64,000 nt of DNA from Lytechinus variegatus (lineage: Eukaryota; Echinodermata; Echinoidea; Temnopleuroida; Toxopneustidae), in assembly GCF_018143015.1 (NCBI RefSeq), contig NC_054743.1, positions 38,892,922 through 38,956,921 on the forward strand, given 5' to 3'. The notes beneath the pieces were generated by a model. That model worked only from the letters and a program-made list of their open reading frames with translations, was not told where the DNA came from and ran no database searches. A program made the translations under genes and the position numbers. Below are positions 1 through 64,000 of this stretch, piece by piece; position 1 is the stretch's first letter; each line of letters opens with the position of its first letter.

Positions 1-2585
1 AGAACGTAGTCATTGAATTTTTCACATGCCCAAGTAGGTGCTAGAGCCTCCTTCTCTATGACTGCGTACCGCTGCTCTGTCTCTGTCAGCGACCGAGACG
101 CATAACACACCCGTCTTCGTTGACCATCCTTCTGAGTTTGGAGTAGTATTGCTCCCATTCCAGTTGACGATGAATCAGCGGCGATTTTTGTAGGCAGTGA
201 TGGATCATAGTGGGCCAAAACTTCAGTGGAATCTGTCACCATTGCCTTTATTTCCTCAAAAGCTTGCTGTTGTGGTCTATCCCAGCACCATCCGTTATCC
301 TTCCTCAAGAGTGCACGTAGTGGCTCATTCATTGTGGAAAAGTTTGGTAGGAATTTTCCAACTTGGTTGACCATACCCATGAACCTCTGAAGTTCTGTGA
401 TGGTCCTCGGTGGTGGAAATTCTCGGATGGCTCTGGTTTTCTCTAGATCAATCTGAACTCCTGTTGAATTCCACAATGTGCCCGAGGAACTTCAATTTCT
501 CTTGTGATAATTCGCACTTGTTGTTGAGTGTTAGACCAGCCTTCACAAATCGCTGCAATACTGCCCTCACTCGAGAGTCATGTTCTTCCTTCGTAGCTCC
601 ATGAATCAAAACATCATCCATGTGGCAGATGACTCCATCCAACCCCTCTAGGATACCAGACATCGGCGTGATGAAGGTCGTCAAGAGCTTTTAGTCATCG
701 TCCAAAGGCAGCTGCCAAAATCCGCTGTTTGCATCCAGTTTGGTAAAGATAGTTCCTCTACCTAGTTTGGCAAGGCTTTTGTCAAATGATGCCATTGGAT
801 GGACTTCACGCTCGACCGCTTTGTTGAGTTGTGTAAGATCGACACAAATCCTGATCGCCCCGCTAGGTTTTGGAACAGTTACCATACCAGAACACCACTT
901 GGTAGGCTCAGTAACCGGAGAAATTACCCCTTGTTCTAACATTGAGTCAATTCCTTCTTCACTTTGGGCAAAAGGGGATGGGGTACCCTCCGTGGTGTGT
1001 AGAGACATACTGGTTTTGCTCATGGAGACAGTGTAATGTGATACTCCTGATCTAGTTTCCCCAGTCCACTGAACAGTTGTGGAAATTCAGCTCTGAAATC
1101 CACCTTTGCTTCCTTTTCCAGTTCAAGTGTCTCCACCTTTGTCAAAAGATGCAGCTCTTCAAATGCCCTCTTGCTCAGCAATGAACAATCTTGATTCCTG
1201 ACTATGTAGACAGTTTCTGACACTTTTTTGCTTTTGTGTTGGAGAATTACTTCCATCTCTCCCAGAACATCTAGTGTAGTTTTCCCTGGTCCACATAGCT
1301 TTCGCCTTGCAGGTTTCAACCTTCTTCCATGAAGCCACTGGAGCTCATCTCACAGCACAGTCACCGCAGCACCACTGTCCAGTTTGAAGTGCGTTGTGTT
1401 TCCATCGACATCAACGTCTGCACTCCAATAATTCTTTTTGTTGTCTTGAACCTCCCCCAAGAAAACAGTTTCCACATCAAGATAATCCTCTACTTCATGA
1501 ACCGTGGTCCTTACTCCACTTCGGCAAACTGAGCGAAAGTGACCAGATTTTCCGCACTTGTGACATGTTGCATCTCGAGCAGGGCACTTGGCACGATCAT
1601 GCCTAGATCGGCCACAAAACATGCAGCTTCCCTGTGTCTGATTTGCGAACTTCTCCTGGTTGCGTTTTGGTCTGTCAGCTACAGTTCTTTGTCTTACTTG
1701 TTCTACTTGGGCAACATCCTGCATGCTTGATGGATCACGATCACCTCGAACAACTGGTCTGTTCGCCTTGCGAGCCCCTGCCTGTCTGCTAACTTGGACA
1801 GCTTTCTCCAATGTCAGGTCATCCTTTGCCTGTAACTGATCTGACAAGCTATCGTCTAGTACCCCAACAACAATACGGTCACGGATCAATTCATCTTTTA
1901 GGTCATTGTACTCGCAATCTTGAGCCAAGCGATAAATCATTGATGAAAGCATCAATGCTTTCTCCCGGCTGTTGGCTACATCTATTAAACTTTGCCCGTG
2001 CAACAATTGTGTTCTTTCTGATGTTGAAGTGTGTTTCAAATGCTGCAACAACACTAGCGTTCGCACGTTGCCGTGTTTTCATCTATTCCCCGTGTCAGTA
2101 TAATATCATCCGCGCAATCCCCCATTGCATACATAAAGGTACTGACCTGTTCAGCCTCTGGCTTCGCTGCGAGCCCCGATGCCGTCCGGTATCGCTTGAA
2201 TCTCCGGTACCATTTCGGCCAAGCTTCGGCTTGATTTAGACCAGCAACCTTCTCAAAAGACTCCGGCAATGGCAGTGACTTATCCATGATTCACTTTTTT
2301 ACCGCTGCCACCATATACAATTGGGTAAACGTCCTTTCTTTCACTGTAAACTTGGTAAGCCAACAGAAGACACATTGAGGATTGTTATACAAGAAACCAT
2401 TTTATTACCACACAACCCAGTCTCGTATCTGGTGAGGTGTAGTCTTATATCCAGATGTAATAACATTAAATTGCATTATACAACATTGACAAGGTCAACA
2501 CTCATGCATGCTTTGCTCATGCTCAAAATCTTAGTTTTTCGAACAGAAAGCCTATAGGCTTCTGAAGTGTATTCCGGCATAGACA
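1..2585 (-). mobile_element. Broken Ty3/gypsy-like LTR retrotransposon, cut by the window edge
   Basis: A fossil element read on the minus strand. From right to left it shows an apparent LTR (about 2314-2585), a primer-binding-site-like stretch (about 2302-2313), a gag-like region (to about 2287), a pair of CCHC zinc knuckles (about 1517-1622), an aspartic protease region with a DSGA core (about 1360-1376), and a reverse transcriptase region (about 450-1020); similarity seems to run on toward RNase H up to base 1. The order gag, protease, RT and the RT type fit the Ty3/gypsy group, which is abundant in echinoderms. The remaining pol parts and the other LTR lie outside the window. It looks broken, with roughly four reading-frame breaks, and is therefore not recent but still easily recognised. 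Confidence 0.85.
2314..2585 (-). repeat. Candidate 5' LTR of the Ty3/gypsy fossil
   Basis: About 270 bases between the gag-like region and the neighbouring repeat. On the minus strand it begins with TG and contains an AATAAA-type polyadenylation signal. It ends just before TGGTGGCAGCGG, the usual position of a primer binding site, which begins with TGG. The partner LTR is outside the window, so the boundaries rest on these signals only. Confidence 0.5.
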
Positions 2586-3025
2586 GCTGGCAGCCGTCTG
2601 TTTCGAGGATTTTTTAAACATTTCTCTTTAAATTTCTCCTCTTACACAGACGGCTTGCTATCGTGCAGCCACCATTAGGGGGTTAACAATGCAAAATCCC
2701 CCCCCCCCCCCGATGGGGCTCATCGATTTTCGTATTTATTTCATAAAAATATAGAAAAAAGGATTGCATCAAAACAAAGAGTATTATTCAGTTTTGGCTT
2801 AAAATGCACCAAAACGGGGAAAATACACTTAAAACGGGGAAAAACCGTGACTTACTTCGGCTGCCGCGCAACTTCACTTCCCTGTTTTATCCGAATTTAA
2901 TACATAAACATATGGCCATTGAGTTCCTGTACAGATCGAGCTACAACTTCGGTCTCTGTACTTGGTGAGTGAATAAGCCAACGGAGTTCAGCTGAACAAT
3001 CAACATAACAGGGACTTTGCTCTAA
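2585..3025. repeat. Interspersed repeat R, copy 1
   Basis: This segment matches 60657-61775 over several separate blocks: the start (AGCTGGCAGCCGTCTGTTTC), the ACAGACGGC inverted partner about 60 bases later, the CACCATTAGGGGGTTAACAA block, and a right half with TGCACCAAAACG and CTGTTTTATC. A C-run follows the GGGGTTAACAATGC block. The first part can form a hairpin because AGCCGTCTGT is followed by ACAGACGGCT. The family is not recognised. Copy 1 lacks the 0.73 kb insertion present in copy 2. It abuts the LTR fossil. Confidence 0.75.
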
Positions 3026-3324
3026 GTCCGACATTACTGAGAATGTTGGTTGTGTTTGAGGGACAAAAATCTGGATTTTTCGGAAACTGCTAACAACCAA
3101 AACACGGTTTAAAAGATAGGCTCCGAAAAATCACTTGGTTATCATTAAATGTATCTATACGTGTATATCTAAATTCCTTTCTTTAGAGTCTTTAAAGATA
3201 AATAACAATAATACACATCATTTATTATGCGCCATTTATCTAGTAAGCTATTCCGAGGCGCAGTTAAGTTTTGCATGTGTTTCTTGGGCTCAACAGGGTT
3301 TTACACCCTAATTCCGCCTGTAGT

Positions 3325-3555
3325 CGTTTGCTGGGCCCTGTGAACAATTTTTTTGAGTGGGAATGCTGATGTAAATTTGTCAAGCGACTTTCACTACAAA
3401 GTGAAGGTCATTTTCGTCCCGAGCAATTTGACAAGCAAAAAAAAACTTTCTGTAAAATATGTTGGTCGATTTGGTTACTTTTGTCAATTTAGTCGCACCC
3501 TATATAAATCCTGGGGGTGCTGAATCACCCCCAGCACCCCACTTCCCACGGCCAT
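3325..3555. repeat. Interspersed repeat, related to 41835-42090
   Basis: It shares ordered blocks with the region at 41.8-42.1 kb: GGGCCC followed by GTGAAC and a T-run, then GTGCTGATGTAAATTTG, then a GGTTAC segment, then a GGGGGTGCT..ACCCCC hairpin-like end with CAGCACCCC or CAGAACCCC. The two copies are diverged. The family is not recognised; it is probably a short non-autonomous element. Confidence 0.6.
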
Positions 3556-3794
3556 GGTCGTTTGCTTGTATAATTTGTCTTATCAAATATCAAACAAGAA
3601 TGCATGCATAACCAGTAAAGATGCCAAAGTATTACATCAACACACTCCTTCACATACTTTCTGATAATAACAAAATTTGCAGATGAAGATATTGCTTTAG
3701 ATTTGTACTTGAAATAACACTGGTGAGTAAGTTTGGTTCTGACATGCAATTTCCTCCTTTTTGCGTAACTTGGGAAGCGCTTACCCGAGCGTCA

Positions 3795-4395
3795 TCAAAC
3801 ATCGTGGCACATTTTTTTTTCACGTCACAAATCTATCGTGTAAGAGGTCGAGGGGTGGAGAGGGGGTTGGTTTAATAGCCTTGATGGTTTCATAAATCTG
3901 CAGGTTTGTTCTTGCGACATGCTGAAAAAGATCAGTATGTCATTACATGTTTGATGTTTAAAATACTGTCAATCTAAACAAAAATTAGTGATTGCTTACA
4001 TATCTAAACGGATCCATTAACGTGTTAAAAATGAAGTGGAACTCGGGATTTACCTGTTCAGATGTTAGGCAGACAATTTTGAACATGTCACATGATTAGG
4101 AAACCATTGTCGTCTCATCTTTTACATGATTTCGAAAATAGCTTCGAAAGATACAAAAATGACTTTTTCCATTTTCGCCTGCTCTATCAACAAAAATGAG
4201 TTTTTTTTCTAAATAAACGGTAACAATGCAACCAAGTAGAACACATCAGGAACTAATTCATTTGGTTTGCACCAGCTTTGAAATAAACTCCATTTCGTTC
4301 GAAGTCCATAGAATTTTTGTGACTAGTATAATCATTTGAAAAGAGCAAACTATAGGCCTATATGTTAAAAACACGCTGCTGAGGTGGATACTGAA
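3795..4395 (+). promoter_or_regulatory. Duplicated upstream block of the first receptor gene
   Basis: About 600 bases upstream of the ATG at 4396 are closely similar to 16637-17216 upstream of the receptor gene at 17217. Shared blocks include ATCGTG with a T-run and CACGTCAC, TTAATAGCCTTGATGGTTTC, and AACGGATCCATTAACGTGTT, down to ACCAAGTAGAACACATCAGG. Such a block would contain the promoter and 5' leader; no TATA element could be assigned with confidence. Similarity up to the start codon supports placing the start at 4396. Confidence 0.6.
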
Positions 4396-5370
4396 ATGAA
4401 TATCACTACCAATCACAGCTTTACTATTGCCTCTGGCATCGATCCTGAGTCTAGCATATATTTCATCAATCTAGTCCTCTGCATTCTTTTGAACGTTTTA
4501 GTTCTGATCGTCATCAATCGACAAAAAGAACTTCAGGATATGATGCGATTGTTGCACCAGGTATTCGCGGCCGCCACTCTTGTAAATGGATTCGTTTGGA
4601 ATCTTTGGTCTCTTCTATGGTTCCAACTTAAGGATGCATATTCATGTTCAATCCTTGCTCTCATTTTTGTGTTCCCTACTCGTTTTACCACACTTCTGAT
4701 GATGGCCTGTCTCTGCACCATGAACTTAAACCTCTACCTTCTGATCTCTCGACCGATGCGCTATAACATCATTGTTACCACTAAACGGATACGAGTCATA
4801 CTTGCTGTGATCCTTTTGATAGTTCTAATCGGAAGTGGAAGTAGCTTCCCAGTTACGATATCGCCGTTTATCCAGTATAGAATTGACCAGTGTCTCCTGA
4901 AAAGAATCTATCCTAGAAAGACAGTTATAGAAGTTATAGATTCTGTAATTTTAATTCTTCCCATCATTATTACCTTTGTCATTTCGACAGTGGTCTACAT
5001 TAATCTTCTGAGAATAGCTAGACGGCAACAGAAAATGGTTCAAGATTTGGAATTGGGCCTACATGGCCGCATTGGAGCTTCTGGGAATATCTCCGAACAA
5101 AGAGATATCCCTAAAAAGATATTTAAACCGAATGGACGATACAAAGGTGTCATCATTGTAGCTCTTCTCTCAGGGTCATTCCTCGTAGTTTGGGTACCCT
5201 TGTGTGCCTCCCGTCTAATCCCGGAAACTTCCTATGGGTCGCTACTTGATATTTTCGATAAATTTTCCACAACGAGCTCTTGGGTACATCCACTAGTAAC
5301 TCTGGTATCTAACGAGGAGACACGACGACTCTCTATCGATTTCTTTCGAAGTCGCTGTCGACGCCATTGA
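4396..5370 (+). CDS. Single-exon class A (rhodopsin-like) 7TM receptor, surreal-GPCR type; chimeric gene
   Basis: A 324-residue receptor without introns. The ATG at 4396 matches the starts of the paralogues at 17217 and 19445; the open frame reaches further upstream only through a GTG. Two N-glycosylation sequons (N2, N6) precede TM1 (about 20-42). TM2 is 52-76, TM3 84-112, TM4 132-152, TM5 181-207, TM6 250-272 and TM7 286-304. Cys84 and Cys166 are placed for the usual TM3-ECL2 disulfide. Class A landmarks are partly kept: Asn33 (1.50), Pro189, Tyr201 and the W-x-P of TM6 at Trp266. Others are changed: Asn64 sits where Asp2.50 is expected, NLY (112-114) replaces DRY, and HPLVT replaces NPxxY. 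Residues 1 to about 135 are nearly those of gene 17217; residues after about 137, and the downstream DNA, follow gene 19445. It is probably a chemosensory-type receptor at the plasma membrane; the ligand is unknown. Confidence 0.9.
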   Translation: MNITTNHSFTIASGIDPESSIYFINLVLCILLNVLVLIVINRQKELQDMMRLLHQVFAAATLVNGFVWNLWSLLWFQLKDAYSCSILALIFVFPTRFTTLLMMACLCTMNLNLYLLISRPMRYNIIVTTKRIRVILAVILLIVLIGSGSSFPVTISPFIQYRIDQCLLKRIYPRKTVIEVIDSVILILPIIITFVISTVVYINLLRIARRQQKMVQDLELGLHGRIGASGNISEQRDIPKKIFKPNGRYKGVIIVALLSGSFLVVWVPLCASRLIPETSYGSLLDIFDKFSTTSSWVHPLVTLVSNEETRRLSIDFFRSRCRRH

Positions 5371-6252
5371 GCAATTGCATATCCTGTTGCGCAGAAGACA
5401 ATCTCCTGCGAACTAGCGCGATAATTGCGTTTCCATTACAAATAATCTCGAGATTGTACAGATCTGGTCATTTCTAATTTGAAAACTCGGGCTGGTGCAG
5501 ACGGCCCTCATGTAACTGAGAACCGCCGCAATACTGAATGTACTCCTCTGGGCCACATCACATTTCTAGATAATTATGATCAATGGCGGCGCAAGGATCC
5601 TGTCGAGTACTGAGCCTTCAACAGCTACGTTGATCGGTGTTGATATGACCTTTGAAAGAAAGTCGCTTTACAAAGTATACAAATGACTGGCTCTGCATCC
5701 TTGTGGCGTAATAGTGACGGTTCATGCAATAGTGAGATAATAGAGTGGAAGAAAACTAATTTATGATGCAATTTACTCTACTCTTGCGATGTCATGATTC
5801 GTGAGGTTGCAATAAAATGCTTAACTAATGATAAGCGAAGACACCCAGTGTGTTGCATTCATAATGATTGATTACAATGCCAGCTTAGATTTTCAAATTT
5901 GCAGTATCCCCCTCAGAGCGCCTTTATTATTTTTTTTACCTCACACAGTTGAATGCTACTTATGATAGCAGGGGAATCGAAGAAGTTTCGCTATTCAACA
6001 ACACACGATCGATGTAAGCGTGAAATCCTTGCCTATGGTTATCTTGCAGATCTTGTCTGTTGTCGGAACCGCTTTTACAAGGAAAGTAAAATTATTTTCC
6101 GTGTATACAACTATCTTCCTGAAATATTGTAAGTGGCTACTTCAATGCTGTTATTTGCCAAGGAATCAGATCCTTTTGTCGATCGTTGAATGACATTAAC
6201 TAGAGCAACAGTAATCTATGTTTCTGTGGGAACTTAACTTTAAAGAAAGGTA
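5371..6252. other. Downstream flank of receptor 1 and intergenic DNA
   Basis: From the stop to about 5690 the DNA matches the 3' flank of the receptor at 19445 (about 20411-20730), including the GCGCAGAAGACAATCTCCTG block and TTGATCGGTGTTGATATGAC. A possible AATAAA polyadenylation signal lies at about 5812-5817. The stretch 5830-6252, which includes the upstream region of the next receptor, shows no repeat or gene I can name. Confidence 0.6.
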
Positions 6253-7215
6253 ATGGATGAACTGAATAATGATACTATTGAGGCTACCTGGAGCTTCAAG
6301 CATGGAGCCAGCGTGCATGTTGTCAACTTACTCCTTGGAATGACCTTCAACATTATATTTCTAATCGTCATCCACAGACAGAGAAACATTCAGGACGTTA
6401 TGAAGCTGTTATATCGAATGCTAGCAATCGCGTGTCTCATCAATGGAATATCATGGAATTGCTGGTCTTTGCTTTGGTTTGCAGTGAAAGGTCGGCAGCT
6501 ATGCTCTCTTATTACACTTATATTTGTGTTCCCATCTCGTCTGACATTAGTTTTAACAATGGCGTGTCTTTGCGGCATCAACGTCAACAAGTACCTTCTG
6601 ATCACTCGACCATTGCGTTATCACACCATTGTTACCCCCAGACGAGTCAAAGTTACTTTTGTTACTTCTCTCATTGTTGTGTTGGTTTTCAGTGGGTGCA
6701 ACTTTCCAGTTCCGACTTCCCCTGTTACTCAACAGGATATTGAGGAATGTGTGATGAAAAGGATCGTACTGAATCACAAATTAGGCGAACTTCTTAGCAC
6801 CATTAGTTACTTCGTACCTCTAAACTTCACATTTTTACTATTGTTGGGCATCTACATAAATCTTTTGACAATTCTGCGAAAACAAAAAAAGGCTGTTGAA
6901 AACTTTGAAATGCATGTTGCTGCCTGGAATCTGCAAGGCCTGGGGAAACAGCAGGGACCACGGGGTCGATTCAAAGGCATCTTCACCGTAGCTCTTTTGT
7001 CCGGTTCTTTCCTTGCTGTATGGACACCATTGTGTCTGTTACATTTGATTCCAGGAGTTTCGTCGGGTAACTGGCTAAACGTCTTGGATAAGTTGGCTTC
7101 TACAGCTTGCTGGGTCCAACCCCTCGTATACCTAACGACTACCAAGGAGGCTAAGATGACTTGTATTAACTTCATTCAACGGTGTGTTCATTTTGACCGG
7201 GCTTTATTCGTTTGA
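6253..7215 (+). CDS. Single-exon class A 7TM receptor, diverged member of the same family
   Basis: A 320-residue intronless receptor, clearly homologous to the other three in the cluster but the most diverged. The start is the first ATG of the frame. The N-terminal tail has one sequon (N7, NDT). Seven hydrophobic segments are in register with its paralogues: TM1 about 20-41, TM2 52-76, TM3 84-112, TM4 132-150, TM5 184-206, TM6 241-263 and TM7 276-295. Cys84 and Cys166 are the expected disulfide pair. Asn64 stands at the 2.50 position, NKY (112-114) replaces DRY, and QPLVY (289-293) stands for NPxxY and keeps the Tyr. Trp257-Thr-Pro is the TM6 W-x-P. The third intracellular loop (about 208-240) is shorter than in the paralogues. 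Neither flank shows the duplicated blocks of the other genes, so it is an older member. Confidence 0.88.
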   Translation: MDELNNDTIEATWSFKHGASVHVVNLLLGMTFNIIFLIVIHRQRNIQDVMKLLYRMLAIACLINGISWNCWSLLWFAVKGRQLCSLITLIFVFPSRLTLVLTMACLCGINVNKYLLITRPLRYHTIVTPRRVKVTFVTSLIVVLVFSGCNFPVPTSPVTQQDIEECVMKRIVLNHKLGELLSTISYFVPLNFTFLLLLGIYINLLTILRKQKKAVENFEMHVAAWNLQGLGKQQGPRGRFKGIFTVALLSGSFLAVWTPLCLLHLIPGVSSGNWLNVLDKLASTACWVQPLVYLTTTKEAKMTCINFIQRCVHFDRALFV

Positions 7216-8090
7216 TATAGCGGACATGAATAGAAGGAAATGCAATACACAGCCCAATAACCAAATTACCTAGGAGGTAAAATTATCATTGACCATGTGG
7301 GAAATCATTTAATTATTAACGCAAATGTGTAGGTAACATATGCGATCAATTGCAACTCAACTTCCGTGTTCTTGAAAAGCCCTCTACCAGTACAAGCCGG
7401 GATCGACCAATCGAGTTGCAAGAGACTTTTATTGAAATATAAGTTGTACCCAGTACAAGTGCACTGGTAATGATATATGCTCCCAGAAGAATATAAAGTA
7501 AAAAGGTTATAGGTGTTTGATGAGTAACAATATTACTAAATTTTCTTATGATGTCTTTCATGTAGTATGTCCCGCACTCGTGAATAAATTACAATGAACA
7601 AAAATCGTGTAACCTACACCATGTACACTATCTGATTTTTGGAGAGAAAATAAAAGCTCCACTTTAACAGTACATCTGATTGATTTATTAGGAAACTATT
7701 TTAGTCTAAAGTGCTGTTTGATTTTTCCTAATTCTTTAGTAAAAGTGTTCCAAGTTCCTACACTCTTAAAATATTTGGGCGAAAAGTGCCCCCAAAAGGC
7801 TTTACCAACCCTGGGCAACATACTGTCCACACCACTATATCTGCCCAAATTGGGCAATAAAAGAGGATATTATTAAGCAGAATATAGTGTACCATGTGTT
7901 TTGAAGTCTCCAGCACTTGAGGAGACTTAACATTCAGTTTTTCTTTTGGATATCATTTATAAACGTTCAAGCGGATCAAGATATTAAATATCCAACTATA
8001 TCGAACTCATTCTGATAGAATAAGATTAATCGATCTTTGACGTAGCAGTACATCCATACTAGTGCCTATTTTATTTCAATCATTAGCTTC
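7216..8090. other. Intergenic DNA with a possible MITE end
   Basis: Possible AATAAA signals for the preceding receptor lie near 7582 and 7644. At about 7758 there is ACACTCTTAAAATATTTGGG, followed by GGGC-type blocks around 7790-7855. This resembles the ends of the CACTCTAAAA-type MITEs at 46.1 and 53.2 kb, but no matching right end was found. Otherwise nothing was recognised. Confidence 0.4.
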
Positions 8091-9079
8091 TACAGTGAGT
8101 TTCAAAAAACAAGTTTACACTTTAAAAAGCCCTGGGAACTCAAAAATATACAACATGTGGATATTTTTTTCACATATTATCTTGTGTTTGGGTATCATCT
8201 ATCCAATGAAAGTAGAAGTTTTGACAGAATGTTACACTTGAGTGAGCACTGTCCATTTTCGTAAAGCTCGCAGATATCTGTTTGCGCAGAAATGCTCGTT
8301 TTCACGCTGTGTGAAGGGGAAAGGGCGAAATCAAACTAACCCTGTGAAACATTTCTCATACACATTCCCTTGCACTTTCAGTCAATTGAAATAAATCGGA
8401 TACATTCAAACATTTTGTAACAATTTTGCCGCCCAAATTGAAATTTGAACACTTAGTAAGCACAACTTTTACCCTTTTTGTGCCAGCTGGATCTGAGGAC
8501 ATAACTGAATTTGAACGAAAGTTTATATCAGACATCTCCAGCATTTTTTCTCTGAGTTTTTATCATTTAAAGTGGGTTTACATCTAATTTTTCATTTAAT
8601 ACTGGTTTTCCACACTTTTCCCAAGCTTGACAATGATTAACAAAATTAAGTTCAAGCCTTAGCCATTTCATGTAAATCACAGCTCAGTGTAAAGCAAATA
8701 TCGTCTCGATGGCCTCGGTGTGTGGGGGAGTGGGGTAGGACGAAATGCTCTCTTCGATGTGTTTTGGGAAATGAAACAAGTTTAAAAAGCTAAAAGATAT
8801 CTTCAAATCAATTTTACTAGCTGAATTCCACGTATTAATGATTAAGGTCTACTTTTATTTCAATAACTATTTCAAAGTTCTGCGCAAATCGTTTTTTTTA
8901 CTAAATTTTCAAAATTAAGTGGTGCTCACTCAAGCGGAAATATTTTTCGACAATTGTACCGTCATTTGCTTAAATGGATATGTACCAATGTTAAAATGTG
9001 GAAAAATCTTCGGGATATTACAAATGTATAATTTTACAGGATTTTTTCAAAGTGTAAACTTTTTTTGATACGCACTGTA
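8091..9079. mobile_element. Non-autonomous Tc1/mariner-like element
   Basis: The left end TACAGTGAGTTTCAAAAAA and the right end, read inversely TACAGTGCGTATCAAAAAA, are inverted copies; both continue into GTTTACACTTT and then a CCTG block. TA dinucleotides flank both ends (8091-8092 and 9078-9079), as expected for TA target-site duplication by Tc1/mariner transposases. The interior, about 0.99 kb, has no transposase frame, only short open frames. It is therefore a non-autonomous or decayed copy. Confidence 0.85.
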
Positions 9080-9149
9080 TAGTACTACACGTATATATAT
9101 ATATATAATATACATGTGTGTGTGTACAATACCTTACTCTACGCGCTCT

Positions 9150-9305
9150 CGTAGGGCACCTGTTATGCACTTTGCGTTTCAAGGAACAATGTCCCGCCAT
9201 GTTCCCATTTACCTCGCCTGGGTTGAGTGTACCGAAATGTCCATTATTGCTCCTTGCTGAACGAAATAACACCCTGGATCTGATTCGACCCACGACATTC
9301 CATTA
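9150..9305 (-). repeat. tRNA-derived SINE, diverged, minus orientation
   Basis: Read on the minus strand this resembles the SINE at about 61060-61315. A box B-like GTGGGTCGAATCA is followed by a segment related to GAAATTTCTTGCTGAAGG-type sequence, then by a CCAGGCGAGGTAAATGGG block. The adjoining (TA)n/(TG)n tract at about 9085-9127 would be its simple-sequence tail. It lies directly beside the mariner-like element. The copy is old; the 5' boundary is not clear. Confidence 0.55.
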
Positions 9306-9957
9306 TTGAAAGGCTACAGTCAGAACCAGTCAACCATGACGCTCACCCTGTCAACTGTCAACTTCAAAATTAAAATCTTCACTAAATAGCCTTTTATTAG
9401 ATCTGCGTATTTGTCCTGTGATAACAACCTGTACAAAATTCACCAATATTTCTAGGTGAATTAACCCCAAATGTTGACATGAAAATGAAAAATATATATA
9501 TATTTATTGAGAATAACACCTTTACGTTATTACTGTACAATAAGAAAGTATTTCAAAAGACTTACCTTGACTAATATTGTCTTTGAAATTATTCTTGAAA
9601 AGATGCGATATTGACTTCGAAAAAAGATGAGAGCATTGTCCTTTTGTTAAAAAGAAATCTATACACGCGCAAGCGTATGTTGCAAGCGTGTTTGAAGTCA
9701 ATAAATTGACGCAATCTCACCCCTTTTGCCACTGTCACCTCCTGGCGGAATGGAATTCAATTGGTTGAGAGACACGAGAGATCTATAAAAGCGCGTTTAT
9801 ATTGATTAAAAAGTAGGTTTGTCTTACAGAGATAAAATGAAGATAAAATTGTTATCAGAATACCAATTCGGAGAGATTTTAAGGGTATTTTATCTCACTT
9901 ATTTTAACGGGGATAAAATATGTTATTTTATCTGAGATAAAATGGATCTAAGAACAC

Positions 9958-10128
9958 CACCCCGGGGGAGCGTTTCATCAATATTTTCATCCGGCAAGTT
10001 GTCAGATCTTACATCTTTCCATGATTTTGATTGGCTGAGAGGTACTGTTCCTATGGTAACTGTCGGATTAAATGGGACTTGTCGGATAAAACGTCCGATA
10101 AGTCCTTTCATGAAACGCCCCCCGGTCA
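9958..10128. mobile_element. Short palindromic MITE (GGGGCGTTTCAT type)
   Basis: The left arm GGGGGAGCGTTTCAT and the right end, read inversely GGGGGGCGTTTCATGAAAGG, form terminal inverted repeats. Further inside, the arms still pair: ATCCGGCAAGTTGTCAGAT on the left relates to the CGGATAAAACGTCCGATAAG region on the right. The ends resemble those of the nested element at 11426-11594, suggesting the same superfamily. It is about 170 bases long and non-coding. Confidence 0.6.
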
Positions 10129-11261
10129 TGGCCGCGCCGAAACCGCTTCCCGGTCACCTGGGGGGGGGGGGGGTATTCTGAAAAGTCTCGTAAGTTTCCA
10201 CTTAAATATCCTTTTAAGTTACCCATTTAATGGAGCGCTAATGTACCTCCAAATTCGTATTCTGAAAACTCTATTAGCGCTCAATTAAGTCCCTTTAGGC
10301 CACTCCCCTACTGAGCCGAATTAACCAATCAAATGTGCTCTTACAACGTAAATTTTTCTCCTAGCGCGCAGTGTCTCTTCACTTTGCTGCCTTGCAGCGC
10401 AGCGCCGGCTGCTGCAGGTGCACTGCACCACGATCTTGATACAAATAATTTTTGCTGAAAAATAATGCTTAAGCATATTTGCATCGGAGATTAAAGGTTC
10501 GTTATGTTGTTGAAATTTACTGTTGTCTTTTTCCTTTCTCTCTCATTTATTGTACCTTTGTGCTTTTCTCTTTTTTTCGAACGCGTTCTGATTTTCACAA
10601 CCCCCTATCCATTGAATCCATTTGTAGCATTCTTTTTTTTTACAATATTTTATTTGCTTCTGCCATGGAAGGTGGGTCTTCTTTAACTTAATTCCTACTT
10701 ATTCTAAAAACTACATACTTTTCATTTATATGAGAAATCTTCTCCAACAAAATTTGAATAAACATATTTTAAAAATCAAACAAGCATAATTTTAAAAAAG
10801 CCGAAATTCTATTGAATTTATGTACAAACGTTATGACATAGGTTTTTATAGGTGGAGAAAACGATGGCATCACTTCACTATTTTTTTCTTTTGTATTTTA
10901 TTCTATATTCGTTTAAATACTAAAGGGGTCTATGCTTATTTTTTCATTGTCAGAAACAAGGTTTAATTCACTCCTGCACATTGCTGCATCTGCCGTGATT
11001 TGGCAATTTCATTATTGTAAAAAGTGTGCAAAAAAAAATAGTTTATGATGTTAATAATAAAAGAAAATATAGAAAAATAATAGTCATGTTTTCCCTATAA
11101 GTACACAAATATTTCTGTCTCCCTTTTCCCCCTTTTCTAATTTATTTATTACCAAATAATCCCTAGGCCCTATTCCTTATTTTACTTGTTTCTATACACC
11201 ACCTTTTCTCCCTTTATTCTATTCCCTTTTTAGCTCTCTCCTTTATTCTCTTCCTTCCTCC

Positions 11262-11715
11262 TACACTGTTAGAAAATTTGTCCTTAAAATAAAAGAAGTT
11301 CCTGCAGCAGAGTCTCGAGAACACCTGTAATCTTACCAAATCTTACAGGAAATTGGTATTGGGTGTATGGAACCTTACAAATTTCCTTTAATAAAACACC
11401 CTTTTCCCCTTTTTAAACAGACCTGGGGGCCGTTTCATAAAGCTGTTCGTAAGTTAAGAGCGACTTTAATAACGACTGGTGATCCTTTCTTGTGCTTAAC
11501 CATCGCCAGTGAATATATCATTTACCACAAGAAAGGATCACCAATCGTTCTTAAAGTCGCTCTTAACTTACGAACAGCTTTATGAAACACCCACCTGATC
11601 TGTTAAATTGCAGAAAAAATTCCTGTTTTATGAATTTACAGAATGATTCTGTGATTGCTCTTTGCAAAATAGTCTTTCTTTTTTCTGTAAAATCAGGGTA
11701 TTTTTAACAGTGTAG
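11262..11715. mobile_element. MITE family M (TACACTGTTA ends), copy 1, interrupted
   Basis: The left end is TACACTGTTAGAAAATTTG and the right end, read inversely, is TACACTGTTAAAAATACC. The interior matches two other copies in the window (36409-36670 and 47633-47909), including the CTGCAGCAGAGTCT block and GTTAAATTGCAGAAAAA. This copy is in the opposite orientation to those two and is interrupted by a palindromic insert at 11426-11594. It sits inside the 1.87 kb element. Confidence 0.85.
11426..11594. mobile_element. Near-perfect palindromic MITE nested in MITE family M
   Basis: The left arm GGGGCCGTTTCATAAAGC and the right arm, inversely GGGTGTTTCATAAAGC, continue as long complementary arms (TTCGTAAGTTAAGAGCGACT and its inverse) for about 70 bases each. 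The host sequence is interrupted at ACCTG, which appears on both sides of the insert and is a likely 5-base target duplication. Uninterrupted copies of the host family at 36.4 and 47.6 kb show the empty site. The transcript would fold into one hairpin. Confidence 0.85.
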
Positions 11716-12144
11716 CATTAAACCGATTTGATGATATTTATACGAAATGAAAGCAACATTTAGCAAGATATGGTGAGACTTAATGGACCTCTTATCACCA
11801 TTATCTTTCCCCACTGGAAAGTCCGCTAATTGAGCGCTATGAGACTTTTCAGAATACCAAAAGTCTCGTAACTACTCAATTAAGTCTTCGCGCGGTCATA
11901 ACGCGTAGTATTGCAAGTGCGCGCAACGCAACCCTGCCAAATAAGGAAAGGGGCACTTAAGTGACTTTTCAGAATACCAAAATGCTAATTGAGCGCTAAT
12001 TGACCGCTAATTGAGCTTTCAGAATACCGCCCCTGTACCTTGGTACGCGAACTGCGCTGCGTGAATGATGTGCTGTGGCCGCACTGCACTGGCAGGATAA
12101 TCTCGACGCGACTCGACTTAGCTAGATATGGACTTGAAAGATAT

Positions 12145-13205
12145 AGGGTGCGTTTATTCGACACTTTTTTACCCTAGAATCATGATTAGAATCATGATTC
12201 AAATCACGATTCTGCAGAATCACGATTGCGTTTAGTCGAAATTGAATATAATCATGATTAGAATCACAAACATGAAACACGAAAAAAGGGGCGTTTGGAA
12301 AGACGTTTCTGTAGAATCACGAACGAAAAAGGTCGTATAAACGATATCGTGATTTGAATCATGATTCTATGACGTCATTGTGTCGTGCTTCTTCCGGGTT
12401 CGACTCAAAGGCGCGCGCTGTGTTTCGTGCAGGTTAATTTTCGTGTAGCAGGGGGGGTAGCAGTATTGCCAGCATTTAGGAATTATCATTCTGTGTATTG
12501 TACCTGTACCCCCGGGGTTGTACTGTAGCGTCATTTGTATATTTCATTGTTTTCATTAATCATTTCTTCAAGTTCCAAAGGCACAAATTGGACTGATCGA
12601 CGATGAATTAACTCAGGGCTCTGCTTGTGCTTTGGGCTCAGCCTGAAGCACAAGCATCCCTTACCGGGATTCACAGAAATAAGACGATCCTTTTCAGCGG
12701 CGCTTTCGAGGGAGGGATTTCAACGGAGATGTGGCACCGCCTGTCGAGACAAAATTAACAGAATTCGTGCCCAGTACAGTACCATCATAGACAAGAAAAA
12801 TCGATCGGGAGGTGGGAGGGAGGATAATGACCCCTTCTGGTTCCCGATCAAAAACAATATGAGGTACAATACACGGAATTCTGGAAGTAAAAGATTTATT
12901 TTTCGGAAGCCGAGTAAGCGTTGCACTTGCACAAACGTTTGCTCGTTAGCTCCGGCGGCAGCAAAAATCTAGCAGCCGACGTGAAGTTAGAAACACGTGC
13001 GAAAATGTTGACCTATACTTCCTGGGTCAAACTGCGCACTGTGATGCGCACTGGATCGGCCCGAATTCAGGGAGAAACAGCGTTAGAAAGATGGTCGTAT
13101 AAACGCTGATTCTGTCGGATCGTGATTCATGCTGCTGTTTTGAATCATGATTCAAATTGTGATTCAAATCATGATTCTGGGTCGAGGTCGCATAAACGCA
13201 GCCAT
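12145..13205. mobile_element. DNA transposon with GGNTGCGTTTAT ends and AATCATGATT subterminal repeats
   Basis: The left end is GGGTGCGTTTATTCGAC and the right end, read inversely, is GGCTGCGTTTATGCGAC. Both are followed by clusters of the palindrome AATCATGATT (at least five copies or close variants). ATA flanks both ends, a possible 3-base target duplication; short duplications of that kind would suit PIF/Harbinger-like elements, but the superfamily is not proven. An internal frame (12625-12972) looks like a Myb/SANT-type DNA-binding fragment, which such elements often carry. Confidence 0.7.
12625..12972 (+). pseudogene. Myb/SANT-like DNA-binding domain remnant inside the DNA transposon
   Basis: An open frame of 115 codons. 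The middle (about residues 30-82) has a cysteine- and arginine-rich helix, a K-I-N-R-I-R-x-x-Y pattern, a DKKNRSGGG turn and an aromatic F-W-F segment. This follows the pattern of Myb/SANT-like (trihelix) domains: helix with K-I-x-x-L-x-x-x-Y, then a short S-G linker, then an aromatic helix. Such proteins partner the transposase in PIF/Harbinger elements. No transposase frame accompanies it, and neither the N-terminus nor the C-terminus is convincing. It could instead be part of a spliced frame. The assignment rests on pattern only. Confidence 0.4.
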
Positions 13206-13730
13206 AGACTTGGTCTGTCATTGATGTGGCACTATGACGGATGAGCAACCATGAAAATGTAAGGTTAGAATTTAATTTTAACTTACAGTGTAGATTGTAG
13301 TATGAAAATCTGAAATAATTATGCTATATGCAAAAATCCAACCCACATTTTTGCAATCCAATAGGCAGGATCGAATACGGCCACTACTGACTATCACAAC
13401 AAACTGGTCCTAGTTTAAGATTAAATATTAGACAGAAATTATCAGGTCCAGTATCGAGCTATGTATATTCCGACGGATCTTGACTTGAGAACTATCGATG
13501 GGCGAAGCTCTATGTCACATCTACTATTTTCATTCCATAATTTTACAAAAATTGTGTAAGCATATGCATGCAGCCAACCGTACCCTACCTCACCACCGAC
13601 CGGCCCGGGGCGCCGTCGTGCCAGCCATGGCGCCGGTCCCGGGGGGGGGGGCACTCGACCAAAAAAGTGTTAGGGGTGTGCCGCGGGCGAGACAAAAAAC
13701 GGGGGCCTTGTTGTAAAGATGAGGGTTTAA
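13206..13730. other. Intergenic DNA with a G-run and CpG-rich tract
   Basis: Nothing was recognised in 13206-13590. At 13600-13700 a GC-rich piece with a G10 run and GGCACTCGACC precedes the junction to the receptor tail. It looks like the end of an interspersed repeat, since several others in the window also carry a G-run next to a short conserved end. The breakpoint against receptor DNA is at about 13731. Confidence 0.4.
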
Positions 13731-13804
13731 TACATTTGGTGACCAACAGGGAGGCAAGGCGACTTGCTATCGATTTCTTTCGAACTCGATTTCGACGTCA
13801 ATGA
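13731..13804 (+). pseudogene. Orphan 3' tail of a receptor gene (copy of the end of gene 17217)
   Basis: The last 23 or so codons of a receptor, from a residue stretch like IHLVTNREARRLAIDFF to the stop, are nearly identical to the end of the gene at 17217 (18112-18185), and the homology continues into the 3' flank. To the left the sequence is unrelated and GC-rich, so the rest of the gene is missing. It is the truncated edge of the duplicated block and cannot encode a receptor. Confidence 0.9.
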
Positions 13805-14267
13805 GCGACCGCAATTCTGTAACCTGTGTTTTAGAGATGGAGTATATGGCTTCCCTGATACGAGAAATTATTTTCATGAGATATAAAGAACATAAGGAAA
13901 ATATTGTCCACATGCCATCAACGTCTCAGTTCATCCGCATTGACATCATTGTTTGTAAAGAACCTTGACGCGACTTATAGAGACCGACCAGGGGAAAGTT
14001 TCATGAAATAATTTAAATACGACATTTATAATATAAATAATCAGACAGCCATTTACCAAATTAAAAAGAAAGGAAAGTATACCAGATCTGACAAATCTAT
14101 AGATGACATATTGATAATAAAAAATCTCCATATGATCAAACACATCACATGCACATTTTCAGCGCCATGCTTATTTTTTTTAAATTTCTTTTTGTTTTTC
14201 TTTAAAATCATATTTTCGTTGGAGAGGATTTGGTCTATATTATACGCCGACTGTGTTCAGGGAACAA

Positions 14268-14421
14268 TTTAAAATGCTCAGATCCACTGACAAGATTAGC
14301 ACTCATGCTCCAAATCTTTAAGTCTTCGAAGAGGAAATTAATCTTTTAAAATGCTCAGATCCAGTGACAAGATTAGCACTCATGCTCCAAATCTTTAAGT
14401 CTTCGAAGAGGAAATTAATCT
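14268..14421. repeat. Two-unit tandem duplication of 77 bases
   Basis: The unit starts TTTAAAATGCTCAGATCC and ends GGAAATTAATC; the second unit differs by about one base. Block copy B (about 18650-18727) has only one unit, so this duplication is younger than the block duplication. Confidence 0.9.
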
Positions 14422-14965
14422 AAGGCCTTTAAATAGCCTGCAGAATATAATCCGACATTAGATGAAAATTATTGGTATATTCGAACGAGATTGGTCAACG
14501 AACGGAAATCGGGATTATTCGGAAACTGCAAACAACCAAAACGCGGCTGACTAGAACAGGAACATCGATGTTTTTTTTCACGTTAAACATCAATCGTGAA
14601 AAGTGTCAAGAGGGAAGGCTGGTTTAATATTCACGGTCTGTATAATCATGATTGATGGTTTCATAAAATCTGCATTTGTCCCTGTGACTTGCTGAAAATA
14701 ATAACTATATTAATGGATATGTCATTCACAGACAATCTCATAATTCAGTAATTGTTTACATCATATGTATTCAAATGGAATCCATTGATTTATCAAAAGT
14801 AATTACGGAGTGGAACTCGGGATTTGTCTGCAAAGGTGTATTGGGGAGAATATCAAGAAGATGTCACATGACTCGGAGATCATCTTTAACATGACTTCGA
14901 AAATAGCTTCGATAGATACAAAAATGACTTTCTTTATTTTCGCCAGCTAGCTAGCTCTATCAATG

Positions 14966-15228
14966 AGAACGGGTCGTGTGGTCCAGTGGTTAGAGCATTG
15001 GACTCATAATCGCAAGGTTGTGAGTTCGAATCCCAACTCTGCCATTGTCTCCACTTTGATAAAAAGGCCCGAGAGTGATATATGTCGTCTATAACGTCAG
15101 CCACTATGACTGATTAACCTAGACGTAAAATGTTTCATAAGTAATTGGTTATATACCAGCTTGGCGTTTACCAGCAAAATGCTGTCCTGCCGAGCTCCTG
15201 CGGGAGTTACCACAAACAGAAACAGAAC
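14966..15228 (+). repeat. tRNA-derived SINE inserted in block copy A
   Basis: An A box-like TGGTCCAGTGGTTAGAGC and a B box-like GTGAGTTCGAATCC lie about 30 bases apart, followed by an unrelated body of about 180 bases. The head resembles a tRNA with a CAT anticodon position, but its acceptor arms do not pair, so it is not a working tRNA gene. AGAAC occurs on both sides (14966-14970 and 15224-15228), a probable target duplication. The equivalent site in block copy B (about 19270) is empty. Confidence 0.85.
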
Positions 15229-15406
15229 GATCTTGTTTAAATTAAGGGTAACCACGTAGAACACATCAGGAACTATTTCTCATGGTTTGCACCAGCTTCC
15301 AATTAACATCCATTTTGTTCTCTGTCCATTGATGAGATTTTGGGACTTTCATCATCCCTTAAAATCGGCAAACTATATTTGACACCAAGTGTTAGCGAAT
15401 ATCGAT

Positions 15407-15818
15407 ATGAATATCACTAACAATGACAGAAACGCGGTTGGGTTTGAAATTGATCCTACGTCTACCATATATTGTGTCAATCTAGTTCTTTGCATATTTT
15501 TTAACGTTTTGGTTCTGACCGTCATTACTCGTCAAAGAGAACTTCAGGATATGATGCGATTGTTGCACCGAGTTTTTGCGGCCGCCGCTCTTGTAAAATG
15601 GCATCGTGTGGAATATTTGGTCTCTTCTATGGTTCCAACTTAAGGACGCATATTCATGTTCCATCATTACTCTAATTTTTGTGTTTCCGACTCGTTTTAC
15701 CACACTTCTGATGATGGCCTGTCTCTGCACCATGAACTTAAACCTCTACCTTCTGATCTCTCAACCGATGCGCCGACTCTCTATCGATTTCTTTCGAAGT
15801 CGTTTTCGACGCCACTGA
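15407..15818 (+). pseudogene. Receptor pseudogene with deletion of TM4 to TM7
   Basis: A copy of the gene at 19445. It starts at an equivalent ATG and reads through TM1 into TM2. One extra A in a short A-run at about 15594-15597 (AAAA against AAA in the intact copy) shifts the frame. The second frame carries TM2-TM3 with the cysteine of the disulfide (AYSCS) and the NLY motif. Just after the SQPMR segment the sequence jumps directly to the last codons (RRLSIDFFRSRF, then stop), removing about 0.57 kb that encodes TM4 to TM7. The junction GATGCGCCGACTC has little or no shared sequence, consistent with end joining. The 3' flank is intact and matches the flank of gene 19445. It cannot encode a 7TM receptor. 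Confidence 0.93.
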
Positions 15819-16636
15819 GCAATTACATATCCTGTAGCGCAGAAGACAATCTCTGTGTAACTGAGAAACACCACAACACAATGTACTCCTCTGGGCCACA
15901 TCACATTTCTAGATAACAATGATCAATGGCAGCGCAAGGATCCTGTTGAGTACTGAACATTCAACAGGTACATTGATCGGTGTTGATATGACCTTTGGTG
16001 GTAAGTCGCTCCATAGGAATGACCCATCTGAAGTGCAAGGTACTGTTTCATGTCTATGCAGATTGGTGTGAGTTCTATTGAGATGATATCTCTGAAATGT
16101 TTGAAAATGGAAATGAACTATATGCGAAAATCAGCGGCACCTCCACTTTTTTCTCTGGGTGATATTCAAAACCTGAATCCATGAAAGCGATGAAACATCT
16201 CGTTATCTTTATCTAGGATGATCTCAAGTAAGAACCTTACGCGAATGACTTGTAGAAGTGAGTAGGAAACTGAATATGCTTCGAGTTCTGAAGGATCTTT
16301 GTTTACCATTCCGCGACATGTTAACCCTTTTCTGATGTTTTATTTTCTCTGTACTGGAATACAACAGGTGTGACACAGGGCTAAAATCTTTACGCGAGTA
16401 GTGTCATAGCATTCAAAGCATTCAAGAAGCATTCCGTTTCATCTTTGGCAGTTGGCGCTGTTTCCAGAACGTTGTAAATGTATTGAGAAAATAACGATTA
16501 AAATGACCCCCAAAAAACACCCAGCTGGGAGGTCTTTGTCAAAATTGGTGAACCGGAAAAACGGTTTCTTCCTAAACTTCAGAGCGTCCCATATATATTT
16601 TGTGTCGACGGTTTTGGACTTTAAAGGAAAAGAAGT

Positions 16637-17216
16637 CATCAAATATCGTGGTACAATTTTTTTTCACGTCACATATTTATCGTGTAAGAGTTCGAGGGAT
16701 TGAGAGGGGGCTGGTTTAATAGCCTTGATGGTTTCACAAATCTGCAAGTTTGTTCTTGCGACATGCTGAAAAGACCAGTATGTCATTACATGTTTGATTT
16801 TAATACTGTCAATCTAAAAAAGAAACAGTGATTGCTTTCATATCTAAACGGATCCATTAACGTGTTAAAAATGAAGTGGAACTCGGGATTTAGCTGCTCA
16901 GATGTTAGGCAGACAATTATGAACATGTCACATGATTACGAAACCATTATCGTCTCATCTTTTACATGATTTCGAAAATAGCTTCGAAAGATAAAAAGAT
17001 GACTTTTTTCATTTTCGCCTGCTCTATCAACAAAATCGAGCTTTTTTAAAAAATAAAGGGTGACGATGCAACCAAGTAGAACACATCAGGAACTAATTCG
17101 TTTGGTTTGCACCGGCTTTGAAATATTTTTTTTGTGTGACTAGTATCATCATTTAAAAAGAGCAAACCATAGGCCTATTTGTTAAAAACACGCTGCTTAT
17201 TAAAATTGATACTGAT
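16637..17216 (+). promoter_or_regulatory. Upstream block of receptor gene 17217
   Basis: Closely similar to 3795-4395 upstream of the receptor at 4396 and therefore the likely promoter and leader of this gene pair. It joins block copy A at about 16600-16637. Shared short blocks include CACGTCAC, TTAATAGCCTTGATGG and CACATGATTA. No clear TATA box or initiator could be assigned. Confidence 0.5.
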
Positions 17217-18185
17217 ATGAATATCACTGGCAATCCCAGCTTTACTATTGCTTCCGGCATCGATCCTGAGTCTAGCATATATTTCATCAATCTAGTCCTC
17301 TGCATTCTTTTGAACGTTTTAGTTCTGGTCGTCATCAATCGACAAAAAGAAATCCCGGATATGATGCGATTGTTGCACCGAGTATTCGCTGCCGCCACTC
17401 TTGTAAATGGATTCGTTTGGAATCTTTGGTCTCTTTTATGGTTCCAACTGAAGGACGCATATTCATGTTCAATCCTTACTCTCATTTTTGTGTTCCCTAC
17501 TCGTTTTACAACACTTCTGATGATGGCCTGTCTCTGCACCATGAACTTAAACCTCTACCTTCTGATCTCTCGACCGATGCGCTATAACATCATTGTAACC
17601 ACTAAACGGATACGAGTCATACTTGCTATAATTCTTTTGATAGTTGTGCTTGCAAGTGGAAATAACTTCCCCGTACCTAAGTCGCCTTTTATTCAGAATA
17701 AACTAGACCAGTGTATCATGAAGAAAATCGTTCTCAAACAGAATCGGCTAGAAATTATTGACTCTGTAATTATAATTTTTTCGATCTCCATTACCTTTGC
17801 AATTTCGGTTGTGGTCTACATTAATCTTCTGAGAATCGCTAGAAGGCAACTTAGAATCGTTGAAAATTTAGAAATCTATGGCCGGAATAGTGACGCAGGA
17901 AATACCTCTGAACGTAGAGATGCGCGTAAAGAGAAACCCGGACAGATTGGGCGATTTAAAGGAGTGTTCACTCTAGCTCTTCTGTCAGGGTCGTTTCTCT
18001 TGGTGTGGATGCCCTTTTGCGTGACTCGTCTATTCAAGAAAGTTTCCTCAGGACTGCTGTTTACAATCCTCGATAAAATTGCTTCAGCAAGCTCCTGGGT
18101 CCACCCATTAATACATTTGGTGACCAACAGGGAGGCAAGGCGACTTGCTATCGATTTCTTTCGAACTCGATTTCGACGTCAATGA
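17217..18185 (+). CDS. Single-exon class A 7TM receptor, surreal-GPCR type
   Basis: A 322-residue intronless receptor. The ATG is the first in frame, at the position of homology to gene 4396. Seven hydrophobic segments occur at TM1 about 20-42, TM2 52-76, TM3 84-112, TM4 132-152, TM5 182-207, TM6 246-268 and TM7 283-302. Cys84 and Cys166 are the likely disulfide. Asn64 stands at 2.50, NLY (112-114) at DRY, a W-M-P motif in TM6, and HPLIH at NPxxY. The N-terminal 135 residues are almost those of gene 4396; the second half differs from it in ECL2, TM5, the third intracellular loop (with NTSERRDARKEK) and the C-terminus. A basic C-terminal tail (RTRFRRQ) follows TM7. Its last codons and 3' flank were duplicated to 13731. 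Expected at the plasma membrane and likely sensory; G-protein coupling is unknown. Confidence 0.92.
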   Translation: MNITGNPSFTIASGIDPESSIYFINLVLCILLNVLVLVVINRQKEIPDMMRLLHRVFAAATLVNGFVWNLWSLLWFQLKDAYSCSILTLIFVFPTRFTTLLMMACLCTMNLNLYLLISRPMRYNIIVTTKRIRVILAIILLIVVLASGNNFPVPKSPFIQNKLDQCIMKKIVLKQNRLEIIDSVIIIFSISITFAISVVVYINLLRIARRQLRIVENLEIYGRNSDAGNTSERRDARKEKPGQIGRFKGVFTLALLSGSFLLVWMPFCVTRLFKKVSSGLLFTILDKIASASSWVHPLIHLVTNREARRLAIDFFRTRFRRQ

Positions 18186-21100
18186 GCGACCGCATTTCTG
18201 TAAGGTGTTTTTTAGAGATGGAGTAGGAGGCCTCCCTGATACGAAAAATTATTTTCATGAGATGTAAAGAACATAAGGAAAAGGTTGTCCACATGCCATC
18301 AACGTCTCACTTCATCCGCATTGACATCATTGTTTGTAAAGAACATTGACGCGACTTATAGAGACCTACCAGGGGAAAATTTCATGACATAATTTAAATA
18401 CGACATTTCTAATATAAATAATCAGACAGCCATTTACCAAATTAAAAAGAAAGGAAAGTATACCAGATCTGACAAATCTATAGATGACATATTGACAATA
18501 AAAAAATCTCCATATGATCAAACACATCACATGCACATTTTCAGCGCCATGCTTATGTTTTATAAATTTCTTTTTGTTTTTCTTTAAAATCATATTTTCG
18601 TTGGAGAGGATTTGGTCTATATTATACGCCGACTGTGTTCAGGGAACAATTTAAAATGCTCAGATCCACTGACAAGATTAGCACTCATGCTCCAAATCTT
18701 TAAGTCTTCGAAGAGAAAAATAATCTAAGGCATTTAAATAGCCTGTAGATTTATAATCCGACATTAAACGAAAATTATTGGTATATTCGAACGAGATCGG
18801 GAAACGAACGGAAATTGGGATCATTCGGAAAATGCAAACAACCAAAAAAGCGGCTGACTAGAACAGGAACATCGATGTTTATTTTTCACGTTAAACATCA
18901 ATCGTGAAAAGTATCGAGAGGGAAGGCTGGTTTAATATTCCGGTCCTGTATAATAATGATTGATGGTTTCATAAAATCTGCATTTGTCCCTGTGGACTTG
19001 CTGAAAATGATGACTATATTAATGGATATGTCATTCACAGGCAATCTCATAATACAGCAATGGTTTACATCATATGTATTCAAATGGAATCCATTGACTT
19101 GTCAAAAATAATTAGGGAGTGGAACTAGTGATTTGCCTGCTCAGGTATATTGGGGAGATGATTAGGAAGATGTCACATGATTCGGAGACCATCCTCATTT
19201 AATCTTTTACACGACTTCGATAGGTACAAAGACGACTTTCGTTATTTTCGCAAGCTCTGTCAATGAGAACGTTTATTAAAAATGTTAAATGAAGTAGAGC
19301 ACATCAGGAACTAATTCTCATGGTTCGCACCAGGTTCCAAATAACCTCCATTTTGTTCTCTATCCATTGATGAAATTTTGGGATTTTCATCCTCGCTTGA
19401 AATCGGCAAACTATATTTGACACCAAGTTTTAGCGAATATCGATATGAATATCACTAACAATGACAGATCCACGGTTGGGTTTGAAATTTATCCTAAGTC
19501 TTGCATATATCTTGTCAATCTAGTTCTTTGCATATTTTTTAACGTTTTGGTTCTGATCGTCATTACTCGTCAAAAAGAACTTCAGGATATGATGCGATTG
19601 TTGCACCGAGTGTTTGCGGCCGCCACTCTTGTAAATGGCATCGTGTCGAATCTTTGGTCTCTTCTATGGTTCCAACTTAAGGACGCACATTCATGTTCCA
19701 TCGTTACTCTCATTTTTCTGTTCCCGACTCGTTTTACCACACTTCTGATGATGGCCTGTCTCTGCACCATGAACTTAAACCTCTACCTTCTGATCTCTCG
19801 ACCGATGCGCTACAACATCATTGTTACCACTAAACGGATGCGAGTCGTACTTGCTGTAATTCTTTTGATAGCTCTAATTGGAAGTGGAAATAGCTTCCCA
19901 GTTACGAGATCGCCCTTTATCTACCATAAAGTTGACCAGTGTCTCCGGAAGAGATTATTTTCCGGACAGACAACTGCGGAAGTTATAGATTCTGTAACTG
20001 TAATTATTCCAATCAGTATTACCTTTGTCATTTTGACAGTGGTCTACATTAATCTTCTGAGAATAGCTAGACGGCAACAAAAAAGGGTTCAAGATTTGGA
20101 AATGGGCCTACCTGGCAACATTGGAGCTTCTGGGAATATCTACGAACAAAAAAATATCCATAAAAACAGATTTAAACCGAATGAACGATTCAAAGGTGTG
20201 ATCACGGTAGCTCTTCTCTCGGGGTCATTCCTCGTAGTTTGGGTACCCTTGTGTGTGTGTCGTGTAACTTCTTCTGGGCAGCTAGTTGATATTTTCGATA
20301 AATTATCCACAACGAGCTCTTGGGTACATCCACTAGTAACTCTATTATCTAACAAGGAGACACGACGACTCTCTATCGATTTCTTTCGGCGTCGCTGTCA
20401 TGGCCATTGAGCAATTCCATATCTTGATGCGCAGAAGACAATCTCCTGCGCGAACTAGCGCGATAATTGCGTCCCCCTTACAAATAATCTCGAGATTGTT
20501 CAGATCGGGTGAATTTGCCGGATCAGAAATAGCGCGCTAATTAGAAAACTCCGGCTGGTGCAGACGGCAATCATGTAACTGAGAAACGTCGCAACACTGA
20601 ATGTGCTCCTCTGGGCCACATCACATTTCTAGATAACTATGATCAATGGCGGCGTAAGGATCCTGTCGAGTAATGAGCCTTCAACAGCTACATTGATCGG
20701 TGTTGATATGACCTTTGGTGGATAGTCGCTCTATAGGAATGACCCATCTGAGGTGCAAGCTGCCATTTCTTGTCTACGCAGGTTGGTGTGATTTCTCTTG
20801 AGATATTTCTGAAATGTCTGAAAATGGAAATCAACTATATGCGAAAATCAGCGGCACCTCCACTTTTTCCTCTGGGTGATATTCAAAACCTGAATCCATG
20901 AAAGCGATGAAACATCTCGGTATCTTTATCAAGGATGATCTCAAGTAAAAACCTTCCGTGAATTATTTGTAGAAGTGAGTAGGAAACTGAATATGCTTCG
21001 AGTTCTGAACGAACTTTTTTTACCATTCCGCGACATGTTTCCCTTTTTTTCTATTTTCTCTGTACCGGAATATGACACGTGTGGCACAGGGCTAAAATCC

Positions 21101-21325
21101 ATAAGCGATCAGTGTCATAGCATTCAAAGCCTTTTTTCAAAGTATTCAAGAAGCATTCTGTATCATCTTCGGCAGACGGCGTTTGCACAATTGAGAGTTT
21201 TCTAGAATAGAGTAAATGTATCGAAAATGCCCATTAAATGACATTAAAGAAAACAGACGGGAGGTCTTTGTCAAAATTGGTGATCTGTAGCAGCGGTTTC
21301 GTCCTAAGTTTTAGAGCTGACGAAA
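18110..21325. repeat. Duplicated receptor block, copy B
   Basis: This is the counterpart of 13731-16600. It contains the end of gene 17217, its 3' flank, the 5' flank of gene 19445, that gene intact, and its 3' flank. It lacks the SINE and the tandem duplication of copy A, so it is closer to the ancestral arrangement. The shared 3' part has AAATCAGCGGCACCTCCACT and TGAATATGCTTCGAGTTCTG. Confidence 0.85.
19445..20410 (+). CDS. Single-exon class A 7TM receptor, surreal-GPCR type
   Basis: A 321-residue intronless receptor. The start ATG is at the same position as in its paralogues and is preceded by the GCGAATATCGAT leader shared with the pseudogene at 15407. There is one sequon at N2. TM segments lie at about 20-42, 52-76, 84-112, 132-152, 181-207, 250-272 and 283-301. 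Cys84 and Cys166 form the expected disulfide. Asn64 stands at 2.50, NLY replaces DRY, W-V-P is in TM6 and HPLVT in TM7. The second half (from VILLIALIGSG on) is closest to gene 4396, while the N-terminus (NNDRSTVGFEI) is closest to the pseudogene. It is the intact counterpart of that pseudogene. Confidence 0.92.
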   Translation: MNITNNDRSTVGFEIYPKSCIYLVNLVLCIFFNVLVLIVITRQKELQDMMRLLHRVFAAATLVNGIVSNLWSLLWFQLKDAHSCSIVTLIFLFPTRFTTLLMMACLCTMNLNLYLLISRPMRYNIIVTTKRMRVVLAVILLIALIGSGNSFPVTRSPFIYHKVDQCLRKRLFSGQTTAEVIDSVTVIIPISITFVILTVVYINLLRIARRQQKRVQDLEMGLPGNIGASGNIYEQKNIHKNRFKPNERFKGVITVALLSGSFLVVWVPLCVCRVTSSGQLVDIFDKLSTTSSWVHPLVTLLSNKETRRLSIDFFRRRCHGH

Positions 21326-23384
21326 GGTTTCAAATTATGTTGTTTGCTCAGAACCAAATCACGAATTTTCGAAGGGTAATTCTTTTTTTTTGTTCTTTGT
21401 AATGTCAGGAATTTAGCAGTTTATTTTCTATTGTTTCAATGCTCCTGGGTCGTTGCTGAGCGAAAGCCACTGTTGGTGTAATTAGGAAAGTATTGTAGTC
21501 GCCGCGGCGCGCTTTGTCAACGGTAATCGTGCATTTTCCAAATGTCATCAAAATTTTGACGAATTCTGGGTTTTTTATAAGTTCGACAGCTAGGGCTGTA
21601 GAACTAGACAAATACATTTGATTCTTACTTTGAATACGTTTCCATTCGTACCTGCTGTTAATTTTATGCTTACGTATTTGTTTTCGTATTTAGTATAATG
21701 AATCTATCAGTATGGGATAGCAGAAAATATTCCACGAGTGAGGGCCACTATCACACGAATCGTAGTTGAATGAAATATTGGCCCTTTAACATGTTTAATG
21801 CTTTTAGTACCCAATAAAGAAAGGCCATCCATGATTAATTTCAAAGAACAGTAGTCACCAGACCGCGCAATACGACACGATATTACACAGCAATCTCTAT
21901 CATCATAAGCCTTTGAGAGTTCGTCAGATTTCATCTTGCAATACAATATGATACTGCACATACAAATAATGCACCGCTAAAACGCCCTAAAAATCTAACA
22001 TAGATAATTTCATCAGAAGTATCGTTCAGAAACCAAGAAAAGTATCACATGAATGCGTTCATCAAGTTTACTTCGGTTTCAATTACAATTTTAAAGCTAA
22101 TTTATGTTTACTTTTGATAGCTAAAATAGTAAGCTCCCGAAACAAAATTTGATACTGTTGTTGACTGGATATTACCACACTTTTGGCTCACGGCACATTT
22201 GCCATCAGTGTGTGTGTGTGTGTGTGTATGGTGTATATATATACATGTGTATACGATTCGAAAATTATGGCAAAGATAATGAAAGATAATGAAATTATTC
22301 AAAGGAGGTCTACTGATTAGCAAAAACTGATTTCTCATTTCTGCCATTTTGGCGCAAGCCTCTTTTTGAACCACTCACAAAAACGTCCCGCGTTCACTCA
22401 AGCATGAACAACATTTATTTAAATTGTATTTTAAAGATAAGATTACAGAGCATCTATCAACATCAAATTACAGATATCATAATTTGAAAAAAAAATCATT
22501 AACTGTGTAATATCCTGTCGACTTCTTTGCAGACAAGGTTTACAATTTATGGTTCGGCTATTTTAATTGACAACTAAGTGGCAAAATAATATCAAGCAAA
22601 CGTGAAAATCATAGAAAATTTATTAATCATTTAAGCAGTTATCTCATACAAGTACTATTGGTATCTACATGAGCATTTCTAGAATGAAATAATATAGGGG
22701 TATGTACATTCCTGACAGTAAAAGTGATTATATTGTATAATTCAATACTTCATAAAATGTTTTGAAAGTAGTGGCGTTTTCAACAATAGCTTGAAAATTC
22801 AAAAGCACAAGATAATTCTTTTTACGTATTATAATGTATATGACTATATGCTATTTAAAAGTAATTCTTATACATGTAGAATGTAAAGTGTTAAATTGTC
22901 TAATATGAATATTTCGATTGCAATTTCAAAAGTTCTTGTTTTTACGAAAGCAAATTAAAAGAAATATGGCAAGAAAACTGTATCCATCAGACATTGTTAT
23001 TGCTTCTGCGTATTAACCTCAAGGGGAAAGAAGTAAGCTGAAGATAGTTTTTCCGCATATCATAACTGTTCTCACTAGCTGAGAGATAACATTGATATTA
23101 CTTCTCAACCAATGATTTCATTGAAATTTGTTTTTTTTAAACAGCCTGTTTGTCAAACAGTAACAAAATTAACGCGCAGATCCGGGGGGGGGGCACGTGC
23201 CCCTCTCCTTTTGAGAAGCAAAATTGAAATTTATGATGTACAAATGCCATTGAAACCCAGGTTTTCCCCCTATTTTTGAATTGAAGACCTATTTTTTTTT
23301 TCTTGTCAAAATTTTCCTCCGGAAAATTTGCTCCCCCCCCCTTCGAAAATTCCTGGATCCGCCCCTGCCCATATTTCAAGTCTA
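21326..23384. other. AT-rich intergenic DNA between the receptor cluster and the LRR gene
   Basis: No gene was recognised. A (TG)n/(TA)n tract lies at about 22208-22248. The stretch 22380-23100 is strongly AT-rich and holds TTTATT motifs (for example near 22618) that could serve as minus-strand polyadenylation signals of the LRR gene. A repeat occupies 23175-23370. Confidence 0.5.
23175..23370. repeat. Short interspersed repeat with GGATCCGCCCCTGCC end and G/C-runs
   Basis: The right end reads GGATCCGCCCCTGCC preceded by a C-run; the left end reads CGCAGATCCGGGGGGGG. The ends are partly complementary (AGATCCGGGG against GGCGGATCCAGG). A similar GGATCCGCC with a G-run appears near 44281. It is non-coding and family-level unidentified. 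Confidence 0.5.
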
Positions 23385-26023
23385 TCAAACAGAAAAGAGC
23401 TCACTTTCATTTACGTATTTAGGAATCTTCGAATCATACACCGGTTCCTTGGTACTGAACACATAATAGCCTGATTCTTGTTTAAGGCTTCTTTTCTCGA
23501 TGTCATTCACGTATTCGTTGTCCCTGTCAGGCAAACGAGGAGGGTCATAGGGAACGTATGTATCGTCCTGGACATCGAGGTAGGTATGCGAACCGTGGAG
23601 TATGTCGAAATCAGGACCATCGTTGTTGGTTTTCTGTTTATAATGTAAATCACAAGTGCATGATTATAAACATTATTTGAACATGAATCTTATTTCTTAA
23701 AATGCAATCATGGTGAACATATTCATGGATGTATGAGATAACAAATTCACTCTGCTTCTTCTTTTTTTTAGAAAACAGAAATAATACACAACAACAACAA
23801 AATCGACCTTAATAATGATGATTATAATAATAATGATAATTATTAATGATGATGATGATAAGAATGTGATGTATAAATAGCCTAATCCAGAGTGTAGAAT
23901 GAGCAAGGCGCATGAAGAATTAACAAGTAAATGAAGAAGGAACCCAGAAGTGGATGCCCCTACAAATTGCGATTTTTTTAACACCACTGTCTTAAGTACA
24001 TTAGTGCTAGTCACATTGTTTTTTATTCAGCAAGTACATGCCGATTGAATCATGGTAAAAAATTTGCTTACTGCCAGAACATGGGTAGCAAAGTGAAATC
24101 ATGCAAATTTGTTTGATATACTTTAACATATGTTTTTAATGTGGTGGTGAAATACTGATAAAAATCAATTGGTGTTCCCTAATAAGCTTGAAATCATGAT
24201 TTACTTAGTACACTTTTGTAAATACGACCCAGTAGATTCGAACGATCGTTGTCGTTTTGTAGTTGATACCTCAGCTATATTTCCCCACTCACCTTTGAAA
24301 CATTTGAGGGTTTCATCATGGGATCGACATCAGAAAACTCTTCATAAACACCATCATCATCACCAGTCCTCGCCATCATCCCATTCTCTGGCCGAATGGC
24401 AATCAATTGCGTAGACTTCATTAAGCTCGTTGATGGTGGATGGGCGACAATGAGTCCTGCTCGGGGATCTGATGTGGGTGGCGTTAAGATGAAACTGTCC
24501 TTTGACCGTTCCTTGGTTGTTGACAAGATCCTCTGGCAATAGTACACGGTGCCGAACAGTGTCATGGTAAGAAGTACAGGGATAACAACTATGATGGCTA
24601 TCAGGATTATGGTAGTCATATGAAATGTATTTGACTGGTATGTTTCGGAGTTGCCATGGGATTGAGGTTTCGTTGCCATTGTTGAATAAATGTTGGTAGA
24701 TGGTTTCGGTGTACCTTGGGATTCTACGAGAAGAGTACCAGATCGAGAACTGGGATGGCTGTATTCATCGCATATGCTCTGAAGAGAAACTCTTCCAACA
24801 TCTCCATCTTTTCCTTGAGAGTCACAGGTTGCTTCATAACCTGGATTTCGGTCAAGCCAGTCTCCTAAGTCCATTATGGCACATTCGCAGTTAAGTGGAT
24901 TGTCCGCAAGATTGGTGATGTTTATCCACGGTGTCTCAAAGATTAGGCTATAAACTTTCTTTAAGCGGTTTGAAGACAACAGTACGGTCTGAATATATTT
25001 CAGCCCTTTGAAGGTGTCTGGATCTATCCATGTGATCATGTTAGATGAAAGGTCAATTATTTCGAGGCGAAGGTTGTTTTGGAACAATAAGGTCACACGA
25101 TCCAGAGCATTGTCGGACAGATTTAGGAATGTAAGATTCACGAGATTGGCGAAGACATTAATCGGAAGATTAGAAAGTCTATTTCTTTTCAAATAAAGAT
25201 GTCGAATCTGTGGAATGTTGATAAATGAATCTTCTGCAAGCTGAACCAAATTTGTTTTATCTAGGGATAACGTTTCTAGGTTGTCGAGGCCACTGAAAAC
25301 TCGGCTATTTCTAATTTCTGTCAGATTATTACCGCTCAGATCTAGTATCCTTAGAAGATGGAGTTTTGCAAAGCAATATTGAGGCAAAGAGAAGATGAGA
25401 TTATTTGAAAGGGACAATGATCGAAGTACATTCCCTGCACCAAATGCATCACATGGTGGTTCCCGAAGATGATTCCCACCGAGTTCAAGCGAGCCAAGAC
25501 TCTGCAAGTTCTTGAATGTCTCCTTGGCAATGTTTTCCAGGCAACCCTCAACAACCAAAAGGAACTGAAGTTTGGCAAGACCCCGAAACATCCCACCATT
25601 TAAGTCGGAAAAACAGTTTCCCCCAAGTCTGAGATATTCAAGTTTTCCAAGACCCACGAATGCGTTCGATGATATGTTATCCAATCTGTTATTTCCTAGA
25701 TAAAGGAATTGGAGGTTGGTGAAATCTTCAAGGTCGTATGGGTTTAAGCGAGTGATGCGATTATTGTTCATCTTCAATGTTCTTGCCTGGTTGCAGGTAC
25801 CTGGTACTGCCGTTAATTGCCGATTCGAGCAGTTGGCGATTTTAGTCCAGTTGTCATACTGGCAGATATTTGGGCAAGAAGAATGCTTCGGGCTCGTATA
25901 TTGGGCGTTGGCTAATAGCGAAATAGAAGACATATGGGTAATGAGCAAAAGGTCTACGATCGAGCAGAAAAACACCAGCTTGTCTCGAAATTGACGACCG
26001 GTATGAAGACGCGACGAACCCAT
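23385..26023 (-). CDS. LRR type I transmembrane receptor with a tyrosine-rich cytoplasmic tail (two coding exons)
   Basis: Exon 1 runs 26023 to 24293 (577 codons) and ends at an AAG|GTGAGT donor; exon 2 is 23633 to 23385, after a CAG acceptor, in phase 0, giving 659 residues. Without splicing, exon 1 would stop five codons after the donor. Domains: signal peptide (hydrophobic, about 15-41); LRRNT with Cys50, 54, 65 and 77; about twelve LRRs of 23-25 residues (82-375); LRRCT with Cys379, 381, 400 and 418; a Ser/Thr-rich stalk with sequon-like sites; a TM helix about 470-496; and a cytoplasmic tail of about 160 residues. Tail tyrosines lie at 560 (VYEEF), 595, 603 (YVPY), 606 (YDPP), 618 (YVND), 633, 634, 643 and 650 (YVNE). 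There is no TIR or kinase domain. It is probably a cell-surface adhesion or immune-type receptor signalling through SH2 adaptors; the ligand is unknown. The CAG at 26043-26045 suggests an upstream 5' UTR exon. Confidence 0.88.
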
Positions 26024-26100
26024 CTTTATGACAAGTTACAATCTGAAAAGAAATTAAATTGTAAATATTTCATTTTTTTCTCCAAAAAAAATCCCGTTTG

Positions 26101-27912
26101 GCCACTATACAGGATGTAGAAGGCTGTATTTGTTGGAAATGCGTGCCAGAAATTCTTTAAACACATTTAGACTCTTCTGGGCATGGGTGTTTTGTGCGAT
26201 AACCATATACAGGGGGCACGCTCATAAGTGCCGATATTTGCCCCCCCCAAAAAAAAATATATATATATGTTGGTGCCCCTTCTTTTTTTGAGAATGTAAA
26301 TCGTTTCGGTGGCATTCATTAGGGAGTGATGATTCATAATTGGCTTAAAAACTCGAAATAAATTGACACACGTTCCGTTCCCCTCACTTTTATGGATCTG
26401 TCCCTTTTTACATGTAACGTTTTTCTAGCATGGCCCTCTTTTTTAAGTATGTGTTCAATAAACATTAAAATTTGTTTGATCCCCGTACTTTTTCACTTTA
26501 CCTGGTCTATTTGAGAGAATATTGTATATTTCGTCCTATTCCTGATTACAAAATCATGATACTTTAGAAAAAATAAATTATTTTATATTTTCATTTGTTA
26601 ATCAAAATATCGAAATAATGCTTTTGCACCATTAATTCACCAATATGAATCCATGCGACTATACTCATTATATCCACTAGTACACAGCATAAATTTATTC
26701 TAAGTATAATAGTAGAATTTTAACTTAGGTTCATTTGATTTAGATGAATTTTTCAGTGTTTTGTTTGGTGAAATGTTTCAGTAATCTCGGCCTTCTAAGC
26801 CCAAGTAATGGACCCAGAATGCCCCAAGGTCCAATAATGCTTTCATGATTTTGAAAATTAAACATAGTAGCCTAGTTTCAAAATCAATAAAGGATGATCA
26901 AAACCATAATTTACCTAAAACTTTTACGATCAGGGGAGCCGCAATCTTCAGGTAGATATACCACTGATAGTTGTCGAGGTCTCAAAATTGAGCATTAAAC
27001 TTAAAAACTTACCGAGCTTCCGAGCACTTCGCTGCATCATATTCTTCCTCCTGTCCAGACCCAAATACACATTTGAGCTAAAGTGAGACCATCCACGTCT
27101 GAATTGCTTTCGTTAATATTCTTTGTTACATCTGCCAAAGGAGGAAGTTGTAGAAAAATGAGTACCCCTGTATCCCCCGGGGTTTGTTATTTCGGTATCA
27201 TTATGTCATAATGACGATGAAAGCAAATACTTATCATAACATATGCATCAATAGCACCATATACGAGGTGCTACTTTAACCATTTTTATAAACGTTTAAT
27301 TAGGTTTCGATTGATAAAGCTGATCGTCAGTAAAAATCTGAAGGGGGCATATAAGGCGTATGGGGAAATTTTTTTGAATAGCTGTGAGCTATTTTGACGT
27401 TTTTAAAATAATTTTTGTGATAGATTAGTACATGGCATTCACGAAAAAAATGACTGTATTTCAAATTTTGTCATTTAATTTTCGACATTTCCTTCTTCCG
27501 CTTTTCTAGGACGTGAAAAGTTTGGGGGTTCATGGCCTCCCAGCCCACCCCCCCCCCCGTCTTTTGCCAGTGGTGATCAGAGATCGCGTGCATGGATAAA
27601 GCGCGATAACACTGGGCTGTTGATATGCATCGCGCCTACAGTAGGTTTTAATTAAAAATAAATAAATAGTTTTCATGATTGAAACTAAAAGCGACCCGAG
27701 ACATTGATACAGTTTCTGATATAGCATACCACCATTGTTATAATGATTGTTTAACAATGTTTTTTGTTGTTGTACTATTCACGTTGTAAGTTCTACTTTA
27801 AACTGATATTGTACAAGATATTTTAAAGACTTTTTCGAGAACAATAATAAGATCCCATGCAAGAGAGTTTTTATAACTTTATTTCAATGTAAAAATAATG
27901 AACAGGGTTATA
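26101..27912. other. Upstream region of the LRR gene; AT-rich, no further coding region
   Basis: Contains a G/C-run repeat fragment at about 26210-26290 (GGGGGCACGCTCATAAGTG and a run of C) and a candidate 5' UTR exon at 27014-27090. A C-rich run lies near 27548. The rest is AT-rich and unassigned. Confidence 0.4.
27013..27090 (-). other. Candidate 5' UTR exon of the LRR gene
   Basis: On the minus strand a donor CTCG|GTAAGT lies at 27013/27012. About 1 kb downstream, the acceptor CTTTTCAG ends at 26043, leaving an 18-base leader before the ATG at 26023. The 5' boundary of this exon is not visible. It is an inference from splice signals only. Confidence 0.3.
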
Positions 27913-28054
27913 TAACACAAAGGTGAGCGATTGATCGCTAATTTCAAAGAACAATTCTGATTGGTTCACACTCAGTCTACTTAGCAAAATGCGCATTCAA
28001 CGAGGATCTTGACTGGTCATTTCGTTTAGCGATTAATCGCTAACCTTTGTGTTA
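27913..28054. mobile_element. Palindromic MITE with TAACACAAAGG ends
   Basis: The left arm TAACACAAAGGTGAGCGATT and the inverse of the right arm, TAACACAAAGGTTAGCGATT, pair almost perfectly for about 29 bases, with GATCGCTAA and AATCGCTAA continuing inward. Total length is 142 bases. The end CTTTGTGTTA recurs at about 28315-28326, together with an inverted CAATCAAT/ATTGATTG pair (28225-28328), suggesting a second, decayed copy close by. Confidence 0.75.
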
Positions 28055-28328
28055 CGGCACCCAGGTGTCATCCTGGTCATAGGTGCACGAAAGGGAAAAT
28101 CCCTTTAGAAATAACAAATAGTACACAATGAATAAGAAAATAAGAGCGTGAATTGGGAGACAATTGCCAAAATTCGCAATCCTCACGGACGCTATAATAT
28201 TAGGGTCCCCTAACAAAAAAGTTAACGCTTAATCATACACTCTATTTTTAAGATTGATTGTACATTATAGTCAATAGAATCAAACGTAGAAAACTGCTTT
28301 ACAATCAATACTAAGCTTTGTGTTACAG

Positions 28329-29338
28329 GGGGGGGGGGTACAGGCCCTACAGATCTGCTTTTCGTGTGCAAAATCCTTTTCCGCGACACCCGCACCATAC
28401 ATGCATGTACAGTTTATAGTTTATGACATGGATAAGAAAGTGGTTTTTCAAACAAATCGAGTACATATTGAGTGAGGAAAAACTTACCGAATTAATGTTT
28501 AGATATAGATCATTACAGTCCATCGAATCGATATTGCATTTAATGTGGATGTTAATGTGGATTATTGGTGGATCACTGGCAATTGATTCCATGGGTCAGA
28601 TCCCCTCTCCAGCCGAAAACAATTCGCATGCGTTGATATGTACACAGCATATGCAATACGTTTCGACGTTTCTTTTGTTTACTCATTCTACACAAACGAT
28701 ATGCCTCTAGCACACGATGTAATGGGCATTATGGTTTACTTTCAGCTGAAATGGGAGATTAGATTCAAATTCCGGAGGGACCACTTCCATTGATGAGTGG
28801 ATATCGAGCACGACCATGTGGTTTCGAAAAGTACCCTAAACAAGGGTAGCAAGTCTTTTCCAGATTATGAAAATGCATCTCTTAACAAATATTTTGCTTG
28901 TGACACCCTACAACTATTGGAAATATATCCCCTTTTTTATTATTTTCATCATCATTTTTGACACCCTTATAACGTTACATAGGCCTATATAAGTAACGCA
29001 CTTACCCACTCTTTCCCTTCTTACGCGTGGTCTTGCCTGGTATCCACTGTTCAATGGAAGTGGGCCCCCGGGCGGCCTCTCGAGCTCTGGGAATAACCAA
29101 ATGTGGCTTTAGAAAGTCGTCCTAAATCGGATGTATCGCTACCATAGTAGCAATCAGAATTTTGCACACGAAACACAAATTGAATGTTTGATGCGAAATG
29201 GAAAAAAAATCTCATGTCACACAGTTTGCATTGCAGTACAAAGTTTTACGACCATGACGACGGGCCCAAAAGTCTCTTCCAAAATCAACTACCGTCGTAA
29301 GTAAGCGTTCGCGTTCTTCAAACGAAAGGTCGGGAATG
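28329..29338. other. Intergenic DNA, nothing recognised
   Basis: Apart from a G10 run at about 28328-28337, no repeat or gene could be identified. The small open frames on the two strands overlap each other and show no domain pattern. Confidence 0.4.
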
Positions 29339-29564
29339 TAAAGGCCTGGTCACACCGCCCGAGCGTTGTTTAGAGCGATCGTGGAGCGAAGAGAAAAAAA
29401 AATCATCACCGCTCGCTACCGTTCACCATTTTCGATTTCGATTGGTTTTTTTTTCGATTTATGTTTTCGATTTTTTCCCCAATTTTGTGAGCGAAATTCG
29501 GCCCTCTTTCCCTACCGCTCCACGACCGCTCCAACAACGCTCGGGCGGTTTGACCATGCCTTTA
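29339..29564. mobile_element. Palindromic MITE with AAAGGCNTGGTCA ends
   Basis: The left arm AAAGGCCTGGTCACACCGCC and the inverse of the right arm AAAGGCATGGTCAAACCGCC match, and both continue with CGAGCGTTGTT and then a GATCGTGGAGCG or GGTCGTGGAGCG block. Total length is about 226 bases. It has no coding capacity; the open frame across it is chance. Confidence 0.8.
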
Positions 29565-30084
29565 GAGAGAGAGGGAGAGAGATCGAGCGTATATATATAA
29601 AAATTAAGAGAATTATGTAATCATTCAAGCTCACATAAACTACAAATGAATCACCACTTTTTTAAGAAAACACCTCTTTAAAGTTCGAAATAATGGTATC
29701 GACTATCATAAAGTTACTACGAATGATGGCAGAGGGGGGGGGGGGTGCGCTATAATAATCACGTAATTACATGTCTACTCTAATTGGAAAAAAAATACAA
29801 AACATTTTTATCTAACAATTATACATAGTTTGTATACATTTTTAGGTTTTGTCATTCTGTTCTATTGTCGATGTACATCACTCAACCTTTAGAGTTTTGT
29901 AAATATATGCAACAGTTTCTGATGAATCTGAAAAGAAATACTCCAAATACTATCGAAAATAAATGGAGGGGCGATGCTAGCAAACACTCCATGGTATCAG
30001 GGAGTTACTCTCAACTCCCTGCCCGTATACTCTCATACACGAAAAACAAACACTCATACTCTTTGTCATGCACATTTTTTTTGT

Positions 30085-30300
30085 TTGTTTTGGACCCCGT
30101 GGAAGAACAGTACTGTCTATGGGCAGAGCTGAACCGGGTGTCCTTCCGATTTCACATGTCTGTTTGATATTGTTGTTTGTTTGTATATATCTATTCTTAC
30201 TTTTTTTTTACATATATATCTTGCTTTTATATGTTCCTTTGTACACTTATGTTTTTATTGTGAATTTCGGTAAATAAATAAATACTAAATACAAATACAA
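30085..30300 (+). mobile_element. Possible LINE 3' end
   Basis: The stretch GGACCCCGTGGAAGAACAGT, then GGGCAGAGCTGAACCGGGTG, then a T-rich tract ending in AAATAAATAAATACTAAATA, has the layout of the 3' terminus of a CR1- or L2-like LINE: the end of an ORF, a short UTR, then an AT-rich simple repeat. No reverse transcriptase remains upstream. Assigned on layout only. Confidence 0.3.
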
Positions 30301-31827
30301 AATAATGTTTTTATTCTGATTTCATGAACAAAAACTTACATAACATTTCAATTTGACATTTCAAATCACATATAATACTTTTCACTTTATATTTTCACTT
30401 TTTTTCACTAATTCAATAAAATCATGAATCATATATATATATATCTTTAAAAAAAATGAAATCAGTTATTATAAAAATGCTTAAAGACCCCCTCACACAC
30501 ACACACCCTCACACAATATAAACACACAAACACCCTCGCACACACACGCAAAGACGCATGTCCATACTGTATACCCCATGCCATACACAATCCTCTATAT
30601 ATTATGATGCTCCCACTGTACTCCTCTCCATCAACTACAATTTGGCCCCTTCTCACCTCAGAACACACCACGTCGGTATTCCTCGAGATTTTTGTTATTT
30701 AATTCATCCTTTTAATCGGTTTTCTGTTCCTGATCGGTGTGATCATGGAAAGGTTGCAGGAAAGGTTGCCATCAAACATAACTAAAAAAAGTCTTGCGCA
30801 ACTTAATTTTCAGCCAATAAAGCACCCGTATTCGGGACTTGCGCTTGATATTTTGACCTGCGTTTAAATGCAACTTTTTCTGCAAAAGGCCCAATTTCTC
30901 TTCATATTTCTTATCGACATATCGACTTCACTTACAAATTAACAGTAGAGTTAGATTGTTTTATGCAAATTCAAATATTTAATGAAACATGTAATAAATA
31001 CGATAAATTAATCAAGAAAACTGAAATATCTTCTATACTCATGACATCTGAAAAAAGTATAAATGCATAAGTTATTTTCTACCTTATAAAAACAATTATA
31101 TTGGCATTATGAATTATTTCTTTGACATTATTTTTAATTCTCACTTGAGAATCAACTAACTAGGTTATCAAATCAAATATTTTTGTTAAATTATCTATTT
31201 TACATATTTAGTTTATCTCCCATTCATTCATTTGCCCTCCTTCAGTATATTGAATCTAATTCAATTCCTCATAATTGTCTCACGTCTGTCATGCCTATAG
31301 TGCCTTTATATTCACAAAGATGCATAAAAGTGGGCATTTCTACTCATATTCATTTAATATTGTTTCAATAGTTGAAAAATATATACTGTGAAAGACGTTC
31401 TTTTTACCGTTTTATCAGCTACTATAATTTCATATAGTGACCTGAATAAAATTCTTTCATTGATGAATTGAATAGTCATAATAAAATTATTGTTTGATGA
31501 CCGTAATATTTGTTAAGTACATTTATAATCATTGCCAATAATGAAAATGAACATTAATGCAATAACATTAGATTAACAAAATATGTAATTTTCTGAGCCT
31601 ATGGAATGCACACAATATGTATCATAACTTGAGTTAGCTTAATTATCATATATGAAACACACCATTATGCCATACTTTAAAACATACCACTAATTACGAC
31701 AGCTGCTTGCTTCACACATAGTTAGGACTCACAACAAAACGTAGATACGATTTACAACATCATTGCAACCAACACCCATGTCAACAAAGGTAGCAATAGT
31801 ACTGCAGCTACCACTAGTAGTCATCAT

Positions 31828-31828
31828 C

Positions 31829-31862
<34 letters not shown>

Positions 31863-31990
31863 TGATGATAATAATAATGATAATAATACTAATAGTAATA
31901 ATAATGATAATGATGATAATAATGATAATAATTACTGTAATGATAATAATATATCATAATGATAACAATAATGATTACATAATTATTCTT
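31828..31990. repeat. (AAT)n / (GAT)n microsatellite
   Basis: At least ten uninterrupted AAT units followed by mixed ATG/ATA units and AATAATGAT variants. The small open frame through it (a run of Ile and Met) is an artefact of the repeat. Confidence 0.9.
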
Positions 31991-33268
31991 AATTATCTTT
32001 ATGATAAAGAATAAATAAAAAACAACAACACAATAACAACAGTAACTTAAAAAATAGAAATAACTAACACCTATAATAAGAGCAAAATAGACAAAATAAA
32101 ATCAATAACAGCGTCATCGACGGTGACACTACCGATAACAGCACACTCGAACCTGCAGTACACAACATCACTGATGCAAATAACTATGTGGGAAAAATAG
32201 GCCAAAACAAGGTGCATACGACACATCTTGAATACAGCGGAGGAAGAAGATTTTATCATACATATATTTAATAACTATGGCACAACATTTACTGATGATC
32301 CACAACACTACTTCGAACATCCGTTGACACATCGACGCAAACAACGACAATTGACGCCTTGGGCACTCACCAGAATGGATACAAACGCTCCATAATAATA
32401 ATTACTGTTAAATGAATCCACATTTCGCGAAACAGTATCATCCAATCAACACGAAGAATATAAATTACAAATTTAATTTACATGGAAATGACCGGCAGAT
32501 GGATACGAATCTGGAGATCGGCCGATGTATAGTACTCAATAAACGGTAAGTACAAGTTATATTTATAACGATGACAGAAGACATTTAGAAAATAAACTTA
32601 GAATACGTGAAATATAAATTTCAAATTGTTCTTCAATCATTTCTTCTTCTTTTTTTCCCTTTCTCTGGAAAATATATTGACTACAATGATGTAGACAATA
32701 ATAATAATTTTCGAAAAGGTTAATTAACATCCCAATATTTCAATTTTAATACAAATGTATTTTTTTCAATCAATGAAACGCTAATTCGGTTTTTTTCCAT
32801 ATACCATTTTGATCCGTTTACCAGGTGTGGATCATGATGCAATTTTAGGAACTTCGATTACATATTTGATGATGATTTATAAACAATATATATATGTATA
32901 AAACAGTCCGTATTTTGCAACAGAATAATGAAGAAGCTCCATTTTATATTAAGGTATTGAGGAGGTTAAGATGGTAAGACGTCTTCATGAAGGGTGATGA
33001 CGAGGTTCTATTTTTGATTAATGATGTTTATGCAGGGATTAAAACAAGTTCGAAACATAAGATGAACATAGTGAACCTGTACATTCGCTCCTGTATGTTT
33101 ACATGGTACACACACTTTTCACCACAATACAAATACACAGGCACATAATATTACATCTGCTTTTCATCCTTTTATGAGAAAAAATGTCTCATTACGTTAT
33201 TCGTCCAACAATATCGGATGAGTAGTGAGTTTCCAAGGATAAATAAAATGAACAATCAGTACCGACTT

Positions 33269-33274
33269 TTTATT
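33269..33274 (-). terminator. Polyadenylation signal of the oxidase-hydrolase gene
   Basis: TTTATT on the plus strand, hence AATAAA on the minus strand, about 160 bases after the stop codon at 33431. The position is normal for a short 3' UTR. Confidence 0.45.
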
Positions 33275-33430
33275 GGAGGTTCACAACACTCTTCGCAATG
33301 ACAGCAACGACAAGATATCTGACGTCAACAACAAAGACAGCAACGTATATTGCATAAAAGTGTGTGAAATCACAAATAATCTATGCTAGGCCAGTCAACA
33401 ATCATAACAAGGAACGTTCGAAGACAGATT

Positions 33431-36400
33431 TCAAGATTTTTCTAACGGCTTTGCATACTTCTCAAGGAATGGCAAGAATCTTGGAAAGACATCATCAGAT
33501 GCATCTTTTCCGACGATGCAGTCGAGGTGTCCATAGTCAGGGACCATGAACCACTCATAGTCCTGGTCTGGGTTTGCTTCCTTGCACCGTTCATAGCTCT
33601 GCTTCGTGGTCTCTGGATCCCAACAATGGTTGTCCTGTCCGCTGAAGTACAAGATGGGAATGTCCAAGTGCTTCATCTGCTTCCGGTATGCTTCGGAGTT
33701 CAGCCTATCTGGACAATGGAAGTCTGGAAGGTACGGCTCTGCATCGTCTTCTATTCTGTCGAGGAAACCTTGGCGGGTGCAGTGAGCAAAGTGCTTGAAG
33801 ATATCAGAGTGGACGTAGCCATTCCATTCGTGCAGAGTGTCGTGTGTTGATGGGTTCATATTCTGATGAATCCAGAGGAGACTGTAAATGAACGTTATCC
33901 GATGGCACACGTCGCTATCACATTGCTCTCGACTCTCAGACGTGATATTTGAGATGCCATCAAAGACTCGGTTCATGAACTTCCGATGCCAGGCATCCTC
34001 TATGTCAGAGTAAGCGCTCATGCCCTTCACTCCGATGCATTGGAGAAACTTCGGAAGGCGTGCGTTCGCCTTGAGCTTATTGAATCTGCTGACAATAAAA
34101 CGGAAGCCGACTTGGGAAACAACCATGCTGCGGATTTTCCCAGTCAGGTGTCCACCAAGAAGAGAGGCATGCATTGTAGCCGATCCAGCGCAGTGAGCGA
34201 AGACTTGAATATTTGGTGCCCCAGTGACCTTCATCATAAAATCTACAGCTGGGGGAATGTCTTTATCTGCAGGATCACTGATGAAGCTCCCCTTTTTGTG
34301 CGCCTGAAGGGCTATTGAAAAGCGAATCTCAAGGCCCCAGACATCAAAGCCATGCTTTACCAAGAACTCGACGAGACTGACTTCTACTGTGTCTAGAGCA
34401 AAGATGCGATGTGTGACGCCAAGTCCGTGTAATAACAGAATAGGTCCTTTATCCCCACCTTTGTATCTAGTGAATACGAGTGGCGTGCCATCGGTAGCCA
34501 GGAAATGATATACTTGGGGAGTAATCCCGTTCAAATTCAATGGCCTTCGCTTCCGTGGCTCGGAATCGGGACTAAATGGAGAGCTCAAACCGTAAGGATC
34601 AAACACGCCATAGGAATCCACTAAAATGCCTGTGAAGAAACTTCCGAACTTCGCTTTCCATTTCATCCTCAACCTCTTCGAGCAGCAACAGGTCACCTCC
34701 AACGTGGACAATTGCTTCATGAAATCCGAGAACTTCATTTCAAGTTTTCCCTCACCGATCTCCTTCAGGCCTGGTTTGGGTCCTTCCGAGACCTTGATCG
34801 TAAGTGTCGTCGTATCGCTCATACCTATTTCCACCGCGGAGTCCTTGTGCACGGTCTTGACACCTTTGAAGACATAGAACTTGTCCCCGCCATGCAAATT
34901 CATGTCATATGTCATTTCCTTGGTCTCGACATGTTCATCGCTGTTCCGGAACAAGTGGAACACTCCGTTCGAGACTGTCAAGGGTTTATCGTGTAATGCC
35001 TTACACGTGACTGTGCCGTGGATAGCTGCCTTGTGTTCGGGATCCACTTCGAGCATGTGCTCGATGTCGTGACTCTCAATAGTCAGAGTGAATTCGGCAG
35101 GATACGGGAAACCATCGACGGTCAGGTCGCCGACCATGCGTTCAGTGAATTTCAATCCAGGTTTACACTCGCTCTTCGGTTTCTTCTCTGTACGGATCAA
35201 AACAAAAATAAACACTGTAATCGTTAGCACAACCATATATCAAAATATAACTTCGATGAACTGTGCATTCAGTCCAGGGCCCCATCTTACAAAGAGATAC
35301 GATTGATCCAATCAATCGCAACTCTATGGAAATCCATCAATGTCATAATTTTTTTCTTTCGGAAATTTGCTCAATGTCCTTTGAAAACAAATAGAAGCAT
35401 ACTGAATTGTCAAGAAAACAGTGAACATATTAATATACGTCATTTCTAGAAAACGTTTTGAACAAACATGCATTTTAGATGTTGATGTTGCTGGCTTTAC
35501 ATAGCTGCGATCAACTGGATCAATCGAAACTCTTTGTAAGATGGGCCCAGGTTTGTAGTCGTGTCTGGTTTATTTGATCTTTTCATGATAAAATATGTAA
35601 TCAACTGTTTTGCTTGATACAATAGGCCAGAGGAGATCAAGAAAAATCGAATCTTTATCAAATACATATGATAGTTTCATCTGCATTTTATAACAGGCTA
35701 TTAATCATGTTAATTGACAAGCCTGTGCATCGGGATAGCAGCCGGACTTAAATTCAAAATAAAAAAGTGAACATTTGTCAACTCTACAGAATGGATATGA
35801 ACGATTTTAAGAGTGTAGCCGGCTTTACATTAGTTGTATTCATCATTGTCATTATCTATTCTCAATTCCCATGAAATTTAAACAGTTACAAAACACATAT
35901 GCAAATGAATACGTAATACGCATACGCTGCGTTCGAAGAAAAATATCCGTATCCAATCCTCGTTAATCTTATTTGGGTATTAACATAATAGGGCTTTATT
36001 ATGTTCCACATTTATTTCAACCCAGTGGCGTACCAACGATTTTCCACAGGGGGGGGGGCAAAATCGTCCGCCAAAAAATTTGACAAGCAAAAAAAAAGGT
36101 CTTCAAGCTCGTCAGGGGGGCCTTAAAGGTCTTCAAGCTCGTCAGGGAGGCAAACAGGGTCTTTCAAGCTCGTCAGGGGGCAGGGAAACGTCATTTGCAT
36201 GGGTTGTGGCTCGTCAGGGGGAGGGGCAGACTGCCCCCTGTAGGTACGCTAGTGTTTCATTCCAAATTTTGAAGATTCGTCATGGATAGACGTACGGCCA
36301 CTTTAATACATTCAGCTGTTACGAAGTCGGATACAGATCATCGCCGATTGTGACTATGAAGTTTGTGAAATCAATTACACCTCGGCTATTATGATATATA

Positions 36401-39400
36401 CATTGTTTGTTTTTTTAACCCGATTTTACAGAACAAATAGAAGATGTTGCAGAAAGCAATAACAGAATCATTCTGTAAATTCATAAAACATGAATTTTTC
36501 TGCAATTTAACAGAACAGGTCTCTTTAAAAAGGGGAAAAGGGGGTTTAAATATTAAAGGAAATTTGTATGGTTCCATACACCCAAATATGCAATCTGGTA
36601 AGATTACAGGTGTTCTCGAGACTCTGCTGCAGGAACCTCTTTTATTTTAAGGATAAATTTTCTAACAGTGGAGGTGAGAACAGATAATGGCAGGTCAATC
36701 TTCCCAATACACAACTAACTTTGCACAACTATTATAATCAAGGAAAATAACCCCAATTTTATTGCAGGATCCCAATAAACTATACATTCTTTTAAAACCG
36801 AATACTTACTTAGAGGTTTACCGAATTCGTAGTTGATTGTCCAGCCATTACTCTCAGCAAGGAGACGCATGCATCTCTCTGCAACCATACTGATTGTCAG
36901 TGTGGGATTAACACCGAGACTACGGGGCATGACAGCGCCATCTACGACGAGAAGACCGGGATAGGTTTCAGCTGAATCTCCTTTAAAGACGTGTCCAGAA
37001 TGGTCAACCACACCTTAAAAAAGATTAATGATCCATAATAATATATTTTGACCATAAAATAATGAATTAGAGCTTCCTAGCTAGTTGAAATGAATTAGCT
37101 CACAGATAATATGCATAGAGAGAACAGTATTAGTTCAATAAAGACGTAATTCGAACTACATCAACTTTTTTCCTTATTGATTGAACAGCATTTTAGCGCT
37201 ATCAGTCACTCATTGATTGGAACCAGAAGGAAATTTCTTGAGCTTATTTTATTGTACAAATTGTCTTCAAAATAGATGTGAGTTCTCATTAATTCTACTT
37301 AAATTTCCTCTTTTCTGTTGTCTACATTTGAATTGAAAAAGGAGTTACAAGTAACAGGTTACCTTGTTTTCCGGATTCCGCCATGCAGCATCCGCCAAGA
37401 GGGTGTACGGTCACAACACCTCTGGTGCCTTTGAGCTTCGGAATAACACCACCCCAAGTAGGATTCGCTATGACCTCTCCTTTGAGAACTTTTGTTGCCG
37501 ATCTTGCTGCATCATAGATCTTCTGGAAATTTCGCTCCTCGCCTATATTTGGGAAGTCTATCCAGACCCGGCCATTGGCTGGGTCATGGCGCATCCGGCC
37601 TGTGCTCGAGTCGTGGCTCATAGAAAGAAACGCCAGAGTGTTCTTGAAAGCAGTACCGGTAATGGAATGAAGGAACTCTGTGAGTTCATTCTCACAAGGT
37701 GACATGTCTTCCCCTATCGAGGTCTTCATGAGCACCTTGTAGGGTAATTCCAGAAGAGACGGAGGTGTGCCGTCCTCCAGAACGAAGCCATCCTCGAGAG
37801 GCATGCCATTCAGATGTCTACGCATGTCCAAGAATCCCGTGATACAAGGTCCAGGCCCTTTCTTCGGCTTCTTTGCCATGTCTTCTAAGGCTATTCCGAC
37901 CGGGCGGATCTTCTCGGTGCCGTTGTAGCTGAAGTTGAGGGCGTCCCCGTTTGTGGTGAAACCTTCACCAAGTCTGGGTGAGAGGGACAAACCGTAGAAG
38001 GCTGACTGGAGCAGAATGTTGGTAGAACCAAGAGATCCTGCTCCAAGGATGACTGTCTCTGCGGATACTGTACGTTCCTCTTCGTTGAAGTCATCTTGAC
38101 CAAGAGGCACATAGTACACAAGCCATCTTCCAGATGACTCGTCTCTTCTGATCGACTTTACTTGAACCTAGTCACAAAAGGATTAAGAATTTAAAAAAAA
38201 TCTCAATTCATTTTAAACAGATGAAGTACGATAAAAAATGCAAAGAGAGGTGTTGAAAGTTTTCATATTCATATCGAAAAATAAAATCGATGCAGCAGCA
38301 ATCATCTGCCATAATGTTCACAAACCATGAACATGATGAATGACTTGACTTATAGTGGGCTTGCTGTCCTCTGTAACAGTAATATACAAGTTAGTACACA
38401 TTCAATGACTTGATTTAAAATTAATTTTTAAAAAATGTGATGGCTCTTGAATAAAATGTGTTGTGTCAAAACAAGAAAATCGGCAAAATATCAGAAAACA
38501 TACAGAAAATCGTAATACAATCTACCCCAAATCATTATTTTTATTAAAGGTGCAGACTCCCCCACCCCACACACACACATCCCATGGTTTCAGCTGTCAC
38601 GATGTTCTCACCTCTGTAAACATGTAAGCGCCATGGGCCTTTGCGTCGGGTAGGTAGTTCATGTTGAGTGTGTTCTTGGCACCAGTGTTACAACCGCTGC
38701 AACAGTTGCCGCAACCGACGCAAGCAGGTTGCGGCAACCCGATGTGGTTTTTCTTCGTCTTCTTGAAATTCACATAGAGCGGTAGCCTGTATGATTGGGA
38801 CACAACCGAGATCATGTCTAAATTATTATACAGAGCGATTTTCCCCCCTTCCCGAAGTCTTAGATTAACGATAGGGGGATATTTTCCATGACACGGAGAA
38901 TATAAAGGCGTGCTGTCACGGTCTCTTTGTGTATCCATGAAGTGTGGTATGAATAGGGGTCGGGTTGCTTGCTAATGGGTCAAAAGAGTCCACTAAGGCT
39001 ATAACATGACTTTTATCCTTTGTCATTGACGAACAAAGTGATTAATTGTTGCATTAACTGAACTTTAGGAATTATCTTTTAATTATCTATTAAATCAATC
39101 TTAAAGGAGAATGAAACCATTGGAACAAGATAGCTTGTGTGAAAACAGAAAAATCAAAGAAACAGATCAAAAAAAGTTTGAGAAAAATCGGACATAAAAT
39201 GAGAAAGTTATGAGCATTTGAATATTGCGATCACTATTGCTATGGAGATCGCAAATTGGCAATGCGACAAAGATTTGTGATGTCACTTGTGAACAGCTCT
39301 CCCCATTACTTTAGTATATATTTCACTTGAATTGCCTCTTTTATCATATCTATCCATAGATCATGTGTTCTTTCTACATGAGGGCATGTAATACATATAT

Positions 39401-40557
39401 TTTAAGAATACATCATGGATAAAGAGTTTGTATCATCATAAGAAAAAGCAAAAAGAAACATTTTGAGGGTATTTTAAAGTCCACCAAAGGGAAAGTTGTT
39501 CATCAGTGACATCACACATCCTTGTCGCATTGCCAATGGGAGGATCTCCATAGCATTAGTGATTACAATATTCAAATGCTCAAAACTTTCTCATTTGTCC
39601 AATTTTTCTCAAACTTTCTTTATTCTTATTCTTTGATTTTTCTGTTTCTACACAAGCCTATTTGTTCCAAAGGTTTCATTCCCCTTTAAGGGTTTGATTT
39701 TATTCTGTGATGTATAACCTTCATTCTATACTTCCTGAGCAAATATGCAGCTAAAGGAAGAGATAAACTATAGAAATACATTATTTCAATTTTCTATATC
39801 AATGAAACTAAACATTAAGAAACTAAAAGGTAGAACATGGTAGGATTACATATTCATTGCAAAATCTAAGTTTACTGAATGACCAATTCATAGCAATTCA
39901 AATTAACATGTCAGCCTTACGTACTTCTTGTAAATTTCTTTGGTTGCCAAGTCTTCGATGTCAGTGAGCAGCCCCTCCGCGATCTTCTTCATAGCTGCTT
40001 CCTTTGGGAGTGACGGGTGGCTATCAGGGTATTTCATTGGTCGAAGCATCGATACCACGTGATCTCGATCGGCGCCGTTTAGGTTGAGGACGTCATCGCG
40101 TAGGTTTTGCGGCCAGGCCTGAATAGATGAAAGATTAAATGAAAATTGAGAGTTTCAAATAGAAACATTGTGAATAATTATACAGTGTTCATATGGTTAA
40201 GGAAAATTTAAGCTACGACTTTTATACTACATGAATATCGCTTCACACAACAAACAAGGGAGAAAAAAAAACCACATAACGCAAATACCATCAGCAAACA
40301 AGCATAGAAACATACAAAAATTTGTCCAAACAGACACATGAATGATAGATACTGTTGTTCAACCTATACCTTGTCTTCGAACACTTCAGGGTCGGCATCC
40401 AGGCCGACATTGGCGTTGATGAGTGATGTCCCACCAAGGCCACATCCCTGAACGACGGTCACCTCTGGTCCCATGATGATGTCGTACAGATCAGTCGGTT
40501 TACCTAGAGTGAGGGGAAAACACACTAAAGAGTAAGATGGGTATCTATAAGATAAGC

Positions 40558-40648
<91 letters not shown>

Positions 40649-42452
40649 ATTGTGAAATAAATGATAGTTAAGGTAAATCTTAATAAAAAAAATCATCATT
40701 TTATCGCTAAATAAATCTTTAAGCCTATTGAAACGCCAAAACAACTCCGAGTGCTTTTCCGCTTTAGAATGAAACTCCTTATGATATCTGTTTTTTAGAC
40801 GTATATCATATTCTATCATATTATATCATATTGTATTATGTTATAATATAATATTATATGATATGATATTATATTTCATATTATGTTATATTATATCATA
40901 TCATATTATATTATATTATAGGGCCTATATGCAATACCTTCCTGCTTATTATTTTTCAAACTATTTTATTTGTTATAAGAACTTTTTTCATCTTGTATCA
41001 TCTACTATTCAATTCTAACATCGCAAGAAGAAATATGCATCAAAATATTGTTCGCATAATCTATTGATATAATAATATTTTTAATGTCAATGCATTAATT
41101 GGGATGGATAGACAGAAATAAGCTATACAAACTAATCGAAAATTGACAAGTTTCATTCCACCCGATAAAAGAAAGGATTCATGGGAAATCCTAGTTTCAT
41201 TAGTATTATTATTCTAAACTAGGTTATGACAACCAGAAAATCCACAAAAAGAATACAATTGTATAGAATGCAACCTTGTGGTAACATGGATAGTTTACCA
41301 ACAACGATTCATCCAAAGAAATCTTTTATTGTTCATTCTCTTTTTTGTTAACCGTCACGTATTCAGTTCGCGTGACACTGCCAGACAATTACTGACGTGG
41401 CTGGTTATTTTAAGCACTCTACGATAGTTGATATTTGATCGTTGGGTATCCATTGATCGAGAAAAGCAACAGCAAAAAATATTTCAAAAGGAATCAAACG
41501 TGCGGAAAGACAGGCATGAATAAATGGCAGATAATACTTTCTTTAAATGGGTGCTCATTACACACTGTAATATAGGATACATAACAATTTATGTGACTGA
41601 GAATATTTAATAGGTCTATTATAAGTCATTCTGTACACGTGCCGCTTGTATCAATCATCCGAGTGTGTTCCAAACACTCTTTCTTTTGATCTCTCTTTCA
41701 TTGTTCTCCACAGAGACGACGCCGACACAACGATACATTTATCGCCAACTGTTTTAGAATATCATTGTACACCGAATATTTCCCTCTTTTTCCTGCATAT
41801 GTTTCAAAATATTTTGTCTTATTTGCAGATGTGGGGGGGGGGGGCAGGGGCCCGGTGAACGATTTTTTTTTATACAGGGGGTGCTGATGTAAATTTGAAA
41901 AAAAAAGGTTTTACTACATAATGTGATTATTTGGTTACATTTTTCCAGTTTTACACATCTTCCAGGACACCCGGGGTGCTGCCCAAAGACCTCATACTAT
42001 GCAGAATGATACACGCAGTACCCCAAAGGAAATTTAGGGGGGTGCTTCAACACCCCCAGAACCCCCTCTACCCAGGGCCATAAGGGGGTGGTTAAAGCTG
42101 AAATCAGTTCCCATTTGTCAATAAAATTATGAGTAATTCATTTCATATATCATTAAAAATCTAGATGGAAAATTTCATCACGTTTCATTGGCAACTTACC
42201 AGTTTCTAATATCCCACTATCTTTCTGAGTAATCTGCGTATTTTTCGCTGCTTCCACCAGTGTTTCGGGAAAGTCCCCTGGCCACCATTCTTTGCCCCTT
42301 TCCAAGACGCACACAGTCTTGCCCGCTCGGGCGCAACGGCTAGCTGCAATAGACCCACCATATCCGGATCCGATCACGATGACGTCATAATGGGGCTGGA
42401 GTTGACTAAGCAGAGAGGAAAGTTTGTATCCGGTGTAATCTGTACCGAATTC
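33431..42452 (-). CDS. Cholesterol-oxidase-like GMC oxidoreductase fused to an alpha/beta hydrolase (eight exons assembled)
   Basis: Exons, 5' to 3': 42452-42200, 40503-40370, 40118-39925, 38786-38612, 38167-37363, 37013-36810, 35187-33431. That is seven firm exons; an eighth (start exon) is tentative at 56235-56264. All junctions are GT/AG and all phases agree, giving 1,173 residues from the first firm exon, which lacks an ATG. The oxidase part has a Rossmann FAD motif (about 23-52, GSGYGG), GGTSLIN (108-114), a cysteine cluster (216, 219, 222, 223, 226) before GAKNT, and the GMC C-terminal pattern HPLGGC (His507) and GVNPTLTI (Asn556), matching the His/Asn pair of cholesterol oxidases. A beta-rich linker (about 596-735) follows. 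The hydrolase has HG (842-843), AHCAGS with Cys921 at the nucleophile elbow, Asp1107 and His1142. The substrate is probably a sterol or lipid alcohol or ester; this is inferred. The same fusion is known in bacteria, so ancient transfer is possible. Confidence 0.88.
35275..35550. mobile_element. MITE with GGGCCCATCTTACAAAGAG ends, in the last intron
   Basis: The left end GGGCCCCATCTTACAAAGAG and the inverse of the right end GGGCCCATCTTACAAAGAG pair, and both continue with CGATTGATCCA. Length is about 276 bases. It lies in the intron between the exons ending 36810 and beginning 35187 of the oxidase-hydrolase gene, close to the acceptor. A related half-copy is at about 63795-63850. Confidence 0.85.
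36023..36254. mobile_element. Short element with CAGTGGCGTACC ends and an internal minisatellite
   Basis: The left end is CAGTGGCGTACCAACG and the right end, read inversely, CACTAGCGTACCTACAGGGG. Inside (about 36099-36225) are four tandem units of TCAAGCTCGTCAGGGGG type (the last shortened to GGCTCGTCAGGGGG). A similar end (CAGTGACGTACCGTGGG) is at about 48382. It lies in the last intron of the oxidase-hydrolase gene. Confidence 0.6.
36409..36670. mobile_element. MITE family M, copy 2
   Basis: Matches 47633-47909 in the same orientation and 11262-11715 in the opposite orientation. It shares GCAATTTAACAGAACAGG, CAATCTGGTAAGATTACAGG and CTCTGCTGCAGGAACCTC, and ends with TTTTCTAACAGTG. The left end is decayed. 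It lies in the last intron of the oxidase-hydrolase gene. Confidence 0.8.
39101..39689. mobile_element. MITE with long inverted repeats and TTAA target site, intronic
   Basis: TTAA flanks both ends. The left end AAGGAGAATGAAACCATTGG and the inverse of the right end AAGGGGAATGAAACCTTTGG continue as inverted repeats of roughly 200 bases. TTAA duplication is the mark of piggyBac and Kolobok transposases. It is 589 bases long with no frame, and lies in the intron between the exons starting 38786 and ending 39925. Confidence 0.85.
40562..40645. repeat. (AT)n microsatellite, about 41 units, near an intron 3' end
   Basis: An uninterrupted AT tract in the intron of the oxidase-hydrolase gene, about 59 to 142 bases upstream of the acceptor at 40504. 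The open frame through it, with alternating Ile and Tyr, is an artefact. Confidence 0.95.
41835..42090. repeat. Interspersed repeat, related to 3325-3555
   Basis: See the shared blocks at 3325-3555. Here it begins with a G-run and GGGCCCGGTGAACG and ends GGGGGTGCTTCAACACCCCC. It lies in the intron after the first firm exon of the oxidase-hydrolase gene. Confidence 0.6.
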
Positions 42453-43210
42453 CTGTATGGAAAATAGAAATGAAAGGGTGGAAGTAAAAGAGCGGGACAG
42501 TAAGTGGTAAAGAAGAAGAAACATTACTTCTCCATTATATAGAAAGCGGAGGATGACAGACGGTTTGTAAAACAGTATCCTCTATTGGCGCCTTTAAAGT
42601 TCAAGTTTATTTTCATTTCCATCATTAATTTTACATCGTAAACAAATACAAATCAAACATCACAAGTAAATAACAACACATTTGTAGAGTAGCTTGTTTG
42701 CAAATGTTTTGAAATTCTGAAACGTAATAAAAACAAATTTATCATACATTTATCAAATCGCGAACACAACCGGTGTTTTTTAATTATTATTTGATTTCTC
42801 ATTGTGCATTCAGTTTTGATGAAATTCAATGTGTTATTCACGTACAAATCAACCTCTCTTCTTAGTCTGCAGGCACAGACGCTGATTGAAACTTAGATCG
42901 ACAAGTGTGTCTCCACGCAAAGACTAGCACATACAAAATTTGCTGTTTCTTTTCAGTACATAAGACATGAGTAGGCTGCACATTCAGACCATTAACTCGA
43001 GTGAAGGGTTTGCACAGCAGACTACTCTCTTCTTGGGAAAGGGGATTCGACTTAACTTTTAATAAAGAGAACAGTGCCGTAGATCGTGAGAAATGTTAAT
43101 ATTTATGTGATATCAGTTTAAGAAGCCTTTATCAAAACAGTGTCCAAATCAGTGAAATTTGTTGTAAGACTGTGGAATATCATAAAATAACATTATATCC
43201 GCATAATTTG
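42453..43210. other. Presumed first intron or 5' region of the oxidase-hydrolase gene
   Basis: AT-rich; no start exon is visible directly upstream of the first firm exon. Nothing else recognised. Confidence 0.4.
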
Positions 43211-44960
43211 TACCCTTTTCATAAACCCAATTATGCGGCTAATAGCAGCAGAATTTGGTCGTAAAATCGGAGGAGGACCTGAGTTATCCGCATTATTTTG
43301 ATGCTGCAATTATCCGCATAATAGCAGCATCGGGACCAGATTTTGACTTTATTTTTCATAAACCCATCCTCCAATTAGCCGCCTAAGAGTAATGCGGAAC
43401 GCATTTCCAAATAATCCGGATAATTGCCATGGTGCGGTAACAAGGCCACCCTTTTCAGGTTAAACTTCGTAATTCCGAAGGTTCTTTATTCCGAAGGTTC
43501 GTAACTCCGAAACACGTAAATTGCCTATACCTCGATGTTCGTTAATCCGAAAACGAAAAAGGGTTCGTTAATCTGATCATTTGTGGCGTTATTCCGAAAA
43601 CGAAATACGTTCGTTGTTCCGAAGGTTCGATAATCCGAAAACGAAATAAGGTTCGTTGTTCCGTAGGTTCGTTAATCCGAAAACGAAATAAGGTTCGTTG
43701 TTCCGAAGGTTCGTTAATCCGAAAACAAAATAGGGTTCGTTATTCCAAAGGTTCGTTAGTCCGAAAACGAAATAAGGTTCGTTAATCCGAATATTAAATA
43801 AGGTTCGTATTTCCGAAAATGAAATTAATTCATTTTGGTAACAAGAACGGTGCTGTTCTTGCAAGATAACAGGATACGATGCAATGATGATAATGTGTGT
43901 CTTGTGGCCAGGGTGACCAGACGTCCCGTATTTCCCGGGATTGTCCCGTATTTTGCTTGTTTGTCCCGGCGTCCCGACAAGCCCTTCCCGGGACGCCTAA
44001 TTGTCCCGTATTTCAGAATATTGAACAAAATGTATTTAAAAGTGACGAATTTTCATCAAAATAACCAACAGATGACGAAGCAGAGACAACAATAGTAATC
44101 GATAAATAAACTTTTGCAAGTTCTGCGGTGATTTTCTTGCTAACCCAATACATCGCAAACGAACTGGCCTCCTGCCATCGTGTGGCAGGCTACGAGCTAG
44201 GCATGTAGGGTCGGAGCAAAAAATCAACTTTAAAGCTTATGGGTGAAAATTTTTTGCCCCCCCCCCCATTGGCGAAAGTTGGATCCGCCGGGGGGGGGGG
44301 TAGCAGGGGGCACTTGTACCCCTAAAGAAATAACAGGGAAATGCTATTTTTCAAAAATAGGAAATTCCTTTTTTTCAAAATAAATACTTTAATTAAAGTA
44401 TACATTTTAGATTAATTTTCAGGAGCTCTTATTAAAAATGACATCCCCTCCAATACAAATCCTATGATCTAGAGGTTATGATTGTCATGTTGAGGTCACA
44501 AGGTCACCCTTTTCAAACACAACCCCATCGGAGGGGTGTGTGCAGTTGCCATGACAATTATCCGCCTTTTTCAGGTCGGGCGCTCGTAAAAAAATAGTGC
44601 GGATTATTTTCGGAGTTAGTGAATGCAACTTTTATTGAATTATCCGCATTACTGTTAGGCGGATAATATTGGAGGATGGGTTTGTGAAAGTTTCATCAAA
44701 AGCCGTATAAAAAGCGACAAAGACAAAGCGTAGAGTGCCTTTTTATCATTAGATACCGAGAGTTTTGTTTATATAATATGTTCAACGAAGTTTTGTTTAA
44801 ATAAAAAAAGAACAGTTTTTTTTAATTTTGTTAAAAAATAGATGCAAAGTAAATCATCCCAGTCTACACCTAAGTAGGATTTTGTGAATGCAATTTTTAT
44901 TGAATTATCCGCATTACCCTTATAGGCGGATAATTGGAGGATGGGTTTATGAAAGGGGTA
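43211..44960. mobile_element. Composite DNA element with TACCCTTTTCATAAACCCA ends
   Basis: The left end TACCCTTTTCATAAACCCA and the right end, read inversely TACCCCTTTCATAAACCCA, are inverted copies. Subterminal blocks built on ATTATCCGCAT and GGCGGATAAT recur on both sides (43275-43440, 44560-44690 and 44895-44945). Inside lie a minisatellite (43470-43820), a segment starting CAGGGTGACCAGACGTCCCG (43909) that may be part of a hAT-like element, and a G-run repeat at about 44250-44320. No transposase was found. Confidence 0.6.
43470..43820. repeat. Minisatellite of about 42 bases built on CCGAA/TTCG motifs
   Basis: Units of GGTTCGTTAATCCGAAAACG plus AAATAAGGTTCGTTGTTCCG repeat about four times at high similarity, with looser flanking copies. 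Each unit contains the short inverted pair TTCG..CGAA. Because the unit length is a multiple of three, the minus strand has a repeating open frame (EPYFVFGLTNL), which is a by-product. Confidence 0.85.
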
Positions 44961-46102
44961 TCAATACACATCTAGAAACGTTTGCCTGATGAAAGATAAT
45001 TATAAAATGACAAAGAAGATAAGAAAATGACTTTAAATTTAAATACTGCCAGATGACTATATGTATGATATTGTTTTTCAACTTGCTAATTGAAATCTTT
45101 AAAGTGCATTGTCATGATTGTCATTCAACAAAAACTGCCTTGTTACCAGAGTGACAATCCGAATGGTCAAATTTGACTCGGAAAATTGCGTCAGCTGCAT
45201 GGATACAAATCCAATTGAGTCGAAATGACCCGTTAGTAGTGTTATTTTTACTCGCAATGGGTCAAAGTAATTTAATATTGTTACTAAACCATGCTGAATC
45301 AAATCTATGTGGGTATATCAAAATCACGTTAACCATTATTAGCCTGAATCCCAGATATTTGACTCCCAGCTGATAACATTCTGAGACGAAATTAACTCCC
45401 CATGATATAAGAGCGCACAGTCACATCTGACTGGGGAAAATGACTGTATTAATTGAATAAGTTCCGAATCTTCGACAAAATAACTGAGGTTGCATTTAAT
45501 ATTTACCTAGTTTTGGTCAAAGTAACCGAGATTGCATTCAATTATTACATAACTTTCGTTTTTTTAACTGAGGCAACATTTAATAATATTTACCGAATTT
45601 TCGTCAAAATAGTACTTTCTCTCCTTGATACCGTCTGCCACATCTGCCATATTCCCATAAACAATCCTCCCTCGTCTTGTAAAATATCCAAAGCTATATT
45701 TCACAATTATATAAATTAGTTACACTTCAACAGTACCGAGACGTGTAGGCCTACTTTCGCCTTCACTTGGTATAATATTGATCAATATAACGAGTTGTAA
45801 TACCAGTCGCAATTTATATACAACTGAAAGTCATGCAGTCAGCCAATGTCAATAAATCACAGTAATCGATGATTGTCTGCAAACAATATTACGAGCGGAA
45901 ACCGCAGAAAAGAGAAGCGGTAGTGCAAGGTCCACTCTTTTCTACATCCGGGTGTTATAGGACCCATCTAGGATTGTATACTTTTTTCAATAACCAAATG
46001 ATGTACATGTATTCCGCTTTTATGTAACGCTCATACATACATCGCAATGACGTATATAAGGCCTACACAGTGTTTACACATTATACGCTTTATGTGATTA
46101 CA
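44961..46102. other. AT-rich DNA, nothing recognised
   Basis: Contains loosely repeated GACTCGGAAAATT-like and AACTGAGGYTGCATTTAAT-like phrases (about 45480-45600, a period near 50 bases), suggesting a decayed tandem repeat. No gene. Confidence 0.35.
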
Positions 46103-46353
46103 CACGCTAAAACAGTTTACCCAATATTGGGTAAAATGGGACCATGTATGCTTGTTGGGTAAAAGGATATCAAATACCATAGCATGGAGCTATCAAACAC
46201 TTTGTAAATTTTACGCAATGTTGCGTTGAAAGATTATTAACCCTTTAAACTAATTTGCATTTTGCCCAATACCACGGAAATTACACAGCAAACATGCTTG
46301 TTCCCTTTCTACCAAATATTGGTTAATTTTTTACTCATTCTTTTTAGAGTGCA
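46103..46353. mobile_element. MITE with CAC(G/T)CTAAAA ends
   Basis: The left end CACGCTAAAACAGTTTACCC and the inverse of the right end CACTCTAAAAAGAATGAGTA pair in part. Both arms continue with CCAATATT and then an ACAAGCATG or CATGTATGCTTG block. Length is about 250 bases; no frame. Confidence 0.6.
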
Positions 46354-47324
46354 GGCTTATTCCACATGTAATTACATAATGTCTGCATTAAATTTACATA
46401 AATGCAGAAACAAAAGCTAGAATATACCCGAATATCGGTTGATATATTGACAATTTCATCGGTATGACATAATTATAGTCACTAACATATTTGATACTTT
46501 GGAAGAGTGTATCATTCTGCCATTACAGAGCGCTAAAAGACTTAATTGTAATTTGCGCTATTGAAAATCGAATATTATGATTGTTATCGAACATTAAACA
46601 GGTTCGGCGCCATGGAACGTAATATATTTTCATTGAATAACAGGATTGTAGGAGTTGCAGATCCAGACCTTTGCTTTATTCTCTTTTCTTTTCTCTTTCT
46701 CCCCTTTTTCTTATATTTTGAACAACTTGAACTCAAATGATATGGGACGTGGTCGCCCACTGCCCCTGTGGGGGCCATGCCTGTCTGATAATGACGCCGA
46801 GTAACAAGCTCTTTAAGAATTTTAATCCAGCTTCTTTAAGAATTTCAATCCAGCTTTTATCATTTTGTAGGAACACCGAATGCAGCCATGCGCATGCGTG
46901 AACAAATTCAGCATATGTCATGTGAGTCCAACTGTAACATACATTATTATTCAACAGTAATTTGACAGGAACCTTTTTTAACCAATGTATTTTGACCAAG
47001 TGAACCAACCTAAAATTTTAACCTTCGTCTATTTTCTGGTAGCCAAATTTTCCCAGGATTTTCTTTGGTAGCGCGGGAAAACCTTGGATTTTATTTCAAC
47101 ATGCTTTGTGAATATCAAGGTATTCGAGACCGAATGATCAAATAAAACGCAAGGGGGTTTCCCCAAACGTCATTGCATTGTATTTTACCCAGCAGGTTTA
47201 ACAACTCCCTTACGCCTTACGAATATTGACATTGCGTTCGAGTCATATATTAATATTATTTCGCTGTACAGGTACATGTTTACACAGACATGTCTGATCA
47301 GGTTTTCTTTTAATGATAAATATG
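46354..47324. other. Intergenic DNA, nothing firm
   Basis: A 24-25-base tandem pair (CTTTAAGAATTTNAATCCAGCTT) lies at about 46811-46860. The minus-strand frame across 46733-47008 shows no domain pattern. Confidence 0.35.
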
Positions 47325-47495
47325 TACACTGTAAAAAGTGAAGTGCTAATTTAGCACTTACAGTGCTTGCATAGTGACTGCACTACGAGTGCTGATTTTT
47401 TTATTTCAAATTTAAACTAAAAAATCAGCACTCGTAGTGAAGTCACTATACAAGCACTTTAAGTGCTGACTTAGCACTTCATTGTTTAGAGTGTA
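47325..47495. mobile_element. Palindromic MITE with TACACTGTAAAAAGTG end
   Basis: The left arm TACACTGTAAAAAGTGAAGT and the inverse of the right arm TACACTCTAAACAATGAAGT pair and continue with GCTAANTNAGCACTT and then CACTACGAGTGCTGATTTTT. It is 171 bases long, almost wholly one hairpin, with a TA dinucleotide at each end. Confidence 0.85.
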
Positions 47496-47632
47496 CTTGG
47501 TAATGCGACAGTCACACTACTGAGTTAGATTTCAATCCGATTGATGTCACTTCATTGGATTTGATCGGACTGGAGTCGGGTTCGCCGATGTAACTAGGCC
47601 GAAATACACTTGAACGGTGGGGTCATAATTTT

Positions 47633-47909
47633 ATACACTGTTAAAAAAAACCCTGATTTTACAGAAAAAAAAAGATTTTGCAAAAAGCAATAACAGAATC
47701 ATTCTGTAAATTCATAAACAGGCATTTTTCTGCAATTTAACAGAACAGGGGAAAAGGGTGTTTTTATTAAAGGAAATATTTAAGGTTCCATACACCAAAT
47801 ACCAATACGCAATCTGGTAAGATTACGCAATCTGGTAGGATTACAGGTGTTCTCCAGACTCTGCTGCAGGAACTTCTTTTATTTTAAGGATAAATTTTCT
47901 AACAGTGTA
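47633..47909. mobile_element. MITE family M, copy 3 (most complete ends)
   Basis: Ends TACACTGTTAAAA and, inversely, TACACTGTTAGAAAATTTA, with TA at both ends. The interior matches copies 1 and 2; a short tandem repeat of TACGCAATCTGGTA is specific to this copy. Confidence 0.85.
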
Positions 47910-48381
47910 ATAGTGTATACTGTATCTTTTTTAAAAATAAAAGACCGAACCGGTTATGTAATTTCTCATCCGTTTTCGTCACGCATAATGGTAAGTATAA
48001 GTGCGAAATGTACATGAACGCGCGCCCATTTACACGACATCTACACAGCCTACATCGCTCATAATTTCGTAGAATTATACAACACAAACATTTACAAAAC
48101 AGGATTTTAAGACCGTTTTCAAAGGTTAAAGGAAGATTCAAATTCCTAGGAAAAGTATAGGCCTATAGATAGGGCTAGATAGAGGATGTCAAAGTTCATT
48201 TTTTATGTATTGTTTAACTTGGCAATGTTAAAGAGGATTTATAAAGCTGAGTTTCTACTGTAATAAATGGTTAAACTGTTTTTAAAGGTGCAACCTTGGG
48301 CCGCACTGGGGACACATTTTTTTTGTCTGTGATCTCCTGTATGCAACTTCGCACCTTACACATCGAAAAGGTGCTCCCAAA

Positions 48382-48910
48382 GCAGTGACGTACCGTGGGT
48401 CACGGCATTGGGGGCACCAGTCACGCGCGCTCAGCTGCCAGGTATACTTACCTAATAGAGACATTTTAAGGACAGTGCCATTAAACAGATATGTATCTCA
48501 CTGATGAAATAATGCGAGCGCGAAGCGCGAGCTGAATTTTTTTTATATTCAGACCTAAAAAGAAACATTATAAGAATTTTTTGTAATCATGATACAAACC
48601 TGTCTCGTTAAACAAACAATGCGAGCGCGAAGATCGAGCTGAAATTTTTGTATATATTGACCCCAAACAGGGGAATTTTAAGGACTATATTTTAGGAATC
48701 CATTAAGAGTATACATATCCCACCATAGTCATCTAATGTGAGTGCCAAGCGCTAGCTGATTTTGTTAGAATTACATCTAAACACATGAAGCGCTTGTAGT
48801 CATTTTAATCATGATTAACATACGCATCACTCTAATCAAATATTGCGAGCGCGAAGCGCGAGCTGAAAGTTTAGGAAATTAAGGCTTGTTTGTAGGAATT
48901 CACTAGACCA
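48382..48910. repeat. Degenerate tandem repeat with GCGAGCGCGAAGCGCGAGC cores
   Basis: Begins with CAGTGACGTACCGTGGG. Four units follow, spaced about 90-150 bases apart. Each contains a core like GCGAGCGCGAAGCGCGAGCT (about 48509, 48622, 48739 in weaker form and 48845) and a phrase like ACATTTTAAGGAC or ATACATATC. The cores are almost palindromic and CpG-rich in AT-rich surroundings. Confidence 0.7.
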
Positions 48911-51900
48911 TACGTATTTCACTAACCAAATTCAGATCAGAAAAAGGGACATTTTAAGGACTGATTTTCTTACGAAATCACTGCGTATATGCCCAGTGCA
49001 ATTTATCTTGTTCCATCAGCACAGCCAGACAGTCATTCGGTTTAGAGATTCGGAGTGGGGGACTCGGGAGATGTTCAAATTTGCAAATCGAAAGGTGGCG
49101 TATTCTTTCTATCAATCTTAGCCATTTTCAATTGAACATTTCGACATTAAGGATCTTTTTTTTTGGGGGGGGGGTTACCCACCCCTTCCTGTGAAGTTTG
49201 TGCTACAACTAATATATTACTGTCTTTGGAATCGCCCCAAACATCAACAGACAAGAAAGCGGATAGAAAATCAAACGATTACAGAATGCGCACCTTGGAT
49301 GACGTGCACGAAGTGAGATTAAAATGAAAATCAGAAATGGCAGGCAATATATCATGATCATTTCATGAACGTGACGAACGATTGAAGCGGCGAGATTGGA
49401 GTATAAATCCAGTTGCGTTCTAAGTCCCAACCCCAGCGGACAATCTCAATGATTTCAACAACAATAACAACAAATAATGGTGACACAAAAAGCAGAAGAT
49501 GCCAGGGTGATGTAGGCACGAATAAAAAGAAAAGCAGAAAGAGGAATATTGAAAAACAATTCAATTTAGGAAGGATGCTACACATAATTATTCTCAGACA
49601 GTCGTACCGGACGGAGGACCGCTGGACCGGATAGAGAAATAAACCGGATTCATGAACATGATGAATAGCACGTACACTTCTAATATATCCAAGCCAACAC
49701 GTAATACCATGCAATTGTTGGTACTCTTATGGAATTGTAGATACTCTTCCTGAGTTTTTAATATTTGTATAGTGTATACTGTATGCTACCATCTAAAGTA
49801 CATATTTGCGATTATTACACTCACAATACACGAACTCTCACAAAATCTTTCGAACAATGTTTTCCTATTAAAAAAGACTCTCACTTTCTGTTCTGATGAT
49901 TGTTTGTTTAACATACATCAAAACTGAATGATTTGCTTAAGTGTGTATACCTATCAAATTCACAGAAACCAGGGGCCAAAAAGTGATAGGTTCTCATGTT
50001 TTTGTTTTTGAAGAATATGAAATTCATCCTCAGTATAAACATTGACATGCAGTGGGATGGGGTAGACGGGGTTCGACCCCTTGGTTTCCGTTGCAATCGT
50101 ATTTATAATTAAAACGTTGTACTTCATAATAAATATATATCATTAAGTTTTTTTTCTTTTGAATATCGTAGCCCCCCATCCCATCTCATTTCAATAGACA
50201 CGCGTTATACAAATTGAACCACAATGTACACGTTTGGTCGGAGCGGGGTGGGGGGGGGGGGCGGACATTCGTGTGTCCTCTCTATCCCTACATCCGCATC
50301 TAGAAGCACACGGAGTATTTTTAATATCCACATGAAAAGTATCGTGATGCATTCTTCATGTCAGTATCTTGAATATACTTCTTTAAGATTTCATAACGTT
50401 GTGAATGATCATATCATGTTTCTAAAAAAAACCACTGTCTCTTATCTGTTTTAAAGAAAAATCATCGATGCATTGTGTAACACAGACTTATATATAGTGT
50501 TTTTAATGATGGCGCCATTAAGGAGTAAAAAAAACAATCATAGACTTTCAGTCCATATGGTACCTACATGTCCAAGATGACAATCTGGGGAGTTATTTAA
50601 ATGATGGCGCTATTAAATAATAACTCATAAACGTTGTTTAGTACTTAACTTGTGATATGACAACCGGGATAATGGCCGTCATCAACTGAACAAAAAATTT
50701 TCCCCATGCATTATATCTGTCAGATCCTAACCAAGTACTTGAAAGGAATGGGAAAGTAAGTGGTGGGAGGAATGCAGAGAAAAGCAAGATAGATGGAGAG
50801 AGAGGATGAAGGAAGAGAAGGAGAGGGAGAGAGAGAGGAGAACATGACGTACAGATGGGGGCATGGGTCCCAAATTTTTCACGACTGAGAAAAAATAATG
50901 AAGAGAGAAAGGCAGGGGGAAAAGGAAAGAGAGAAGGGTGATATATATCATATTTTCTGAGTATTTTATCAAAATCTCGATCAGAGAATTGGAATTTTGT
51001 AATAATTAAATGTAGAGTTTTGCTTGGCTCCTTCGCAACTCTTTATTACAATAAATAGACCAGATATGCCATATGTGGGCCCTCAAAATTTTGTTCTCAT
51101 TTCACCACCGGGGGGGGGGGGTAAAAGGAGAGGGGGAGAGAGATGAAAAGGAGGAGAGGTGATGTTCAACATAGGCCTCGCTTCCAATCTTATTCCTTGC
51201 TATTTGAACACATCTGCGTGTATCTCGTAATCCACGATCATTGATGGGCTGGTCTGGATAACCATCGCAGTCATTAATCACTCACTTGTCCAACATTACT
51301 GATTTGGGCGCATCAATATAGCGTGATCACATCACGTGATCATCAATGTTTGGCATCTATCCACATGGGGGCAGATTGGTTTGAAGATAATTAAGGATCC
51401 CTGCGGTGGGACAGACGAGACGTGAATATTCCACTTTTAAAACTGACTTTTAAAGGCTGAAATGAACACTGAAATGCAGGCCTCTTACTGACATAAGGAA
51501 GATGGTATGGTTCTCGTGAAAATGAGAAGAAGTGACATGCATCACCTTATGAGCTGGAAATAAAACAAGCAACATCAATTAAATTAACAAGGAAAATCCA
51601 ATCTATTTCCTTGTGTTTCCTCGACGTATTTTACAAAGTGTACACATTCAGCTCTTGTATCAAATCTCATATTTGTAGTTCCAAATCAAATGCATCAGAT
51701 AGCACCAAAAATGAAAAATTTTGCACAACGATTTCTTACTTTCAAATTATCATCATTCTGTTGAGTGTAATCTTAGGAGTTATGAAAGCTCCATGATATA
51801 TAAAGTTGTCTTTTTTGTAACATAAGCTATGAATTGTATGCTTATGATTTTGCACACAATTCCAATATTTAATTGACTGTAAAACAAATAAACAGCAATA

Positions 51901-53242
51901 TTTTTATACCACATATAACATTGATTCAAAGTTGATTCAAAGATAATTCAAATATGTAAATTCATGCCTACAATTTTCTTTTCTTGTTGGCGGGTCACAA
52001 ATTCATTTTATATGCCACTCAATTGTTTGAATTCCTGCCGCTGCCCCAAACCAGTACGTAAACCAACTAGCAATCCGACTAGCAAAGGTCTAGCCTGCAA
52101 TCTGGATATTGTCAGGTGTTGTTTGCAGAATTGTTTGTAGGTTTTATAGGTTAAAGTTCAAAGGTAATGGATGAAATCCAATCTGTCACACATGCAGGAC
52201 GAATCACTAACGAATCGACCAAGTTGAGTGAGAAATGGTGTGCCAAAGGAGAGCCAAGAACTATCGAATTTCTTAACCTGAAACCATTCTTTAAAAGAAA
52301 GAAGATATTTGCAAGGTAAGGGAGGTCGGTTGCTTTGGCATCTCCGATCCTACTGCAAATCTAAGCCTTTGTGACCTTTGACCTGTGTGATCTTTAAAGA
52401 AGGCAAATTCTCGAACATAACGAGAGGTGCCTTGAAGAGGGTCAACTCTCGAGTTTCTTGACATTGAACGCTTTTCTGTGAAAATAAAAATCACAACAAG
52501 AATCTTTGCCTTGGGCAGTATTTGTATTTCAGTCTCGAATTTTATTCAAGACTTGGCTCCTCTAACTGACAGGGAAAGCGGATGTGTACAGGGGGTAGGT
52601 ACATCCCCCATTATGATATCAAACTTCTAAACAATACATGGTTGCATGTCTTATAGAGGGTTCCATGACATTTGCTCCTGCGAGTATTGCTCTGATAATG
52701 AAAATGCATACATTAGGCCAAACGTAAACCCGAGCTTCATTAAGCCTTCATACCTTACCTTATCCTAATCATAATCCTTGTGTTTCTGAACAAAAAACCC
52801 TGCAGCTGCATGTAACACTCATATTATTTCTTTACAGAAATTAGCGGAGGAGCACTTGTAAAAGCAAATGTCGCAATACCTTCTAAGAGGGGGGGGGGGT
52901 TGGTGGACACATGCCCCCCCCCCCTCCAAAAGGGCCAAGAACACCCCCTCCCCCAAAAGAGGGAAAGGGAAAGTGGACTTGTTATATTATTTTCTGAATA
53001 TCATACCAAAGTTTATCACAAATTATTAATACATAAGTCAAGTGATCTGGGATCGGTAGATTCGCTCCCTCGCAATGTTTAAAGAAATACACCATGCTCT
53101 CATCACCACGCGATCTCTACTGTCAAATAACGGATGAATTGCGATCATTTATGAATAAAATCGATCAGCTCAGGTAGGCGATTAATATTTTATGAATAGC
53201 GGTTCTTACAAATCACTATCTTGATTATAAAAAAATGTTTTA
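48911..53242. other. Long intergenic region or intron, nothing coding
   Basis: G-runs near 49165, 50251 and 51110; a GA-rich tract at 50740-50950; AT-rich DNA elsewhere. If the tentative first exon at 56.2 kb is right, this lies in the first intron of the oxidase-hydrolase gene. Confidence 0.4.
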
Positions 53243-53485
53243 CCACAATGTAAAAAAAAACTATCACGAGGGTAATTATGACTGTGTCCAACCAATATGG
53301 GGTAGTATTTTACTAAATGCGGGAAACATATTGCCCAGTCAGAATAAAAAATAAGCAGCAATTACTTTAGAATGGGCAAAATTTTCATCACACTGGCTGA
53401 ATAAAAATGCCCCAAAGAAATGCCCGTTGGTTGGACACATAATTACCCTCATGGAGCACTTTTATCCAATATTTTTTAGAGTGCA
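53243..53485. mobile_element. MITE with inverted GAGGGTAATTATG arms
   Basis: ACGAGGGTAATTATGACTGT on the left and, inversely, ATGAGGGTAATTATGTGTCC on the right, both followed by TGTCCAACCAA. The outer ends CACAATGTAAAAA and CACTCTAAAAAAT are weaker. Length is about 240 bases. Confidence 0.7.
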
Positions 53486-56234
53486 CTTCACTCTCTTTTT
53501 GATAACCTATATAATAAAATGTTCATTTGCATGATATGCATAGTACATCACTGAAGAAGATAAGGCCTGCATTTCGCAAACTCTTGTCATAGTGGCAAAG
53601 AGGAGGATAAGCTATTTATTTGAATTTTACTTTAGGGTTTAATCATCTGCCGGATCCCTGTATGCCTCAATTAAGATCAGAAAGGGAATTCGGAGAATGA
53701 TTTGTCAACTTTTCAACTAAAAAAAAACACGGTAAAATTTGATACACTATAATGCGCGGTGAAGGCGGTATAGTCAATTTATTCAAAAGTCTGTGTACAT
53801 TTGCGGAGGGAATTACCATGTACTTGTGCTCGGTAAACAACTTTCTAGCATTGTCTGGGCAGGGATATCCCTGGTCGGGATTTACATTTCTTTCACCGCA
53901 CAATGTACCCCTTACTATATACAGGCGCCTAGCCCCTCCCCCCCCCCCCCCCCCTCTTCTCTCTGACATCCTGACGTGTAACGTGAAGCACAATAGCCGA
54001 TTTCTGTTTCGAGTTGTGTTTATATGACATAAAATTGTGTTTCAACGTACTGGTGATTATGCAATGCTCGTGGTTGCTATAAATTATGTGTGAGTTTTAT
54101 CAATCTTTATTATCCCTATTCGTGGTGAATGGATGAATTTTTAATTAGAAATACAAGACGAAACATTGCATTCCACTTAAGCAATGCATGTTGTTTGACT
54201 TGACCCCCGATCGTAAAAGGGGTATATTCGGGTATATTTACACAACAAGTTGTTCTGTCAATACAAATATAACAGCATTTAACAACGGTGAATAACCTGG
54301 AAGGCAAATAATATTTACAATGAGTTAAGATACGTCCTTCACTGTAGCCTGAGAATTTATGGTGATTTCAGGGATCGTTTATGGCCGTGATATTATGTAT
54401 CACAGGTCAAGATTTGGAAAAAAAGAAGCAAGATTACACAAATGGACAATACTTTAACGAACATTCAGGTCGAATAATCTAGAGGATCTCCCCCTTCCCC
54501 TCCCCACTCTAGTGAACCAAAAACATTCAGGGGGCACAACATGGCGCGCATTGGTAGGAGAGTTTCTAAATGTTCGAGCGAGAAGCAAAAAATTTGTCCT
54601 TTTGAGAATGAAATTAATTTCTGATAAATTTTGACAATAAATGAAATTAATTTCTGATAGATTTTGACAATAAGATTTAAGAAATCTCTTTTCTTTTCCC
54701 ATTCTTTCTTTTCCATCAGTTTTTTTTTTGTTGGTGGAACTTTTTTTTTTGGGGGGGGGTAGCTCTGCATGCCAGTATAATCTCGGAAAATGAACAAATC
54801 TACTTCTGTCAAAGAAAAAGCAAAAAAATATCAAAAGGAATGATAACCAGAGACAGTGATAAAAATTGGAAAAAAAATATATCATCATTGGCTAAATAGC
54901 TTCTATCATTTTGAACCCCCTCCCCCCAAAAAAATAAAAATAATAATGAGAATAATAACAACATAGAAGAAACATGATACAACCTCGTGCGAGAGTTTTG
55001 TCAACAGTACCAATGACAATAAGGTAAAATGTCTTGTTTGAAATCAAAAGATATGTACGTTATTTCAATCAAAGTCCATTTCAATGCCCTTTATAGTAAA
55101 ACACCTGTCTGTTTGTTCTATACGGCCTCTAATGAGTCTTCATAATATGCCTCGTCTATATCTCTTTACTGATATCATATTACCGAAATATTTGTTATGT
55201 ATCGAACACGTTCTGTATGCATGATGAGTGTCGATCCATTATGATTGTATGTTTGCCAGTATAAATATGACACAGACGAAGAGTCTCTATACTTTATAAC
55301 TAATGTTAAAATTAAAGATGTAATATTGGCGATGAGTGAGGGTCACGTGTTACGCGATCGTGCCAAGTCGAGTCGTCAATGTCATTGTTACGTAATCGAA
55401 ATTAATTTATGTGAGGGCATACATATACAACCGGAGACTTGATTAACCCGGTGACTACCGAAGTTCGCAATTCACATAATGATCTATCCACGAGAGCCAC
55501 CTGTTCCAGCACGCATTGGGTTAGTTTTTTTTTCGAAGATACCCGTCGTCGTTGTTACTGAATGCTCTATCATATTGTATCAATGAGAAACATTTTGACC
55601 GGATATAATTTAGTATACTGATACCATTTTTTTGAAATTCCTCTTGATGTTGCTGACATGATAATAATTTATATGCTCCTCCTTGATAATTGATGCGATG
55701 CTTATTTGGGTTTCTGCATGTCTTGTTTTATATATTTTATTTTCCTTGGTGACACCATGAATGTATATATTACAATGAGCAATACGATCACTCTCATTTG
55801 GGGATATGTTGCATATGCTGCTCGAGCCTCGATGATCAGCCAGAACAAAAAGTGAATCACACAGTTAGGGGTTCCCTGGACATGCTGGAGTCAATTCTAT
55901 AATGAACAACCAGTCATTCAATCCATCTGAGTCAGTGATAGATTATAGAGTGTATATAAGCTTTCCCGGATAATCGCGTTCATTTTGCTCGAGGATTATG
56001 GAGCAATGGATATGGACACCTGAATTATTGCGTTGTCAGATTTACAACCGCATTTCTTGAGAATGCATAACCTGTGTATATAGTGAAAATTTGGAGAATA
56101 AAACCATCCGTGCATAATTTATGTTTATCGGTCAAATAGTCAAATATTATTTTGGGGTATAAAATATCCCACTCTACATAATGCTAGGTTACAATACACA
56201 CAATGCATATATGGAGGATTAGATTGAAGCCTAC
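53486..56234. other. Intergenic region or intron with minor repeats
   Basis: A 37-base tandem pair (ATGAAATTAATTTCTGATA core) lies at about 54603-54677. There is a C-run near 53938 and a G-run near 54751. No gene recognised. Confidence 0.4.
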
Positions 56235-56264
56235 CTTCTTGCCTGTGCTTGCACAAGTCCCCAT
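56235..56264 (-). CDS. Tentative first coding exon of the oxidase-hydrolase gene
   Basis: A ten-codon minus-strand frame, MGTCASTGKK, ends in phase 0 at an AAG|GTAGGC donor, as the first firm exon (42452, starting with a full GAA codon) requires. A TATATAAAA lies about 280 bases upstream. Met-Gly with Ser at position 6 and Cys at 4 fits the N-myristoylation and palmitoylation pattern. It implies an intron of about 13.8 kb. Such a short frame can occur by chance. Confidence 0.25.
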
Positions 56265-56536
56265 GTTGAGATGCGGAATGATTGCTCGGATGCCCTCCTT
56301 ACCCAGTTGGGGAGTGGGTCAAATGTAATCTTACCTCCGAAGTACCTACTCTTTCATGCAGGGATGTCCAATCTGCCGATCTACTCCGCCATGCAGGCGT
56401 GCATAATCACCTGATTGTTTACTCTACATGCATGGGCTGGGTGTGTGAGGAGGGGAAGCCAGAAGACTGCGGTCTCGGCGCGCCGTCATGAAGATAAAGA
56501 AAAAAAAATCGATCACCTGCGTCACCTCTTAAGACG

Positions 56537-56545
56537 TTTTTATAT
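56537..56545 (-). promoter_or_regulatory. TATA-like box upstream of the tentative first exon
   Basis: TATATAAAA on the minus strand within a GC-richer stretch that includes a CACGTG (about 56617). It is relevant only if the exon at 56235-56264 is real. Confidence 0.25.
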
Positions 56546-57344
56546 ACCCCACCCTACTCCATTTTCCCCATGCCCCTCCCCGCTTTGCTACCCCACCCCG
56601 GTCCATTTTCTTCCCCACGTGACGGAGATCCATATTTTCATTACTAGTAGTAGGCACATCGTGTAGATGGCATTTTTTATAAAACCAATATTCGACGACA
56701 TGCTGCACTATTTATTAAAAAAAAAACATATCGCATCGATCGCTTCGTTTTCCTTCGTTTTTCAGGAGCATATATTTTCTGGAGCAGTGCATTATGTTAT
56801 GTAATTTATACTACACCCTTTTGTTATATATCAAACTATAATTTTATTAAATGTCAAAAGTTATGCCTGCTAAGTTAGCTGTATTGATAATATGATACCT
56901 GGGGGTTTTTTTAGCGCATGAGAAACAAAAGTTTTCTCTTTGCTTTTTGCATTCTATGTGAATTGCAGATCGATAACATTAAAATATAGCAGTTTTTTTA
57001 AATATTGTCTCAATGATAATGTCCCTCTGACAAACACTGTAAATCATCAAAATTCTGACTGTCATGCATGTAATTAACTGAATAACTTGGTGTAAGATCT
57101 TCCATGTTCTTGTTGATTCACACGTATGATGTATTATGTTTTACTTAATCGTATACATATTGAATTGCTATGATGTTAATTCATATTTGTATCTTTGAAT
57201 ATCTACTTTGTATTTAATTCTCTTGCTGCATTTGTATCTTTTGAACATTGTAATTTTGTTGTTTTTTAAAATGGTTAAATCAATAAATGAAATGAAATGA
57301 AATTGAGTTATTTGTTAGACTGCAGGGCATCTATAGAAAGCAGT

Positions 57345-57947
57345 TTAAAGGACAAATCCACCCTAAAAAAACTTGATTTGAATAAAAAGAGAAAAATTCA
57401 ACAAGCACATCACTGAAAATTTTATCAAAATCGGATGTAAAATAAGAAAGTTATGGCATTTTAAAGTTTCGCTTATTTTCAACAAAATAGTTATATGAAC
57501 GAGTCAGTTACATCCAAATGAGAGAGTTGATGACATCACTCACTCACTATTTCTTTTGTATTTTATTATATGAAATATTTTGACTTTCTCGTCATTGTCA
57601 TGTAAAATGAAGTTTCATTCCTCCCTAAACACGTGGAATTCCCATTTTGTGTTTTGTGCTTCAGGCAAGGAGGTCCTAATTGTCAAATTCGTAAAAAAGT
57701 GAAATATTGTATAATTCAAACAATATATAAAACAAAAAAAATAGTGAGTGAGTGACATCATCGACTTTCTCATTTGGATGTAACTGGCTAGTTCATATAA
57801 CTGTTTTGTTGAAAATAAGCGAAACTTTGAAATGTCATAACTTTCTTATTTTACATCCGATTTTGATGAAATTTTCAGCATTGTGCTTGTCTGATTTTTC
57901 TCTATTTATTCAAATCAACATTTTTCTTAGGTGGACTTGACCTTTAA
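57345..57947. mobile_element. MITE with long inverted repeats, TTAA target site
   Basis: TTAA lies at 57345-57348 and 57944-57947. The left end AGGACAAATCCACC and the inverse of the right end AGGTCAAGTCCACC lead inverted repeats of about 220 bases, with blocks such as AAAATCGGATGTAAAATAAG and ATCCAAATGAGA. It belongs to the same TTAA class as 39101-39689 but with different ends. A third end of this kind (GGTGGACTTGTCCTTTAA) lies at 58045-58062. Confidence 0.88.
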
Positions 57948-58061
57948 CATAACTGAACAGGCATACCCAACAGTATGAAATAGAGAAAACAAATAATAAA
58001 TAAAGAAAGAACAGAAATGCCTTATTGTGCTAGTTTTTGTTGGGGTGGACTTGTCCTTTAA

Positions 58062-58817
58062 AATGGAATCGGACAGATTTAATTCTTTTTCACGAAAGAG
58101 CTCAGTTGAATGGATCACTTTTAAGTAACGCTTGAATTCACTTTTTCTTATATGTATGTATACATGTACATACATATATATGTGTATTTCATATACAAAA
58201 TTATCTGACAGGCATCTATAATATCGTCATGATATCATCCTCTGGCTTCGCTTTATCCAACTCTTATGGGTTTATGTTGTTGTTGCATGTTGTTGTTGTT
58301 TTAGCTTATACGGCGCGTGTCATTCAGTAGTGAATATTTGCGCCAGCATAATTTGCGGTAATTTTATTTATAATTTTTTCTGTACTTAAATCAATTCAGT
58401 AAAAGTCAGGTACGGCGCTGCATTATTCGCGCAATTTTGGAGATTCACAACAGACTGTCATCACAAATCACTTAACCACTTATGATGTATTTTCTGGCCA
58501 AGCCCGGATCGGTACATTGATCAGGTTTCTCAGCTACTGCATGATGCGCATGCGTAGCCTTAGGCCCCCCCCCATACCAGTCAAGGCTGTGTGATGTCTG
58601 TTGACGAAGTGATCTCCTTCAACCGAGTTTCAAAATAGCTCTATGTTAATACAAATGGTTAGGTTCGAGACAAAACAAACGTTCTGAGTCTTGTGCAGTT
58701 ATCGTGCATTGGGTTAATTTTCACATCTCATAGTTTGTTCAATATATCAAATGTTTACAAATTAATAAGATCATACGGAAGACATATATGTAATGCATTC
58801 ATATCTAACACGTATAT

Positions 58818-58859
<42 letters not shown>

Positions 58860-58982
58860 CTTTTTTTTTCCCAACATGGGTTTATAAGACTCAACAAACA
58901 TCAATATTCATATATGAATGGAACTAATACAACGTTCAATTGTTTCAATTAACAATATGTTTAAAATGACTCGAATATACTA
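58062..58982. other. Intergenic DNA with an (AT)n tract
   Basis: An (AT)n microsatellite lies at about 58823-58856 and a C-run near 58566. Otherwise nothing recognised. Confidence 0.4.
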
Positions 58983-59158
58983 TGTGAATCTTTGGGTCCT
59001 TCTTACGAAGGATACCAAAGCTTTTTGATGCGAGTACTCTGCTGAATTGAGAAGTCTCTTTATATCCAATTCGCTTTCATTTATTTCAAGTAAGAGCCTT
59101 TCCCTTTCTTGTGAGTATTCTGGACATTTTGTGAGATAGTGGAGAGTTTTTTTGATTG
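58983..59158 (-). pseudogene. LINE remnant: C-terminus of a non-LTR retrotransposon ORF2
   Basis: On the minus strand the frame reads TLHYLTKCPEYSQERERLLL, then a helix-rich segment, ending KALVSFVRRTQRF. This follows the usual end of jockey/CR1-type LINE proteins: H-x-L-x-x-C-P-x-Y, R-x-x-L, then a final F-[IV]-x-x-T-x-R-F. The reverse transcriptase itself is absent. The copy is truncated. Confidence 0.65.
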
Positions 59159-59979
59159 CTTTTTGTAGCCTTTTTCAAAGCCTCATGACACTAAATGTTA
59201 ATAATACTTTGTATCTAATTACAGCAAAAATTGGTAAAATTTCTTTACCAAGGCATGATTGAACTAAACAGAAAAGTTGATTCAAGCGTAACTTCAAAGT
59301 GATCGAACTTAGTCCTTTGGTGAAAAAATATTTAAATCTGTCACATTCCATTTTAATTGGAAAGCCTTGAAACTATAGCTAGCTACACAAAGTTCAATGC
59401 AATGTTGACATTGTTGTTCTTTTATTTCAACGCGGGTGCTCCTTCTTCGGTTTCGTAAACAAATTAAGGCCTACTTCGAGAAAAGCGCAGTGTCTGTCTG
59501 ACAGAGATAGTGAGAACATTTATTTGAATAACGTGTAAAAAATGTGTGTGTTATCTTAATTTTGTAATTAAGTGATTAGTGTTTGACATTTTTCGTGATT
59601 GAGCCGACTGACGTGACCAGTGCCAGTGGCAGTGTTCTGCAGTACCGGTACCGTACTTGAGCATAGTTAGCATGAGGAACTCCACCGCTGGAGCTTCGGC
59701 GGCGGAGCTCGAGTCGAAGACTTGTTAGAGTTGCGTGTTAAATGTGTGTCAAATGTGCAAATATTATAGGGAAATAACGTTAGAATCATACAATACATTT
59801 ATTGTGGCATAACTTGATACTTTTTTTTGTTGATTTACCACCATCTGACCATGCTCTACTAAAACTTGAAAGAGGAAGAGAAAAAGATTTAAAGGGAAGA
59901 GACGAGTAAACCGAAAGAAAAACATTGATTGACAAGTCAAAACAAGTGCCTAGTTCTACTACTAGTACAAGTACTACTA
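59159..59979. other. Intergenic DNA, nothing recognised
   Basis: AT-rich with one GC-richer piece at about 59680-59720 (GGAGCTTCGGCGGCGGAGCT). No domain-bearing frame. Confidence 0.4.
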
Positions 59980-60655
59980 GCTTATCCTGGAGGTTTCTGG
60001 GGAGTAAAAATCATCTACTATACGTAGGCTTACTCCCCTAATGCCTGGCTCGGCTATCTATGCCTGTCTGTAGTGTAGAGGCCAGGATTACCCATGGTGA
60101 AACTAGACCTAAATATGTAAATCACCAATTTTATTTTTTGTTTTGCGCCCAAACTAAAGTACATGGGCAAGTTTTATGTTTACCCCCATTTTTTATCAAA
60201 TTTCCTAATTTTCATTAAATAAATACTAGTATAATTGAAAAAAATTAGGAGCAAGAGCGTTCACTTACCCCGTCTATTTATGTCGCCATTTTCCATTCTT
60301 TTGTTATCGATACCTAGATACCACACGCGTGCAGAGCTGCAACTTAGATTATTAAAATACTTGCATTTGCCGATTAATATCACGATTCGTAAAATATTTG
60401 GTTCGGTTGATAAATATAAAGTAATTTATATGATATTTATTGATTAAAACGAATATTTTACGATTCGTGATATCTATCGGCCGATGCAAGTAATTTTTTT
60501 ATCCAAGTTGGCAGCTCTCCACTGTAGAGCTGCCAACTTGGATTTTAAAATCCTGGCCTCTACAGCAAGGCATAGATAGCCGAGCCAGGCGTCAGGGGAG
60601 TAAGCCTACGTACAGTAGATGATTTGTACTCCCCAGACACCTCCTGGCTATACTA
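59980..60655. repeat. Nested foldback structure
   Basis: The outer arms, about 105 bases (59985-60090 and 60545-60650), are inverted copies: CTGGGGAGTAAAAATCATCT on the left against AGATGATTTGTACTCCCCAG on the right, and GGCTCGGCTATCTATGCC against GGCATAGATAGCCGAGCC. Within the loop an independent inner palindrome (about 60332-60525) has arms AATATCACGATTCGTAAAAT and ATTTTACGATTCGTGATAT. An AGAGCTGCCAACTTGG pair adds a third small inversion near 60510-60540. Confidence 0.85.
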
Positions 60656-60821
60656 GCTGGCAGCCGTCTGTTTCGAGGAGATTTTAAACATTTTTAATTT
60701 TTTTTTATATTTCTCCTCGTACACAGACGGCTCGCTATCGTGCAGCCACCATTAGGGGGTTAACAATGCATAATCCCCTCGACGGGGCTCATCGATTTTT
60801 GTCTTTATTTCATAAAATTCT

Positions 60822-61554
60822 GTATGGTCAGTTCCCCCATGTCGGGCGGTCTCCCAAGTCTGCGCACCCGCGTATCTGCGCGATTCTAGTAAAAGAAGAT
60901 ACGCAACGAGCACGAACTTTACACATGCAATACATAGACAGATATTCATTAAAAAATCCGACTCAAAATGGTGGAAAAATAATGAATTTCAAGGCATTTC
61001 ATGTGATGGCCTCAAAGTGCAGCCTTTGTCATCAAAATCCCCAAATCGTGTGCAAAGTCTTCTGACTTTGAAACAGGGTCGTGGGTTCGAATCCCAGCCA
61101 TGGCGTAATTTCCTTCAGCAAGAAATTTATCCACATTGTGCTGCACATGACCCAGGTGAGGTGAATGGGTACCCGGTAGGATTAATTCCTTGAATGCATG
61201 AGCGCTGAAAGGCAGCTCGAGCTAAAGCCGGGGTAATAATAATAACAACGCGCCTCGGAATAGAATATTTCTAGATAGATGGCACTATATAAATGCCTAT
61301 TATTGTAATTATTATTGAAGTGAATGAGCGCGCAGATATGAGGTACCATTTTTTTCAATCTGAAAATGACTGCCCAAGGTTTTTTCAAGAAAATCTTATA
61401 TTTTCTTTAATTTTTTAATGAGAAATTTGGTACACTTACTTCTAATAATATAAAGAACACTATTGACCAAAAGATTTTGTGAAATAAGAAAAAAATCTTC
61501 TTAAATCTTCATTCAAAGTGATAGGTGCGCAGACTTGGGGCTCACCATCATACC
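60822..61554. mobile_element. Insertion in repeat R copy 2 with inverted ends
   Basis: The left side has TGTATGGTCAG and then CCCAAGTCTGCGCACC; the right side read inversely has GGTATGATGGTGAG and then CCCAAGTCTGCGCACC. The 16-base inner match is exact; the outermost bases are diverged. The insert contains a SINE. Copy 1 of repeat R shows the site without it. Confidence 0.65.
61060..61315 (+). repeat. tRNA-derived SINE inside the insertion
   Basis: The B box GTGGGTTCGAATCCCAGC is clear; the A box side is lost. A body with CAGCAAGAAATTTATCCACA and GACCCAGGTGAGGTGAATGG follows, then a tail GCACTATATAAATGCCTATT with TAT/ATT simple repeats. It is the same family as 9150-9305 (minus). Confidence 0.75.
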
Positions 61555-61775
61555 AAAAGAAAGATTATTATTCCGTTTTGACCTGAAATGCACCAAAACG
61601 AGGAAAAATAAACTTAAAAGGGGAAAAACAAGTGACTTACTTTGGCTGTCGCGCAACCTTACTTCCCTGTTTTATCGGAACTTAATACATTTAAGCATAG
61701 CTAGAAGTTCGGTCTCTGTATTTGGTGAATGGAGCGAACAGAGTTCAGCGGAACAACCAACATAACAGAGACCGA

Positions 61776-62411
61776 AGCTTTTGGTCAGGTGTCTAGATTG
61801 AGAGGCTTACCTCAAGTGATGTTCGTGCAGGCTCCACTTCACTACCGCTACACTACGCTCCACCTACCTGAACATCAAGGTGGTGAACTCACTCGGATAC
61901 TCCGAGTGGCAAAGGCGGGGAAAAATGCATATTGCAAAAATTATACGAAGAAAAGGCATAAAAAAAGAATAAAAGCTTAATTTCTTACTTACACCCTAAA
62001 TTTGCTCCATATCCATCCTCCGCTTAGCCTCAAAATTGGTGATTTAGAGCCAACATGGAGTTCCTCACACATATAAATAATTGGCTGCCGATTTCAAAAT
62101 ATCGCATGCGCAAGGGTCTGAGCTCAGACCCCCGCACATGTGATGTTTTGAAATCGGCTGCGAATGTGTAAACTCACCTGTAGTTTCAATTGATTGCAAG
62201 CATTAGGATAGAGTAACTGAAGGTACTAAACACTGAGATACTGGTGTGTTCATCTCAAATCTGTAAAGTTATTTTTTGTCATTTCAAATTTTCAATTACA
62301 ATATAGTTTAAATTTTACAAGTTAAAAATACAAATTTTCTTCAGCCATAGTACTTTGCTCAATACTAATGAACTCTTGATATATAATTGTTTATGCAGAT
62401 ATACCAGCAGC
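61776..62411. other. Region upstream of the last gene, with a palindrome
   Basis: A palindrome of about 80 bases centred on GAGCTC lies at 62083-62161 (arms CAGCCGATTTCAAAACATC type). An acceptor CAG ends at 62398, just before the start codon of the last gene. No earlier exon could be identified. Confidence 0.55.
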
Positions 62412-63384
62412 ATGAGAGAAAAACGCAAACCTACCACGTCCCAACGACTTGATGCAGAGAAGAGGCGATGCCTGTCATGGGACATGTACAGTGCATCTGA
62501 CACCGCCTCAACTGAAGGTCAGCCAAGCACGAGTCAAGTTGATGAAGGCATCGATCCAGATATGGTCTTTGGTGTTATGTCAGATATGGGCCTGCGTCTT
62601 GTAGAGGATGGGACTTATGAGGTACCAGACCAATCATCGGGTGTGGACCTGTGCCCTCTATCAGATGTGAGCCTTCATCTTGGAGAGGACAGTCCAAAGA
62701 ATGCATCAGACCCTGTATCAGATGAGGAAGTTACTAACTTGACAGGGGTTAAGGATATCCCCTTTCTTACAGAGGAAGTAGTCTGTACTGAGCCAGAGGA
62801 CGTCGAATACCAGTTCCGCATCTCAAGGGCCAAGTTTGATATATTGGAAAAAGAGGCAGCCTACAGCATCAAGGTTCACTTGCACCAACCTGAAGAAAAG
62901 AATCAGAAAGGTCTTCTGTGCACCATGAAGGTGAAACTGTTGCCTGTTGCTCCTGCTGTCATTCCTCAGCCAAACCCCCAACTGCCAACAGATGGATACA
63001 GTACCCTCCTCCTGCGAGACGCACCAGGTTTGGATTTCCTAGTGTTCTACGATGAGCAGACCAAAAACTTGCCTATTTGTAAATTCAGCAAAAAGGATCG
63101 TCTGCTAGGACGTGGAACCTTCCTGGCATTCGCTGTTGAGATGGACAGAAGACCAAGCACCTCTTGCCTTGAAAGCTTCCAAGAACTTGTCAAAGTGAAG
63201 AAAGGGATGCTCCAGCTCTGTATTCATGAGTATGATCCTGTGTCTGGATGTGCCGTGTTAGATGCTTGGATTCTTTCCGGTATAGTGTCTCAGCCATCCT
63301 TTGCATCTCAATGTCCGTCTAAGAAACGGCACCTTGAATATGTTTCCCAACTGATGAATTGGTATCATGGATACCCACTACCAA
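62412..63384 (+). CDS. Unrecognised gene, coding exon of about 324 codons, continues beyond the window
   Basis: The exon starts after a TTTATGCAG acceptor (exon base 62399). The ATG at 62412 is 13 bases into it; an upstream ATG at 62355 lies in the intron. It ends in phase 1 at a CCAA|GTAAGT donor, since the unspliced frame would stop 16 codons later. The protein is basic at its start (REKRKPTTSQRL), then acidic and Ser/Thr-rich to about 130 (poorly ordered), with a repeated phrase: MSDMGLRLVEDG at about 56-67 and LSDVSLHLGEDS at about 82-93. A more folded part follows (about 140-324), ending in QLMNWYHGYPLP. No signal peptide or membrane helix. No catalytic motif or family was recognised; a nuclear or transposon-derived protein is possible but unsupported. 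Confidence 0.75.
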
Positions 63385-63891
63385 GTAAGTTTAATGAGCA
63401 GCTTGGTTTTCTACATATATGCAATAATTAGACATCAAATATGCAAAAGAAATGATAGTATTCATGGGTAATGCATGTTTTCAGTGCCAACAAGTTCTTT
63501 AATAAACCATCCAAATTTTTGGTAGTCATTGACCTTCTTCGGAGATGAATCGTGAATATTATCATTTCTTTCACATTTCTGAGGTACAGTAAGTTTAATG
63601 ATAAGACCGCCCAATGCCCCCTCCCCCATTTATGGGATAATTGGTGTTATCATCTATAGTGTTATAGCAATACATAAAACACATATTTTGGTCTGCATCA
63701 GTTGCCCGTTCAATACCAGAGCGTATCCCGAAAAGGACCAAAATTCGCATATTTGCCCAAACTTTTGGAATGTTTCTGGTACTCCATTCGTTGCCAGCTA
63801 TCCGTAGTTGTGATTGATTGGATCAATCACAACTCTATGTAAGACAGGACACTGATCTTTGCCATAAAATTGTTTTGCATAAACATGTATA
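63385..63891. other. Intron of the last gene, with a MITE fragment
   Basis: At about 63795-63850 a GTGATTGATTGGATCAATCAC palindrome is followed by AACTCTATGTAAGAC. This resembles one end of the MITE at 35275-35550, mostly decayed. Confidence 0.5.
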
Positions 63892-64000
63892 TACAGTGCG
63901 TCCCAGAATAAACGAAACCGAGATTAAGCGATCATTTTTCATAATTTAATCATAAATAGAATAGACAAATGACCTACCAATTTAAAGCTTACAATCTCCT
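63892..64000. mobile_element. Left end of a mariner-like element, cut by the window
   Basis: TA at 63892-63893 is followed by CAGTGCGTCCCAGAATAAAC, of the same TACAGTGCG type as the element at 8091-9079 and typical of Tc1/mariner ends. The rest is outside the window. Confidence 0.65.

What the first reader, a model, noticed from the sequence alone, without database searches (positions are those of the whole stretch)
33431..42452. A GMC sterol-oxidase-like enzyme and an alpha/beta hydrolase fused in one animal gene
Seven exons with consistent GT/AG sites and phases join an FAD oxidase with the His/Asn pair of cholesterol oxidases to a beta-rich linker and a hydrolase. Separate enzymes of these types are common, and the fused form is known from bacteria (recalled, not searched). 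In an intron-rich animal locus it suggests an ancient acquisition and a two-step conversion of a lipid or sterol substrate.
Basis: partly seen in the sequence, partly recalled or inferred. Interest (0 to 1): 0.8.

Follow-up and report, generated by a model that had tools for sequence, protein, structure and literature searches.

The report
Sea urchin fused dehydrogenase-hydrolase gene
A sea urchin carries a small family of genes in which two bacterial-type enzymes are joined in one protein: a flavin enzyme that probably also holds an iron-sulfur cluster, and a lipase-shaped enzyme that uses cysteine where lipases use serine; the same joined gene is found here and there across bacteria.

Summary
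On the minus strand, exons at 42452-42200, 40503-40370, 40118-39925, 38786-38612, 38167-37363, 37013-36810 and 35187-33431 join at GT/AG sites in frame into 1,173 residues plus stop. A further 5' exon must exist and was not found. The genome is a sea urchin. It holds four fused copies, one nearly identical to this one, and three linker-hydrolase copies. Paralogue C, 58% identical, shares all six introns; paralogue E has five of six. Bacteria of eight phyla carry the same protein, collinear at about 34-42% identity, so the fusion is a known bacterial arrangement. Two corrections. First, the oxidase half has CxxCxxCxxxC, which contains the 3Fe-4S ligand spacing of FAD glucose dehydrogenase; Pseudomonas and Chromobacterium have a RoxA-like cytochrome c gene next door. 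It is more likely an Fe-S GMC dehydrogenase than an oxygen-using cholesterol oxidase. Second, the hydrolase half is folded like acid lipases but has Cys and Asn where they have the nucleophile Ser and an Asp (83 of 83 bacterial relatives), so thiol acyl chemistry is more likely than serine esterase activity. A sterol substrate is unproven.

The parts
42200..42452 (-). exon 1 (of those found): N-terminal FAD/ADP-binding motif GSGYGG; starts at a splice acceptor, phase 0
   Evidence: homologous acceptors in paralogues C and E
40370..40503 (-). exon 2: [20 protein letters not shown]-binding segment
39925..40118 (-). exon 3
38612..38786 (-). exon 4, holds the four-cysteine motif
38690..38722 (-). 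[11 protein letters not shown] (Cys216, 219, 222, 226): predicted Fe-S ligands, C-x2-C-x2-C-x3-C
   Evidence: spacing compared with BcGDH in PMC6719666
37363..38167 (-). exon 5, rest of GMC substrate and FAD domain up to HPLGGCC
37403..37405 (-). His507, GMC catalytic base (83 of 83 bacterial proteins)
36810..37013 (-). exon 6, C-terminal GMC segment
36907..36909 (-). Asn556, partner of His507 (83 of 83)
33431..35187 (-). exon 7: linker domain plus alpha/beta hydrolase, ends in TGA
34568..35187 (-). beta-rich linker domain, about residues 589-795
33458..34564 (-). alpha/beta hydrolase domain, about residues 797-1165
34190..34192 (-). Cys921 at the nucleophile elbow (A-H-C-A-G); 83 of 83 bacterial proteins have Cys
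33629..33631 (-). Asn1108 at the place of the catalytic Asp of gastric lipases (83 of 83 have Asn)
33527..33529 (-). His1142, catalytic His (83 of 83)

Best explanation
The gene encodes the sea urchin member of a patchily distributed bacterial family of fused enzymes. Most likely mechanism: the N-terminal half is an FAD dehydrogenase of the GMC superfamily that oxidises an alcohol on a hydrophobic (sterol- or lipid-like) substrate with His507/Asn556. It passes the electrons to an Fe-S cluster on Cys216/219/222/226 and from there to an external carrier (a cytochrome c in some bacteria, unknown in the urchin). The C-terminal acid-lipase-like half uses Cys921, His1142 and Asn1108 to form a covalent acyl- or carbonyl-thiol intermediate and releases or transfers the product. 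The gene entered the animal lineage from bacteria already fused, gained introns and then duplicated. Shown: gene structure, homology, fold similarity, residue conservation, shared history of the halves. Inferred: cluster, electron carrier, thiol chemistry, substrate, direction of transfer.
Confidence: 0.55

Rival explanations
1. Sterol oxidase plus sterol esterase: the hydrolase frees a sterol from its ester and the GMC half oxidises it with O2.
For: Nearest solved relatives by sequence are cholesterol oxidases for the GMC half and gastric lipase and lysosomal acid lipase/cholesteryl ester hydrolase for the hydrolase half; folds agree.
Against: Cys and Asn stand in place of the Ser and Asp of acid lipases in 83 of 83 bacterial relatives. 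The four-cysteine motif is absent where cholesterol oxidase 1COY aligns. The gene occurs in Nitrosomonas, Nitrotoga, a cyanobacterium and Pseudomonas, which are not known for sterol use (recalled).
Confidence: 0.2
2. A phosphorylated lipid-like substrate: the fused enzyme acts after a phosphoesterase that exposes the alcohol, in a biosynthetic route rather than in sterol breakdown.
For: A PhoD-like, calcineurin-like or Exo_endo_phos gene lies on the same strand within the fetched flanks in 58 of 83 loci, 12 of 32 organism labels. In Ensifer one 1,908-residue chain holds GMC, hydrolase and PhoD domains.
Against: 16 of 32 labels show no such neighbour by the strict or the wider test. One of the 12 (Amphritea, L107) rests on a weak match to a PhoD segment (2e-8) and had no Pfam hit. 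No chance control was run. Pseudomonas dominates the count of loci. PhoD is not found in the urchin genome.
Confidence: 0.25
3. Bacterial contamination or a dead insertion.
For: The urchin proteins stand apart from the bacterial ones on a long branch, as a decayed or misplaced copy might.
Against: Six introns, seven copies on two contigs, intact frames, dN/dS 0.053 between near-identical copies.
Confidence: 0.01
4. Vertical inheritance from an early eukaryote rather than transfer from bacteria into animals.
For: The trees do not fix the sister of the urchin clade.
Against: With an outgroup the urchin clade lies among fused bacterial proteins, though long branches weaken this; presence in bacteria is sparse and patchy.
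Confidence: 0.25

Closest known systems
Bacterial fused GMC oxidoreductase-alpha/beta hydrolase proteins (annotated 'alpha/beta fold hydrolase' or 'GMC oxidoreductase', e.g. WP_149201188.1, WP_338815766.1)
   Same: Same domain order, length (mostly about 1,140-1,170 residues), catalytic residues and four-cysteine motif; about 34-42% identity over nearly the full length.
   Different: Intron-containing animal gene with paralogues that lack a half or the nucleophile; the PhoD family was not found in the urchin genome.
FAD glucose dehydrogenase alpha subunit (Burkholderia cepacia) and fructose dehydrogenase large subunit
   Different: A fourth cysteine fits a 4Fe-4S rather than a 3Fe-4S cluster; fused to a hydrolase; no hitchhiker subunit identified (not searched for).
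Cholesterol oxidase class I (1COY, 1B4V)
   Different: 1COY lacks the cysteine motif in the aligned segment.
Acid lipases (gastric lipase 1HLG, lysosomal acid lipase 6V7N)
   Different: Nucleophile Ser is Cys; the Asp of the gastric lipases aligns with Asn.
PHA synthase (PhaC)
   Same: Cys at the lipase-like elbow (recalled for PhaC); weak matches TIGR01836 17.9 bits and 9knj E 0.0015.
   Different: Far below the family cut-off of 365.3 bits; Asn rather than Asp (PhaC's Asp recalled).

Membership tests
GMC oxidoreductase superfamily | GMC_oxred_N and GMC_oxred_C profiles above curated cut-off | tested here: met
   42 bits vs 23 and 48.9 vs 24.6
GMC oxidoreductase superfamily | ADP-binding GxGxxG near the N-terminus and catalytic His/Asn pair | tested here: met
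   GSGYGG, His507, Asn556; His and Asn in 83 of 83 relatives
Cholesterol oxidase class I | Fold and sequence similarity | tested here: met
Cholesterol oxidase class I | Oxidation of 3-beta-hydroxysterols with O2 | not testable with these tools
   needs assay
Fe-S GMC dehydrogenases (FAD-GDH, FDH) | Cysteine ligands spaced C-x5-C-x3-C in the cysteine-rich loop | tested here: met
   C216/C222/C226; 83 of 83 bacterial relatives, urchin A, C and E; compared with PMC6719666 passages; equivalence of the loops residue by residue was not aligned
Fe-S GMC dehydrogenases (FAD-GDH, FDH) | Bound Fe-S cluster | not testable with these tools
   needs EPR or UV-visible spectra
Fe-S GMC dehydrogenases (FAD-GDH, FDH) | Cytochrome c partner | tested here: inconclusive
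   RoxA-like cytochrome c gene beside 48 of 83 bacterial genes, 3 of 32 labels; none sought in the urchin
Fe-S GMC dehydrogenases (FAD-GDH, FDH) | Small hitchhiker subunit | not tested
   -
Acid lipase family | alpha/beta hydrolase fold close to gastric and lysosomal acid lipase | tested here: met
Acid lipase family | Ser nucleophile and Asp acid | tested here: not met
   Cys921 and Asn1108; the stretch with the Asp aligns weakly
PHA synthase | Family profile cut-off | tested here: not met
   TIGR01836 17.9 bits vs 365.3
Bacterial fused GMC-hydrolase family | Full-length collinear homology with all three domains | tested here: met

The most novel reading that the evidence does not exclude
An animal GMC enzyme with an embedded 4Fe-4S cluster, fused to a Cys/His/Asn acid-lipase-fold acyltransferase or thiol hydrolase, acquired once from bacteria as a ready-made two-domain enzyme. 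In the urchin it diversified so that some paralogues keep only the redox function (E, nucleophile lost) and others only the thiol domain (D, F, G), in an undescribed lipid or sterol pathway.
Probability: 0.35. Interest if true: 0.72.

Novelty: new variant of a known kind. Interest (0 to 1): 0.5.

Why it matters
If the cluster is real, this would be an Fe-S GMC dehydrogenase in an animal; the Fe-S members known to me are bacterial. It would bring a bacterial redox-plus-acyl module into animal lipid metabolism, and the bacterial neighbourhoods (phosphoesterase, cytochrome c) give testable leads to substrate and electron acceptor. The Cys/Asn version of an acid-lipase fold is a clear target for mechanism work.

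Tried and rejected
First exon: I compared start-to-donor candidates in A, C and E. The only strong match (a nine-residue identical peptide in A and E) lies in a dispersed repeat found several times in A, C, D and E and was rejected. The first exon remains unknown.

Starting at the ATG inside the open frame upstream of exon 1: rejected, because that stretch is a pyrimidine-rich acceptor and the same place in paralogue C is closed by a stop.

Viral origin: a scan of viral contigs found no relative (17 pattern matches, 0 confirmed). A PhoD partner in the urchin genome: none found. Literature: searches of the open-access library listed no paper that, from its title and abstract start, deals with this gene or with the bacterial fusion; the listed papers other than PMC6719666 were not opened, and PMC6719666 was seen by passages only.

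The donor group is unresolved. The quick tree with the Ensifer outgroup put the urchin clade with Balneolota/Bacteroidota rows and one Ectothiorhodospiraceae row (SH-aLRT 98). The careful trees do not resolve it. An AU test did not reject urchin plus four Bacteroidota/Balneolota rows (p 0.585), but I named that group after seeing a tree.

A first codon comparison of copies A and B was out of frame after exon 6; one search replaces it. In one search L103 was left out because it is cut by the contig end. In one search I also counted matches to two neighbours without a Pfam hit as phosphoesterases (63 of 83); one search is the strict recount (58 of 83 on the same strand, 59 on either). L107 (Amphritea) stays in that recount only through a weak match to the Ensifer PhoD segment. 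One search's check of the other urchin GMC genes used a wrong motif and tested nothing; one search replaces it.
Full report
WHAT IS THERE. The window lies on contig C4 of an 869.6 Mb genome of 33 contigs. The genome is a sea urchin. Its 15,693-base mitochondrial contig carries a COX1 with four AAA codons, three of them at positions that are Asn in animal COX1, and AGA at Ser positions (which positions are conserved, and that this is the echinoderm code, is recalled). The nuclear genome holds bindin (PF02084, E 4e-66), an echinoid sperm protein (recalled).

GENE MODEL. On the minus strand, exons 42452-42200, 40503-40370, 40118-39925, 38786-38612, 38167-37363, 37013-36810 and 35187-33431 have AG acceptors and GT donors, start in phases 0,1,0,2,0,1,1, and encode 1,173 residues and a stop. 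Exon 1 starts at an acceptor, so at least one upstream coding exon is missing. The urchin model already has ten residues before the conserved LS segment, while three of four aligned bacterial proteins have only 3 to 5 and the fourth 25, so little of the core enzyme is lost. I could not identify the missing exon.

PARALOGUES. The genome search found seven copies of the linker-hydrolase exon and four of the GMC half; such counts are lower bounds. Copy B at C4:32.22 Mb, on the opposite strand, differs at 25 codons, 21 synonymous and 4 not, dN 0.0015, dS 0.027; the main pieces of its upstream non-coding DNA match at about 86-97%. Paralogue C (C4:48.62 Mb, 58% identical) has the same six introns at the same places and phases. 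Paralogue E (C2:66.5 Mb, 53%) has five of the six, intron 5 being absent. The shared introns therefore predate these duplications. In E the nucleophile Cys is Gly, while the four cysteines and His/Asn of the GMC half remain. Copies D, F and G keep linker and hydrolase and an acceptor at the exon 7 position, but the whole-genome search found no GMC exon near them; F and G are 99.8% identical over that exon.

BACTERIAL RELATIVES. In plasmid records, 7 of 45 matching records cover at least 80% of the urchin protein in one place, at 34-38% identity, six of them as a single piece. Together with the plasmid rows they span Pseudomonadota, Acidobacteriota, Actinomycetota, Myxococcota, Cyanobacteriota, Balneolota, Bacteroidota and Thermodesulfobacteriota. 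The gene is sparse: a match over the full length in 6 of 398 genomes of the Pseudomonadota draw, 2 of 296 of the Bacteroidota draw and 1 of 296 of the Actinomycetota draw, the seed genomes included (one, two and one of these; two candidates scored per genome). Other genomes there matched only the GMC half, GMC plus linker, or the hydrolase. In the genome of L102 (G007) the two halves also occur as neighbouring separate genes, and in Archangium (G009) related halves lie side by side. Halves that stay neighbours when unfused suggest that they work together.

NEIGHBOURS. In 43 of 43 Pseudomonas and 4 of 4 Chromobacterium loci, and 1 of 2 Bryobacterales, a RoxA-like cytochrome c gene lies downstream on the same strand (48 of 83 loci), starting within about 250 bases of the end of the fused gene in all but the Bryobacterales locus, where it is 1.5 kb away. 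That is as expected if electrons leave through an Fe-S cluster to a cytochrome; the other 35 loci show no such match. The family was named by Pfam in L048 only, the rest by similarity to it. A phosphoesterase-like gene (PhoD, calcineurin-like or Exo_endo_phos) lies on the same strand within the flanks in 58 of 83 loci, 12 of 32 organism labels; 16 of 32 labels have none even by the wider test. Ensifer L045 fuses GMC, hydrolase and PhoD in one chain. These are associations without a chance control and weighted towards Pseudomonas.

HISTORY. Both halves give the urchin proteins one clade at 100/100. With outgroups the clade lies among fused bacterial proteins, but outgroup branches are very long and in the careful trees its sister is open. 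Transfer of an already fused bacterial gene into an ancestor of sea urchins is the simplest reading. Its age beyond the oldest urchin duplication cannot be judged without other eukaryotes, which the collections lack.

VERDICT. Observation confirmed; interpretation partly supported. The fusion itself is known from bacteria. What is new here is its intron-bearing, diversified animal family, and the recognition of an Fe-S-type cysteine motif and a Cys/Asn/His hydrolase set, which shift the likely chemistry from sterol oxidase plus esterase to dehydrogenase plus thiol acyl enzyme. The substrate is unknown.

Noticed in passing
window 4369-5370, 6244-7215, 17157-18185, 19421-20410 (+): Four single-exon-sized rhodopsin-type 7TM receptor frames (PF00001 above cut-off), apparently a tandem cluster.
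   Followed up: partly
window 24275-26035 (-): Leucine-rich-repeat protein frame of 586 residues with what looks, by eye, like a signal and a transmembrane segment.
   Followed up: no
window 691-2078 (-): Retroelement remnants: a frame with a zinc-knuckle-like pattern (by eye, no Pfam hit) and a weak reverse transcriptase match below cut-off.
   Followed up: no
C4:32.22 Mb vs window; C4:47.22 vs 48.28 Mb; C13:18.6 vs 24.9 Mb (bindin): Several near-identical or doubled genes megabases apart on one contig; either recent duplications or alternative haplotypes left in the assembly. The likeness of the two bindin copies was not measured.
   Followed up: partly
C2:66.53 Mb (paralogue E): Fused copy in which the hydrolase nucleophile Cys has become Gly while the GMC catalytic and cysteine positions are kept.
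   Followed up: yes
C4:48.609, 47.22, 48.28 Mb (D, F, G): Linker-hydrolase copies with an acceptor at the exon 7 position but no detectable GMC exons; what their upstream exons encode is unknown.
   Followed up: partly
L045:4809-10535: Ensifer single chain of 1,908 residues with GMC, hydrolase and PhoD-like phosphatase domains.
   Followed up: yes
L110:2098-7935: 1,946-residue frame: about 800 extra N-terminal residues without a Pfam hit before the fused enzyme.
   Followed up: no
window 38691-38739: A 23-base, 2.2-copy tandem repeat overlaps the codons of the cysteine motif in exon 4.
   Followed up: no
window 43537-43791: 42-base minisatellite, six copies, about 1.1 kb upstream of exon 1.
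   Followed up: no
L134 and L133 (Rhodococcus plasmids): Solo hydrolase relatives beside thioester reductase and crotonyl-CoA carboxylase/reductase genes; the one in L134 has the Cys/Asn/His set, the one in L133 was not read.
   Followed up: partly
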